Part shown: positions 1-64,000 of the stretch, piece after piece
Position numbering within the stretch: position 1 is the stretch's first letter
How the letters are laid out: each line of letters begins with the position of its first letter
NCBI GenBank assembly: GCA_963920635.1
Contig: OY987301.1
Coordinates: 55,248,560-55,312,559, forward strand
Direction: 5' to 3'
Length of the DNA: 64,000 nt
Origin: Pseudeuparius sepicola
Taxonomy: Eukaryota; Arthropoda; Insecta; Coleoptera; Anthribidae
Program-made: the position numbers and the translations under genes
The notes under the pieces: generated by a model
What the model was told of the DNA's origin: nothing
Seen by the model: the letters and a program-made list of their open reading frames with translations, nothing else
The model's database searches: none

Positions 1-140
1 GTAGTATACATAAACAGGTATTTCTATCTCCAATTTTAGGTTGCAATACCCAGAAAGGTCTTAAGTTACAAAACGTGCTATATGAAATTTTTATATTTGC
101 ACGACGTTTCAAAAAGTTCTTGTAGGGATTTTTTAGAGTA

Positions 141-970
141 TCATTTAGATAACGCTTCTGTCTTTTGACGCCTTTGTAAGTGATTGTCTCCTTTTTCCGG
201 TAACTTCTCTTTTTGTTTTGTGCATTTTTTCTGCATTGCCTCTCTATAATTTCGCTTTCCAAATACTACATTATCAGAAGTGATAGATCCTATGTATTTT
301 CTCAATCTATACTTTGCAACTCTTTCGCCGGAGATGTTCTCAATAAATTTTCTTTTTTCACCATCATTAAGCTTTTTAAAATTGTCTTTAATTTGAGAAC
401 TTATCACTTCTCCAAAGAGGGCTTTCTTTTTAATTTCAGGGTCAATATTTAAAAGTTGAATTGAGTCTTTTGATTTTGCAGTCGGAGATTTTTTGTATTC
501 TAATCGCCTTTTCAGTCTTTGAACTCTCCTCTTGTACTTTCTTGCCCGTGTTTTCGCTTTTTTTAGTTCCTTCTCCGGTTGGAGAAGGAGAAGTTCTCTA
601 TTTTCATATTTTTTTCGAGTCGATTCCGTCGTCTAATTTTTTTTACCAGATTCTTCTCTACTCCTATTATTGTGTAATATAATTTCAGGAAGCTCTGGGG
701 CTAAGTTGGAAGCAGGAGAAGACGGAGGTGTATTTTGATCCAGTAATTGAGTCAACCTTGCATTGCTTCTCTTTTTCTCGTAGCATTTTTTGCTCCGTTC
801 TTACCTTCAGCTTTTCTTTTGTAGTATCTTTCTCTTTCCTTAGCTTTTACTTCTTTGTGTTTTGAAGGATCATCCTTGATACGTTGTCGTAATCTTCTCA
901 TAGCTTCTTTGCTCCTCCTTTTCTTTTCGGACTCTTTTGAATTTTTATTTCTTGATGGTGCCATTTTCAT
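141..970 (-). pseudogene. Lys/Arg-rich coiled-coil protein of an uncharacterised arthropod repeat family, broken
   Basis: Read on the minus strand from 970 downward there is an ATG-started basic segment (752-970) with a run typical of this family (KERERYYKRKAEGK). It is followed by a Ser/Pro-rich linker around 680-740, a second basic coiled-coil stretch around 470-590 (KKAKTRARKYKRRVQRLK), and a conserved tail that contains 141-407. The pieces lie in different frames, with shifts near 800 and near 635 and stops between them, so no single protein can be made. Multi-copy N-terminal regions of this kind occur in uncharacterised insect and cnidarian proteins that behave like repeats. The function is unknown and nothing here shows a catalytic domain. 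Order and spacing of the pieces are right for one gene, which is why I join them into one pseudogene. Confidence 0.55.
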
Positions 971-1069
971 ACCTACGAAAATTGAATAGTATTATAGAAT
1001 GAAATAAATATGTACATATCTGTAATATAATTGGATCCTTTCTTTGAAACTGACCTACAACACAAGGTT

Positions 1070-1307
1070 CTCACTTCCGTTACATCCTACTCACCTCCGT
1101 TAGTACCCTTCTCAACGGAAGGGAGAATCACGGAGGTGAGGTATGTTCAAATAAATGGAGTTTTTATCGTTTAAAGTGTGGTTTAGGCTAAAATGGTACT
1201 ATGGGGGTGCAAAGTTAATCAGAAGTGATTTATTATCAATTATTAATTTAAATTATATTGTTGTTTATACCATTAATTTAATAAAACGGAGGTGAGATAC
1301 GACCTTG
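1070..1307. repeat. Possible small MITE with CACCTCCGTT / AACGGAGGTG ends
   Basis: The motif CTCACYTCCGTTA is present near 1070 and 1092, and its inverse ACGGAGGTGAG at 1130 and 1286, so the ends are imperfectly inverted with internal copies. No coding potential and no clear target duplication. It could equally be a local inverted-motif cluster. Confidence 0.3.
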
Positions 1308-1554
1308 ACAATAGAGGATCCGCTTACCTTCTGCAACGATACACCGTTCACTAGCACATCTGCAAGATAACTGACGCAAATTACTTGAATTTTCAAGAAC
1401 GAGCAACGGTTTAGAAATACGAAATTACAAATTTTAAGGGAATTTAAGTTGAAAATTGTTTTCTGTATAATAATATCGTACCCTGGCTTTCAAAAAACAC
1501 TTATTATTTTACTTAGTTTTTATGATAGTAAGTTGAGACATTAAAAGTTTGGAT
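1308..1554. other. No recognisable feature
   Basis: AT-rich sequence without open frames or repeats that I can name. Confidence 0.5.
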
Positions 1555-2857
1555 TTGATTGGAATGACCCATTTAAGAATACACGGTGTTTCAAGAGCAA
1601 ATGATGGACCAAAAGGACCTTAATACTGACAGATTCAAGAACACACGGTGTACCAAAATGCATGGGTGGGACCAAAGGACCTTAATAGTGACAGATTTAA
1701 TACAAGGTGGGCAAAATACGGCCAAAAAGGCCTAATTTCATCGCGTGACAGATTTAAGAATACAGTTAGATATTTACAAAAATCCTGAACTGAATAATAA
1801 AATCAATTTTTAAGTTAAAAGACAATCGACGACCTTCTAACCACAATTTTCAGTTTAATGGTGTGAAAGAGAAAATACATGTGACAGATTTAAGAATATA
1901 TGGTGTACCAAAATGCATGGGTGGGACAAAAGGACCTTAATGATTGTGATAGATTTAATACAAGGCGGACAAAATACGGTTAAAAACACCTAATTTCGAG
2001 GCGTAACAGAATTAAGTATACAGGGGCAAAAATTAACTGTCAAAACATGTATACAGGGTAAATCAGAAGCCAAAAGGACCTAATTTCGCGAGGTTTCATA
2101 ATTATTAAGAATAAGTACAGCGTGTCTCAAAGGAAACTGATTAAAAATTATTTATAAGATAGGACAAAAACTAAAGCTGAAACGACGTTATCTAAAGCCA
2201 AAAAGACCGTCACAATTTTTCTCAAATAGGTGGACAACAAAAAATTCATGTACAGGGTGTGACAAAAACAAAAAAGGCCTAATTTCGAGGCGTAACAGAA
2301 TTAATAAGAATAAGTATAGGGTGTTTCAAAAACAACTGATGGACTAAAAGGACATTATCAAATAATTCACATAAAAAAATAAAAGATCTAAAAATATTAC
2401 AATATTAAAAGAAGCAAATGAAGATGAAAATGAACTGTACAAAAGATTAATGAGTGGGTTGGTTTTTCGGTATTTAGAAAAAACGTTGGGCAAGGTAGAA
2501 TTAAGAGTCTTTTATGCTGCTACTTTATAAAAAAAGAGGTAAACGTGTTTTTGCTGAAGGATACAAAATAAATAGAAAAATACTTTGCTTTCGAAAAAAT
2601 TTTCACAAATGTAGCTAATGGAATCTAGGTCACGGGTAGCGGGGGATAAAATGACAAAATGCAGGTCTGTAAATTAAACATAAAAATTAACGATACGCGG
2701 TGTACCAAAATGCATGGGTGGGACCAAATGACCTTAATAGTGGCATATTTAATACAAGTCGGACAAAACACTTCCAAAAAGACCTAATTTCAGCACGTGA
2801 CAGATTTAAGAATACACGGTGTAACAAAATGCATGGGTGGGACAAAAGGACCTTAAT
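1555..2857. repeat. Degenerate interspersed repeat array, left part
   Basis: Phrases such as GTGACAGATTTAAGAATAC, CCAAAATGCATGGGTGGGAC and AAAGGACCTTAAT recur in the same order at about 1610-1740, 1880-2000, 2280-2350 and 2690-2857, with variable spacing and partial units between. No coding content. The same phrases resume, in the same orientation, just right of the giant palindrome (18328 onward), so this array is the target into which that element inserted. A unit at about 1935-1962 reads across the equivalent of the insertion point without interruption. Confidence 0.75.
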
Positions 2858-2863
2858 GACTGT
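2858..2863. repeat. 6-bp target site duplication GACTGT, left copy
   Basis: GACTGT directly abuts the left end of the giant palindrome. The identical 6-mer abuts its right end (18322-18327). The paralogous empty site in the array has this 6-mer once (as GATTGT). Confidence 0.75.
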
Positions 2864-2929
2864 AGTAGATAGGCTGTGGGGTTTCTGGCCCACTTTCCCC
2901 ATGTATTTCTTATGGGGGCAAAATCCTGC

Positions 2930-3300
2930 ACTTTTTTGACCAAACTTACCCCCTCCACTCCCACGCCACGCCCCCCGCCTAGACCCCGACCAATCAGAAC
3001 GCGCCGACTAGGGTCTGAACCCTGCGCTAGTCCGAGGGGTGCCGAAGATGCCCGAGGGGTATGACCCCAGCGCGAGGTCATTGTCAAACCGTCCGCCCGC
3101 GGCGACGGTTCGAGCCGCCCAGTGTCCAGCCGCGACCTTCGGCCGGAAGCAGACCGCGGACATGTCTCGACATGAAGGGAGACTCTTACCGACGGTCCCC
3201 CTGAATGTGGATTCCGAAATCTCGCGCCTTAGCAAATTGAAGTTCATGCATGACGTCACACCCCCTTTGACCTCGACTCACCGCGGCCGACAGGATTCTG
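2930..3300. promoter_or_regulatory. GC-rich, promoter-like segment near the outer end of the left arm
   Basis: A sharp CpG-rich block in an AT-rich arm. It contains a CCAAT box (2990-2994), a GC-box-like CGCCCCCCGCC context just before it, and a perfect CRE-type palindrome TGACGTCA at 3251-3258. The block has no coding signature. Its mirror copy sits at 17885-18255. That it drives transcription is inference; it could also be the binding region of the mobilising enzyme. Confidence 0.35.
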
Positions 3301-3810
3301 CCGACTCCACTCACTTTCTTTTTTATTTTACCAGGAATAATCGAAAAATCTGCGGCACATTCTAAGTGGTATAGTCTGCATTCAGTCTTAGCATGTTTTG
3401 ATACACTGATCTATATACGTTCCAGTAACCTACCAAATAATTTCTAGATACTAACATTGCAAATCTACAGCGCGAAAAATGCATCATTTTATACAAATAA
3501 AATATGTCGGAGCAAACGTTATTATTCGCTTGAAAACATTGCAGCGGGCAGCTGTCCTGATTGAATTTAGTTTCGAGAAAACAACATAGGTACCTACATC
3601 CCAAAAAAAATTCAACCTACTTTGCCCTGGAAAACATTTTTAACGACTAAAGTATCCAAAATACTTTAAAACACCCCTTCAAAAATACATTGTGAAGTTC
3701 TGATTGTATAAAATACTAGACTGTACACTTTTGAAAATAAAAACTAGGTGCCAAACCATCTATTGTTTACAAAATAACGCCCATGTTACTACAGCCGTTA
3801 ATAGATTACT

Positions 3811-3822
3811 AATAAAAAATAT
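3811..3822. repeat. 12-bp target site duplication of the Penelope-like insertion (left copy)
   Basis: AATAAAAAATAT occurs at 3811-3822 and again at 5117-5128. The mirror arm has the sequence once, without insert, near 17365-17376, so the empty site is directly visible. Confidence 0.85.
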
Positions 3823-3861
3823 TTTTTTTTTATATAAATCAATTTTCTTGACCGTAGAGTG

Positions 3862-3947
3862 TATTTTGTTATTAAAATTCGTGAGTATCGGTCATAATAT
3901 TTATTCTTTAAAATTTTATTTTACGACGTTTCGACAACTCAGTTGTC
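3862..3947. repeat. Terminal inverted repeat of the Penelope-like element (left); partner at 5035-5120
   Basis: About 86 bp, nearly identical in inverse orientation to 5035-5120. The left copy continues into the CTGATGA part of the hammerhead core; the right copy diverges just before it, so only the left one could be complete. Confidence 0.85.
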
Positions 3948-3955
3948 ATCATCAG
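3922..3955 (-). ncRNA. Hammerhead-ribozyme-like motif, Penelope type
   Basis: Minus strand: CTGATGA (3955-3949), stem II GACAAC-TGA-GTTGTC with one extra T, GAAA (3932-3929), then a minimal stem III AC-GUC-GU and a putative cleavage-site A (3922). This matches the consensus CUGANGA / GAAA / NUH of a minimal type I hammerhead, which Penelope-like elements are known to carry. Stem I pairing next to the core is weak, so activity may need a dimer or be lost. Confidence 0.6.
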
Positions 3956-4434
3956 GTATTTTTTTAATAATAAAAACAAATCTTTTCCACATACAGACAC
4001 ATTAAAAATAGATTTTTAAAAGCTAAAATGAAAAATTGAATTTTAGTAGGTACATATCAATGCTAAAAATTATTATACAAGTTGAAAAAAGTAATAATAC
4101 AATAAGGATATAAAAAGATTCTCTATATAACGGAACTTACCAAGAAAAGGCAGCTAAGTTTTTGTTTTAAAAATCATCGGGGTAGTAAAACATAAATTAT
4201 TTTTTTGTGTAGATTACTTATTTGTTTCTAGAACATTTTTGTTTAATTATATTCATTTCAAGAGGCAGGACGAGAGACCAAAGAATAGTTGGAAATATTT
4301 AAAATTTGAAGCAGGCCAGTCTGTTTTTTTAGGTTTCAAAGGTAAAAAATATTGTGTATACAGTATGGTGCTTTATGGGTTTGGATAAGAAAATAGATGG
4401 TTATTTGTTTGTAGTTGTAAATTACACATATTAT

Positions 4435-5043
4435 TTAAGAATTCATAATTAAATTATTGTAAATGTGAGACAACTGATTAGTATCAGAACGGAGGTTTAT
4501 TGTATTAGGATGTTTTTTGATATTTATCATTTCCAAAACATTTCTTTTATAAAAATCATTCTCAAAATCTAAAATTTTGGGATTGTTGAAATTAAAGGTA
4601 TGTAAATTGTCGAGTGCATGTTTACTAAGGGCAGTTGAGTGTTCATTGTTGTTTCTGATATTTAGTTTATGTTCATAAATTCTTTTTTCAAGGTATTGTT
4701 TAGTTTGGCCGACATATGATGCATTGCAATCAGTACAGTCAATCTTATAAATTAAATTAGAACATTTATTTGTTTCAATAGGGGGTTTTAGTTTAGTAAA
4801 AAAATTTTTTGAGAAGTTATTAGGTTTGTGTGCAAGTGTAATACCATTGTTGTGAAAAATCTTTGTTAATTTTTCTGAGACGCCATTAATATAAGGTATG
4901 GAAACATATTTATTGTTTTGCATTGGTAAATTGTTATGAGGTAGTTGTGATTGGGATTTAATTATATGATACCGTTTGTTAATAAATTTATTATAAAAAG
5001 AAAAAGGATAATTATTATTGTGTAGGATATTTCGGACAACTGA
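4435..5043 (-). CDS. GIY-YIG endonuclease tail of a Penelope-like element (partial ORF)
   Basis: An uninterrupted minus-strand frame runs from the inner edge of the right terminal repeat (about 5043) to a TAA/TGA stop at 4435; an internal ATG at 4923 starts the last 162 residues. It contains a Cys-rich lead-in (NLIYKIDCTDCNASYVGQT) that places the GIY-like and YVG parts of the nuclease core, followed by the conserved Arg/Glu-His region (RIYEHK). This domain nicks DNA for target-primed reverse transcription in Penelope-like elements. The upstream RT is absent because the copy is 5' truncated, so there is no authentic start. The frame is open, which fits a recent insertion. Confidence 0.8.
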   Translation of the reverse strand, partial: SVVRNILHNNNYPFSFYNKFINKRYHIIKSQSQLPHNNLPMQNNKYVSIPYINGVSEKLTKIFHNNGITLAHKPNNFSKNFFTKLKPPIETNKCSNLIYKIDCTDCNASYVGQTKQYLEKRIYEHKLNIRNNNEHSTALSKHALDNLHTFNFNNPKILDFENDFYKRNVLEMINIKKHPNTINLRSDTNQLSHIYNNLIMNS

Positions 5044-5529
5044 GTTGTCGAAACGTCGTAAAATAAAATTTTAAAGAATAAATATTATGACCGATACTCA
5101 CGAATTTTAATAACAAAATAAAAAATATAGCAGACAACGCAGTTTATTTAACGTTCAGTGCCTATAAAAAACGGCTATAAAAAAAAATCCGAGAAATTTC
5201 TGTATATTAACCAGGTGTTTGTTGTTGCCTTAAGGCAAAAACATACGTCTGAAAAGTTGAACCTATTTTGTGGTAGAATTTGGAATCTGATGATAAGTAA
5301 AAAACCATTATGCAATAAAATACAAAAGTAGTATCCGAAACGGCTTGAACCGCCGACGCTCGAGATCTGCTGGCGCAGCTTCCAGTACAATGGGCTCATT
5401 TTCAGTCGAAACACGCAAATATCTCCAAAAAACCTGAGAAAATGGCCATCACAAACAAAATCTTAATTTTGTTTTCACCCAGCAAGAATATTATCGAAGG
5501 GATATGTGCCAGGAATAGGGAATTATATT

Positions 5530-7070
5530 AAAAGTTCAGCCTACTTTGCCCTGAAAAATCGTATATTTTTAACTACTAATGTATTGAAAATATTCTAAAC
5601 AGATTTCGAAAATAGTTTAATATCAATAAATCACGAATTTTTGATAATATAAGATGTAAACTATAGACTGAAAAATTGTTGCTTAAACAACATTGAAACT
5701 ACCCTGATAAAAATATGCATCCATGGTTGAAACTACACTCTGTTACCTTAAGGTATAAAATCAGACACATATCTCCCAAAAAGTTCAACCTACTTTGCCC
5801 TGAACAAATCGAACAACAGAGGTACCTATTCATCGCTCACAAAACCAATACCAACGCCGAGGAAACTACACTTACAAATGTTTAAAAAATGTCCACCGTG
5901 ATCGCTCGACAAAAAATCGTGCAAAGTGGCTACGGCAAAAGGCTTGACCTTTGTCCTTAGTAGAATCTAAAAAAAAACTGTAAATCATACGTACAGTAGA
6001 ATCTGCTAAAGTAAAATCCAATCCAGGTGTCAAAAAATCAATTAGATACAAGTCCGACAGTAAATCCTTCTTGTATTATTATTAAATAAGTTGACGTCAG
6101 AGAATACCCGTCGGTGGCACCGATAGCGTGTCCGGCCAAAAATGCGTTCTGCTAGGCGTGAAAATGTATTATACTATCGACAGGAGTCTACTCAAAATAC
6201 CTAATTGTTCAGTATCCGTATTCAGAAAAATAAAAAAAGTTGTAGGTACCCCTCACTTGATGAAAAAGTATACAAAACTACAATGATAAAAAATTTGGAT
6301 TTTTAGCTCTTGTAATAGCTCGATGCCGATTGAAACTACACTACTAAAAATGTTTAAAAAATTACCATCCCACGTGATCGCTCGACAAAAACAAAACGTG
6401 CAAAGTGGCTACTGCTCGAGGTTTGACCTCGATAGAATCTAAAATCCCCGGTACAGTACGGATGAAAATTTCAAACCAGGCATGATCGACATGGATACAC
6501 CTTCAAAGTAAAAAAAAAACTTGTCGGTCAACTGTTCAACCCCGACATTTTCTTGATTTCTAGGAATAAAAAGAAATACTGCGATTGTAAGTCCAAAGCT
6601 ATTTACGCTATGAAATTCGTTTAAAATGCGAATGATAATTTGCCGCATTAAAACCAGGCGTGAATATTCAACATACGTCCCTAAGAAGTTCAACCAATTT
6701 TACCCTGGAAATAGAACATTTTTAATGACTAAAATATCGAACATAGGTATATTTTAAACACCCTTCGAAATATAGTATAAATCATGATTTTTTTTTGATA
6801 ATGTGGAAAGCTAAACTGAAAATTGTTGCTAGAGGTTCTATTAAAGTAAAAACCGGGGTGCCAAAAAATCAACTATTATTAGAAAATACGCCGATGTCAT
6901 AATATAGCCATAATAACGTGTCCGGTCAAAAATGCGTTCTGCTTAATAAGGCGTAAAAAAAAATCCATGACGGGGCTTAGATAAATAAATAAAGTTTGAT
7001 GTATGCAAAAAGTATAGACTAAATTTTCGTATAGCCCGCGTGATCGCTCGAGGTGGCGGTATCCTCTGGA
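5530..7070. repeat. Dispersed internal sub-repeats of the arm
   Basis: Short phrases recur here: TTCAACCTACTTTGCCCTG-like (also at 3611, then 5540, 5790, 6690), CGTGATCGCTCGACAAAA-like (5897, 6371, 7035), GCAAAGTGGCTAC (5927, 6398) and GTGTCCGGCCAAAAATGCG (6130, 6918). The arm therefore looks built from old, diverged duplications with no coding signal. Mirror copies are in the right arm at about 15420-16960. Confidence 0.6.
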
Positions 7071-9267
7071 CTAGAAAATATCATATCGGCTCAATCTCCA
7101 AACATTTTCATTTTGAATTATACGTTTTCATTGATGATAGGTATAGCAAGAAAATTGGACTGGACTCGATATGAGAGACATTAATCTAACTTTCACTAAA
7201 CTGCACGTACTACTTAGAGGGTTGTAAGCCGTTTTAATAAAAGCAACAGACTTGCTTAAAATTCATGGCTAAACGTTAACATAATGTCATACATACATGC
7301 GGCACGCAAAATATTTAATAAAGAATAGATATATGAGCTCAAACATGTTGATAAAAAAATATATTCATTTCTGGCGATTTAGTTTACCAGTTATCATTTA
7401 AAAACAAAACCTGGTCCCAATATTCAGTGAAAATAATAATTAAAAACTTTGAACCTTATAAACCACCACTAAATAGCGAGTCGGAAATGAGTAAAAATTA
7501 TATATAAATATATTATTTTGATATAAATTATGGCCGAAACTGAATTTATTGGGGTGAAGATGCAAGGAAATATTTTTAGCTAGGAAAAAGTAATGCAATT
7601 ATCATAGGTACTGGTTGCAGAACACGTTGTCAGTTTTGCAAGGATTTTTGATACAAATATGATTGCTAACGTTTAATTTGTTTACCCCATTTACGAAAAT
7701 GATAACAAAATTGGATCAGACAAGATATTTTTTCGAAGTATATTTTTTAAGCACAGGGTGCCACCACCGGTTTTACGATATAGGTTTCAAAATGCGACGC
7801 GAATACATAAAAAAATACCCTAGAGATAAGAAAACAAAATACAACTCACCGAAATATTCTTGATGATGTATAAAAAGAAATCAGGTTACATCTAATGCCC
7901 CAGACAGTAAAATAAACATCCCCGAGCTGTCAGATATAACCAAACATCATTTTTCCAACGGCACAGTCATTTTCACGGGAAAAACAACCAGTAACCGTTC
8001 AAATTCCATAGATAGGTACTGCCGTAATCCAAAATTTCACTGAACTACGCATATCTATTATACTGAAGTAGGTACTGATACACTTCCATCTTTCCAAAGA
8101 AAAACAAACACGAAACTCAGACTTTTCATATATTATTACAACGCCTCGATAGAGTCTTTATCTGTGGCCACGACCGAGAATCTACTGAAACAAGTGACTT
8201 TGTGCGACGCATAGGACGTGAAAAGTGCCGAGTTGGTTTTATTGAACAATGAAACTTATACCTACGTATATTTAAAATAAATGAGAAATATGCCAGAGAT
8301 GTGAAACCTAATTGTGTTGCAAGTTTGAGGGTCCAAAAAAATATTGGCTTTAATTTTTTAAGGTGAGAAACACATCTAACAGCCAGTTTGGAAATATACA
8401 AGGCAAAAAAAGTAGTGATGTGGCTGTCCCATTTTATGTTTTATACAGGTTTGGTTATTTTAGAATAGTTGTTCAATAGACCGAGACAACATCATAAACG
8501 CTTCTCGTTAGAACAGAATCTGATGAAAAGAAAAATTCCATCTGGGTCAAGCTACTACATAACCAAAATAAAAAATACTGAACGTTACAAAATTTAAAAA
8601 AATCATATTTTCAACGGATTTTTATCCTCTGAAAATTGTTCTTGTGTAAAATTCAGTTTCACTGGGTCAAGCTAGGTGGTAACTATATAACCAAAATAAA
8701 AAATACTGAACGTTATAAAATTAAAAAAATCATATTTTCAAGGGATTTTTGTCCTCTGAAAATTGGTTTTGTGTAAATTCAGTTTCAATAAGTTACTAAT
8801 TGGGATAATAGGAAAAAAATCTTAAGAATCTCTTATAGAATTCTGAGACAACGACCCTGAGAGTAAATATCGTACAAAAATCTTTGTGCGTTGACTTTCA
8901 ACTCAATTTAATAATTAGGTTTAATAATGACAATTTTCTCGATTATCTAGAATCAAAAATATTGCGAGTGGCAATTCACAATTTTCTAGATATTATGTGA
9001 AGCCTTATTATTGCGTCGTAAGTTAGAGGATTCAAAAATATTGCCTTAAATTGTTTAGTAAATGCGATTAAGATATGTTTAGTTTATCAACAGTTAATTG
9101 TAACAGCTTATTACCTTACAAGCGTAAACTCTTTAAAATTTTTCTTTAGACAAAAAGTTATAGTTTAATAATGGTCAGTTGGATTCCTTTTGAATCATGT
9201 TTGCATATTACCTACAAGGAGTTACAACCTCAAAACATAGAAATCGCTCATTTTAAACCGATTTAAT
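7071..9267. other. AT-rich central part of the left arm, no genes seen
   Basis: Open frames here (7663-7863, 8126-8401) are short and resemble no family, and each is duplicated in mirror image. Two near-identical sub-segments of about 110 bp around 8540-8640 and 8650-8770 form a local direct repeat. Confidence 0.5.
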
Positions 9268-9620
9268 AAAAATTTCACCAAAACAATACTTTCACTCATA
9301 TGATACACTTCTGATTAATAAAAAAGGCACCATAGGTAGTAATAATAAGATATTCAACGGAATTTTTATCGACTGTTTGCCCATTTTGCTAGCTTTTGGG
9401 GGTATTCCTTGATATTTTAGACGGATAAAAAATGAATAATAAAAATTAAAAATAAAAATTTCACCAAAACAATACTTTCACTCATATAATACACTTCTGA
9501 TTAATAAAAAAGGTACCATAGGTAGTAGTAATAAGATATTCAACGGAATTTTTATCGGCTGTTTGCCCATTTTGCTAGCTTTTGGGGGTATTCCTTGATA
9601 TTTTACACGGATAAAAATGA
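9268..9620. repeat. Two tandem copies of an about 180-bp unit
   Basis: The segment starting AAAATTTCACCAAAACAATA is present at about 9272 and again at about 9453, each followed by the same 150 bp with few changes. Mirror copies lie at about 12870-13230. Confidence 0.75.
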
Positions 9621-10079
9621 ATAACATTGAGTTCCCTAACTAAAATACAAAACGCACTGTTGACTTTACTTACGTGAATAGTAAGCCTATAATACGTATC
9701 GAAAGCAGAGAAATATTCAGGTCAAGAAAAAAGTGGCCTCATTTACAAGTTTGTAAATCAAAAACTACCTATTGGCTTTTAATTTTGATGAGAAAATTCG
9801 TCTAATTCGTAAGTCATATAAATGAAACATCATGAAACATATACGAGTAATTGAACAAATGCTATCTTAGTTCTATAGGCAGAAAGGTACTATAGGTAGT
9901 AATAGATTTGGGATCAAAAGACAACCTATTAGCTTTTAAATTTGTTAAGAAAATACGTCTAATGAAATTGAAAGTAGTACCTAGGTTTTGGTTAACATTT
10001 CGTTAACGCGTTGATGAATAAGAATGCAAGTAGAAAGTAGACAGAATTTCCAAAAAAAAAAAACGGTGACTGACCAAAC

Positions 10080-11250
10080 AAGTTATTATAAAAAGTTGCT
10101 CGGGAGACCGATGTAACCTAGAAAACGCCTTTCCTTCGAATAGAAAGTAAAAAAAGTTGCAAAATGGGACTTAGACGAATATTTGATGCAAGTGGAAAGT
10201 AGGCAGAATTTTCGAAAATCGGGGACGGATAAAAAATTATTAAGTTGATCGGGAGGTTGAGATAACCTATGAAACGCCTTTGATTCCAATAGAATCTGAC
10301 AAAAAATTCCAAGAAAATTTTAGACGACTGTTTGCAAGTGAAAAGTATACAGAATTTTTTCGAAAAAACTGCGACTGACCAAAAAAAAAATAGATATTAG
10401 AAAATTTTGCTCGGGAGATCGAGGTAACATAGAAAACGCCTTTCATCCGAATATAATCTGAAATAAGTTCCGAGATGGGACTTAGACGAATGTTTGATGC
10501 AAGTGGAAAGTAGACCGAATTCCCGGAAAACGCCTTTCGTTCGAATATACGGGAGGTCGAGGTAACCTAGGAAAAACGCCTTTTATTCGAACAGAATCTG
10601 ACAAAAAAAATCCAAGACGAATGTTTGTTGCAATTGCAAGGTAGACAGAATTTTAGAAAAACGGCAACTGATCAAAAAAATATATATTCGAAAATTTTGG
10701 TCGGGAGCCCGAGGAAACCTAGAAAACGCCTTTCGTTCGAACAGAATGCGACAAAAAAAATCGAAGACGGTATGGTAGTTGGACGAATGTTTGACGCAAG
10801 TTAAAAGTAGACAGAATATTAAAAAACGAGAACAGACCAAATAGTTATTAGAAGAAGTGGCTCGGGAGGTCGAGGTTACCTAGGAAATGCCTTTCGTTCG
10901 AACAGAATCCGACAAAAAAAAATCCAAGACGAATGTTTGATGCAATTGAAAGGTAGACAGAATTTTAGAAAAACGGCAACTGATCAAAAAATATATATAT
11001 TCGAAAATTTTGGTCGGGAGCCCGAGGAAACCTAGAAAACGACTTTCGTTCGAACAGAATGCGACAAAAAAAAATCGAAGACGGTATGGTAGTTGGACGA
11101 ATGTTTGACGCAAGTTAAATGTAGACAGAATATTAAAAAACGAGAACAGACCAAATAGTTATTAGAAGAAGTGGCTCGGGAGGTCGAGGTTACCTAGGAA
11201 ATGCCTTTCGTTCGAACAGAATCCGACAAAAAAAATTCCAAGACATGACT
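10080..11250. repeat. Tandem repeat, about 312-bp units, next to the palindrome axis
   Basis: Units start with CTCGGGAGGTCGAGGT and contain CCTTTCGTTCGAACAGAAT and GTAGACAGAATTTTAGAAAA. Equivalent points are at 10641 and 10953 (312 bp apart) and at 10861 and 11175 (314 bp apart). More diverged copies reach back to 10080. The spacer of the palindrome is simply one more partial unit, so the arms meet inside this tandem array. Confidence 0.8.
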
Positions 11251-11305
11251 TAGAAAAATATTAATTTGGTGCAGATGAAAAAGATACAGCATTTCCAAAA
11301 AAACT
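11188..11305. other. 118-bp spacer (loop) of the giant palindrome
   Basis: This is the only part of the element without a mirror partner. Its first 50 bp continue the tandem unit of the left arm; the rest is unique. It fits a junction formed by template switching between two repeat units. Confidence 0.8.
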
Positions 11306-14300
11306 TCGACCTCCCGAGCCACTTCTTCTAATAACTATTTGGTCTGTTCTCGTTTTTTAATATTCTGTCTACATTTAACTTGCGTCAAACATTCGTCCAA
11401 CTACCATACCGTCTTCGATTTTTTTTTGTCGCATTCTGTTCGAACGAAAGTCGTTTTCTAGGTTTCCTCGGGCTCCCGACCAAAATTTTCGAATATATAT
11501 ATTTTTTGATCAGTTGCCGTTTTTCTAAAATTCTGTCTACCTTTCAATTGCATCAAACATTCGTCTTGGATTTTTTTTTGTCGGATTCTGTTCGAACGAA
11601 AGGCATTTCCTAGGTAACCTCGACCTCCCGAGCCACTTCTTCTAATAACTATTTGGTCTGTTCTCGTTTTTTAATATTCTGTCTACTTTTAACTTGCGTC
11701 AAACATTCGTCCAACTACCATACCGTCTTCGATTTTTTTTGTCGCATTCTGTTCGAACGAAAGGCGTTTTCTAGGTTTCCTCGGGCTCCCGACCAAAATT
11801 TTCGAATATATATTTTTTTGATCAGTTGCCGTTTTTCTAAAATTCTGTCTACCTTGCAATTGCAACAAACATTCGTCTTGGATTTTTTTTGTCAGATTCT
11901 GTTCGAATAAAAGGCGTTTTTCCTAGGTTACCTCGACCTCCCGTATATTCGAACGAAAGGCGTTTTCCGGGAATTCGGTCTACTTTCCACTTGCATCAAA
12001 CATTCGTCTAAGTCCCATCTCGGAACTTATTTCAGATTATATTCGGATGAAAGGCGTTTTCTATGTTACCTCGATCTCCCGAGCAAAATTTTCTAATATC
12101 TATTTTTTTTTGGTCAGTCGCAGTTTTTTCGAAAAAATTCTGTATACTTTTCACTTGCAAACAGTCGTCTAAAATTTTCTTGGAATTTTTTGTCAGATTC
12201 TATTGGAATCAAAGGCGTTTCATAGGTTATCTCAACCTCCCGATCAACTTAATAATTTTTTATCCGTCCCCGATTTTCGAAAATTCTGCCTACTTTCCAC
12301 TTGCATCAAATATTCGTCTAAGTCCCATTTTGCAACTTTTTTTACTTTCTATTCGAAGGAAAGGCGTTTTCTAGGTTACATCGGTCTCCCGAGCAACTTT
12401 TTATAATAACTTGTTTGGTCAGTCACCGTTTTTTTTTTTGGAAATTCTGTCTACTTTCTACTTGCATTCTTATTCATCAACGCGTTAACGAAATGTTAAC
12501 CAAAACCTAGGTACTACTTTCAATTTCATTAGACGTATTTTCTTAACAAATTTAAAAGCTAATAGGTTGTCTTTTGATCCCAAATCTATTACTACCTATA
12601 GTACCTTTCTGCCTATAGAACTAAGATAGCATTTGTTCAATTACTCGTATATGTTTCATGATGTTTCATTTATATGACTTACGAATTAGACGAATTTTCT
12701 CATCAAAATTAAAAGCCAATAGGTAGTTTTTGATTTACAAACTTGTAAATGAGGCCACTTTTTTCTTGACCTGAATATTTCTCTGCTTTCGATACGTATT
12801 ATAGGCTTACTATTCACGTAAGTAAAGTCAACAGTGCGTTTTGTATTTTAGTTAGGGAACTCAATGTTATTCATTTTTATCCGTGTAAAATATCAAGGAA
12901 TACCCCCAAAAGCTAGCAAAATGGGCAAACAGCCGATAAAAATTCCGTTGAATATCTTATTACTACTACCTATGGTGCCTTTTTTATTAATCAGAAGTGT
13001 ATTATATGAGTGAAAGTATTGTTTTGGTGAAATTTTTATTTTTAATTTTTATTATTCATTTTTTATCCGTCTAAAATATCAAGGAATACCCCCAAAAGCT
13101 AGCAAAATGGGCAAACAGTCGATAAAAATTCCGTTGAATATCTTATTATTACTACCTATGGTGCCTTTTTTATTAATCAGAAGTGTATCATATGAGTGAA
13201 AGTATTGTTTTGGTGAAATTTTTATTAAATCGGTTTAAAATGAGCGATTTCTATGTTTTGAGGTTGTAACTCCTTGTAGGTAATATGCAAACATGATTCA
13301 AAAGGAATCCAACTGACCATTATTAAACTATAACTTTTTGTCTAAAGAAAAATTTTAAAGAGTTTACGCTTGTAAGGTAATAAGCTGTTACAATTAACTG
13401 TTGATAAACTAAACATATCTTAATCGCATTTACTAAACAATTTAAGGCAATATTTTTGAATCCTCTAACTTACGACGCAATAATAAGGCTTCACATAATA
13501 TCTAGAAAATTGTGAATTGCCACTCGCAATATTTTTGATTCTAGATAATCGAGAAAATTGTCATTATTAAACCTAATTATTAAATTGAGTTGAAAGTCAA
13601 CGCACAAAGATTTTTGTACGATATTTACTCTCAGGGTCGTTGTCTCAGAATTCTATAAGAGATTCTTAAGATTTTTTTCCTATTATCCCAATTAGTAACT
13701 TATTGAAACTGAATTTACACAAAACCAATTTTCAGAGGACAAAAATCCCTTGAAAATATGATTTTTTTAATTTTATAACGTTCAGTATTTTTTATTTTGG
13801 TTATATAGTTACCACCTAGCTTGACCCAGTGAAACTGAATTTTACACAAGAACAATTTTCAGAGGATAAAAATCCGTTGAAAATATGATTTTTTTAAATT
13901 TTGTAACGTTCAGTATTTTTTATTTTGGTTATGTAGTAGCTTGACCCAGATGGAATTTTTCTTTTCATCAGATTCTGTTCTAACGAGAAGCGTTTATGAT
14001 GTTGTCTCGGTCTATTGAACAACTATTCTAAAATAACCAAACCTGTATAAAACATAAAATGGGACAGCCACATCACTACTTTTTTTGCCTTGTATATTTC
14101 CAAACTGGCTGTTAGATGTGTTTCTCACCTTAAAAAATTAAAGCCAATATTTTTTTGGACCCTCAAACTTGCAACACAATTAGGTTTCACATCTCTGGCA
14201 TATTTCTCATTTATTTTAAATATACGTAGGTATAAGTTTCATTGTTCAATAAAACCAACTCGGCACTTTTCACGTCCTATGCGTCGCACAAAGTCACTTG

Positions 14301-17300
14301 TTTCAGTAGATTCTCGGTCGTGGCCACAGATAAAGACTCTATCGAGGCGTTGTAATAATATATGAAAAGTCTGAGTTTCGTGTTTGTTTTTCTTTGGAAA
14401 GATGGAAGTGTATCAGTACCTACTTCAGTATAATAGATATGCGTAGTTCAGTGAAATTTTGGATTACGGCAGTACCTATCTATGGAATTTGAACGGTTAC
14501 TGGTTGTTTTTCCCGTGAAAATGACTGTGCCGTTGGAAAAATGATGTTTGGTTATATCTGACAGCTCGGGGATGTTTATTTTACTGTCTGGGGCATTAGA
14601 TGTAACCTGATTTCTTTTTATACATCATCAAGAATATTTCGGTGAGTTGTATTTTGTTTTCTTATCTCTAGGGTATTTTTTTATGTATTCGCGTCGCATT
14701 TTGAAACCTATATCGTAAAACCGGTGGTGGCACCCTGTGCTTAAAAAATATACTTCGAAAAAATATCTTGTCTGATCCAATTTTGTTATCATTTTCGTAA
14801 ATGGGGTAAACAAATTAAACGTTAGCAATCATATTTGTATCAAAAATCCTTGCAAAACTGACAACGTGTTCTGCAACCAGTACCTATGATAATTGCATTA
14901 CTTTTTCCTAGCTAAAAATATTTCCTTGCATCTTCACCCCAATAAATTCAGTTTCGGCCATAATTTATATCAAAATAATATATTTATATATAATTTTTAC
15001 TCATTTCCGACTCGCTATTTAGTGGTGGTTTATAAGGTTCAAAGTTTTTAATTATTATTTTCACTGAATATTGGGACCAGGTTTTGTTTTTAAATGATAA
15101 CTGGTAAACTAAATCGCCAGAAATGAATATATTTTTTTATCAACATGTTTGAGCTCATATATCTATTCTTTATTAAATATTTTGCGTGCCGCATGTATGT
15201 ATGACATTATGTTAACGTTTAGCCATGAATTTTAAGCAAGTCTGTTGCTTTTATTAAAACGGCTTACAACCCTCTAAGTAGTACGTGCAGTTTAGTGAAA
15301 GTTAGATTAATGTCTCTCATATCGAGTCCAGTCCAATTTTCTTGCTATACCTATCATCAATGAAAACGTATAATTCAAAATGAAAATGTTTGGAGATTGA
15401 GCCGATATGATATTTTCTAGTCCAGAGGATACCGCCACCTCGAGCGATCACGCGGGCTATACGAAAATTTAGTCTATACTTTTTGCATACATCAAACTTT
15501 ATTTATTTATCTAAGCCCCGTCATGGATTTTTTTTTACGCCTTATTAAGCAGAACGCATTTTTGACCGGACACGTTATTATGGCTATATTATGACATCGG
15601 CGTATTTTCTAATAATAGTTGATTTTTTGGCACCCCGGTTTTTACTTTAATAGAACCTCTAGCAACAATTTTCAGTTTAGCTTTCCACATTATCAAAAAA
15701 AAATCATGATTTATACTATATTTCGAAGGGTGTTTAAAATATACCTATGTTCGATATTTTAGTCATTAAAAATGTTCTATTTCCAGGGTAAAATTGGTTG
15801 AACTTCTTAGGGACGTATGTTGAATATTCACGCCTGGTTTTAATGCGGCAAATTATCATTCGCATTTTAAACGAATTTCATAGCGTAAATAGCTTTGGAC
15901 TTACAATCGCAGTATTTCTTTTTATTCCTAGAAATCAAGAAAATGTCGGGGTTGAACAGTTGACCGACAAGTTTTTTTTTTACTTTGAAGGTGTATCCAT
16001 GTCGATCATGCCTGGTTTGAAATTTTCATCCGTACTGTACCGGGGATTTTAGATTCTATCGAGGTCAAACCTCGAGCAGTAGCCACTTTGCACGTTTTGT
16101 TTTTGTCGAGCGATCACGTGGGATGGTCATTTTTTAAACATTTTTAGTAGTGTAGTTTCAATCGGCATCGAGCTATTACAAGAGCTAAAAATCCAAATTT
16201 TTTATCATTGTAATTTTGTATACTTTTTCATCAAGTGAGGGGTACCTACAACTTTTTTTATTTTTCTGAATACGGATACTGAACAATTAGGTATTTTGAG
16301 TAGACTCCTGTCGATAGTATAATACATTTTCACGCCTAGCAGAACGCATTTTTGGCCAGACACGCTATCGGTGCCACCGACGGGTATTCTCTGACGTCAA
16401 CTTATTTAATAATAATACAAGAAGGATTTACTGTCGGACTTGTATCTAATTGATTTTTTGACACCTGGATTGGATTTTACTTTAGCAGATTCTACTGTAG
16501 GTATGATTTACAGTTTTTTTTTAGATTCTACTAAGGACAAAGGTCAAGCCTTTTGCCGTAGCCACTTTGCACGATTTTTTGTCGAGCGATCACGGTGGAC
16601 ATTTTTTAAACATTTGTAAGTGTAGTTTCCTCGGCGTTGGTATTGGTTTTGTGAGCGATGAATAGGTACCTCTGTTGTTCGATTTGTTCAGGGCAAAGTA
16701 GGTTGAACTTTTTGGGAGATATGTGTCTGATTTTATACCTTAAGGTAACAGAGTGTAGTTTCAACCATGGATGCATATTTTTATCAGGGTAGTTTCAATG
16801 TTGTTTAAGCAACAATTTTTCAGTCTATAGTTTACATCTTATATTATCAAAAATTCGTGATTTATTGATATTAAACTATTTTCGAAATCTGTTTAGAATA
16901 TTTTCAATACATTAGTAGTTAAAAATATACGATTTTTCAGGGCAAAGTAGGCTGAACTTTTAATATAATTCCCTATTCCTGGCACATATCCCTTCGATAA
17001 TATTCTTGCTGGGTGAAAACAAAATTAAGATTTTGTTTGTGATGGCCATTTTCTCAGGTTTTTTGGAGATATTTGCGTGTTTCGACTGAAAATGAGCCCA
17101 TTGTACTGGAAGCTGCGCCAGCAGATCTCGAGCGTCGGCGTTTCAAGCCGTTTCGGATACTACTTTTGTATTTTATTGGATAATGGTTTTTTACTTATCA
17201 TCAGATTCCAAATTCTACCACAAAATAGGTTCAACTTTTCAGACGTATGTTTTTGCCTTAAGGCAACAACAAACACCTGGTTAATATACAGAAATTTCTC

Positions 17301-18321
17301 GGATTTTTTTTTATAGCCGTTTTTTATAGGCACTGAACGTTAAATAAACTGCGTTGTCTGCTATATTTTTTATTAGTAATCTATTAACGGCTGTAGTAAC
17401 ATGGGCGTTATTTTGTAAACAATAGATGGTTTGGCACCTAGTTTTTATTTTCAAAAGTGTACAGTCTAGTATTTTATACAATCAGAACTTCACAATGTAT
17501 TTTTGAAGGGGTGTTTTAAAGTATTTTGGATACTTTAGTCGTTAAAAATGTTTTCCAGGGCAAAGTAGGTTGAATTTTTTTTGGGATGTAGGTACCTATG
17601 TTGTTTTCTCGAAACTAAATTCAATCAGGACAGCTGCCCGCTGCAATGTTTTCAAGCGAATAATAACGTTTGCTCCGACATATTTTATTTGTATAAAATG
17701 ATGCATTTTTCGCGCTGTAGATTTGCAATGTTAGTATCTAGAAATTATTTGGTAGGTTACTGGAACGTATATAGATCAGTGTATCAAAACATGCTAAGAC
17801 TGAATGCAGACTATACCACTTAGAATGTGCCGCAGATTTTTCGATTATTCCTGGTAAAATAAAAAAGAAAGTGAGTGGAGTCGGCAGAATCCTGTCGGCC
17901 GCGGTGAGTCGAGGTCAAAGGGGGTGTGACGTCATGCATGAACTTCAATTTGCTAAGGCGCGAGATTTCGGAATCCACATTCAGGGGGACCGTCGGTAAG
18001 AGTCTCCCTTCATGTCGAGACATGTCCGCGGTCTGCTTCCGGCCGAAGGTCGCGGCTGGACACTGGGCGGCTCGAACCGTCGCCGCGGGCGGACGGTTTG
18101 ACAATGACCTCGCGCTGGGGTCATACCCCTCGGGCATCTTCGGCACCCCTCGGACTAGCGCAGGGTTCAGACCCTAGTCGGCGCGTTCTGATTGGTCGGG
18201 GTCTAGGCGGGGGGCGTGGCGTGGGAGTGGAGGGGGTAAGTTTGGTCAAAAAAGTGCAGGATTTTGCCCCCATAAGAAATACATGGGGAAAGTGGGCCAG
18301 AAACCCCACAGCCTATCTACT
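11306..18321 (-). repeat. Right arm of the giant inverted repeat
   Basis: Reverse complement of 2864-11187 minus the Penelope insertion. Small ORFs mirror those of the left arm with very few substitutions (for example two residue changes in the frame at 17077-17316). It holds no gene of its own. The internal repeats and GC-rich end block listed for the left arm are present here in inverse order. Confidence 0.9.
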
Positions 18322-18327
18322 GACTGT
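18322..18327. repeat. 6-bp target site duplication GACTGT, right copy
   Basis: Identical to 2858-2863; the array sequence GATAGATTTAATAC then continues as in the uninterrupted unit at about 1948-1962. Confidence 0.75.
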
Positions 18328-18905
18328 GATAGATTTAATACCAGGCGGACAAAATACGATCGAAAAGACCTAATTTCATAACGTGACAGATTTAATACCG
18401 ATTGTATGACAAAAGCAATGGAATTAAAGCCAAAAAGGCCGTCACAATTTTTTAAGTTAAAACAAAAACGATGCAAAACGGACTTGTAGCCGCAATTTAA
18501 AAACGTCAGCTTCCGGTCTCCATTTCCAGTCCGAGGAAAACACGAATTTGACATAAAAATTTTTAAGCCTTATCGCGGGAGATTGGTGCTAGGTAGAACG
18601 ATTCTGACGCCTAAATAATGATCAGGGGATCGTGGTGAATCCAAAAACGTCAACTTCCGGTCTCCATTTCCGGCCCGAGAAAAATGCCTTTCCGGTACCT
18701 CGTTGGACTCGTCTCGCCGTCGGGAACACGAATTTAGCATAAAAAAGCTTAAAAGTCTTATCGCGGGAGATCGGAGCTAGGTAGAAATATTCTGACACTT
18801 AAATAATGATCAGGGGATCGAGCAGAATCCAAAAACGTCAAATTCCGGTGCCCATTTCCGGTGTGAGGAAAATATGTTCTTGTGACACTTCGTTGGAATC
18901 ATCTT
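18328..18905. repeat. Repeat array, right part, with three units of a second repeat
   Basis: The first about 100 bp continue the array seen left of the palindrome. From about 18499 a different unit appears three times (AAAAACGTCA starts at 18500, 18643 and 18831), each with a CCATTTCC tract. The first two units also hold CGCGGGAGATYGG and AATAATGATCAGGGGATCG. No coding content. Confidence 0.7.
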
Positions 18906-20452
18906 GAAATATAATAATCTTAAATAAAATAAAAAATATATAATGTTCGGGTGAGAATAACATGGATAATGATCCCACAAATTTAAGTTTGTTTTGCATA
19001 ATGGTAATGAAAGAGTCTTAATAATTTAGCCTAGCGACACTTGAAGAACTAAGAACAAGTAACATACTCATTCACGCATGTGCCGATCTTCGATGCACAT
19101 AGGGAAACATGTGAGAGAGAAAAAATGTATAGATTGGATGAGGATAAATTGCAGGCGATTTATACAGGGTGATTTATTCCTAACTACATTGATATTAACA
19201 GTGGGTAGGGAAAAATACCCTGAACGTGAAATCACAATTAAAAAAATTCCAACTTTTTTTTTAAAGCCGAAATTATTTTTTTTCTAAACCTCATTTTTAC
19301 CTGTTTGACCCCTTATTTTCGACTGCCACTGACTTTTATTCCATCCTGAATGAGGGATCCGACGACGCTTGCCGCCATGCGCGTTAGCTCTGTTGCCAAA
19401 TGTACGAAATATTCATAAATTTAAAGGAATATTTTCATAACAATATTAATTGTATTGTAGGCGAATGTTCTGCAAAATGCATGCGAAAATTATGAACAAA
19501 TGTTAACGCTTACCTCTTGTAACGGTTAGTTTTAACCGCAGACACCTTAAAATAAATTAAACTACTGCTTATATGACCCTTTTGGATGCTTTATTAAGTA
19601 CTCAACTATGGGGCTTACATGATTTCGTAGACCTCGACACCACCGAGGATGATCTTTTTTTTGATAGAACAAAGTTCAATCACATTCACTTGGCGCACTA
19701 ATTTTTCCGCGCACTGCTTTACTGATAATCCTTTTGATTGCACCGAGACGCTCTTAGAGATGTCTTCTGTGGGTTCCGCTTCCTCTGAAATAAGGACATC
19801 AACATTAGCCAACATATCTAGGGTCTAGTTGCTTGAACTTACCGTAAGTAAAGTAATCTCCGCTTAGGTCGTATCCAACAAGAACTACACACTTTTCTCA
19901 GTCCTTTCTTTCTCGTTATGTTTTCTTGTCATAGTTAGGGACTCATACCTATTTGCAATAGAATCTAATTTTTTGGAACAGTTTCAGCATTTTCCAATCA
20001 CTGTTTGTTGATACTGTGTGCGTCTCGTGCTTCTGATAGAAAAAATAACGGTAAAAGTACCCCACGGCGTACACAGCTCCCGTTTATTTTTAAATTTTGG
20101 CTCCTTCCTATTTTCGAGATCCCTGAACACGAGTCTGACCTTAGTTCTTTTTTGCACGCTCGTAGTTTCCGAGAAAATGAATTTTCAAATTTCCTATTCA
20201 CATCTCACTTTTCACGTCGATATTTGTGGTTATAATCCGGATGACTTTTTACTGTACACAGCTCAAACTGATCACCAGACTATTTTGCACCTTTTGCAAT
20301 ATCGGCACATTCGGCACTTCGCGAAAACCCGCGGTAAAACAAGATAAATGTCCAAGAATTAGATACCTATGCATTGTTTTCAGCGCGGTTGCCTATCCGC
20401 TAGGTCTTTCTGTTCTGTTTTCTGTTTGACGCCTGAAGTTAGCAACTTTTAA
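18906..20452. other. No confident gene; unassigned repeat-like sequence
   Basis: A CAGGGTG-type insect repeat motif occurs near 19164. The minus-strand frame at 19615-19815 (66 codons) follows an acceptor-like CCCTAG and could be an exon, but I recognise no domain. Frames at 20005-20429 overlap on both strands and look like chance frames in a repeat. Confidence 0.4.
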
Positions 20453-21067
20453 AGTACCACCGATATTAAGAGAAGTAAACTGGAGCGCTTCCCGCACGAG
20501 GGAATTTTGCATGATAGAGGCATGATAGGGCTCTTAAAAAAGTCAATAGACTCCAAATTAAAGCTGTGAAATACAAAAAAGAATCATGCATGACCTTTTT
20601 TTAAACTATGCAATACGGCGATAGTTACAAGAAGAAACATTAAGAAATATTTTTGCCGTGTTTACATTGTTTACGTGGGTAGGCTATTTTCGCCCGACAT
20701 TCGGCGCGCCCTTAGTTTAAATAAGGATCATGATTCTTTTTTGTATTTCACAAATTTGATTTGGAGACTATTTACGGCCTTTTTAAGAGTATTTACCAAC
20801 ATTATGTTAGATTGTGGGACCAACACCAATTTAAATAATGTTAGGTATTGATAAAGCTGCGGGCCTATAAAAATGAATTTTTAAATTTTCATTTCATTAA
20901 CATTTTTATTTTTCTTCAAAATACGCACTTAAAAGCAGGAGGTACTTGGTACTTCTTTAAAAAAGGAAGGGTAATTCTTCATTACGTGAAGCACTGAATG
21001 CCAAATTCCCTCGTGCGAGTTTTAAGAACAAGTGCTCCAGGTTACTTCTCTTAATATCGGTGGTACT
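20453..21067. mobile_element. TTAA-flanked MITE, 615 bp
   Basis: The ends are inverted (AGTACCACCGATATTAAGAG at the left, its complement at the right) over about 50 bp and flanked on both sides by TTAA (20449-20452 and 21068-21071), the target of piggyBac and some other cut-and-paste families. A second internal inverted pair (about 20530-20600 with 20715-20800) gives a nested hairpin. No ORF of note, so it is non-autonomous. Confidence 0.75.
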
Positions 21068-21235
21068 TTAAATCAGCGCCATTCAAACGTCAGGGGTCAA
21101 AAACGCCGAAAAGAAGACAGCGCCATCGATTTTCCGCCCATGAGCCCGTTCCACCATCGGTCAAAATTAAAGTCCATGTACCGATTTTATTTTTTCTAAG
21201 GGTGTTTCTGGAATTTTGTGGGATACCGTTCCACA

Positions 21236-21612
21236 GATTACCTCCTTTGGAAAGGAGTCGTCTCCAGTTTTACTGAAAATCTCGGACCTCGAGGGTAAAG
21301 GGTTCTTTCGCCCTCGGAGTGTATTTCCGTTTTTAATTTTTCTAAGTACGTTCCCCCTACTTTTTGGGCATGACATTCCACAATACATCCCGAGGGCGAA
21401 TAGACCCTTTGCCCTCGAGATCCGAGATTTTCCTTAAAACTGGAGACCACCGCCCCCAAAGGAGCTTATTTGTGGAATGGCATCCCCAAAAAGTAGGGGA
21501 ACGTACTTAGAAAAATTAAAAACGGAAATACATCCCGAGGGCGAATGGACCCTTGTCCCTCGAGATCCGAGATTTTCCTTAGAACTGAAGATCACCCGTC
21601 CCCAAAGGAGCT
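21236..21612. repeat. Compound inverted repeat with a third internal copy
   Basis: 21238-21381 and 21470-21612 are imperfect inverses sharing CTAAGTACGTTCCCC and CCCTCGAGRTCCGAGA-type segments. The loop (about 21382-21470) carries another copy in the orientation of the right arm. The overlapping ORFs of about 73 codons on both strands are a by-product of this symmetry. Confidence 0.7.
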
Positions 21613-21930
21613 AGTAGTTAAGCAAAGCGGGCATCAGGACAGTGACGTCACGGCCTCGGCCGCTACGTGGTAAATGTTTATTTCCGACAGGTAAGGACTT
21701 GCATTTTGACCTGGCGTGACCCCGGGAGGTTATTCACCTTTTCGAATAGGTGAGGACTTGCATTTTAACCTGACGTGACCCTGGACGGGACTTTGACCCC
21801 GATAGGTTAAGTTAAGAATTGTTATGACATGTTCAGCTCCCCTCTCTACCACTGGGTTTGGATATAAGGTCTAGCCGGAGAACTCAGTTTAGTTTGAAAG
21901 CAGACGTGCCTCAATCGGAAATCCAACATC
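21613..21930. other. GC-richer stretch without a gene
   Basis: Contains a CRE-like GTGACGTCAC (21643-21652) and two diverged copies of a phrase (AGGACTTGCATTTTGACCTG at about 21694; AGGACTTGCATTTTAACCTG at about 21753). It might be upstream sequence of the small ORF that follows. Confidence 0.35.
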
Positions 21931-21933
21931 AAG

Positions 21934-22188
21934 TTGGCGGAATTACCCCAAGATTTGCCATTGAAAATATATTCAGGCAAGTTGGTGAAGACGAAATTCG
22001 GGGAATGCGTCTTACTGGAACTGGAGGAGAATGTTGTATTCCTACCGCAGAGAGTCACGGTAGCATTCAAGCCACACTTGGAGGATTTCTCATCTGAAAG
22101 ATATTCCCTCGTGTTTAAGGGGCAACTCAACACAGGAAAGCATCATCCAGCGAATCAGTTTGAGATTGTAGAACATAAAAATATTTAA
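21934..22188 (+). CDS. Small conserved-type ORF, possibly from a Maverick-associated family
   Basis: The open frame begins upstream without an ATG (the first convenient codon is TTG at 21934) and ends at a TAA at 22188. The deduced 84 residues include KTKFGECVLLELEENVVFLP, a pattern of short strands that I associate with small beta-barrel, perhaps OB-fold, proteins found in many copies in insect genomes. The role is unknown. It lies 1.4 kb upstream of clear Maverick genes and may belong to the same element, but nothing proves this. Probably a fragment. Confidence 0.35.
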   Translation: MAELPQDLPLKIYSGKLVKTKFGECVLLELEENVVFLPQRVTVAFKPHLEDFSSERYSLVFKGQLNTGKHHPANQFEIVEHKNI

Positions 22189-22226
22189 ACGAAAATGTTT
22201 TTTTTTATTTATTTAACTTAAATCTG

Positions 22227-22670
22227 TTAGTTTTATTTTTTGTTACTGGGGATCGACCAAAACTATAAAATGACGGGTTGTCATTTAAAAAACGTTTATG
22301 CTATAAAACAGAAAAAATTTAAAAACTTTTAAAATATTGTAATGGAATGCCTAGGGCAATTATATTCTCAATCTGAATAAGTTAAAACTTGTAAGTATAT
22401 ATAACAAGAAATTGTTTAAATGTTTTGTTTTTGTATACCTAATTTTCAATAGAAAAATTTTTTTTTAGCATTCCATGTAGATGTTTAAAAATTTTATTTA
22501 ATTAAGAACGCAAATTTATAAAATGTATGCTCTGAAGATGATCTTGTAAAGATAGAAACATGTGTTAGCAATTATAATGGACAAAAAATAAACAGAAACT
22601 GACGTTTTTTAAATGACAACCCGTCGTTTTATAGTTTTGGTCGATCCCCAGTAACAAAAAATAAAACTAA
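22227..22670 (+). mobile_element. Non-autonomous Penelope-like element with inverted ends and a hammerhead motif
   Basis: Inverted repeats of about 68 bp (22227-22294 and 22602-22670; both contain GGGGATCGACCAAAACTATA or its complement) enclose 300 bp with a hammerhead-like core at 22532-22566. This is the layout of the coding copy at 3823-5128 without the coding part, so I infer a Penelope-derived miniature. No target duplication was recognised. Confidence 0.5.
22532..22566 (+). ncRNA. Hammerhead-ribozyme-like motif
   Basis: CTGAAGA (22532-22538), stem II ATCTT/AAGAT with loop (22539-22554), GAAA (22555-22558), stem III ACA-UG-UGU and putative cleavage-site U (22566). All invariant hammerhead core positions are present; stem III differs in sequence from the copy at 3.9 kb but still pairs. 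Confidence 0.6.
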
Positions 22671-22765
22671 TTTGACACGACCACGAAAAAAGAAGAAAAA
22701 CTTTATGATTAAATCTGTTACTACAAAAACCATTCATAGATAATTAGTAACAATCAAATAAAGAA

Positions 22766-22960
22766 ACGTCAAACGAAACGTTAACAAAGCGTCAATGAGA
22801 CGTCAACGAAAGCGTCAACGAAACGTCTACGAGACGTCGACGTTGTCGACGAAACGTCGACGAAACGTTGACGAAACGTCGACGAAACGTTGACGAAACG
22901 TCAACGAAATGTTGACGAAACTTCAACGAAACGTTAACAAAAAGTCAACGAAACTTACAG
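22766..22960. repeat. 12-bp minisatellite, consensus GACGAAACGTYR
   Basis: About 15 tandem copies of a 12-mer such as GACGAAACGTCG / AACGAAACGTTA with clustered variants, more regular in the middle (22850-22910). Non-coding. It lies between the small hammerhead element and the Maverick genes. Confidence 0.85.
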
Positions 22961-23007
22961 TTCACAAAAGTGAATGTTGAAAATAAAACAATTTACGTTA
23001 ATAATGT

Positions 23008-23520
23008 TTATTTATCTGTGACAGTTGATAAGAACAAAATTGTCTTCTTATAATCCTTCACTTTGGTAGATGGCCAGTGACCGGAGTCTGGTCCACAATC
23101 CCATCCTAAAAGAGCTTTTGGGTTTGCCTTATATTTTCTTACGTTTTCTTCCAACCAATTCAAGATTCTTAAATGATTTTTGTTTTTAGATGGTTGAAAC
23201 TTATATGATAATTTCATAGCAGTTAAAGCTTCAACAAATATTTTTAAATTTTTATGTTTCGCTAAGTAGGCAGCTTGACATATAAAAGCATCACTGCATA
23301 TTTCCAATCCCTTATAGTTTTTTATTATGTTTTTCACTGGATAAGAGTCCTCGAAATAATATAGATTAAAATTTGATATTAAACAAAAAATGTGTACTTT
23401 ATATGCAATACTATCTTCCAGGCAATGATCCTTCATAAGCTTATCGAGTGTGGTAAAATTCATTTCTTCGATATTTTCTTGATCACAAACATCATTAAAA
23501 TGCGATTTCAACAGCAGCAA
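23008..23520 (-). CDS. Unrecognised 170-codon ORF
   Basis: A minus-strand frame is open for 170 codons, with a stop just upstream (about 23527) and a terminal stop at 23008. There is no ATG at its beginning (the first codon is TTG), so it may be an exon or a truncated gene. The C-terminal part has a distinctive segment (LLGWDCGPDSGHWPSTKV) and the rest is helix-rich, but I recognise no family. It abuts the Maverick ATPase remnant on the other strand. It is too long and too rich in typical protein composition to dismiss as chance in this AT-rich DNA. Confidence 0.4.
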   Translation of the reverse strand: MLLLKSHFNDVCDQENIEEMNFTTLDKLMKDHCLEDSIAYKVHIFCLISNFNLYYFEDSYPVKNIIKNYKGLEICSDAFICQAAYLAKHKNLKIFVEALTAMKLSYKFQPSKNKNHLRILNWLEENVRKYKANPKALLGWDCGPDSGHWPSTKVKDYKKTILFLSTVTDK

Positions 23521-23549
23521 AGGACTTTACCCATTGAAAATTTGGATAT

Positions 23550-24031
23550 TGCAGATGCAGGACATCACCAAAAATCTAAACATAGTGAACTACTTCCAAA
23601 TTCTATTAGAGCAATTTTTTGCGGACCGAGTAACTGTGGTCTCAGTCTTATATTCAAAGCTAACGGCTCTGGAAAATTCTGTTTTTATTTTTGACAATGT
23701 AGCTTGCGACAAGCAAGATAAAATATGAGAATTCTATTCAATGGGTCGTCACAAAAGTATTGATGTAACATATCTTTGTCAAACCTATTCAAAGATACCT
23801 AAACAGTTGATACGAGATAACTGCAACATGATTGTGCTTTTTAAGCAAGACGATATCAATTTAAGACATGTATATGACGAGCATGTAACTCCAGATTTAA
23901 CTTATGAACAATTTAAGGATTTGTGTCATCGATGTTGGAGTGATGCTTACGGAACATTAGTAATCGTTAAGGATTTTGGGTTGAATACCGGACGGTATAG
24001 GAGTGGCTTCGATAAGTATATAAAGCTGTAA
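23550..24031 (+). pseudogene. Maverick FtsK-like packaging ATPase, internal deletion
   Basis: The start region contains SELLPNSIRAIFCGPSNCG, a recognisable P-loop approach, but the Walker A lysine-threonine end is replaced (GPSNCGLS). Walker B-like residues (VFIFDNVACDKQ) follow almost at once in another frame, so most of the region between the two motifs is deleted. A TGA stop lies at about 23727-23729, and the C-terminal 96 codons (23741-24031) are open and well conserved. In intact elements this enzyme is thought to package the genome or move DNA. The copy cannot be functional. Confidence 0.8.
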
Positions 24032-24058
24032 GTTAGTGTCATAAGTTAATTTGGAAAG

Positions 24059-25110
24059 ATGCCACTAACATCGCAAGATCAAATTGCAAATGCGCAACGC
24101 GCAAAGAAAATTAGAGAACTCACACGCTCGATTAGAAAAAAATATACTGCGTTAACATTAGGGAGACTTGAAGAAGATGATTCGCTCGAGAAAGTTTTTA
24201 AGCCAGTAACAAAATCTTTAGAAAAAATGATAAATCCAAGAATGAAAATGATATCAAACTAGAACCTAAAGAAGACGATGAGGATGATAATATTGATTTA
24301 GATAAACAAACAAAATTAATACAATATGGAATTGAAGATAGAATCGACAAAAAGCTTGATGCGCTGAAGTTGAGCATTAATAAATTACAGGGATTTACAC
24401 TACCCGAGAGTTATTGGGAAAATTCTAATCAACCCAAGCCGGGAAACGTTTTTGAAGAAGATGATGATAATGATATGTCGAATTACCCTCAGGATGTTAT
24501 AGACGAATACCTAGAAACTTATCTGGAAATACTAAGACCATATATCCTTGAACACGAGGACAAGTCATCTAAAATTGATAAAGTATACGGACCTGTTTAC
24601 GATGCTTCTAAATCAAAATGGATACTGGGAAGAAAATTTATTTACTTTGATAAGCCTACAGGAGACATACTCGTTGACGGGCTGTATCGGTTTCCTGGTA
24701 CAGAAGGACTTTACAATTTAATTTTTTATGATGATCCACAGTGCAACCTTGAAGACAGAAAAAATTATAAAAAGATTTTAACTTTAACTAGTGTCCACCT
24801 CAACTCAGTGGGTAAATTAAAAGGTTCAAATCGATTTAAATATAGTGATATTATCAAGCCTCTAGTTAGAGGTGAACAAGAAACTGAAATACCTAAACCT
24901 AAAACACGTTCACAATCGACGGCAAGTGGTACCGGCATGAACCTTACCTACAATAGAAAGCCTCTCGAATTCGTTTATTGGGATGATGTAAATGAGTTGA
25001 TAGATAGATTAAGGCTCCTCGTAGCCTCTAAACATGCTGGAAACACCTCTCACGATAATGAAATTGTTGCTATTATCAATGAGTTAACAGAAGCTAACAT
25101 TATTCGCTAA
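24059..25110 (+). pseudogene. Maverick-associated conserved protein of unknown function, one frameshift
   Basis: Starts with ATG at 24059, 28 bp after the ATPase stop. The first 67 codons are basic and helical; the frame then shifts near 24235 into an acidic linker and continues as the open frame that ends at 25110. The C-terminal part holds the conserved block YWDDVNELIDRLRLLVASK and a second block around YGPVYDASKSKWILGRKF. I associate this with an uncharacterised family (possibly the one labelled DUF8207) found beside Maverick genes in insects; that name is from memory. Apart from the one frameshift the gene is well preserved. Confidence 0.6.
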
Positions 25111-25151
25111 TATAAATATAAGGGCAAGCCAAAATTATCATCATATCCACT

Positions 25152-25633
25152 ATGAGTGTCAATAAGTGTGGACAATACTCTAATTCTAAAATTTATTCAT
25201 CACATTTACCTTCATCGATCCATACGAGTAACACTATTTTCGAGTTTACTCCGAATGGTGATATAGATGTATAAGAATTTGAAGATTAATAATCTTCTTG
25301 AAGAAGAAGATTAATAATCTTCAAATTCCAAACGAAAATAGTGACGCAACAAACAAGCGATATATTGATCAAACTTTTAATGAAATAAGAACCAAAATTT
25401 TCGATTATATTCACAGACAGTTACATAAAATAACTACTGCTACGGTACATGAAAATACACTTATCAAAAATTTTAAGGAAGAATTGCACAGTGAAGTAAA
25501 TAGACTACAATTGTGTATCGAAGAGAAAGACAAAAAGATAGTGGAACTATCGAATAAAATTGATAATGTAAAACCATTTTACAAATATAACAATGAAAAC
25601 ACAGCACAGCAAAGAAAAAATTCAGTTGGTTAA
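25152..25633 (+). pseudogene. Small Maverick structural-type protein, interrupted
   Basis: ATG at 25152 opens a frame (begins MSVNKCGQYS) that stops at 25274-25276. After a short disturbed stretch containing two inverse AGATTAATAATCTTC motifs, a second frame (25298-25633) continues with ATNKRYIDQTFNEIRTKIFD and a coiled-coil region rich in Glu and Lys. The layout resembles small coiled-coil proteins placed just upstream of the integrase in insect Mavericks, perhaps virion fibre-like. The function is inferred from position only. Confidence 0.45.
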
Positions 25634-27415
25634 GGAACTGCACACACCGGCTAGAAAAAATTATTCTCGTCGGCGAACTATTATCAAAGGATTAGACGCT
25701 CTCTGGCAAGCTGATCTTGCGCAAATGGATCAGTATGCGACAGTTAATAAAAATTTTAAATTCATATTGGTAGTAATTGATTGTTTTTCAAAATAGGTTT
25801 GGTGTGAACCGCTGAAATCAAAGTCTGGGGAAGAGGTTACGAAAGCTTTTACAAATATTCTGAAAAGATCTCACAAACGACAACCTCGAAATCTACAAAC
25901 TGACCTAGGAAAGGAATTTTACAATACGCATTTTAAGAAACTCATGAAGCAATTTAATATAAATAATTATAGTTCATTTAGCGTTAAAAAAGCTGCAATT
26001 GTGGAAAGAGTTATACGCACCCTGAAAGAGCAAATGTTCAAATATTTTAGTTTGAATGGTAAATATAAATGGATTGATATGTTACTTTCAATAGTCGACG
26101 AATATAATAATAGGAGACATTGTACTATACAGCGTGTCCATTTACTATTCCCTTCTTCGATTGTGGCTATACTTTTAAGGATAAAAAAATCGGTTGGGGC
26201 GATCCAAATAAGGGAAGACAGAATACAAGCAGCAAATGAAATATTTACCAAATGTCAAACTAGAAACAAAACCATGACCACCTATGAGTTCTCCTAAAAC
26301 TTTTAACTTTTTAATTTAATATTCTATTTATGCAGGTGTAGTAGGTATACAAAAATATGGTAAACTACAGATTGTAACTGGTACTAACGCTTTTTTGATA
26401 TGCAGCTTTTTAAATAAGTACAAGTTTGATTCTTGAGTAATTTGCATGTATGTAATAAGTAAAAAAGTTGCAAATTTTCTGTTTATACTGGATTTTTGAA
26501 AAACTGCTAGAGATAAAGGTACTGTATTAGGTATCAAATTAAAGCTGAATGAATGCTCTATTCAATAGAAATGTTAGATATAGAGTGTTCCATTTGAAAA
26601 AAAAAATAGTAAATTAAATTTGAAAATGTCGGAGTTTTGGCGGAAAAAGTGAAACATCCTGTACAAAAATTTTCAACATGGTTCTTAGTCATTAATAAAA
26701 TGGTTAAGTGTAAATCCACAACCAAAGTTTCAAGAGAAAAAATTAAGCCGCAAGAAAAATATAGCAATATTAATGAAGGGTTGGTATTTAGCAAAAAATA
26801 CATTAAAAATATTATAACTTGGCAACGCCGCAGATGGAAGCGGAAATAATTTAGGGATGTATACTATACTTTGATAGGCTTTATTTGCGATAAAAAAATC
26901 TGGTCATTCCATTTAAAAAAATATATTTTTTTGTCGCCACACTTTTTTGGAACACCCTGTATATACCAAACTAATTTTAAAATGTGCTCCATCTTTCCTT
27001 ATTTGGATCCCCCGAACCGATTTTTTTTATAGTTAAAAGTATAGCCACAATCGAAGAAGGGAATAGTAAATGGACACTTAAAGATTTTCAACAAACCAAA
27101 ATTTAATGTGGGTGATATGGTGAGAATTAGTAAATCTAAACATATTTTCGAAAAGGGTTATATTCCTAACTGGACAACAGAAGTCTTTAAAATTATTAAA
27201 ATACAAATAACTAATCCGGTAACATATGTACTCGAAGATGTAAGAGGAAATCCTATAAAAGGCGGATTCTATACAGAGGAATTACAAAAAACGGTAGATC
27301 CTGATATTTACTTAGTAGAGAGGGTACTAATTAGGAGGGGGGAAAAGTGTTGGTGCGCTGGCTCGGTCTAGATAAAATATACGACTCATGGATAAGTACC
27401 ACAAATGTTCTGTAG
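25600..27415 (+). pseudogene. Maverick retroviral-type integrase, split by an insertion
   Basis: Integrase core signature: LWQADLAQM (first Asp) near 25710, QTDLGKEF (second Asp) near 25905, IVERVIRTLKEQM (Glu) near 25998. An in-frame TAG at 25794-25796 interrupts the core and the DNA is cut by a foreign element at 26134-27077. Right of it the C-terminal domain resumes (27090-27371; FNVGDMVRISKSKH then a chromodomain-like end), with a final frameshift in a G-run near 27340 before the stop at 27415. The enzyme would insert the element and create 6-bp duplications. Catalytic residues survive but the gene is dead. Confidence 0.85.
26134..27077. mobile_element. TIR element inside the integrase gene, 944 bp
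   Basis: The ends are inverse over 45 perfect bp (26134-26178 with 27033-27077; GTGTCCATTTACTATTCCC at the left), then diverge gradually to about 85 bp. Short ORFs inside overlap on both strands and match no transposase. No clear target duplication is seen, so a snap-back duplication is a possible alternative. It splits a coding frame, so it is younger than the Maverick insertion. Confidence 0.6.
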
Positions 27416-27442
27416 TTGTTGGTTGTAAATCAAAATTCGAAG

Positions 27443-28020
27443 ATGAGTGACTCTGGCACAAGAAGTGAAGAAAACAATGAAATTAATCGAATCCTGGAGC
27501 TTTCTGAAGAGGCTATTCGAAATGAAAAGCACATGCTCTTAAGTACACGATTTGTGATAAAACCAGAGAATTTGTTTACGGTTCATTGTGGATTGAGTCC
27601 TGTACGCTTCTTCCGACCAGCAGTCAAAATTGTACATGAACTAACACAAGGTATGACTTCTATGGACCGCTTTGAATGGAATGAGTTTATACTGCAATTA
27701 AATAAACTCGCAGAACAATATCTCTTTAATTCTGATATTGCACAGTCATCGATTAAGTTCGGCTCCAACCTGGAATTGAGAACAATGTTGGGTTTTAGCA
27801 ACCTCAAGATGGTTATACTCTGTAAGAATGATGACTGTCATTATTTCACCGAAAACGAAGTATTGGAGCTACTCACCATTGATGAGAGTATTAGTTTAAA
27901 GATTAACTTATTGCTAAAATGTAACTATCTTGAACATTACCATAATATTTTAGATCAAGTTAATGAGTTGTTAAGAAAATGTAATTATGTTATGGATCCT
28001 GTAGATATTATAATGTCTGT
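27443..28020 (+). pseudogene. Maverick-associated conserved ORF, truncated by a LINE
   Basis: ATG at 27443 lies 27 bp after the integrase stop. About 190 codons follow with the distinctive phrase FTVHCGLSPVRFFRPAVKIV and a later CKNDDCHYFTENEVLELL. I know it only as an uncharacterised protein often beside Maverick genes. The frame runs directly into LINE endonuclease sequence near 28020, producing an accidental 420-codon fusion frame to 28678. The natural C-terminus may resume after 30596. Confidence 0.5.
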
Positions 28021-30596
28021 ATGTAACTTAACTGGCAAAACAAAAGTAGTAATCATTGGTGATTTTAATCTACTGTTTGGCACGGAGCAGAGGGAGGGTG
28101 TGGTACTGTGCAACCTTTTTTCTTGCTTTGGTTTCTGCAGGTTGCTTCATGAGAAAACTAGAGGTAGCAACTGTATAGACAATGTCTTTGTCAATTTTGG
28201 AAGTGAGCATTGTGTTGCGACTGTTGTTGAGAGCAACTTATCGGACCATAATGGTATTGTTGTATCTGTCAATGACACAATCAACAACAGTGATTATTGT
28301 TCTCGGAGAAAAATAAGGACTTGCCAACCTATAACGCAAATAGGTAAACTCCAGTTTTACAACATGATTGAAAAAGTTGATTGGTCATTTGTTGATGATA
28401 GGAATTTGGCAATAAACATTAAATTTCAAAGTTTCCTAGAAAAGATTTTAGAGAGTACCAATGAAGCTTTTCCTTCAAGAAAATATATTCACGGAAGTAG
28501 AGGACCCACTATTCGACCTTGGTTTAATGAAAAATTGAGATCTATGCGTGAGAGACTTCACTTCTTGGACTCTGTATATAAACAATATCCATCTCAACTG
28601 AATAAGTTGTGGCGTGACACTTTTCGATTGCAATACAGACTAGAAATACAAAAATCAAAAAAATATTCAAATGATTAATTAATAAAAAATTCCAACAATC
28701 AAGCCAAAACAATATGGAGCATAATAAAATCAAGCGGGAATCAAGACACTGATGTTGTGATTAGTCCAAACACTTTTAATAAGTATTTCTCATCCATTGC
28801 TGAAAAAACTAAAGCAGAAAAATACAGCGAATAAGAACGATGCTGACAATGCCTCTTATACTGCGGTAAAGCGTGATAGCTCTGGCTTTAAAAAAATACC
28901 TAGCCCGAAATTTCAGTTTGAGAAAATAACATATAATGATATGCGGGATATCATTGTAAATATCAAGAACAAAAAGTCCAAGGACATTTATGGACTAAAT
29001 ATCGACCTAATAAAGACAATAAAGGAGTTAATTATTGTCCCGTTAACAAACCTAATAAATGATTGCATATTAGAAAGTGTCTTTCCTGACTTCTTAAAGT
29101 GTGCTTCGGTTATACCAATTTTTAAGAAGGGCGACGAAGAAAACCTTGATAACTACCGTCCCATATCAATTCTACCAGTTCTATCTAAGATCTTTGAAAA
29201 GTGTTTGTACGTCCAGCTGGCTAATTACTTTGAAAAAAAAAGAACTATTTACGGAATGTCAACATGGGTTTAGAACGGGTCGAGGCACCAGTAGTGCCAT
29301 ATTGGATCTTGTAACAAATGTAATGGACACTTTTGAAAAATCAGATTACAATAAAACTTTGTTCTTGGATTTGACCAAAGCCTTCGATTGTGTATCACAC
29401 ACCCTGTTGATTGAGAAAAAGTAAAGAAATATAATCTGAGTATGAACAGTTTAAAACTGCTGAAATCATATTTAACAAATAGGCATCAAATCGTCAGATT
29501 GGGAGGTCAGTTATCTGATAAGGAATATCTCAGTGTTGGTGTTACGCAAGGATTTACATTGGGTCCTCTCCTGTTCATGATTTATATCAATGATATGCCC
29601 ATAATAAACTCGATGTCAAAATTCATCTTGTTCGCGGATGACACTACTGTTTCGGTTCGAGCTAAAAGTCTGGAAGAGGCCAATGTATTGAGTGCAAGGG
29701 TTCAAGGTGAACTTCAGGGCTGGTTGGACTCTAATGACCTCATTCTAAACAAAAATAAAACCCATAATATGATATTTTCATTGCGCCCTACCGATAAGCA
29801 ATGTGAATCTGTAAAATTCTTAGGCATCAACTTGGACTGCCACTTGCGGTGGGTAGATTCGGTATGTAATAGACTAGCACGTAATTGTTTTATGCTGAAG
29901 ACTGCTTATTTCGCTCTGTGCCAGTCAGTATTAAGTTATGGAGTGCTGGCCTGCGGTCAGGCAGGAGAGGTGGACCGTGTACTTAAAATGCAAAGGAGGA
30001 TTATAAGAATTATGGCAGGTTGTGGGTACAGGGATGATTGTAGGAGTGCATTTACTACTCTGGGCATACTGACTTTTCCCTCTTTGTATATGTTAGAATG
30101 TTTATCCTACATAAATATCATATAAATGAAATAACAACCAACACTGAAGTACACAGTCACAATACGAGGGGTAAAGATGATCTCACAGTGCTTTTTTTCA
30201 GATTAAGTAAATCGCAAAAAGGTGTTTACTACCTAGGTATAAAAATGTATAATAAACTTCCAGACCACATAAAAAATATACAAAATACAAAAACATTTAA
30301 AAATAAAATAAAAACAATCTTCATTAAAGAGGCATTCTATCACGTTCGGGAATTTATCGAAGGAAATCTCTTGTTCTGATTTGTTTTTCTTTTTTTGTTC
30401 CTTGACTGTTCTATTTTTAAGTTTAAAGTACATTTTAATTAAGTACTTTGTGTAATTGTATATTTAACGTCTTGTAATGACATAATGTGCATTATTTGTA
30501 GAAGATTTTATAGTCTTGTTATTAACTGTTGACTTGTGTAAGCATAACTGCAATGACACTAATAAATTATTATTATTATTATTATTATTATTATCG
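28020..30596 (+). mobile_element. 5'-truncated jockey/CR1-type LINE with (TTA)n tail
   Basis: A non-LTR retrotransposon whose 5' end is missing (it starts inside the endonuclease domain) and whose 3' end is a run of TTA triplets (about 30562-30596). Insertion direction is plus. It interrupts a Maverick gene. The target duplication could not be identified, partly because the tail is simple sequence. Confidence 0.8.
28030..30379 (+). pseudogene. LINE ORF2: endonuclease C-terminus plus reverse transcriptase, frameshifted
   Basis: Endonuclease remnant: VVIIGDFNLLFG near 28050 and SDHNGIVV near 28245. RT blocks: NYRPISILPVLSKIFEKCL (near 29155), LDLTKAFDCVSHTLL (near 29370), GVTQGFTLGPLLFMIYIND (near 29540) and the catalytic FADDT (near 29635). 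Frames change near 28680, near 29235 (in an A-run), near 29420 and near 30110. The RT active-site aspartates are present, so decay is recent but complete. Domain order identifies a jockey/CR1-like ORF2. Confidence 0.85.
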
Positions 30597-30776
30597 TTTA
30601 GTATTGAAACATATTGTATATTCGAGCTTCTCTCTTTTGATAAAGAATTTGTTTTAACGGATTTGTATAGAAGAAGGGTTTAAGAAATAAAACAATATTA
30701 AAATAAATATGACTTATTTATTCTTACCTAAATAAATACATTACATATCGTAAGTATATGTGAAATCTATACTGGT

Positions 30777-31140
30777 ACAGCATCCATTATATTTTTATGA
30801 CCCCAAGGTAGAGTGACAACATTATTTACCAAATATCGTTTATCGTCAAAAGGGCTGAGAGCAATCTTGGTTTGTTTTATGCTAAACACGTTGTGAGCAA
30901 ACGAACGGATAGAGCATTGGGTGGCAGTCTTTTCCTTTTTCTTAAATAAACAATTCACAGAATCATCAAATGTTATATGATTTTTAATAACACTATGTTT
31001 AATTCCTTTTGATTTTTTAACACATTTTTTCTCCCCCTAGATCTGAGACCAACGAAATGAGTCATATCAGCACCATTAAGTTCGTCTTTCATCAAGCCTG
31101 GCACTTTCTTATTTGTTAGTGATATATTATATTGTAACGA
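30777..31140 (-). pseudogene. Maverick DNA polymerase B, C-terminal fragment
   Basis: Minus strand: a segment near 31040-31110 reads [18 protein letters not shown], then after a frameshift in a poly-T/A stretch (about 31020) the tail continues with the hallmark KIALSPFDDKRYLVNN near 30830 and a stop near 30770. This end of protein-primed polymerase B is highly conserved in insect Mavericks. Only about the last 120 codons remain. The opposite strand relative to the ATPase and integrase is the usual arrangement. Confidence 0.7.
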
Positions 31141-34030
31141 AAAATGCCTATAAAGTGGTTATATCAGCTTTCAATGAATATGTCCTAACCTACTCAAAGA
31201 TTTAGCAGATAAATTTTAAGTTTGGGTATTCTAATTACAGTTTTATAATGTTTGTAATTAATTTAGAGGCATTTTCCGTCACATCTTTGTTGGCCTGAGG
31301 CCCCCAGGGCCCCATTTTCCTTTAGTTTTCATGGTTTTCCCTGTAAAGCTTCCATAACATTCCAATCAAATTTGGCAAACCTTAACTAACAACTCAAAGA
31401 TAGATTAAAGCATGTAACCTTGAATTAATGAACCCTGAATCTGACTATGAAATAGATTAAAAATGACTATACTATATATCAATTATCTCGACTACGCCAG
31501 ACTTAATTCATTTACTGTAATATATCTACAAGACAAAAGATAACATTAATAAAATACAAAAGGTTTCTCGACTTCCCCGTTCAATCTCGAAACACAAGAT
31601 TAAAAAATATAACAGCTACAGAAGCTAGATAACCAGAACAAGGACCGTGGTAAAGCTCACGAACCTCGGGCAACTCAAAGGTTAGTTTTACTAAGTCTGT
31701 GCTATTAAACAAATTTACAACCAAATTATGACCAGAGCTTGCAGCGTGTAGCCCACAGAGAAAAGGGGTGAACAGGCCTAGGTGACAGTAGCTGAAGAAG
31801 TCGTCAAAATGACGTTATTAATAAGAAACTATTAAAAATTGAGCAGCTAACTCACCCAGACTGTGTCCCCGGGATCCTCTCCATCTCCATGGTCCACCTA
31901 CTGCAGTTCCGTGGTGGAACTCGAAAAATGCGCGGAAATCGTCCACTCTATAACAAAATGGGCTATGATTGTTGGTCACCAGATAATTATACTTCTTTTT
32001 ATAAAGCAGAAACTGAGTGCAGAAGATGAAAACCAAATAAAACAAGACAATAAAAAGATTACAAGGTTTAATGAGCAACTTTTAGGGTTAACTTATACAA
32101 GTCAAGTCAGGAAATCACTCAGCTTTTTACAAAATGTTTTAAATGTGCAACTTATCGTTAAAAGTTTGTAATATAAACTCTACTAGTTAGAACACTCGAC
32201 ACGTTAACAGTACCTTGGAATCTTTGACTAACACCGTTTTGGAGATACCTCAACTTCGATGAAGGTAGAAAGCCAGACAGCCACACGTCACCCAGACCCC
32301 TTCGTTGCAAATTGGACTTCCACAGCTAGCTCTAGCTGGAAGCGGGTCGTAGGCCTCGAGTGGGGTTCTGTGGTGTGCTGACCGCTCGCTCCTATCAGTA
32401 TGGTCTGATAGTGGTTGGGTTGTGAGGTCGCTCCTAAGAGTAGTCACTTCCCTCTTTGTGTGGTTACATGTAACGAGAAACAAAACCACAGTGTCCGTTC
32501 TAACACGTAGAAAATAAGCCTGAGGATTTTACAATGACCAACTATTACAGTTATGTTATATGTTAAATTTTATATTACAATAATACTGTGCACAGTGGCA
32601 GCCTAGGTAATTTCCAATAATTATAAAATTTACGTAAAAATCGACAAACTGTGATATTCCGGACTTGAGAAAAAAAGGTTAAACCGTGACTTATCAAACT
32701 GTACCGCAATATAAGAGCTTGACTTCCTTGACAATTAATTAAAAGCAAATATAATCAATTTAAGAATTAAGCAAAAATTACTAAAATTTGATCAGCAGAT
32801 AACCAGAAAGAAAAAAGTGTTGGGTTCTTCTCTACTCAAAACGTTAATTCAAATATATAAAAAAACAAGTAATTAGTGAAACAAACAACAAAGCTACGGT
32901 ACTCAAAAAGCAGCTGGTTTAGTGTAAAAGAATAATTCGAAACGATATGGTAAATACTCAGACCTAATGACTATTATACCGTGTGCTAACGAATTCAAAA
33001 CGGTGAGCTTTTTCACCACAAAATTTAATATAAATTAACAATAAAAACGGGTCTGATAAGGCGATCAGCCGATAGCTAGTGGTCCCCAAAAGTACAGCCA
33101 GATATTTTTCGCAAAGACGGTAAAGCCAATATTCAAAAATGAAAAATCGAAAAATACCCTAAATTGCTGTGTTGCCGCAGCCAGAACCAAAAATCATCAA
33201 CCTTCGCTACTCAGCCTCCAAGGGGGTCCCAAGACCGCTTGGTCCGTTGAAAACCTATCACGACCGACGATACTCCGGCGTGTTCACATGAAAAATGAAA
33301 TAAAACCAAAATATTGGCACAACACGGTAAACTTAATTATAACAGTCTTTTTACACTAAATCACGCCACGAATAGATGAATTACATGCATGATGAACAAA
33401 GATTGACAAATTTCTAAGAAAAATCAAACGTGCATATAACCACAAAGTACCAAACCTGTTCTATCGACGAGCAGAGAAAAAAGCCAGAAGAAAATTGCCT
33501 GTCACCCCCATTTATAACCTTGACCTCGGCTGTTGGAGACCACCAAAATATAAAGGTTAGGCTTCTTCTTCTTCAAACAATCAACATATTGTTTTAGGCT
33601 GTTGTTATGCTACATACCTCATTATTTTTAAATTGTTAATTATATGAATTTGTTTAATGATAATTGGAAAGGCAAAGAAACAACGTACCTGTATATGAAT
33701 AAACTATTGCGAAATTCGTAAATTCCAGGTATCCATAATTCATTGACTTGTGACTGGTTGCATAACGGTGTCGGTAATTTGTTGGCCGTTCAAAATCCGC
33801 GGTATATCGGGTGAGTCAAAAGGTTATTACCGTAGTAACGAAAGTTGGCATAAATTTCGTTACAATTCCCACAACTTAATGCCACGTGCTCGCAAGACAC
33901 ATATAAAAAATAGAAAACCTCAATTAGCACAGCGAAAATAAATCCACATCGCGTACAGAACTACTTAAGCCACCAGTAAGGCTGAAAGTTAGGCTTTGAA
34001 AGAGAGTTTTCACACGGAAATCTTCTAGAC
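31141..34030. other. No recognisable genes
   Basis: AT-rich with GC islands at about 31270-31320, 31850-31950 and 32270-32420. ORFs are short and without family resemblance. It could contain host intron or old element sequence. A small tract near 33175-33280 is CpG-richer but not coding. Confidence 0.4.
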
Positions 34031-34039
34031 AGAAAATCA

Positions 34040-34170
34040 AAACCAAACTTTCACCTGACGTAAGTTCACCACGAGTGGTCGATAGATTTCTGTCGCCGGG
34101 CCTATTTATAGCCTTTTCGCAATTATACGACTTCCGCCTTCTAGAATGCTTTAGAAGGTTTGAAAAGCTA
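34040..34170 (-). promoter_or_regulatory. Candidate promoter with TATAAATA and heat-shock-element-like motifs
   Basis: On the minus strand CCTTCTAAAGCATTCTAGAAG (about 34160-34135) holds alternating TTC/GAA triplets; about 30 bp later comes GGCTATAAATAGG (about 34115-34100), a strong TATA box. The sequence downstream (33900-34090) has no clear coding start, so it may be an untranslated leader or a promoter of a lost element. Spacing and motif quality support only a tentative call. Confidence 0.3.
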
Positions 34171-34689
34171 ACCCTATTTAGAAAAACCTGGAAATACCAC
34201 AACTGACAATCCAGATGACAGGTCACTCTCAATTCTGCCAAACTTCTACCACTAATATTAGACCAGGAAGAAATGTCGAAAACAAAGAGTCACGTTAGTA
34301 CACGAAATAAACACCGTGGCGCTAGTCAATCGCAAAACCGAATAAGGTGAATATTGATCCATTTAAGGTGAATAGTGACTGTGATTTACGTCCGACAGTG
34401 TTTACAACAATGTAATTGTTCTAATAATACATACCTTCAATTGATGAATGAAATTTAAACACTTTTGCAAACGGCACATACCCTTTAATCAACAGTTTGT
34501 TTAAGAAACAATAAGCTCTACATAGGGAGGCAACATATTATGCATCAGCTTGTATAAGCGGTTACAGATAGTATGGCAACATTCTTAAAACGCGTGGTGA
34601 TATACTGAGTGTATTTTATGGAATGGAACAAAATAGTGCATTTAAACGCTGTAACGGAAATTAGACAAAATTTTCGTTACAACTGTGAT

Positions 34690-35495
34690 TGATAAGGAGA
34701 CCAATCTTGATGTTCTTTTGTCCAAGGAGGAAAATCCCCATTGTAGTATTCAACAGTTAAATAGAGATCATGATATTTCTCACACCTCCGTACACAAAAT
34801 CCTAAAAAAGGGAAGTGGCATCCATACAAAATACATTTAGTCCAGGAATTATCTGAAGACGATCCAGACCGGAGGATGCAATTTTGTCAAATTAATTGAT
34901 GGATATGTGTAACAATAATTAATTGCTCTTAAAAAATATTATCTTCGCGGACGATTCTACGTTTACTTTAAATGGAGAAGTTAACCGGCAAAATTGTAGA
35001 TACTGGTCCAAAGAAAACCCTAGATAAATTCGAGAACACCACACCCAATATCCACAAAAGGTGAATGTTTGGGCGGCAATTATTGTTCGGAATAAGATAA
35101 TTGGACCTTACTTTTTCGACGACACTGTAAATGGGGCCAGATATCTCCAATTTCTTCAAAATTATCTTGTACCTACGTTGGTAAGATTATTTCCAAATAT
35201 CAACAACCCTCAAAATTTTGATGAACATTTATGGTATCAACAAGATGGTGCACCACCACATTATGAGGTTGCCGTAAGACGATATCTTGATGTTTCCGAA
35301 TAAATGGATTGGGAGGCGTGGAACTGTTGGCCGCCAAGGTCACCTGACCTCACACCCTTGGATTATTTTCTATGGGGTCATTTCAAAAATGTTGTTCATA
35401 AAAGCAAACCGGATGATATTGCTGATTTGAAGAATAGAATTCGAAGAGAATGCGACAAAATTTCGCGAGACATTATTACCACGGTCCAACAATAA
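34690..35495 (+). pseudogene. Mariner-type (DUF4817/DDE_3) transposase, degenerate
   Basis: Remnants in order: HTH-side fragment near 34740 (DISHTSVHKILKK), a first catalytic region FADDSTFTLNGEVN near 34945, VNVWAAIIVRNKIIGPYFF near 35065, LWYQQDGAPPHYE near 35230 and WPPRSPDLTPLDYFLWGHF near 35335. At least two frameshifts (about 34815 and 34905) and several stops break it. It is the same family as the intact gene at 39342-40418, but clearly diverged. TIRs were not recognised. Confidence 0.8.
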
Positions 35496-35639
35496 TTTCT
35501 TGGCCGTTTAGGATACTGTCAAGCAATAAACGGTTTTCAGTTCGAACAATTATTGAAGTAATAGTGGGTTCACCACACATAACTGAGCGATCATATTCTT
35601 TAGTTAGCATGCTCCAGGAGGTTCGCATGCAGGGTATAT

Positions 35640-36075
35640 GGCGAAATTAATCGATGCTTGATCTTCCTATCCTGAAGAACCCCTGCCGGTCGAGTCCGGG
35701 GGCATTCGAATCGGGTAATCACTTCTTCGTGACGAACTTGATGGTCGCCTGGCGTATGGGGTTGCACTGCCGCCACTTGGCAAGGGGCCTTTGCTGTTGC
35801 CCTTCGTGGGGCGTGGCAGGGGCCCAGCTAAGTCACTACACTCGGTTTCCCAGGGGAGGCAATTGCGGGAGGGCTGCATCTTTTCTGGCGGGAACGGCTT
35901 GCATATGCGATGACCTGTTCTTCATTCTCAGTGTTTTGTGTTAGCGCTGCGCCAAAGCCTTGGTCGTAGGTATCTGTTTGAAGGATAAACGGCTGGCGGA
36001 AATCAGGGCACGATAGTACTAAGGATTCGGTCAGGCTCTGTTTGAGCCGATTGAAGGCGGCTTCTTGTTAATCTC
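35640..36075 (-). pseudogene. Ty3/gypsy RT-RNase H fragment plus unassigned GC-rich tail
   Basis: Minus strand from about 36070 to 35885 reads AFNRLKQSLTESLVLSCPDF, then QTDTYDQGFGAAL and EEQVIAYASRS: the RT thumb and start of RNase H of a gypsy element. Below 35880 the sequence becomes GC-rich and loses similarity that I can recognise. A short fragment with no termini. Confidence 0.6.
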
Positions 36076-36119
36076 CTGTAACGGAATTTCGTGGTGAAAC
36101 TCCGTTACTACATTTGAGT

Positions 36120-37262
36120 TAATTATTATCAGCCTCCGAATGCGTTAACAATGTTTATTTGTTGATAAAATGCGAATTTAGAATTGCTCGAAAATTTGGT
36201 ACTATCAACTCCATATAGCGGCGACTAGAGGTAGCATGCCCACATATCGATTTTTATTGTGACGTAGTGAGTGAGTGAGATTCAGTGCCTGATTTCAAGA
36301 CTCTGTTCAGTGTGCCATCGACGGATTTTTTGAACCAGTGCTACCTTTTTGTGCACTCGTACAGTTCAGATTTACTTGATTCCTGGCGTCCTAAGATCAC
36401 GGACCTAACTTGAGTGTTTTATAATGGAACAAAGCTTCTAAATATCACCTCCCACCAATAATAATAATAAGGTGGTATCAGGTCGCATTTTGATTTCTAT
36501 CCAGTTTTGTCGCCGATCTATATTTTAAATCTTTTCTGTGCATTTATTATGTGCCTTATTTTTGTGAATTCGATTTAAGTTGTATTTTTGTGTTTTCATG
36601 TGAATTACCGGCCTCGTCGAGTTTGGATTTTTTGGGAACGACAGAACAGTTTACAGCTATTTTGAAGGTCGAGGGCAACACGTGGTTGGAAAAATTGCAC
36701 TTCCAATTTCGAGAGCAAGGTTGGGACAAGACGGAAACAGGTAGCAGGTAAGTTTTTTTGAGAATTATCTTTGATAATTTTTACCTGGTTAACTCAAAAA
36801 ACTGCTTACCAAACCCATACCGACCGATTAATCAAACTCAAGAATGCCTTGTAGCTCCCTAGGGTCAATCTGTCACATGCCTTCTCTACACAGAGCAGTC
36901 ATTATCACCTCCATTGACGGGACTGGCGCTGTTATCCAGGAGACCGAGTATAGCGATTCGAGCACCACCTACCGTCCGCTGCAAAAAGTTTCACGGCGAA
37001 ACTCGCTCCTAAATATTCCGCATCGTACACCGTAACCAGAGTTCACTCAGCGCTAGTGTATGATCTACGGAGCGGTAGAAAGCTAGAGAGCGTCCACATC
37101 AAGAATCTGAAGCCTGCCTTGTAACTATGTTATAGTAGCAGAGTGTCCAACGGCGTCCCCGTAGCCTCACACGGCGAAGGCTGCCGGCTTACCTGACCAC
37201 TACCAGAGATGTCTGTTGGAGGTGTGGTCGCCCCGGACATTATACTAACAAGTGTTGCGGCT
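36120..37262 (+). pseudogene. LTR-retrotransposon 5' fragment with gag zinc knuckle
   Basis: TGGTATCAGGTCGC near 36473 could be a primer-binding site following an LTR end. A gag-like frame around 36600-36750 (NTWLEKLHFQFREQGWDK) is followed by disrupted sequence, and near 37205-37255 a CCHC zinc knuckle is clear (CWRCGRPGHYTNKC, spacing C-x2-C-x4-H-x4-C). Frames differ, so it is broken. Right after the knuckle the sequence changes to a Penelope-like element. The LTR and primer site are tentative; the knuckle is solid. Confidence 0.5.
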
Positions 37263-37264
37263 TT

Positions 37265-38240
37265 TTTAACAAACATTTGGTGCTGCCTCCTGTGATAGCC
37301 AACCTATTTACTAAATATTTTTAACAACAAGCTCTTGAATCCGTAGATCTAAAACCAGAAAAAACGGTGAGGATACTCTTTCCGCTTTCCTTCGTAACGC
37401 TAACTCCATACAAGAAAACATTAAGTTTATTATGGAGGTTAAAAAGGACGGTTTCTGTATGTGTTGGTTTCACGGAGGATCGATGGTTCTCTAGGACACG
37501 GTCTACCGGAAACCAACACATACAGAAAGAGGTACCTTAATGGTTTCTCCCATCACCACCCATCCCAAAAATAACCCGTTATTAATTCCTTAGTTTATCG
37601 AGCAATTTTCCTCTCAGAACCTGATAATCTTAATAAAGAACTGCATCATCTTACTAATTTCTACTTGCTAACAGTTATTCTTATCATAGTATCCAGCGCC
37701 CTATTAATAAATTTACTAACTCTAACAAAAATATTAACAAACAAGTAAATGACCCACCGATCACTATGGATTTCCTACCTTATATCCATAAAATATCCGA
37801 TCGATTCTAACTCGACATAATATACAAGATTTTCCACACTCCCTAAATTATTCCAATATTACCGACCGCTTAACGATATTATACCACTTAGTACCGGTGG
37901 TGTATGTCGTGTGCCATGCTCATGTGGACAAGTTTATATTGTAGAAATGGGACGTACTGTATCAAAGAGTGTTATAGAACATTTACGTGAACCGGGCCAT
38001 TCTGCACATGCCTAGCGCTACCTGGACCCAGGGTACCAAGTCTTGCCTTAACGATATTAAAATCCTCTCAAAATCATCCCATCACATTTAAAGAAAAATC
38101 CTTGAATCCATTGAAATCCTTAATCGCCGAACCGCAATCAGGGTTTATTTCTGCATAGTAGTTGGCGCGCGTTTTTCACAAATACACGGCAAAATCAATC
38201 ACTTTAAATCCTATCCTTAATTTTCACGCATTTTGCGTGC
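37265..38240 (+). pseudogene. Penelope-like element: RT C-terminus and GIY-YIG, degenerate
   Basis: RT pieces: LPPVIANLFTKYF near 37285, NSIQENIKFIMEVKKDG near 37400, TVYRKPTHTER near 37500 and SEPDNLNKELHHLTNFY near 37620. GIY-YIG piece: GGVCRVPCSCGQVYIVE near 37895 with RTVSKSVIEHLRE following. The expected YVDD catalytic block between the first two RT pieces is missing, and frames shift several times. A 19-bp inverted copy of the KPTHTER-coding DNA has replaced part of the preceding RT sequence (37451-37469). This copy belongs to a different Penelope subfamily from those at 3.8 and 53.5 kb. Confidence 0.75.
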
Positions 38241-38309
38241 TCCTATAAGTACCATCACAAGTAATAGAATAACCAGTTTCAGTGTAATCCTCACGCCTCA
38301 GGATGTCCT

Positions 38310-38422
38310 GTACAATCGAGGACGAAAGCTTGAAACGAGAAGTTTCGCTGACGCAGGATTCATCCAGAAGAAACTCACATGCATTATATTCTGCTTGTGG
38401 AAGTTTCCAATCAAGAATAAAA
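38310..38422 (+). repeat. Half-copy of the palindromic MITE found at 62941-63326
   Basis: About 110 bp (from ATCGAGGACGAAAGCTTG to GTTTCCAATCAAGA) match one arm of the 63-kb palindromic element with about ten to fifteen differences. The other arm is absent here. The same reading frame is open in both copies, though most differences change residues. Confidence 0.65.
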
Positions 38423-38895
38423 CATGTGGTTATATGAAAATAGAAGTAAGGAAAATATATATTTCTGTAGCTATAGTAGCCATATGGTTATATTACAAAA
38501 TATATTTGGGAATACACCGTAATTTCGACGATTATAGATAAGCGATTAATATAATCGATTATTTCTTTCTGGTTTAGGTTTTCAATATTTATTTAATTAT
38601 TGATGTTTGATTTTGGGCTAGCCTCTTTCGACAATTTGGTCTATGTACTCAGGCGCTAGACTTTTATAGCGGTTTGCTCCGTTTTAGCCAGATAATATTA
38701 ATCAGAGAAAATCAATTCCAAAATTCAGTTGTGGTGTGGGATAGGAGCAAAATTAAATACACAAGGTTTAAAATCTATTGTTTAAACAAACAGATAAATA
38801 CTGACTTAAATGGGTGATCGGACTTGGGAGGCTCTCCTAGGTGGTCTGTAACAAAAAACCAAAACAAAAACAAAAGATGCGCTATTTTCTATATA

Positions 38896-39264
38896 CAGTG
38901 TGACCCATTTGTTTTGGGGTCAGTCTGTAAAAAGTGTATCAATCGTGCGATTTGGCTGATTTTTTTTTTTAAATTGTAGAGCTCGATGAACTGCACATTT
39001 TGAACAAAAATTGCCTGGTTCGCATAAAATCCAAAGCCTACTATGACCGTTTTTATGAGCAAAATTTTAAGAAACCATATTAGCGTTTTTTTTTGAAAAA
39101 ATCTGTGTGCGCCAATGGATTGAGCACCCCTCGAAATGGGTATGTACAAAATTTCATCAAAATATTTCAAGTAATAACGATTTTGTAGAAAAATTAAAAA
39201 TGCAGCCAAGGTACGTCTTTATTTTCAAAAATTCAAAGTTGGCCATGGAAAATAATTGAATTGT
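38896..39264. repeat. Left TIR of the mariner-type element; right TIR 40468-40835
   Basis: About 368 bp, inverse to 40468-40835 with only a homopolymer-length difference noticed. Such long TIRs are unusual for mariner-type elements, whose TIRs are often about 30 bp. Confidence 0.9.
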
Positions 39265-39341
39265 TTACTTTTATTAAGTGTCAAACTGTCTAAATTGAGT
39301 TCAGAAATTGTTTGTGCTCAATACAATTAATTATCATAATT

Positions 39342-40418
39342 ATGGAATATTTAAGCATAAGAGACAAAATAGAAATTGTTCGACTCGTGGGCGACAACGA
39401 GCGCTCGGCAGCAGAAGCTGCGGCCGAATTTAACAATAGACACCCAGGTAGATCAGTGAGTCGAAGTACTGTACAACGTATAAACAATATTTTTGATGAA
39501 ACTGGATCGATTTCTAAAAATTTATTAAAAACTAGGCAAAATGGACGCCGTGGACTTGTTGAAAATAACAATCAAATTCTGCAATACTTTAGTGACAATC
39601 CTCGAAATAGTGTTCGAACGGCTAGTTTAGACCTTCATATACCCAGAGAGAGTATAAGGAGATGTTTGAGACAAAACAAAATAAAACCGTTTAAGCCAAA
39701 ATTTTTGCACACCCTGGAACCAGGAGATGAGGAGAGAAGATTAGAATTTTGCTATTGGCTGCAAGGTGAATATCTCCATAATGGCAACTTTTTAAATGAA
39801 ATTTTATTCACCGACGAAGCCACGTTTACTACAAATGGTGTAGTATCAAGTCAAAACTGCCGTCACTGGTCAGCTGAAAATCCAGAGTTTATAATAAATG
39901 CAAGGAGACAATATTCACAAAAAATTAACGTTTGGTGTGGAATACTACGCGACAGAATAATTGGCCCATTTTTCTTTGAAGGGAATTTGAATGCGGCTGG
40001 CTTCTTGAATTTTCTAGAAATTGAATTTAGAAATGCTTTAGATGAGTTACCATTAAGATACCGTTTAAATTTAAAGTTACAGTTAGATGGCAGTCCTATT
40101 CATAATGCTCGTTTAATCAGAAACTGGCTAGATAATAATTTTGAAAACTGTTGGATAGGGCGAAATAGTAATTTCTGTGAGTGGCCACCGAGATCTCCGG
40201 ACTTAACTCCTTTAGATTTTTTTCTTTGGGGTACACTTAAGCAAAATGTTTATAAGTCAAGACCCCATAATTTACAAGAACTGCAAGCTAGGATAAACCG
40301 TAGTTGTGAGGAAATTACTCCACAGCAAATACGAAATGTAATTTTGAATGTACGCAAGAGGAACGACAAATGCATTGTAGAAAATGGAGGCTTGGTAGAA
40401 GTAAAAAAAATTTTATAA
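39342..40418 (+). CDS. Mariner-type transposase, DUF4817 HTH plus DDE_3, DD37D
   Basis: 358 codons without interruption. I choose ATG at 39342 because the family's usual N-terminus (MEYLSIRDKIEIVRLVGDNE) starts there; 39312 is a non-ATG extension. Residues 5-60 form the DUF4817 helix-turn-helix and about 85-110 the second HTH. Catalytic residues of the RNase H fold are D158 (FTDEATF), D249 (LQLDG) and D287 (SPDLTP), giving 37 residues between the second and third aspartates. It cuts and rejoins the element at TA targets in the nucleus. No stops or frameshifts, so it could be functional. An older, broken paralogue is at 34690-35495. Confidence 0.9.
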   Translation: MEYLSIRDKIEIVRLVGDNERSAAEAAAEFNNRHPGRSVSRSTVQRINNIFDETGSISKNLLKTRQNGRRGLVENNNQILQYFSDNPRNSVRTASLDLHIPRESIRRCLRQNKIKPFKPKFLHTLEPGDEERRLEFCYWLQGEYLHNGNFLNEILFTDEATFTTNGVVSSQNCRHWSAENPEFIINARRQYSQKINVWCGILRDRIIGPFFFEGNLNAAGFLNFLEIEFRNALDELPLRYRLNLKLQLDGSPIHNARLIRNWLDNNFENCWIGRNSNFCEWPPRSPDLTPLDFFLWGTLKQNVYKSRPHNLQELQARINRSCEEITPQQIRNVILNVRKRNDKCIVENGGLVEVKKIL

Positions 40419-40970
40419 TTTTAATTGTTTTTATGTTTTGTGTTTATAAGCATAAGGTTGTATTATTACAATTCAATTATTTTCCATGGCCAACTTTGAA
40501 TTTTTGAAAATAAAGACGTACCTTGGCTGCATTTTTAATTTTTCTACAAAATCGTTATTACTTGAAATATTTTGATGAAATTTTGTACATACCCATTTCG
40601 AGGGGTGCTCAATCCATTGGCGCACACAGATTTTTTCAAAAAAAAACGCTAATATGGTTTCTTAAAATTTTGCTCATAAAAACGGTCATAGTAGGCTTTG
40701 GATTTTATGCGAACCAGGCAATTTTTGTTCAAAATGTGCAGTTCATCGAGCTCTACAATTTAAAAAAAAAATCAGCCAAATCGCACGATTGATACACTTT
40801 TTACAGACTGACCCCAAAACAAATGGGTCACACTGTATATGTAGTATGATGTTAATTATATTTCGTTGATTGTTACATTTGGCAGGAATATGGAGTATGA
40901 GTTTTTATTATTTTTACTGAGATTATATTGTTAGAGATAAAGTATAAAACTCTTTCGTTTTAAATATTTT

Positions 40971-41003
40971 GACGTGCGTTTCGCTTTACAAAAGCTTCGT
41001 CAG
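40971..41003 (-). ncRNA. Hammerhead-ribozyme-like motif
   Basis: Minus strand: CTGACGA (41003-40997), stem II GCTTT/AAAGC (within 40996-40983), GAAA (40982-40979), stem III ACG-CA-CGU, putative cleavage-site C (40971). All core positions fit the hammerhead consensus, with the classical GUC at the cleavage site. No GIY-YIG ORF is adjacent, so it may be the tail of a heavily truncated Penelope-like element. Confidence 0.55.
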
Positions 41004-41652
41004 AAGTGAAGGTACAAACTTAATGCGTTAGAATTTTATACTTGAACAAATCAGAAAAGGGACAAATAAATTGTAAATCTAAAATTAAATTGTAATACCA
41101 GACATAATTTATGAATTTGGAAAAAACAGAGACTATTTATGTGTGAAAGAGGTTTAACAATGTTATTTTTATATTTTAGTATGTTAATTATAAAAGTTTC
41201 AAGCTCAATGTGTAAAATATAAAAAATACCGTTAAATGTATGACTATTTTACTTGTAATATATATTGTTAACCTATGTGGAGTCCGATTTATGTTTCGTG
41301 TGCGTTTACTGGGCGGTTTCTCCAATAAGATGCCAAGTTGCAAAGTGGTCTCGCCCAACTACCTACATAATCGGTTTGCAGGTTTCCACACCACCGATGA
41401 GACACTGTTGCAATGGTGCGTTTACCTACTTTAATTAGGGACTGTTCGCTATAGAATCTATGGAATTTAATTAGTCCAATCTGATTAATAAAAATGTCGG
41501 CCAAGTGAAAATCCACGTTTCATTAAAACTAAACTTAAGAACAGCGGTCCTAAGACTGTGTAGGAGGAGCGTCTAAAGGGATGAGGCAACAAATAAAACA
41601 TAAATTAACAACGTGTTTATACTTGTAACTTATCTTTATCTCTTTGTTTCAG

Positions 41653-41851
41653 TTGAGCGAAGAGTTGGGCTACGTGTTGTACTCAGCGCTAGGCTCCTTC
41701 TACATACCGTCGTGTATAATGGTGTTCGTGTATATACGTATATATTATGCCGCGAAAGCGCGTGCGCGGAGGGGCATCAGGAAACCGCCCCGAAGGCCAG
41801 GCCAAGAAGCGCAAACCAGCTTTACGAATATGCCCATCAACACCAAAAACG
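41653..41851 (+). CDS. Internal exon of an aminergic GPCR (TM5 and start of third intracellular loop)
   Basis: The exon is bounded by a good acceptor (TTTGTTTCAG, exon from 41653) and a donor (GTAAGG after 41851; a second GTAAGT would extend it to 41857). The frame reads LSEELGYVLYSALGSFYIPS and VFVYIRIYYAAKARARRG: transmembrane helix 5 with the Ser and FxxP pattern of biogenic-amine receptors, then a basic loop. The best guess is an octopamine/alpha-adrenergic-like receptor, but serotonin or dopamine classes cannot be excluded from one exon. It should lie in a large plus-strand gene with repeat-filled introns; no other exon was found in the window. This is the only host gene piece that I trust here. 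Confidence 0.75.
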
Positions 41852-44500
41852 GTAAGGGTAAGTTCATAAACATTATTATTTTAGCCAATTTCCATTTCCA
41901 ATGTAAATTTTAAATTTTTGTAAAATTTCCTGTTCAAACCATAAACAAGTCTTTTTACAACACATGTCTAAGTAAAATATCTTATTATTATTTGAAACAA
42001 ATGAACTGCTTGCCGCGTTTTCCAATAGTTTGATTCAACTCTTTAAAAAAGTTCCAAAGCTTCATCAAATTTAAAACCGCCCGCCATATTGGATCTTGTA
42101 AATATGACCAAACCATAATGCTCCAACAAGGTATTCTAGGCGATAAAATGATTCTGTTGGTAATCATATAGATTAAAATTATTTATAGTGGGAAAGTTAT
42201 GCAATTTAAACGCAAAAACTTTCAATGAGTATTTGAAGGGTTATACCAAAAAAATCAAAACAAAAGCTTTCTAAAGATAATAAATCACAACAGAGTAAGT
42301 TTCACTCGCTGGTAAGGAATTTATCATCTTTCTATAATAATTTTAATAAGGATGTACATGGCTGTAATGTTTCCTGTGTCCCTTCTTCACGTTTGTTTGT
42401 ATTTCGATTAAACACTGGTTGGCAGAGCTGGCTCAAGCTTTTGCGGGGCAAGGTACCGCATGGAAGTGAGGGGACCCGACAAGGAATAGTTTGAGCCGGT
42501 ACAATTTTGAAAACGGCGTGTAACGTAACAACGCCGCTGAATATATTTATTCCCAATCGAATCCCAATTTGGTCACCACAATGCGCCGCAGGCAAATTTT
42601 TTCGACATTGATGGAAAATTACTGAAAATGAGTCTTATAGGACACCCCAAAATCAATTAACAAGACAGTGAATATTTAACGCCAGGCCGCGTGCGCCGCA
42701 CCGTCCGCATGCACGTAGAGCCGACCCTACTGGTTGGTATCTACTACTCAGTTTTTTTAGGTTATGGTTCCTACTCTCTTCTAAATGCTAGAGATGGCAA
42801 ATTTTTCTAAGTCTTTTTTACCCTCTCAATTGAATTATAATTGTTGGATGGGTTATGTCTATCTTGACAAAGCTAATAAGAGCAAAGAACTGTCAGAGAC
42901 ATTACCTACATAAGAGATATAAGCTAGAAATTTCTGGGTATTTAATGCAGAAACAATAAATCCAAATTACCTTGCAACGACCTTAAGTAATCCTCATCCC
43001 GAAGGCACGAAAACAAAAATAGTTTACCCCATATTATCTTATTTGAAAGTCCATTACGTCGGCAAAAAGCAAATAGATTTACGAGGGATTCGGTCTAATT
43101 GACACCGACTGGAAAAAATCCGGACAATGCGTGGTCGGCCATGCATCAACATGTCATTATCGATCCGGGTATAGGTATTCATGAACGGCCCGCTGGATGC
43201 GTCTCCCCAAACAAATACGAATTTCCGATTGGAAGAGTGGACGATTATTATTGTGCTCTATTTGATGAGTTTGGTCCGCCCTATAAATGATATCTAACCC
43301 TGGCTGATGGGTTTTCATAATACTTTTCGGAAAATTATAATTTGCACCGGCCAAACTACGTTGAGGGTTGTACATAATGTTAAGTCCTCCTGTGTATTTT
43401 TTTAAATTTCACCTTAAAGCAGGTATCAATAATGGTTTGGGTTTTCATTTTGTTTAAAGTAAAAAACAAATTATTTATTTTAAAATTTGTAGGGTTAGTG
43501 TCAAATTTTCCAGTACTATTTTTCCTAAAATACTCATTTGGCGGATAGGCAGCTGCAAGATTATCGTTCGGGTGATTTCTTTGAAGAATTTGCGCAGTGT
43601 GAGTGCCCCGGATAGTCTATGGAAAGAGGATAGATTGTCGCATGCTCGGGAAGAGGGCCCTCAGTATCATATAGGAGACTCAATAATAGGAGGTGAGTCT
43701 TTTTCATTGCTAATATACTAGGTACTATATATTTGTAACTTCGACTTTTAGGCTCCGTCTGGTTTCTTCGGATTGTTCTGTTTCTCCTGATTCATCTGAT
43801 TACCTGGTTCTTCGTTCGTATACTTCGGAGTCATCTGGATACTTGATGGTACTTCTTCGCGTTGAGATGTTTATGCAACTTGTGTGGAGTCCCCGATGAT
43901 GTGCATGGATGGTGACGTAGGGCCTCTCATCTCGACGTCAAAGTTAAGATTCTAACAACACGCCAGAGTTACCAAACGCCAGGAGTTTCCCGCAGCTCGT
44001 GCCTGGATTCATAAGCCCTTAATTAGTCGAAGACATTAGTTTCACCACGTACTAAAAATTAGAGGTTGTTTCGATGTGTACAATAGAATGCTCCTTGCGC
44101 GCTCAACCTCTACCTCCGGGTTGTCGGGAAAATTCGGACGCAATCGCGGTTCAGGGCTACCTACATTTTTGAGAATTCTATCAATAAAATAAGTTAACGG
44201 GTATCTACAAAAAACATCACTTGATGTTTTCCTGTGGGGCTGCCAAAACAGAGCGCCGAGCATATTAGAGGTTATCTCGATACCTACATTACGTGTTAGA
44301 TCGTTCTATTAGTTTTATTGTTTTTTCGAAAACAGTTGAATATGGGTATTTGAATTTGTTCTCTCTTATTGATGTTACTACACCATGTATTGAAACTGCT
44401 ACCGTTCGTTCGTTAGTTTATTTTGTTTAGTGCCGTTAGTGTTGTTCGGTCAGTAGTATAGCAAAGGGTATTCCAGAATGGAAGTGACGTCACAAGATGA
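41852..44500. other. Probable intron, no gene recognised
   Basis: AT-rich with isolated GC stretches (42420-42580, 43560-43690). A strong donor-like GAG|GTGAGTC at about 43691 follows a GC-richer 130 bp, but no convincing reading frame was seen. A CRE-like GTGACGTCAC occurs at about 44488. Confidence 0.4.
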
Positions 44501-44628
44501 CCGCCAAGAAGGGAAATTTGAAAATGGCCTTGACCCCCACAAACAAATAATTGATAATTACAAATAATTTATAAATTACAAAAAATAGCATGGAAAAACA
44601 GACAATCACGACAACATGAACAAACTTA

Positions 44629-45222
44629 TCATAAATTAAGTAAATAGGCCTTAATTTTAAATTTAAAAGATGTTAAGAGCAATTCCTTAAATTCTGGAGG
44701 TAAATAATTATAAAATTGTGTAGCAGAATAGATAAAACTCTTCCTAAATAATGTGGTTCTGTATCTAGGAATGTGAAGGTAATGGCAATTGCGTAAAGCT
44801 CTACTTGACACAGCTGCACGTTCAACAAAAGGAGTTCTTAAATACGGAGGTGAATTAGTGATCAAAATTTTGTGCACAAATGTTTCCAAATGCTGTGTAT
44901 TTATTTTGTTAATTTATTTTGTCCGACATTCATTTATTTTGTCCGACACAGGATCATACTTCCTCAGGCCAAATATCAACCTACGACATGCATTTAGCAT
45001 CCGTTGGATAAGTGCTTTGCACAAGGAATCTAAGCAAAGCCCATACACCAAGTCACCATGATTGAGCAAAGAGAGAACCATTGTTTCAGCCAAAAGTTCC
45101 TTCAATCGAAAATCCAAGAGCGATCTATTAGCATATAGTAATTTTAAAGCAGCAAAAGATTTTCTTGTGAAGTTATCGATATGTTTATCAAATTTCAAAT
45201 TCTCATCAAAAATAAGCCCCAA
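44629..45222 (-). pseudogene. 3' end of a jockey-like LINE, 5' truncated
   Basis: Minus strand: 45222-44914 carries a C-terminal RT region (LIFDENLKFDKHIDNFTRKSF, then SLLNHGDLVYG), and 44889-44629 carries the tail (IPRYRTTLFRKSFIYSATQF). The two frames are offset near 44900, where a 15-bp tandem duplication (TTTATTTTGTCCGAC twice, about 44917-44947) probably caused the shift. Only the last about 190 codons exist, so no catalytic motif remains. It is a different LINE from the one at 28-30.6 kb. Confidence 0.7.
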
Positions 45223-45307
45223 GTTTTTTTTGAAGGGAACAATATCATGTATGCTCCTGTTAAGTTAACTGGCAACACTGTAACCAGCCACATGCCGGCA
45301 GTCTGTA

Positions 45308-46232
45308 AATACCTCAGACTAAAGATAATATAGACGAAACTTCAAATACAAAACTTTGTGGCCAACATTTCTATGTTTACCAATACAAAACTTTGTTGTC
45401 TTGCCACTTACTCTTTATAGAATTCATTGGAACATTTAAAAACATATTAGAATATAATGGAGAACAAGACGTAGCTTCCCTACGTTGGAATTTTGATTAC
45501 GTTACATAATAATGGGATATTTAAATAAAAATAAGTGTGTAAGATTATACTTTGTTTTTTGTTTTATATATTTTGTGAAAAAACATAACGAAAAGTTGTA
45601 AATTGCGCTGAATCGCACAATTCGGCAATGCCGCTATCGCCGCCGCCACGTTGTAGCCGGTGTTTGTTTAGCCATGTCCGTTTGTTGTCGTGGCGTTTCA
45701 GATACAGTTTCAGATACAGTTTCGTGCGAATTTGTGTCGTTTTCTGTGATCGATAGATTGTTTATTAAGTTGAACTACACAAGGGACATTAAAAAGGGAA
45801 TAGGTACATAAAGTGCTTTGTGTGTGGTATGAGTAATTTACAGAATCGTATAACCTTTCACAGGTAAGTGAAGTCAGTTACAATGAGTTCAGAGGCGTTG
45901 CACCTCCTAGGAAGGAAACTGCCTTACGCATTGTTGTAATTTCTTGTGATTTTTACATGAATTCCACCTCAGAATCCGTATTTCCAGAGTTAAAAATTCA
46001 TTCAAATTAATAAACCATAAATACCTAGGCCCCAATGATATAAATTTTCCTTGTTCTCTTTATTTCTTTAACCATAAAAATATTTTTTTGCATACGCTAC
46101 TGGTGGGCTTTGTCCAACCAGCTGCTCCACTATCACAAGGAATGTTTTGTTTCCGTATTGTATATGCTGGTTGATTACAAGGCCATAAGAAAGGAGAGTC
46201 TATATTATCTTTAGTCTGAGGTAAATACCTAT
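45308..46232. repeat. Inverted repeat pair enclosing about 0.9 kb
   Basis: AAATACCTCAGACTAAAGAT...GAC near 45308-45340 is repeated inversely near 46190-46232. Between them is AT-rich, partly CpG-rich (45630-45690) sequence without ORFs. It could be a TIR element just upstream of, or overlapping, the gypsy LTR region. Confidence 0.5.
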
Positions 46233-46571
46233 CGGAGGTTAGAGACCGGCTCCTCGGACACTACTTTTAATTAAAAGTATAATATACATCCGTCGACAAG
46301 TATAAGCCTCGTGTCTTATTACACCCGCTACAAGACATCACATGGTGGCAGCGGTGAACAACGCGACGTGGTGTATGAAAAGTACTTAGATCGCGCCTGC
46401 GAGAAGTTCTACGGCGGACAATACCGTTGGACCGGCAGCGCGGACCCGTGGGGCTAGTGAAAAAAAAAACAGTGCTGTACGATTATATGGTGTTGCGGAA
46501 AAAATACGCGCAACTTGAACTCAGACTGTGCTACAATAATCTTTTTTATTTCGTGACAACTAAGATAAAAG

Positions 46572-47387
46572 ATGGCAAAACACACAAAACCCCCCGAGAA
46601 AATGTCATTCAAGGGCGATATTGCTGCAAGTTGGAAGTTGTGGAAGCAAAAATTTAATCTGTATCTCCTAGTTGGACGAAAAACAAACAAGCAAGATGAC
46701 GTTAAAATCGCCATCCTATCGGAAAGTGAAACCAATTTATCTACAGTGCAAAAAAATATAAAGAATATTGCAATCCTGTTAAGAGCATTGTATATGAACA
46801 CTTCAAATTCTAAAAACGCGATCAGTTGGTAGGAGAGTCAATAGATCAATTTGTAACAGCGCTGAAGCATTTGTCAGCGACCTGTGAATTCAAAAGTCTG
46901 AAAGATACTTTATAATTAGAGATTGCCTTGTGCTGGGAGTCCACGACTCCCTCATTCGGGAAAAGCTTCTGCACATTCGGACTTCAGTTTGTCCGAGGCT
47001 GTGCAAATAAGCAGGGCGATGGAAAGCAGTGCACCAACCAAAGAGAAGATATCAAAAGACCAAACATCTAATAACATCTGTTGGGTCAAGAAATCAACCT
47101 ACCACAGCGGATTTGGCGGTGAGAGAAGTGGCAACGCCGCATCTCGTCAGCGCAGAGAGGGACGACGCGAGAAACCGTCAACATTAACATTCGGCGAAAG
47201 CAGAGCAATGGTGCAAATTTCAAAACTCACAGGGCCGGCTTCAGGAAAATTAGGTAGTAACTTTTGCAGTAAGAGCGGCTACACGGATCAAGAAGGTAAG
47301 TGCCTAGCTAGTAATAGGCACTGCACCAGATGTAAAAAGCTGGGTCACTACCGTAAATTGTGTAAACAGAAACTAGTAGATACATAA
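46572..47387 (+). pseudogene. Gypsy gag with CCHC zinc knuckle, frameshifted
   Basis: ATG at 46572 starts a matrix/capsid-like segment (FKGDIAASWKLWKQKFNLYL) typical of gypsy gag. The frame breaks near 46830 and continues in other frames to a zinc knuckle at about 47320-47360 (CTRCKKLGHYRKLC, C-x2-C-x4-H-x4-C) with an extra upstream Cys pair. Stop at 47387. The length is about right for this gag type, but much of the central part is scrambled. Confidence 0.65.
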
Positions 47388-47558
47388 CTTAGAAAACAGT
47401 GATGATGATCAGTCGGGCGAAATTTGCGGTTGTGATGAACCTGTTGAGGATCATTTCGGAGAGAACAGTGATGTTGACGACCGTGTTACTTGGACAATTT
47501 TCGAAAACATTAATGTGAAAGTTAATAAAACTGAACTAACATTACAAGCATAGACTCT

Positions 47559-48830
47559 GTGGGTATAAACTCAAATGAAAATTGGGTAGAGGACATTAAC
47601 TTTTTTACTCGAAATGTTGTTCTAAAGTTAAAAATAGATACAGGAAGTCAGGCCAACGTTCTAAATTACAGAGATTTTGAGAAATTAAATATACCGCAAG
47701 GCACGCTTACAAGTTCCTCAACCAGTTTAGAGTCAAATTCTGGTCATGATATTGACTATGCGAGAAAAATTAAAAACAATTGTGCTTTCGCATATAATAA
47801 AGCTCAACTGATCTTTTATGCTTTAGAAAAAACATGTAAAAAACCCATCTCTTTTAAGTTTCAAAGGTTCCAAAGCATTAGGCTGTATCGGTAAAGAAGA
47901 ATCTGAACGCACTACATTCTCGGACGAAATTTCAGTTAATCACTTGTTGAAAAATACAAATCTGTGTTTAGGGGACACGGTTGCGTGAAAAAAGCGTACA
48001 AAATAACACTTAGAGAAAATGCTATCCCTCTTGGCTGTCCTTAGTCGCAAAATTTTGGTTGCTATTAAAAATAAAGTAAAAAATAAGCTTGATGATATGG
48101 TAAAAGAGGGAATAATTATCCCAGTAATAGTACTAACGGACTGGGAAAGTTCCAAGCTATGCACTATAGCTACATGCTGGGGAAGTTATCGCTACGCACG
48201 GCTACCCTATGACATCTGTTCTGCCCCCGAAATATTTCAACGATTTGTTAACGAAACTTTGGAAGGTGTAAGCGGAGTAATTGCTTATTTTGACGACATC
48301 TTGGTCTTTGGTAGAAGCCTGGAGGACCACAACGCCAATTTGGATCAAGCGTTGGGAAAAAATTCTCAAAGTGGGTTAAAACTAAACCTTGAAAAGTCAA
48401 AAAATTTGTCAATCATCCGTTAAGTTCCTAGGTCATGTAATTAGTTCGTCTGGCATTTCTACAGATGATTCAAAAATTAAGGCAATCGATCAGATGTCAC
48501 CGCCCCGAAATATTAAGGAACTCCAAAGATTTTTAGGTATGATAAGATATTTAGCGAAATTCGTAAAAAACCTTTCTCAAGAGACGGGTTCCCTTAGAAA
48601 GCTATTGAGTAGTAAAAACGAATGGGCCTGTTCGGAAAATGAACAAAGATGTTATAAGCATTTAAAAAGCCTTGTTACCACCGCACCAGTTTTAACATAT
48701 TTTAACAACAGCAAAGATACTACCCTATCTGTTGATGCAAGCCCTTTCGGGCTGGGTGCCGTAATTTTACAAGAAGGCCATCCTGTAGAATTTGCTTCGG
48801 TATCCTTCACAAAAACGCAATAACGTTATA
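47559..48830 (+). pseudogene. Gypsy protease, RT and start of RNase H, with deletions
   Basis: Protease: KLKIDTGSQANVLN near 47630, where DTG is the active site. RT palm: RLPYDICSAPEIFQRFVN near 48200 and the catalytic YFDDI near 48285. The finger region before it is deleted or scrambled. After a frameshift near 48420 come FLGHVISSSGISTDDSKIKA and the RNase H start (TLSVDASPFGLGAVI near 48725). A stop follows at 48821-48823. Nonfunctional. Confidence 0.8.
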
Positions 48831-49004
48831 ACCACATTGAAAAAGAACTTCTTGCGCTGATATTTGCGTGCGAAAGATTTTATTACTACCTTTTTGGTAA
48901 AAGATTTAGGATTGAAACTGATCATCGCCCTCTGTTAGGCCTTTTAAAAAAAACACTGGATGACCTCTCGCCACGACTACAAAGGCTTGCCATACGTCTT
49001 TTAA

Positions 49005-49312
49005 GAGGGGGTTGCCGACAGCGAAAGTGACGTTTTAAGTTGTATAGCATAAAATCTAATAACATTTTACCTGGCAAAAATTTAGTACAAACATCTCTGT
49101 CTTCATTTTAATCATAAGATCTTAAAAGCATATCCACTGGAAATATTATTTTTCCCAAGGTTTTCATAACCTATAAAACAAAACACTGCTTGCAAGATCT
49201 TATGATTAAAATGAAGACAGAGATGTTTGTACTAAATTTTTGCCAGGTAAAATGTTATTAGATTTTATGCTATACAACTTAAAACGTCACTTTCGCTGTC
49301 GGCAACCCCCTC
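49005..49312. mobile_element. TTAA MITE, copy 1, 308 bp, inside gypsy RNase H
   Basis: GAGGGGGTTGCCGACAGCG at the left and the inverse at the right; TTAA on both sides (49001-49004 and 49313-49316). The outer right arm mirrors the left arm exactly (AACGTCAC), unlike copy 2, showing that its right end was rebuilt from the left arm. A non-palindromic loop lies near 49150. Confidence 0.85.
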
Positions 49313-49694
49313 TTAAAAGACGTATGGCAAGCCTTTGTAGTCGTGGTGAGAGGTCATCCAGTGGTTTTTTTAAAAGGCCTAACAGAGGGCGATGATCAGT
49401 TTCAATCCTAAATCTTTTACCAAAAAGGTAGTAATAAAATCTTTCGCACGCAAATATCAGCGCAAGAAGTTCTTTTTCAATGTGGTTATAACGTTATTGC
49501 GTTTTTGTGAAGGATACCGAAGCAAATTCTACAGGATGGCCTTCTTGTAAAATTACGGCACCCAGCCCGAAAGGGCTTGCATCAACAGATAGGGTAGTAT
49601 CTTTGCTGTTGTTAAAATATGTTAAAACTGGTGCGGTGGTAACAAGGCTTTTTAAATGCTTATAACATCTTTGTTCATTTTCCGAACAGGCCCA
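49313..49694 (-). repeat. Inverted duplicate of gypsy 48623-49004
   Basis: A 382-bp exact-length inverse copy of the RT/RNase H segment on the other side of the MITE. It ends at a CA microhomology and jumps back into the MITE at 49693. It is an inert by-product of the rearrangement and carries no independent gene. Confidence 0.9.
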
Positions 49695-49932
49695 AACATC
49701 TCTGTCTTCATTTTAATCATAAGATCTTAAAAGCATATCCACTGGAATTATTATTTTTCCCAAGGTTTTCATAACCTATAAAACAAAACACTGCTTGCAA
49801 GATCTTATGATTAAAATGAAGACAGAGATGTTTGTACTAAATTTTTGCCAGGTAAAATGTTATTAGATTTTATGCTATACAACTTAAAAAAATACGAAAT
49901 CTAATGTCACTTTCGCTGTCGGCAACCCCCTC
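49693..49932. mobile_element. TTAA MITE, copy 2, left end missing
   Basis: Starts inside the left arm of the MITE (CAAACATCTCTG) and continues to the true right end, followed by TTAA (49933-49936) and in-frame gypsy sequence. Its right arm has extra bases (AAATACGAAATCTAAT) that copy 1 lacks, so it preserves the original right arm. Confidence 0.85.
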
Positions 49933-49936
49933 TTAA

Positions 49937-50455
49937 GGTACAGCTTTGAATTAGCCTTTGTCCCGGGCAAGCAACAGCTAGTGGCAGATGCCTTAAGCAG
50001 GGATCCAGGTGTTAACCAAATTTCAATTAATTACTTAGATGAACGTCTAAACGTTAATAGTATTATAGCGACATCTCAGGAAAATGAAAAACGTCTAATT
50101 AATGCGATAAACGATGACCCTGCCCTCCAACAAGTAAAATATTACGAAGTTAGAGGCTGGTCATCACATAAAAGCAATGTTCCAGTTGTAAGTAAAAAAG
50201 TATTGGAGCATAAGACATGACATTTACGTTCACAAAGATGTTCTTTTCTTTGGAAAAAGGTTGCTAAGACCTGCGAGTCTTGAGAAGGAATTTCTTAATC
50301 TAGTCCATAGGGCACACCAAGGAGTTGTCCTGCAAAAAATTGGCCCAAGACTCTTTTTACTGTCCAGGTCTCTCGTCAGAAATTGAAGATATGGTATTAT
50401 CATGTCAAATTTGCCAAAGTTACTATAAAACTGATCCCAGAGCTATCTTGGGAAA
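49937..50455 (+). pseudogene. Gypsy RNase H end and integrase zinc finger
   Basis: FELAFVPGKQQLVADALSRD near 49950 is the conserved RNase H end, directly continuous in frame with the sequence left of the MITE once the insert is disregarded. The H-H-C-C zinc finger of integrase follows: NLVHRAHQG near 50300 and CQICQSYYKTDPR near 50405, in shifted frames. The catalytic core is absent. Confidence 0.75.
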
Positions 50456-50624
50456 AAAGTTACTTTATTTAAAGTAGTTAACTACTTTAAGTCTTACTTA
50501 TGGAGCAAATTTTTTAGATAATTTTTCAGAAAAATCGTGGCACATAAAAAATGTCAAGAGGACGTTTTTGTTTACAATTAAAATTTACATAAGAAAGTGA
50601 ATTATATTCTATTGCTATACATAC

Positions 50625-51577
50625 AGGGTGTCCAACTTTAAAACTGTACAAATCCCTAAAATCTTCATTTTTGGAGATAATCGCCTAACCTTTTTTTGTT
50701 TGAAAGGCCTTAAAAAACGATTTTTTTTACCTTCCCGCAATTTTCAAAATGCAAATACAGGGCCGGCTGCGATTTTTTAATACCCCCGATTTTCACGAAA
50801 ACCATTTGGCGATTTTTTTATTTAAAATCTGACTACCCAGCGTTAATCAGAACACCCCAAAACCCTTATATATAAAATTTGAATAAAAAATATACAGGGA
50901 GTTCCATTCTGCAGGGTGTCAAAATTGAGCAAAATAGGAATTTTAAAGGCATCTGCCAAGTCAAGTGTGCCGTGGAATCCCTTCAAAACAGTTGAATGGT
51001 CAATAGGACCACTCAAGGTGTTGGTGTGCAAAGGTCCAATAGAAAATATACAGAGTGTTCTTATCTGTGTCATCTCAAATTACCGAATTTTTTGAACTTT
51101 ATACAGGTCAAAAATCGAGTATATTAAAACCGCTCTACAACTTTGCCTTATAAAACTTTTTTATAACTTTCATATCTCACATCTCACCAATTACAGCGCA
51201 TTTCATTTTTTTAAAAATGCAATATTTAACACGAATGCTTCGTTCGTTCAATGTTTGAAAACTGGTGAGATAAAATCAGCTTGCCAGCATTTATTTTTTT
51301 GCACAATGGATTATTATTTTTTTGTTTTCTATCACCTGTTAAAGTGATAAATAATAAAATAATAAAAAAGAAAATAACCAATTTTATTTTTTCAGGATAT
51401 TTCAGGAACGGCTTGAACCCTTGTCTAAAATGGATAGACAAGGCTTCAACTATTTTCGATTTCTTTAAAGGGTCTTAGAGAGTATCGAAATGCGCAACTT
51501 TTTTTCTAATTTAATCCACTCTACCTCCTTCAAATTTAGTTACCAATCGTGTAAACACTAAAAGTAAACACCCTGTA
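50625..51577. mobile_element. Possible TIR element with CAGGGTG ends
   Basis: TACAGGGTGTCC near 50623 and ACACCCTGTA near 51568 are inverse, flanked by TA, with further CAGGGTG motifs inside (50914). No transposase. This motif is very common at insect repeat ends, so the pairing of these two ends is tentative. Confidence 0.35.
51417..51447. repeat. Hairpin CCTTGTCTA / TAGACAAGG, first of three
   Basis: CCCTTGTCTA-AAATGGA-TAGACAAGG forms a small stem-loop. A near-identical one is at 51787-51811 and a right half (AAATGGATAGACAAGG) at 53221-53236. They flank or approach TIR-element borders. Confidence 0.6.
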
Positions 51578-51812
51578 TAGATAAATAAGCAGTGGATCGA
51601 GTTTAGAGCTAGGCCCTAGCAGAGCCGGTCTAGTATTTATTGTAATTTGCAGTTTTGATAGAAAAATAGGATGTTTTGTACCTGCCTTAGTTTTCAGTGT
51701 GTGTTTGCGCTAGGAGATCGATATTTCTGTTGAAAAACTGTTTTACTGTTTTGAATATAATTCGCATATTTGCTAAAAATAAGTACCCTTGTCTAAATGG
51801 ATAGACAAGGTA

Positions 51813-52756
51813 CAGCCGCGGCCACAAAAAACTTTCAGGCTGGTCCTTGAATCTCTCTCCGAAGCGCGAAATCCGGCAACGTGGCGGCCCGCCCGCTCCG
51901 CCCGTCCCACTCGCCGCCGTGGACCGGCACCTCAGACTAATGAATAAAGGGGACGAATTTGTTTATAAATTTAAGTGAATTGTTGACAGGAGTTATTTTT
52001 ATTACTATCCCCATGTTTACAAATATTGGTCCTTTACTGACCTGCCCCAAACATGTTGTCACATTTAAGAGTAACAATAACTAGGAATATCATAAATCAA
52101 ATAGGCAATTTCTTTAGTAGATGCATTGAACGTAAAATTGCCCCCACTTATAAAATTCAGACGGAACAGTAAAGTAAAACAACCTTTTCGTGTTCAAGAA
52201 AGATTATGTAGGTGTTTTATTATTGACAAAATGGTTATAGTAGAGAACACCCATTATTCTTCGCACTAATCGGCAACGTTGCGGCAGTTTGACAGGGACC
52301 AAAGTTAGCGCGTGCTCAACTTGCTTGTTTTCCATTTTGTTTGTTTTGGTGTGTGCTTCGGTATTTGCTTAGTTTTACCAGAGAACAAACGCTAAAATCG
52401 AGTTTTTCGTGCGGTTCCAAGTTTAAAATATTAAAAAATGGTAAAAAAAGGTGCATAAAGTGCAAGTGTCTTTCCTCTAAAGTGAATAAAGAGAATATTT
52501 CGTTCCATAGGTAGTGTTTGTAAATACATTTATCTCTTTCATAAAGTGAGAGGGTTCAGCTTACTGCTTACATCTGTATAACGACGCTATAATGCGGTGT
52601 CCCCTTTATTCATTAGTCTGAGACCGGCACACCGCGGCCGGTCGTCCGCGACCGGCCGGCGGCGGCGTCACGACACGGGCAGCCGCGGCGTTGCCGAGTT
52701 GTGCGCTCATTTGCACGGATTTCGACCAGCCTGAAAGTTTTTTGTGGCCGCGGCTG
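51813..52756. mobile_element. TIR element of 944 bp with GC-rich ends
   Basis: CAGCCGCGGCCACAAAAAAC at the left and the inverse at the right, flanked by TA (51811-51812 and 52757-52758). TIRs run about 145 bp, from the ends to an inner landmark AGACTAATGAATAAAGGGG (inverse at 52600-52620), with a divergent CG-rich middle. Non-coding interior. Confidence 0.7.
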
Positions 52757-53500
52757 TACGTACCTATTTTCTAATATTTCATTTTCACTTAGTCGGCTTC
52801 TGGATTCATTCATAAATGACGCCCCAATTTCAATCGATTTATGCAATAAATATGCGTGGATAAAAAATACACGCTTTATCCTCATTTGATCCTATTATAA
52901 AATCAAAACTTGAACTGTCCTGTTCTTTATTTAGGTATCTACGTTGATTTCCTTCCTCCATCGACGGTATCTATTTACTGTGGTTCAACTGAAGAAGTTG
53001 AAATATTTAAAAATGGTATTTTGTGGGACTCTGCCATAAATAATTTATTGATCTGGCAAAGTCGCATCAAGATACAATGGAATCTTCTGATGTCTCCAGT
53101 AGGTTGCGTGCTTATACCACCCATTGTTAGAGAGCGCTGATTGCAATATTAATATCTTTCATCAACCAGATTAGTAGCGCCATCGTATGGATTACTTTAG
53201 AAATCCGGTTAACTGACTAGAAATGGATAGACAAGGCTCAAAGGCAAAAATCGCGGCCGGATTTACACTAAAATTCGTACGCAAAAAAAAAACAGAATAT
53301 CGATCGCCGCCGCTACTACGCAAAAAGTGAAAAGAAAACCTTGCCTTCAAACCCGAAATATCCTACAAGAACTGATTTTATTTAACTTAAGAATATTCTA
53401 TTTATGAATAACCACTCATTACATACCTTGGTTATTTATTTCCTAAGTAGATAAAATAACGAGTTTTGCAGCCAGAAAGGTATATATTAACTTATTTTTA
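52757..53500. other. No gene recognised
   Basis: Frames up to 76 codons (52910-53140) show no family resemblance. A CG-rich patch is near 53250-53330. Confidence 0.4.
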
Positions 53501-53503
53501 TAA

Positions 53504-53539
53504 TACCAAGCTTTCGGTCTACTTCGTGACCTTCATCAG
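53504..53539 (-). ncRNA. Hammerhead-ribozyme-like motif, 3' of the Penelope-like ORF
   Basis: Minus strand: CTGATGA (53539-53533), stem II GGTC/GACC (53532-53516), GAAA (53515-53512), a stem III with one mismatch (A-U, G/G, C-G) and putative cleavage-site A (53504). It lies about 390 bp downstream of the GIY-YIG stop, the place expected for a Penelope-like element. Confidence 0.55.
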
Positions 53540-53925
53540 GGCTAGAAATTTTTTTTTAATTATTAGAAAATATTGAGAAAAGGTTGAAATTTTACTCACA
53601 ATTATGTTGAAGTTTTTTACCAATATTAAAACCAGATAGATTTTAGGTTTAAAAGGGCCAGAAAAAGGTTTTTACATAATTTCGTGTGAAAATTTATACC
53701 GTCAATTTTGTTTGTAATTGTTTTTTTGTTAATAAGGTAATTTAGTTTCAAAAAACAAAAGATAAATTTATAATAAGAAAAAATGTTTTTTTAGGTTATC
53801 ATCAAAAAGTGTCAGAAAACTTGGTGTGATACAAGGTTAGAAATAACCTTAGTTGATATAAGGTTACCTATGTTACAACATTCTGGAAATCCAAATTTTT
53901 ATATAATTATTATAAGATCTAAGAG

Positions 53926-54459
53926 TTACAATGAAATATTAATAGATGTATTGTTATTAGAATTATTTAAAGATAAAATAAAACAGTATATGGAACTTAA
54001 ATCTTTGATGTCTGTTTTTTTATTAATTGACTTGTTATCATTATTAATTTCAACCATTTCAAGAAATAACCTTTTATTAAGATTTTTTTCCCTATGTAAT
54101 ATTGAAACATTGTCAAATTTAAAATGATGACCTGTTATAAAAGCATGTTCACTTAAAGCAGTAGTAGTTTTTTGTAATTTGACATCACTTTTATGTCCTG
54201 AAATTCTATTTTTTAAATGTTGTGATGTTTGACCAATATATGAATTATTACAGTTGTTACAAGGTATTGAATAAACAACATTAGATTGGTTAATTATAGG
54301 TGTCTTATCTTTTAATTTTGTGTATAAACTTCCAATCGATTTAACATTTTTTAGAGCTATTTTAACATTTTCATTTTTAAAAATTTTAGTTCTTTTTGGG
54401 GTAAGTTCTTTAATATAAGGTAATGACCTATAAAAGAAATGATCAGGAATATTATCAAC
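53926..54459 (-). CDS. GIY-YIG tail of a third Penelope-like element (partial ORF)
   Basis: An uninterrupted minus-strand frame of 177 codons, with no ATG at its upstream limit (truncated at about 54470), ending in TAA at 53926. It contains VVYSIPCNNCNNSYIGQTSQ (GIY-like lead-in, Cys pair, YIG) and RISGHK, then a conserved Glu-containing helix (RLFLEMVEI). This is the same domain as at 4435-5043 but a distinct subfamily. The RT is absent. The open frame suggests a fairly young truncated copy. Confidence 0.8.
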   Translation of the reverse strand, partial: VDNIPDHFFYRSLPYIKELTPKRTKIFKNENVKIALKNVKSIGSLYTKLKDKTPIINQSNVVYSIPCNNCNNSYIGQTSQHLKNRISGHKSDVKLQKTTTALSEHAFITGHHFKFDNVSILHREKNLNKRLFLEMVEINNDNKSINKKTDIKDLSSIYCFILSLNNSNNNTSINISL

Positions 54460-54469
54460 CTACACAGCC

Positions 54470-55082
54470 ATAAACTAGCTATTTATTTATTTCCTATTTG
54501 AAGAAAATAGATACGGGATTCCCAACGAAAACTTGACCCCCCCCAAATTCGAAAACCGAAAAATATTTGAAAATTCGCCGAGACCCGTCGATTTTTGTTT
54601 TTGGGGGGAGCTTTTTTGAAAGTCAAGCCAACCCGATATGTTCATCCCCCTAATCCCTAGAAACCCCAACTTTAAAATGTCAAATGGAACTACCCCCCTT
54701 GTGGTGCATCATTTTAAAGCCCTTTTTATTGCGAATACAGTGATGTATCGTTTTTAGAATTCTGTTGAGATTTGACAGAATTATTGGCTAAAAACGGAAA
54801 ATTGACAATCCACCGTACGCGTAGTAATTTCTACACAAATGCCTGCCACTATTAAGTTTTTTTATCTACTACACACGACCAAATTACCTAGTTTTTATTG
54901 ACGTGTCGATCAGTATACAAAAAAGTCACAAATGAAAAAGCTGAAGCAAAACAAAAAAGGTTCATACGAATTCAAACCTTATAAATATATTTTTAAAATA
55001 TGTAACAAAAAGTCACTGTCAAGAAAAGTTAACGTTTTTTTGCTTGTAACCACGAAATTGTTAGTTTCAGCCTGCTATTGAA
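54470..55082. other. No gene recognised
   Basis: Contains C-runs and G-runs near 54535 and 54602, otherwise AT-rich sequence without motifs. Confidence 0.4.
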
Positions 55083-55205
55083 AGTGGTTTATTCTATCGC
55101 GGAAAGGGTAGAAATTGTTGCAATTTTTTATCGAAATCATGATTGCGCTAAAGCTACAGCACGAATTGCAACAATTTCTAACCTTTCCGTGATATAATAA
55201 ACCAT
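55083..55205 (+). pseudogene. DUF4817-type transposase N-terminal fragment carrying its own inverted duplicate
   Basis: The plus strand around 55100-55163 reads RVEIVAIFYRNHDCAKATAR, the helix-turn-helix of mariner-type DUF4817 proteins. Instead of continuing, the sequence turns back: 55164-55205 is the inverse of 55083-55125 with about five differences, around a 38-bp loop. No other part of the transposase is present. Confidence 0.55.
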
Positions 55206-55689
55206 TTAAAAAAATTGAAGATTTGTGAATTATGAACCGACTGTTTTTACGAAAAAATACTTTAATTGAAAACTGAAATGGCGTAGACCAGACACCTTAC
55301 CTTTTTAATAAAATATGAGAAATTAAATATTGCTTTGTTATGATTTATGACAATAATATTTGAGAAAAAATGTAATTTTATAGATAATTTTCGAAAAAAG
55401 GTTCTGCGAAAAAGACCTTACAAACGTATAGTGCGGTTCGAAGAACCAAAAAAATGTGAGATCTTGAATCTCAACAGTAGATCCAGGTCTCACAATAGCG
55501 TTTTTTGTTAAAAGTTTGGTTCGTACAATTGAACTATGTAACGTAGGTCAACAAGCGTTTAAGGAAAATATCGATATAGTATTTAAAAATGATATGTAAA
55601 ACCAGTATCAAGAACAAACAAGTCTTACCCTTGATACTAGGTTATTTTAAACTGGGTCCTGCAGTGTAGAATTGGTACGGAGGCCTCCT
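55206..55689. other. No gene recognised
   Basis: AT-rich sequence. It may include the far end of the LTR that follows, whose 3' limit on the minus strand I could not fix. Confidence 0.4.
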
Positions 55690-56074
55690 GGTCGGTGATA
55701 GTCGGTAGATCTAATAATTCTGGACGATGTTATCTCGTCGTCAATACATCCAAAGGAATTAACTCGCGTTATTGATACGGTTGGTACGGTTCATGAAATC
55801 TTATTATAATATATATTTTTAAAAACATTATATTGACTTTTTTTATCTGTCTGTCAGAATTAAAACAAACAAACCAAATTAAATGATTGGCCACAGCAGT
55901 AGGCTTTTAAAAAACTTTATTCGAAAAGCTTTTGACAAAGGTCGGTCTTAATCTGAACGCGCTTTGTGATACAATAAATATATAAGATTTCGGATTGCTG
56001 AGTTTGCAGGAGACGAGACGGTTCTGGAGCTTCTACAGTTTTCTTGATGATGCATGAATTTCTGCCTAGATAAC
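55690..56074 (-). repeat. Candidate 3' LTR of the env-bearing gypsy element
   Basis: Just downstream of env on the minus strand, a purine-rich tract (AAGGATGGAGG, about 56085-56075) is followed by AGTTATCTAG; an AGTTA start is usual for errantivirus LTRs. Inside are a TATA-like CTTATATATTTATTG (about 55985) and AATAAA (about 55918). No 5' LTR is left in the window, so the inner limit is uncertain. Confidence 0.45.
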
Positions 56075-56084
56075 TCCTCCATCC

Positions 56085-57705
56085 TTAAGAGGCTTCTTCG
56101 GGAGTGTAGAGGATCGAAGTAGCCGTAGCTTTTTCTTCCTTTTCTTTTCTAGGTTTTCGGAACTTCCAATATTTCCAAATTCCATATCCAATTAATATTA
56201 AGAGAACCATTACCATTGTTATCCATAAAATCCAATTTGTTGTGTACGTATTTGCAACTTCTTCGACGACCACAGGACTAATAGAGTTAATATGTTTTCG
56301 AAGAGCATGGATATCGTCCAGTGATATGTTCCTGATGTGGAGTTTGCCAAATGAACTTCGCCAATTTTAATCGCCGGCAATACCAATGAATGGGTTTTAC
56401 TGGTTGATTTATTATTTCCATAAGAAATTCCATTAATTTCCATGCTGCATCCGGTAGGTAACCAAATTAAATGCGGTGTCTTTATTATGGCATATTCCAT
56501 GTTTTTGCATAACAATTTAATTTTCGATTCTTCTTTCGGGACAACAATTATAAATTCGTCGTTGACTCTTTCAATTATTTGATTGTGAGTTTGAACTTCC
56601 ATAACGTTACAACTTGGTTCTTCGCCAGAAATTAGTGCAGCTATGCAATCTTCTTTTGGAGTTGCTTCTAACCGTTCTTGTAGACAAATATAATAACAAA
56701 TAATTATGGTATTATATATAATATAATAACAAATAATTATGGTATTTTTGGAAGAAGGTAAAGGATATAAATGATAATAATCAAAATTATCTGGATGAAC
56801 TAAAGGGACATCTAGGGCAAAAACAATTTGATTTTTTGAAATATAACTACTTGTTTTAATTACAGAGTACCAATCATAAAAATTAATATTAATAATTTCG
56901 TTTTCTGAATAATGTGTTTTTAAGTCCGTTAATATCTCTTGTAAGTCGTCGATATTCAATATATCAGGGTGAATAGTATGTAAACGTGAAAAGGTTATAG
57001 CATTTTCCAAGTTGTCTAGGAAAGTAATTATTACATTAGCATTGATAAAAATTTGATTAAGTATACTTAAATATACAGTATATTTATAGAATATATCAGT
57101 TTCTCTTTTTATTAATTCATGGTAACGTTCTAAATATTCAGAAATTTTTCGTTGATTGTCAATTATAGTTTCAATTGAGGTTCCGTAGTGATCAATTAAT
57201 TTTTTGAATAAGGAAATTTGTGTGTTTACTTCTGATACAATTTTCTGTTGATTTTTCTCAAGTATTCTTATAGCGTTGTCGTATCTAATACCGTCATTTG
57301 CATCAAGCGATCCAGTAAACCATTTATTTACCGTTCCTATAGCATTAAAAAGTCCGCGTTTACTGCTTTATTTATATTTTTCTTAAATATTATGTTATTA
57401 AATTTACTTTCTATTTCTAAGATTAAAGGTTTAAGACTATCATAGTTATTTCGTAAGCTAGAAGAAAATACAAATTGTGTTTCTTTAAAAATATAAATGT
57501 TTAAATCATTATGAACCGATCTAAGATTTTTTATTTCGTTACTTAAGGCTTTAATTTGAACATAATGTAGAAAAGTGTGTTTTCTAGTTATTATCTTTGC
57601 ATTTCCTAATCTAAAAGGTAAGATTCCAGGTGAATCTTTCAAATCCGTTATTTTAATTTCCTGTACTTGGACCTGGGATATCAGGATCATCAGGTGGTTT
57701 CTCAT
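56085..57705 (-). pseudogene. Env-type glycoprotein gene, frameshifted
   Basis: The N-terminal part lies in 57705-57337. A frameshift near 57345 occurs just before a hydrophobic, glycine-containing segment resembling a fusion peptide. The middle and ectodomain continue through 57340-56310. A second frameshift near 56300 precedes the last 62 codons (56273-56085), which hold a clear transmembrane helix (WILWITMVMVLLILIGYGI) and a short basic tail. An in-frame duplication of about 30 bp sits at 56690-56750. In errantiviruses this product mediates membrane fusion; here the reading frame is broken at least twice. Confidence 0.8.
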
Positions 57706-58620
57706 GTCTGTCTGAATGTCTGTCCTGTAATAAAGATTTCTCTGTCAGTTTTCTTGGTCTTTTTAAATTCTTTTTGTGAATTATTTTGCGTGGTAATTTC
57801 GCTTTTATACCTAAGTTTTTCTGAACGATTACTTTTTTAAAACGGGGTTTTATTTTTGAACGGTTTTGAACTCTTTCGTAAGCGTATTCATTTTCATTAT
57901 ATTCTATAGGATCTTCGCGATTTTGGTTTCTTTTTTGAATGATTTTTTCCTTTGTAGATTGATTGATTTCATAAATTTTGTCATAAAGTAGACGTGTTCT
58001 ATTTTTATGTTCGTTAACATATTCATTTATAATTATTTCAGAAGTAGTATCGAAAGCGTCAAAACTATCAGTATGTCCACTAACAATGTTATATGGAGTT
58101 TGTTTTGTTACTGAATGAACTGTATTATTATATGCCAAAATTGCGTAGAGCATGAGTTTATCGATTCGACTGTCTTTATCAGTTAATCTTAAACATCTTA
58201 TGTGTTCAATTAATGAAGAGTGTAAACGTTCAACTAAACTGTTGCTATTAGAATTATTAGGAGTAATAAAATGAATATTAATTTTGTGAAGTTTTACAAA
58301 ATCTTTTACGGTTGTATTATTAAATTCTGATCCGTTGTCAGATACAATGGTTCTTGGTAGACCATGATGTGTTGCGAATTGTAAGAAACAATCAATGGTG
58401 TTTATAGCTGAAGCTCCACTTATTTTGTATGCTTGTGCATAACACGAGAGAATGAATCTATTATTGTTAAAAATTTATTGTTTTCTATTTGGAAAGTGTC
58501 AACATGTATGACTTCAAAAGGTTTGGTACTAGTGGGCGTCAAATTAAATTTTATTTCTGCGGGTTTTCTGTCGTATTTAGCTAACTGACAAATTTCACAA
58601 TTATTTACGTATTTTTCTAT
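57653..58620 (-). pseudogene. Gypsy integrase, one frameshift
   Basis: The core region reads from about 58600 to 58150 with DTFQI-type and SDNGSEFNN-type motifs (near 58510 and 58335) and a Glu in LVERLHS (near 58230). A 2-bp insertion near 58455 shifts the frame. The open C-terminal part (58153-57653) is Lys/Arg-rich and overlaps the env start by about 50 bp. The enzyme would insert the reverse-transcribed DNA. Confidence 0.75.
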
Positions 58621-59780
58621 ATCAGTTTTTGTTTTGGCCAGTAATATCTTCGTTTTAGGGAATTTTCCATTTCATTGATACCTCTGTGGCAAACTTTACC
58701 TTCATGATAATATTTTAGTTTTTCTTGTTGTTCGTCAAAAGTATAAATATCTTCTAAATAGGTTGAACTTTGTATTAGTTTAAAAGAAGAATTTTGGAAT
58801 GTCTTTTGGATAATGTTGCAAAATTCTGGGATTATATTAGGAGTTTTAAAATATACACAGTAAACTTTTTTATCTTCTACGTATTCTTTTATAAAAGCTA
58901 TTGTTTCACTTTCGAAATTTTGGAGAGGTAAAGATACGGTTAATCGTTTATTTTCGTTAAATGGTTTGTTTCGAATTACATATTTATGTTGTGTCCTGTT
59001 GTTAGAAGAAACAATTATTTGATTTTTGTATGAGTTTACCGATTTTTCTGTTATTGGCATTAGTAAAACAGGATCTTCGACTGCTGTATGGACAGTTTCG
59101 TTTATATTATTTCTCGGAGCGTTTTCTTGGACATTGAATGCCGGTCTAATAAGTATATCGGAAATAATATTAATTTTTGGTTTTTCAACAGGTTTTTCGT
59201 TAGGGGTAATTCCTAAAATTTCATTTACATCTTCGCTTGAGATTTCCGGAAGGTTTCCTTCATCTAAATTTTCTAAAAAGGTAATAATTTCGTCATCTGA
59301 ATCACCTAAATTGGCTGTTATTGATTCGTTTTCTAAAGAATTTTCTAGTGCATTTATTTCTACTCGAGAGAGTGCATCCGCGTTGGTATTTGATTTTCCT
59401 TTTTTATATACTATTTCGTATTGATATTCCTCAAGTTTGAGTCTCCAACGAACGAGACGTGAACTGGGATCTTTAAGGGAAAATAGCCATTGAAGGGGTT
59501 TGTGGTCAGTGATGATTTTAAATTTGTGTCCAAACAGGTAAGGTCTAAAGTAATTTGTGGCCCAGACAATTGCTAACAATTCCTTTTCGATAGTTGAATA
59601 GTTGCATTCTGCGGGATTAAGTGTACGAGAAGCATATGCCACTGGAAGATCTTGGCCTACAGTACCTTGCGATAATACTGCACCTATAGCGTAGTTTGAG
59701 GCGTCTGTCGTCAAGTTAAATGGCTTAGAAAAATCTGGATATTGTAAAATTGGGTCATTCGTGAGTATATTTTTGCACAA
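58617..59780 (-). CDS. Gypsy RNase H to integrase zinc finger, open frame
   Basis: 387 open codons: RNase H ([16 protein letters not shown], then [14 protein letters not shown] and TDHKPLQWL), a conserved end ([12 protein letters not shown]), a long linker, and an H2C2-type finger ([20 protein letters not shown]). It is part of the pol polyprotein and not a separate gene; the frame simply begins after a break in the RT thumb (about 59800-59930). Confidence 0.85.
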
Positions 59781-59914
59781 CTCGAAAGCATTAATAAAAG
59801 ATTCATTGTGAATGACCTTTTCTCCCTTTTTTAAACATTTGGTGAAAGGTTTTGTGATTTTTGCAAAGTCTTTTATAAATTTTCGATAATAACCTACTAA
59901 GCCTAGGAATGATT

Positions 59915-60307
59915 TTATTTCTTTTGCCGTTTTAGGAATTGGAAAGTTTTGAATAGCCTGAATTTTTTTACGTTTGGTTTGATTCCGCCTGGTGTTATTA
60001 TATGTCCTAAGAATTCTACTTCCTTGCGGAGGAATTCACACTTATCTAATTGTATCTTAAGATTGTATTCACGTAATTTTTTGAAAACTAGTTTGAGATT
60101 GGAAATATGTTCTTCTAATGATGATGAAAATATTATGATGTCATCAATGTAAACTAAACAAACTTTTCCTTGGAGTTCTCTTAGAATGTCGTCCATAACA
60201 CGCTGAAATGTGGCTGGCGCATTTTTTAGGCCAAATGGCATTCTATTATATTCGTAATGACCGTTGTCTACACTAAAAGCTGTTTTTTCTATACTTTGGG
60301 GGTGCAT
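59915..60307 (-). pseudogene. Gypsy reverse transcriptase palm, duplicate copy
   Basis: Contains [19 protein letters not shown], the catalytic LVYIDDIII and [14 protein letters not shown]. This copy has no upstream RT fingers because it follows the duplication junction, so it cannot give a full enzyme. The frame ends in a shift near 59930. Confidence 0.85.
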
Positions 60308-60330
60308 CTCTATTTGGTGAAAGCCGGAAG

Positions 60331-60825
60331 CTAGATCAAGGGTAGTAAAATTAAATTGGCTGTTATTGATTCGTTTTCTAAAGAATTTTCTAGTGCATTT
60401 ATTTCTACTCGAGAGAGTGCATCCGCGTTGGTATTTGATTTTCCTTTTTTATATACTATTTCGTATTGATATTCCTCAAGTTTGAGTCTCCAACGAACGA
60501 GACGTGAACTGGGATCTTTAAGGGAAAATAGCCATTGAAGGGGTTTGTGGTCAGTGATGATTTTAAATTTGTGTCCAAACAGGTAAGGTCTAAAGTAATT
60601 TGTGGCCCAGACAATTGCTAACAATTCCTTTTCGATAGTTGAATAGTTGCATTCTGCGGGATTAAGTGTACGAGAAGCATATGCCACTGGAAGATCTTGG
60701 CCTACAGTACCTTGCGATAATACTGCACCTATAGCGTAGTTTGAGGCGTCTGTCGTCAAGTTAAATGGCTTAGAAAAATCTGGATATTGTAAAATTGGGT
60801 CATTCGTGAGTATATTTTTGCACAA
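60331..60825 (-). pseudogene. Gypsy RNase H, duplicate copy cut at the duplication junction
   Basis: Same sequence as the start of 58617-59780 ([16 protein letters not shown]), but the frame leaves the element at the duplication junction and stops at 60331. This copy lacks the linker and zinc finger. Confidence 0.85.
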
Positions 60826-60959
60826 CTCGAAAGCATTAATAAAAGATTCATTGTGAATGACCTTTTCTCCCTTTTTTAAACATTTGGTGAAAGGTTTTGT
60901 GATTTTTGCAAAGTCTTTTATAAATTTTCGATAATAACCTACTAAGCCTAGGAATGATT

Positions 60960-61591
60960 TTATTTCTTTTGCCGTTTTAGGAATTGGAAAGTTTTGAATA
61001 GCCTGAATTTTTTTACGTTTGGTTTGATTCCGCCTGGTGTTATTATATGTCCTAAGAATTCTACTTCCTTGCGGAGGAATTCACACTTATCTAATTGTAT
61101 CTTAAGATTGTATTCACGTAATTTTTTGAAAACTAGTTTGAGATTGGAAATATGTTCTTCTAATGATGATGAAAATATTATGATGTCATCAATGTAAACT
61201 AAACAAACTTTTCCTTGGAGTTCTCTTAGAATGTCGTCCATAACACGCTGAAATGTGGCTGGCGCATTTTTTAGGCCAAATGGCATTCTATTATATTCGT
61301 AATGACCGTTGTCTACACTAAAAGCTGTTTTTTCTATACTTTGGGGGTGCATCTCTATTTGGTGAAAGCCGGAAGCTAGATCAAGGGTAGTAAAATAAGT
61401 ACATCGGCCTAACTTGTTTCATTGATGTTGGGAATTGGATATCGGTCATCAATAGTTTTTTCATTGATCTTCCTGTAATCGACTACTATACGCCACTTTT
61501 TTTGTCCGGAGGTATCCGATTTCTTGGGGACAATCCAGATTGGTGAAGACCATGGACTTGAAGAAGGTCTAATGATTTCGTCATCTAACAT
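60960..61591 (-). pseudogene. Gypsy reverse transcriptase fingers and palm, first copy
   Basis: The finger part (61591-61409; [20 protein letters not shown] and [14 protein letters not shown]) and the palm (61352-60960; YIDD) are separated by a frame change near 61400, where about 15-20 codons look disturbed. Apart from that, the RT signature blocks are in place. Confidence 0.8.
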
Positions 61592-62485
61592 TTTTTTATT
61601 TGTCTTTGAACTTCATTTTTTAAGGCATAGGGATACCTATAAGACTGTGTGTGAACAGGGACCTCGTCGGTGGTTTTTATTTCGTGTTTTACTCTGTTCG
61701 TAAATGAAAGTTTTTCTCCTGTATTATAAAATAAATCTGAAAATTCTTGACAGATTTTAAAAATTTTTTCTTTCTCTTCAGAATTAAGATGATCGGATCG
61801 TATTATATTTTTCACATCATATTTTTGTTTAGATTTGCTTTTTTTGTTATTAAAAATTTGTTCGATATTAAAAAGAGAGTAATCATTATTGATTTCTTGA
61901 AAACTAGCTGTAGTGAATGGTTTATTTAGAGATAAGACTTTTGTTTCGTCTGAATGATTTTGAATTTCGACAATAGCATAACCATTCTTAGCAGTGGTTA
62001 GAATTTCTGGAATAAAACAATTTCTTGAAATGTCTTTTCTTGGAAAATAGATATCTCCTGAATTTACAGAAACAGGTATTTTCGCTTTACATGTTTCGTG
62101 AGGGTTGACTTGTATGGAAAATAAGTTAGATTGTTGATTGTGTCTATAAAAAATATTAATACAGATATTTTCGTTATAGAGAATATTTTTGTCAAAATCG
62201 GGTATTAACTTTAGTCTTTTTATATCTTCGAAGCCTAGTAATCCATCAAAAAAATCATGAAATTGAAACAAGTGGAAAGTAATCTGATCGTTTAAACCTA
62301 AAAGTTCATTTATTGGTATGTCAGTCTTCATGATAGATTGTATTAGGGAAATATTTTTCTGCAAAACAAGGATTTATTATTGATTTTGAAGCTCCCGTAT
62401 CAATTAAGAATTTAAATTTCGGGTTATAAGTCTCAATATAGGGTAAGATATTAGTATGAATGTTATTAAGATCAATTATTGTCAT
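61585..62485 (-). pseudogene. Gypsy pol N-terminus: aspartic protease and linker
   Basis: ATG at 62485 is followed within 25 codons by FKFLIDTGASKSIIN, the DTG active site. A frameshift near 62365 leads into the open frame 62364-61585 with LLGFEDIKRLKL (protease flap/end) and a linker into RT. The gag stop and the pol start almost touch at 62482-62485, suggesting ribosomal frameshifting or reinitiation in the ancestor. Confidence 0.75.
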
Positions 62486-62940
62486 TTTCTTTTGTCTACG
62501 ACATTGGTTTCCTGAAAATTTTCATTTGAATTTTCATTTTTTATTTCCTCTAGATGTTCTGAATTTTCTGGTAAACTAGTATAACTTTCATATTCCGTAT
62601 TATAGAGGTTTGAATAGTCATGTTCAAAAAGATTTTGATTTGAATTTTGGTTATATTCTTCAGGGATATAATAATATGAATTCTCTTCGTCGACAAATAA
62701 ATTTTGGGGGTCGTAAATTGGGTTGTCGTCTTCTATATTATATAGTTCTTCCGATATAAAGTTTCTGGGAAGTGAACTTTGGAAGTAGTTCGGTACACGA
62801 TGCGGTACTTGTTGGCGTAAACTTGGTATTGTCGCGTTTACTGACATAGGGGTTGGTTTGTCATTAGTTGTTCGTCCGGTTGATTTAAATACGTTGGTTT
62901 GGGGTTGTTTTGACCCGAAAACTTGTAAGTTGTAGTTGTA
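62485..62940 (-). pseudogene. Gypsy gag, C-terminal fragment
   Basis: The open frame carries an Asn/Glu/Tyr-rich low-complexity tail (for example YESYTSLPENSEHLEEIKN) typical of errantivirus gag ends and stops at 62482. Upstream it runs into the palindromic MITE at 62940, so the matrix and capsid parts are lost. Confidence 0.6.
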
Positions 62941-63326
62941 TTTTCCATGAAAGTCCCAATTATCTATCCCAAAAATTATCAATATTTCCGTATTTTCCCA
63001 ATTCCTTCAAATGACAACCATGTTAGTCTTGATTGGAAACTTCCACAGGCAGAATGTGATGAATCTGAGTTTCTTCCGGGTGAATCCTGCGTCAGCGAAA
63101 CTTCTCGTTCCAGGCTTTCGTCCTCGATTGCACGGGATATCGCGGACGAAAGCTTGGAACGAGAAGTTTCGCTGACGCAGGATCCATCCGGAAGAAACTC
63201 AGATTCATCACATTCTGCCTGTGGAAGTTTCCAATCAAGACTAACATGGTTGTCATTTGAAGGAATTGGGAAAAGACGGAAATATTGATAATTTTCGGGA
63301 TAGATAATTGGGACTTCCATGGAAAA
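62941..63326. mobile_element. 386-bp palindromic MITE, TA-flanked
   Basis: TTTTCCATG...CATGGAAAA ends flanked by TA (62939-62940 and 63327-63328). Nearly the whole element is one inverted repeat around about 63128. Because of the symmetry the same reading frame is open on both strands (62947-63288 plus, 62979-63386 minus), with the phrase DESLEREVSLTQDPSGRNSD. One half-copy is at 38310-38422. Confidence 0.75.
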
Positions 63327-63328
63327 TA

Positions 63329-64000
63329 TAATATTGTTTTTTAAAAAATGGCAAACCATGGCAAACCATGTTATTATAACCACCAAACAATATTTGGCCC
63401 TGAAAGAGACCCTTCACTACCAGTATATGGACCACCCCTGTATACAAGTTGAAGACAATTATTTATGTACCCACGAAGAATTGGTAAACGGCAACGACCC
63501 TTGCATCAATCTCTTCACTTATCCAAGGACACCCACTAAAATGCGAACAAGTTCCTGTCTTACCACCGAAGTTTTTGATCAATAATATGAATCAAGAATT
63601 TATAATAATTATAACACAAGAGTAAATCAAAATAAAAACCAAATGCAAGGATGAACAACTACACCTTATTCAAGGAGTCGACAATATCGGAATTCCAATA
63701 AATTATAGTACGGAGGATAAAACTTATATTTTCAAAAATCACGAAGCAATTCATTTACCCGGAAAACTGATTGCATTGCCAAGAATTCAAAATCAGTCAA
63801 TTATAACAAAAATATCAAGAAGAAATCCTCTGAAGTTAGAAAATTTGGAACTTTATGAACTTCATCACCTCGAAAAACAGATTCAAGCTTCGAATCCAGT
63901 ATCAATTGAAGATATCAAAAATACAAATCAAACAAATTGGATATTATGGATCATGGTTGCAATAACTATCAGTTATTATGGTATATGGGATCATCAAATT
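63329..64000 (+). pseudogene. Env fragment of a second errantivirus-like element, opposite strand
   Basis: The plus-strand frame 63319-63585 holds a Cys-containing ectodomain part (CIQVEDNYLCTHEELVNGND). After a stop at 63583 and frame changes the sequence continues to a membrane-proximal TNWILWIMVAITISYYG near 63935. The same TNWILW start of the transmembrane helix occurs in the env at 56.2 kb, so the two elements are related but diverged. It runs off the window. Confidence 0.65.

Follow-up and report, generated by a model that had tools for sequence, protein, structure and literature searches.

A 14,152-bp foldback element in the genome of the beetle Pseudeuparius sepicola and its possible mobilisation by a Maverick/Polinton-type integrase

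A foldback element is, by definition, one in which terminal inverted repeats (TIRs) take up nearly its entire length. The target duplications of the foldbacks FB and Galileo of Drosophila are 7 to 9 bp long, those of Galileo being 7 bp. In Tetris of Drosophila virilis, the TIRs make up almost the entire element and contain 220-bp arrays, there are no conserved ORFs, and the duplications measure 8-10 bp; its authors consider that most foldbacks seem to be of Mutator type and that exceptions exist, as far as the excerpted account goes (PMC4079207). Among vertebrate Mavericks, (AGT)2//(ACT)2 are the commonest ends, and the intact copies have 6-bp duplications, range from 12.7 to 24.6 kb, carry TIRs of 46-1,447 bp and encode a polymerase, an integrase and a capsid, according to extracts of the survey (PMC8097293). 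IS3EU and GingerRoot elements are also flanked by 6-bp duplications and end in TA..TA or, occasionally in GingerRoot, TG..CA, according to extracts of the source (PMC10045372).

We analysed a window of 64,000 nucleotides, the whole stretch of DNA under study, in which positions 2864-18321 form a palindromic element of 15,458 bp that includes a later, one-sided insertion. The element and its target site comprise the following features:

1878..2015, plus strand: host-repeat sister unit with the empty site
2858..2863, no strand: GACTGT on the left side, one of the two copies of the 6-bp target duplication, directly flanking 2864
2864..11187, plus strand: left arm, 7,018 bp without the insertion
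2864..3363, plus strand: outermost part of the left arm, rich in GC (57%)
3811..5128, minus strand: later one-sided insertion (1,306 bp) that the right arm lacks
10025..11244, plus strand: degenerate tandem array on the inner side of the left arm; its units measure about 150-160 and 314 bp
11188..11305, no strand: centre between the arms, 118 bp, with faint leftover symmetry at its rim
11289..12467, minus strand: counterpart of the inner array, mirrored in the right arm
11306..18321, minus strand: right arm, which lacks the insertion and measures 7,016 bp
18322..18327, no strand: GACTGT on the right side, the other copy of the 6-bp target duplication, directly flanking 18321

Since the insertion is present in the left arm only, the element proper measures 14,152 bp. 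With the insertion set aside, alignment of the two arms gave 7,009 identities, 7 mismatches and 2 one-base gaps, an arm-to-arm identity of 99.87%, and no difference was found over the outermost 959 bp. The termini mirror each other exactly (AGTAGATAGG...CCTATCTACT), reading AGTAGA//TCTACT and hence AG..CT, and arm similarity tapers into the centre without a sharp stop. We thus re-found the giant foldback with 7-kb arms, a 118-bp gap and exactly mirrored ends that a preliminary description had reported. The claim that the element fits no standard class was wrong as worded, since foldbacks such as Tetris are defined by TIRs of this kind (PMC4079207, in its excerpted text). Here the inverted repeats account for 7,018 + 7,016 of the 14,152 bp and the target site is duplicated, and the structural class of the element is therefore known. 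Like Drosophila FB, Galileo and Tetris, it consists of TIRs almost throughout, has arrays within them and contains no recognised gene, but it differs from them in its 7-kb arms and in its 6-bp duplication, compared with 8-10 bp in Tetris. Its size, its duplication length and its ends, which are one base off the Maverick motif AGTAGT, are unusual for a foldback.

The GACTGT copies abut the element exactly at 2864 and 18321. To examine the empty site, the left and right flanks were fused with a single GACTGT and aligned to sister units of the host repeat. The unit starting at 1878 matched the joined flanks without a gap at 122 of 138 positions and has a single copy, GATTGT, where the element has the GACTGT pair; two further units, in stretches 1600-1800 and 2660-2830, agreed at 117 and 105 positions and had 3 gapped bases where the site lies. 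An alternative duplication of 7 bp (TGACTGT) can be read if the right end is placed one base further in, in which case the ends lose their mirror symmetry; at the eighth base outward, the two flanks differ. Because the duplicated site is unoccupied in the sister repeat, the whole palindrome very probably entered the site as a single unit, and the earlier proposal to that effect has good support from the mirrored termini, the GACTGT pair, the sister unit that matches without a gap and the arm alignment.

The insertion in the left arm has its own 12-bp duplication (AATAAAAAATAT at 3811-3822 and 5117-5128) and inverted ends of 86 bp (3862-3947 and 5035-5120). On its minus strand, an ORF at 4435-5070 matched the GIY-YIG family (Pfam PF01541, E 9.4e-05, 23.1 bits for a cut-off of 22.6), and we take the insertion to be a likely truncated Penelope-type element. 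As a result, the statement that there is no recognised gene is valid for the element proper and not for the 15.5-kb whole. Outside the insertion, the left arm was scanned in all six frames: no Pfam match passed the cut-off of its family, whole-frame scans returned nothing at E up to 0.1, and none of the Maverick genes (protein-primed polymerase, integrase, capsid) was found. Scanned singly, an arm ORF at 8126-8440 gave a weak DIE2_ALG10 match below the cut-off (E 0.0077, 16 bits vs 27). ORF length was unremarkable, the longest ORF of the approximately joined arm being 121 aa for a random median of 110 and maximum of 200, taken from the longest ORF in each of 200 first-order Markov sequences. 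A read-through ORF across the left end yielded 68 candidates in a protein collection and zero matches at E up to 10. No Rfam match reached the gathering score in 1-19500, and no tRNA gene was found in the whole window. Folding of the terminal 100 bp was no better than that of shuffles (z -0.39; 66 of 200 shuffles at least as good). Beyond its GC-rich outer end, the left half, insertion counted in, shows 25 to 38% GC in 500-bp steps.

Stretches of the inner array within one arm are about 81-83% identical to one another over 0.9 kb, and single array families range from 61 to 99% among the matches of at least 60% that were listed. The contrast between this identity and the 99.87% found from arm to arm indicates duplication of an arm that had already diverged. 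Gene conversion within an old palindrome is another possible source of the high arm identity.

Two relics located downstream in the window bear on a suggestion in the preliminary description that a Maverick integrase mobilised the element:

24059..25107, plus strand: DUF8207-type gene relic in two pieces, outside the element, possible helper lineage
25608..27412, plus strand: broken Maverick-like integrase (rve) relic, outside the element

The rve relic, 7.3 kb downstream of the element, appears Maverick-like from its sequence, and its scanned relatives have chromodomain matches; an insert whose ends are inverted copies (26134-26189 and 27022-27077) splits off its far end (27057-27412). The DUF8207 label (PF26634) was precomputed for 20 of 21 relatives and was not matched in our own Pfam scan of the window. 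A search for TIRs of the Maverick relic over 20000-33000 gave 10 inverted pairs of at least 25 nt, all local and at most 832 nt apart. When relatives were sought by pattern in viral_contigs, 25 stretches matched for the DUF8207 relic and 5 for the integrase relic, none of which was confirmed. Furthermore, comparison of the element with the rest of the window, integrase relic included, revealed no shared sequence. The suggestion thus gains from the 6-bp duplication, the near-motif ends and the presence of an integrase relic, and loses from the lack of shared sequence and of any Maverick gene in the arm.

Besides the 6-bp duplication, which the 7-bp reading with unmirrored ends would alter, the element has a length, 14.15 kb, within the size range of intact vertebrate Mavericks. 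Set beside the Maverick terminal motifs (AGT)2 and (AG)3, its terminal AGTAGA agrees with AGTAGT at 5 of 6 bases; 57 of 4,096 hexamers are equally near any of three published Maverick motifs, the third taken as ACACAC. In contrast, its 7-kb TIRs, in which no gene was found, depart from the TIRs of at most 1,447 bp and the coding content of vertebrate Mavericks. The leading explanation, with about an even chance of being right, is a non-autonomous foldback inserted as a unit and moved in trans by an integrase of Maverick/Polinton type that recognised its AGTAGA//TCTACT ends.

A real possibility, if short of an even chance, is that the element is an ordinary cut-and-paste foldback (Mutator, P/Galileo, hAT or another type) whose TIRs grew through transposase loss and elongation, and whose Maverick-like ends are due to chance. 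The arm without Maverick sequence and the tandem arrays, also seen as 220-bp arrays in Tetris TIRs, are consistent with this origin, as is the predominance of Mutator among foldbacks proposed in the excerpts of PMC4079207. The 7-bp duplication of Galileo is readable in one alignment, but this reading spoils an otherwise exact mirror of the ends. A Mutator-type element would have the 8-10 bp of Tetris (PMC4079207, same excerpts), whereas the duplication here is 6 bp, at most 7, and the eighth base differs. Moreover, the terminal hexamer differs from a Maverick motif in just one of its 6 bases.

It is improbable that repair or template switching, free of any transposase, duplicated a segment of host DNA in inverted form and that the GACTGT pair arose by chance: other local palindromes at 48623-49694 and 62936-63331 indicate that inverted duplication happens in this window, but the mirrored ends fall exactly at a 6-bp direct duplication (a chance of about 1 in 4,096 with equal bases) and the host repeat runs on across the site. 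Similarly improbable is an IS3EU or GingerRoot type element with unusual ends, as the 6-bp duplication is shared but the published ends are TA..TA, or occasionally TG..CA in GingerRoot (PMC10045372, in part). The ends here are AG..CT. Finally, fold-back reads can produce false palindromes, and the window contains, at another place, an exact tandem duplication of 1,045 bp that is possibly a sign of problems in the assembly. A fold-back read or misjoin is nevertheless the least probable explanation: a folded read would mirror the flank too, whereas the mirror ends at the duplication, and the arms are not identical, one of them bearing the 1,306-bp insertion flanked by a duplication of its own, besides 9 other positions at which the two differ.

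Searches for further copies outside the locus gave three stretches in viral_contigs with the 16-base end pattern, which we attribute to chance because blastn of the element against them returned no match at E up to 1e-3. A 21-base pattern in genome_contigs and a 30-base inner pattern in viral_contigs gave 0 matches, and blastn of 959 bp against phages gave none. The locus is thus the one copy seen, but as these three collections are poor places to find an insect transposon, the absence of further copies in them says little.

Under mobilisation by a Maverick-type integrase, a DDE integrase would join both element ends to target cuts with a 6-bp stagger. More tentatively, a displaced single strand, as from protein-primed strand-displacement replication, could loop back on itself where a short inverted array lies close to its inner end and copy its own arm; the product would be a dimer carrying one and the same terminus on either side, and the long palindrome would have formed in one step. 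Symmetric defective adenovirus genomes are inverted dimers of one terminus. AAV snapback particles likewise arise as such dimers through strand fold-back, according to a partial text of the source (PMC8235507). The element resembles both in this layout, but they are replicating viral genomes whereas the element is known as an inserted genomic copy, for which a replication step is inferred. It is conceivable, though rather unlikely, that the element is to Mavericks what a defective interfering genome is to a virus: a symmetric one-terminus dimer formed by snap-back in protein-primed replication and then integrated by a Maverick integrase; having retained genome size (14.15 kb), it could have been copied and perhaps packaged. 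Snap-back of a coding Maverick end predicts coding relics, and none was found in the arm, which counts against this origin.

Maverick-type ends on a foldback would add a replicating, virus-like lineage to the few cut-and-paste superfamilies, mainly Mutator, from which foldbacks are derived in the excerpts of PMC4079207, and would suggest a one-step origin of giant TIRs. If the element is indeed a snap-back dimer comparable to a defective interfering genome, it would preserve Maverick replication as a molecular fossil and, within the literature searched, no foldback transposon would have been assigned to Mavericks before it. In general, a palindrome with arms as long as 7 kb may also give rise to chromosome inversions and to long double-stranded RNA.

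We confirmed that the giant palindrome is real and occupies 2864-18321, the limits proposed in the preliminary description. Its ends are exact mirrors (AGTAGATAGG at 2864 versus CCTATCTACT at 18321), and a 6-bp duplication, GACTGT, directly abuts both. Immediately outside these ends, the first base is T on the left but C on the right in mirror reading, and the mirrored region therefore ends there. Setting the right end one base shorter would also allow a 7-bp duplication, TGACTGT, but the mirror of the element ends is then lost.

Joining the left flank, one GACTGT and the right flank gave a gapless match to the sister unit that carries the empty site (122 of 138 bases identical from 1878), which bore out the proposed insertion of the palindrome as one unit. 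The joined flanks also matched two further units of the host array (117 and 105 identities, 3 gapped bases at the site). Hence, the host array runs across the element in a single orientation. An assembly fold is an unlikely source of the palindrome, as the flanks are not mirrored, one arm alone bears a 1,306-bp insertion, and 9 more differences separate the arms.

This insertion, which accounts for the extra length of the left arm over the right, is bounded by AATAAAAAATAT at 3811-3822 and 5117-5128, and contains the following features:

3862-3947 and 5035-5120: inverted ends of the insertion, 86 bp
4435-5070, minus strand: GIY-YIG ORF (PF01541, E 9.4e-05, just above the cut-off)

It is probably a truncated Penelope-type retroelement. 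It is very probably younger than the palindrome because the uninserted site was kept in the mirror arm. Without it, the element proper is 14,152 bp long, and its arms, of 7,018 bp and 7,016 bp, differ by 7 mismatches and 2 gap positions; their outer 959 bp are identical.

The palindrome had been described as having no recognised gene. This held for the left arm outside the insertion and failed for the insertion, given its GIY-YIG ORF. Translated in all six frames, the left arm without its insertion gave no Pfam family at E up to 0.1 (three forward and three reverse frames of 5121-11191, all six of 2864-3823); the scans were done on this arm, the mirror arm being 99.87% the same. ORF length in the arm showed no excess over shuffled sequence. 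One ORF (8126-8440), scanned alone, gave a DIE2_ALG10 match below the cut-off (E 0.0077, 16 bits versus 27), which we attribute to chance.

The outer 500 bp of the arm are GC-rich (57%). The arms carry degenerate direct repeats, single families showing 61-99% identity (counting families of 60% or more only), and their inner 1.2 kb consists of arrayed units of ~150-160 and 314 bp. Array stretches inside one arm are alike at ~81-83% over 0.9 kb, whereas arm-to-arm identity is 99.87%. Therefore, either the whole arm, diverged array included, was duplicated in inverted orientation, or the arms have since been homogenised by gene conversion. At the centre (118 bp, 11188-11305), the symmetry fades without a sharp stop: beyond GGCTCGGGAGGTCGA the sides share GTT and GGAAATGC in register. 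We infer that an older short inverted repeat at the centre may have been the folding point.

Two other palindromes were observed in the window. Within 48623-49936, a 1,072-bp palindrome (95.7%) lies in an LTR-type pol region, and its centre recurs just after it as a third copy in forward orientation (49693-49936 resembles 49088-49316), the order forward-inverted-forward being as in template switching. At 62936-63331, a 396-bp self-palindrome (94.4%) without spacer has near-identical protein sequence open on both strands. Furthermore, an exact (100%) 1,045-bp tandem duplication at 59307-61396, within an LTR-element pol region, is either very recent or an assembly duplication.

The earlier view that the element fits no standard class had to be abandoned, since TIRs filling nearly the whole element are those of a foldback element. 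Tetris, a published foldback of Drosophila virilis, has TIRs that contain 220-bp arrays, lacks a conserved ORF and makes duplications of 8-10 bp; most foldbacks are regarded by its authors as apparently Mutator relatives, with exceptions (PMC4079207). In contrast, the 6-bp duplication of our element falls outside the range of Tetris. Six-bp duplications also occur in hAT lineages. They are further listed for Polinton, IS3EU and GingerRoot, and some LTR elements have duplications of 3-6 bp (PMC10045372). The termini given there for IS3EU and GingerRoot are TA..TA, or occasionally TG..CA in GingerRoot, unlike the AGTAGA//TCTACT of the element.

In vertebrate Mavericks, the commonest ends are reported as (AGT)2//(ACT)2, and intact copies as 12,723-24,620 bp long with TIRs of 46-1,447 bp (PMC8097293). 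Of the 4,096 hexamers, 57, AGTAGA among them, lie within one mismatch of at least one published motif out of three (the third taken as ACACAC), the motifs being from vertebrates and the host a likely insect; 979 window positions on both strands (0.76%) come as close to the first two. Judged by ends and duplication, Maverick-type mobilisation is the best single assignment. The initial Maverick guess is partly supported, by the 6-bp duplication and by ends one base off the commonest motif, but the scanned left arm yielded no Maverick gene. Among the papers listed in literature searches, titles and abstract openings showed no foldback assigned to Mavericks, and the phrases tried for non-autonomous Polintons or Mavericks had no match in the papers searched.

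An integrase would likely bind the mirrored ends and join both to a target whose strands are cut 6 bp apart. More speculatively, the giant palindrome may be a replication product: protein-primed strand displacement would free single strands, and a freed strand could fold back at the inner array and copy its own arm, giving a symmetric dimer with the same terminus at both ends. Symmetric defective genomes are reported for adenoviruses. Snapback genomes are reported for AAV (PMC8235507). The weak point of this account is that none of the left-arm frames scanned, the insertion set aside, yielded a Maverick gene.

Several further features lie downstream. A tandem array of 11/22-bp units, GAAACGTCAAC(GAAACGTTGAC), spans 22763-22954. 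At 38891-40840 lies a Tc1/IS630-like element whose 374-bp TIRs are 99.7% identical and whose 374-aa ORF, matching DDE_3, is open; it looks recent and is perhaps autonomous. An ORF at 56219-57367 matches Baculovirus F-like envelope (PF12259, E 9.8e-12) in an apparent LTR element on the minus strand. We also found two relics, a possible trace of a helper, with the DUF8207-type one preceding the integrase within 24059-27412:

24059-25107: DUF8207-type gene relic (relatives' precomputed label PF26634 in 20 of 21 matches)
25608-26168 and 27057-27412: broken Maverick-like integrase relic

The integrase is split by an insert of ~0.9 kb, whose inverted ends are 56 bp each (26134-26189 / 27022-27077). 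Apart from rve, Pfam gave nothing in six frames of 19000-27402, and scans of the DUF8207-type ORF and of its relative P0002 gave no family. The two relatives of this gene with an organism name come from Psylliodes chrysocephalus and Brassicogethes aeneus, both beetles, which points to an insect, perhaps a beetle, as host. The relics share no sequence with the element and so provide no link to it. Ten relatives of the integrase were found, all of them predicted proteins 105-288 aa long, some from short contigs and possibly fragments; nine carry rve, and one bears the name 'transposase InsO family protein'. A chromodomain appeared at E below 0.01 in all four relatives scanned, above the curated cut-off in one. 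Maverick integrases have such a layout, combining rve with a chromodomain in a protein that is not part of a polyprotein. These observations suggest that Maverick-like DNA has been present in this genome.
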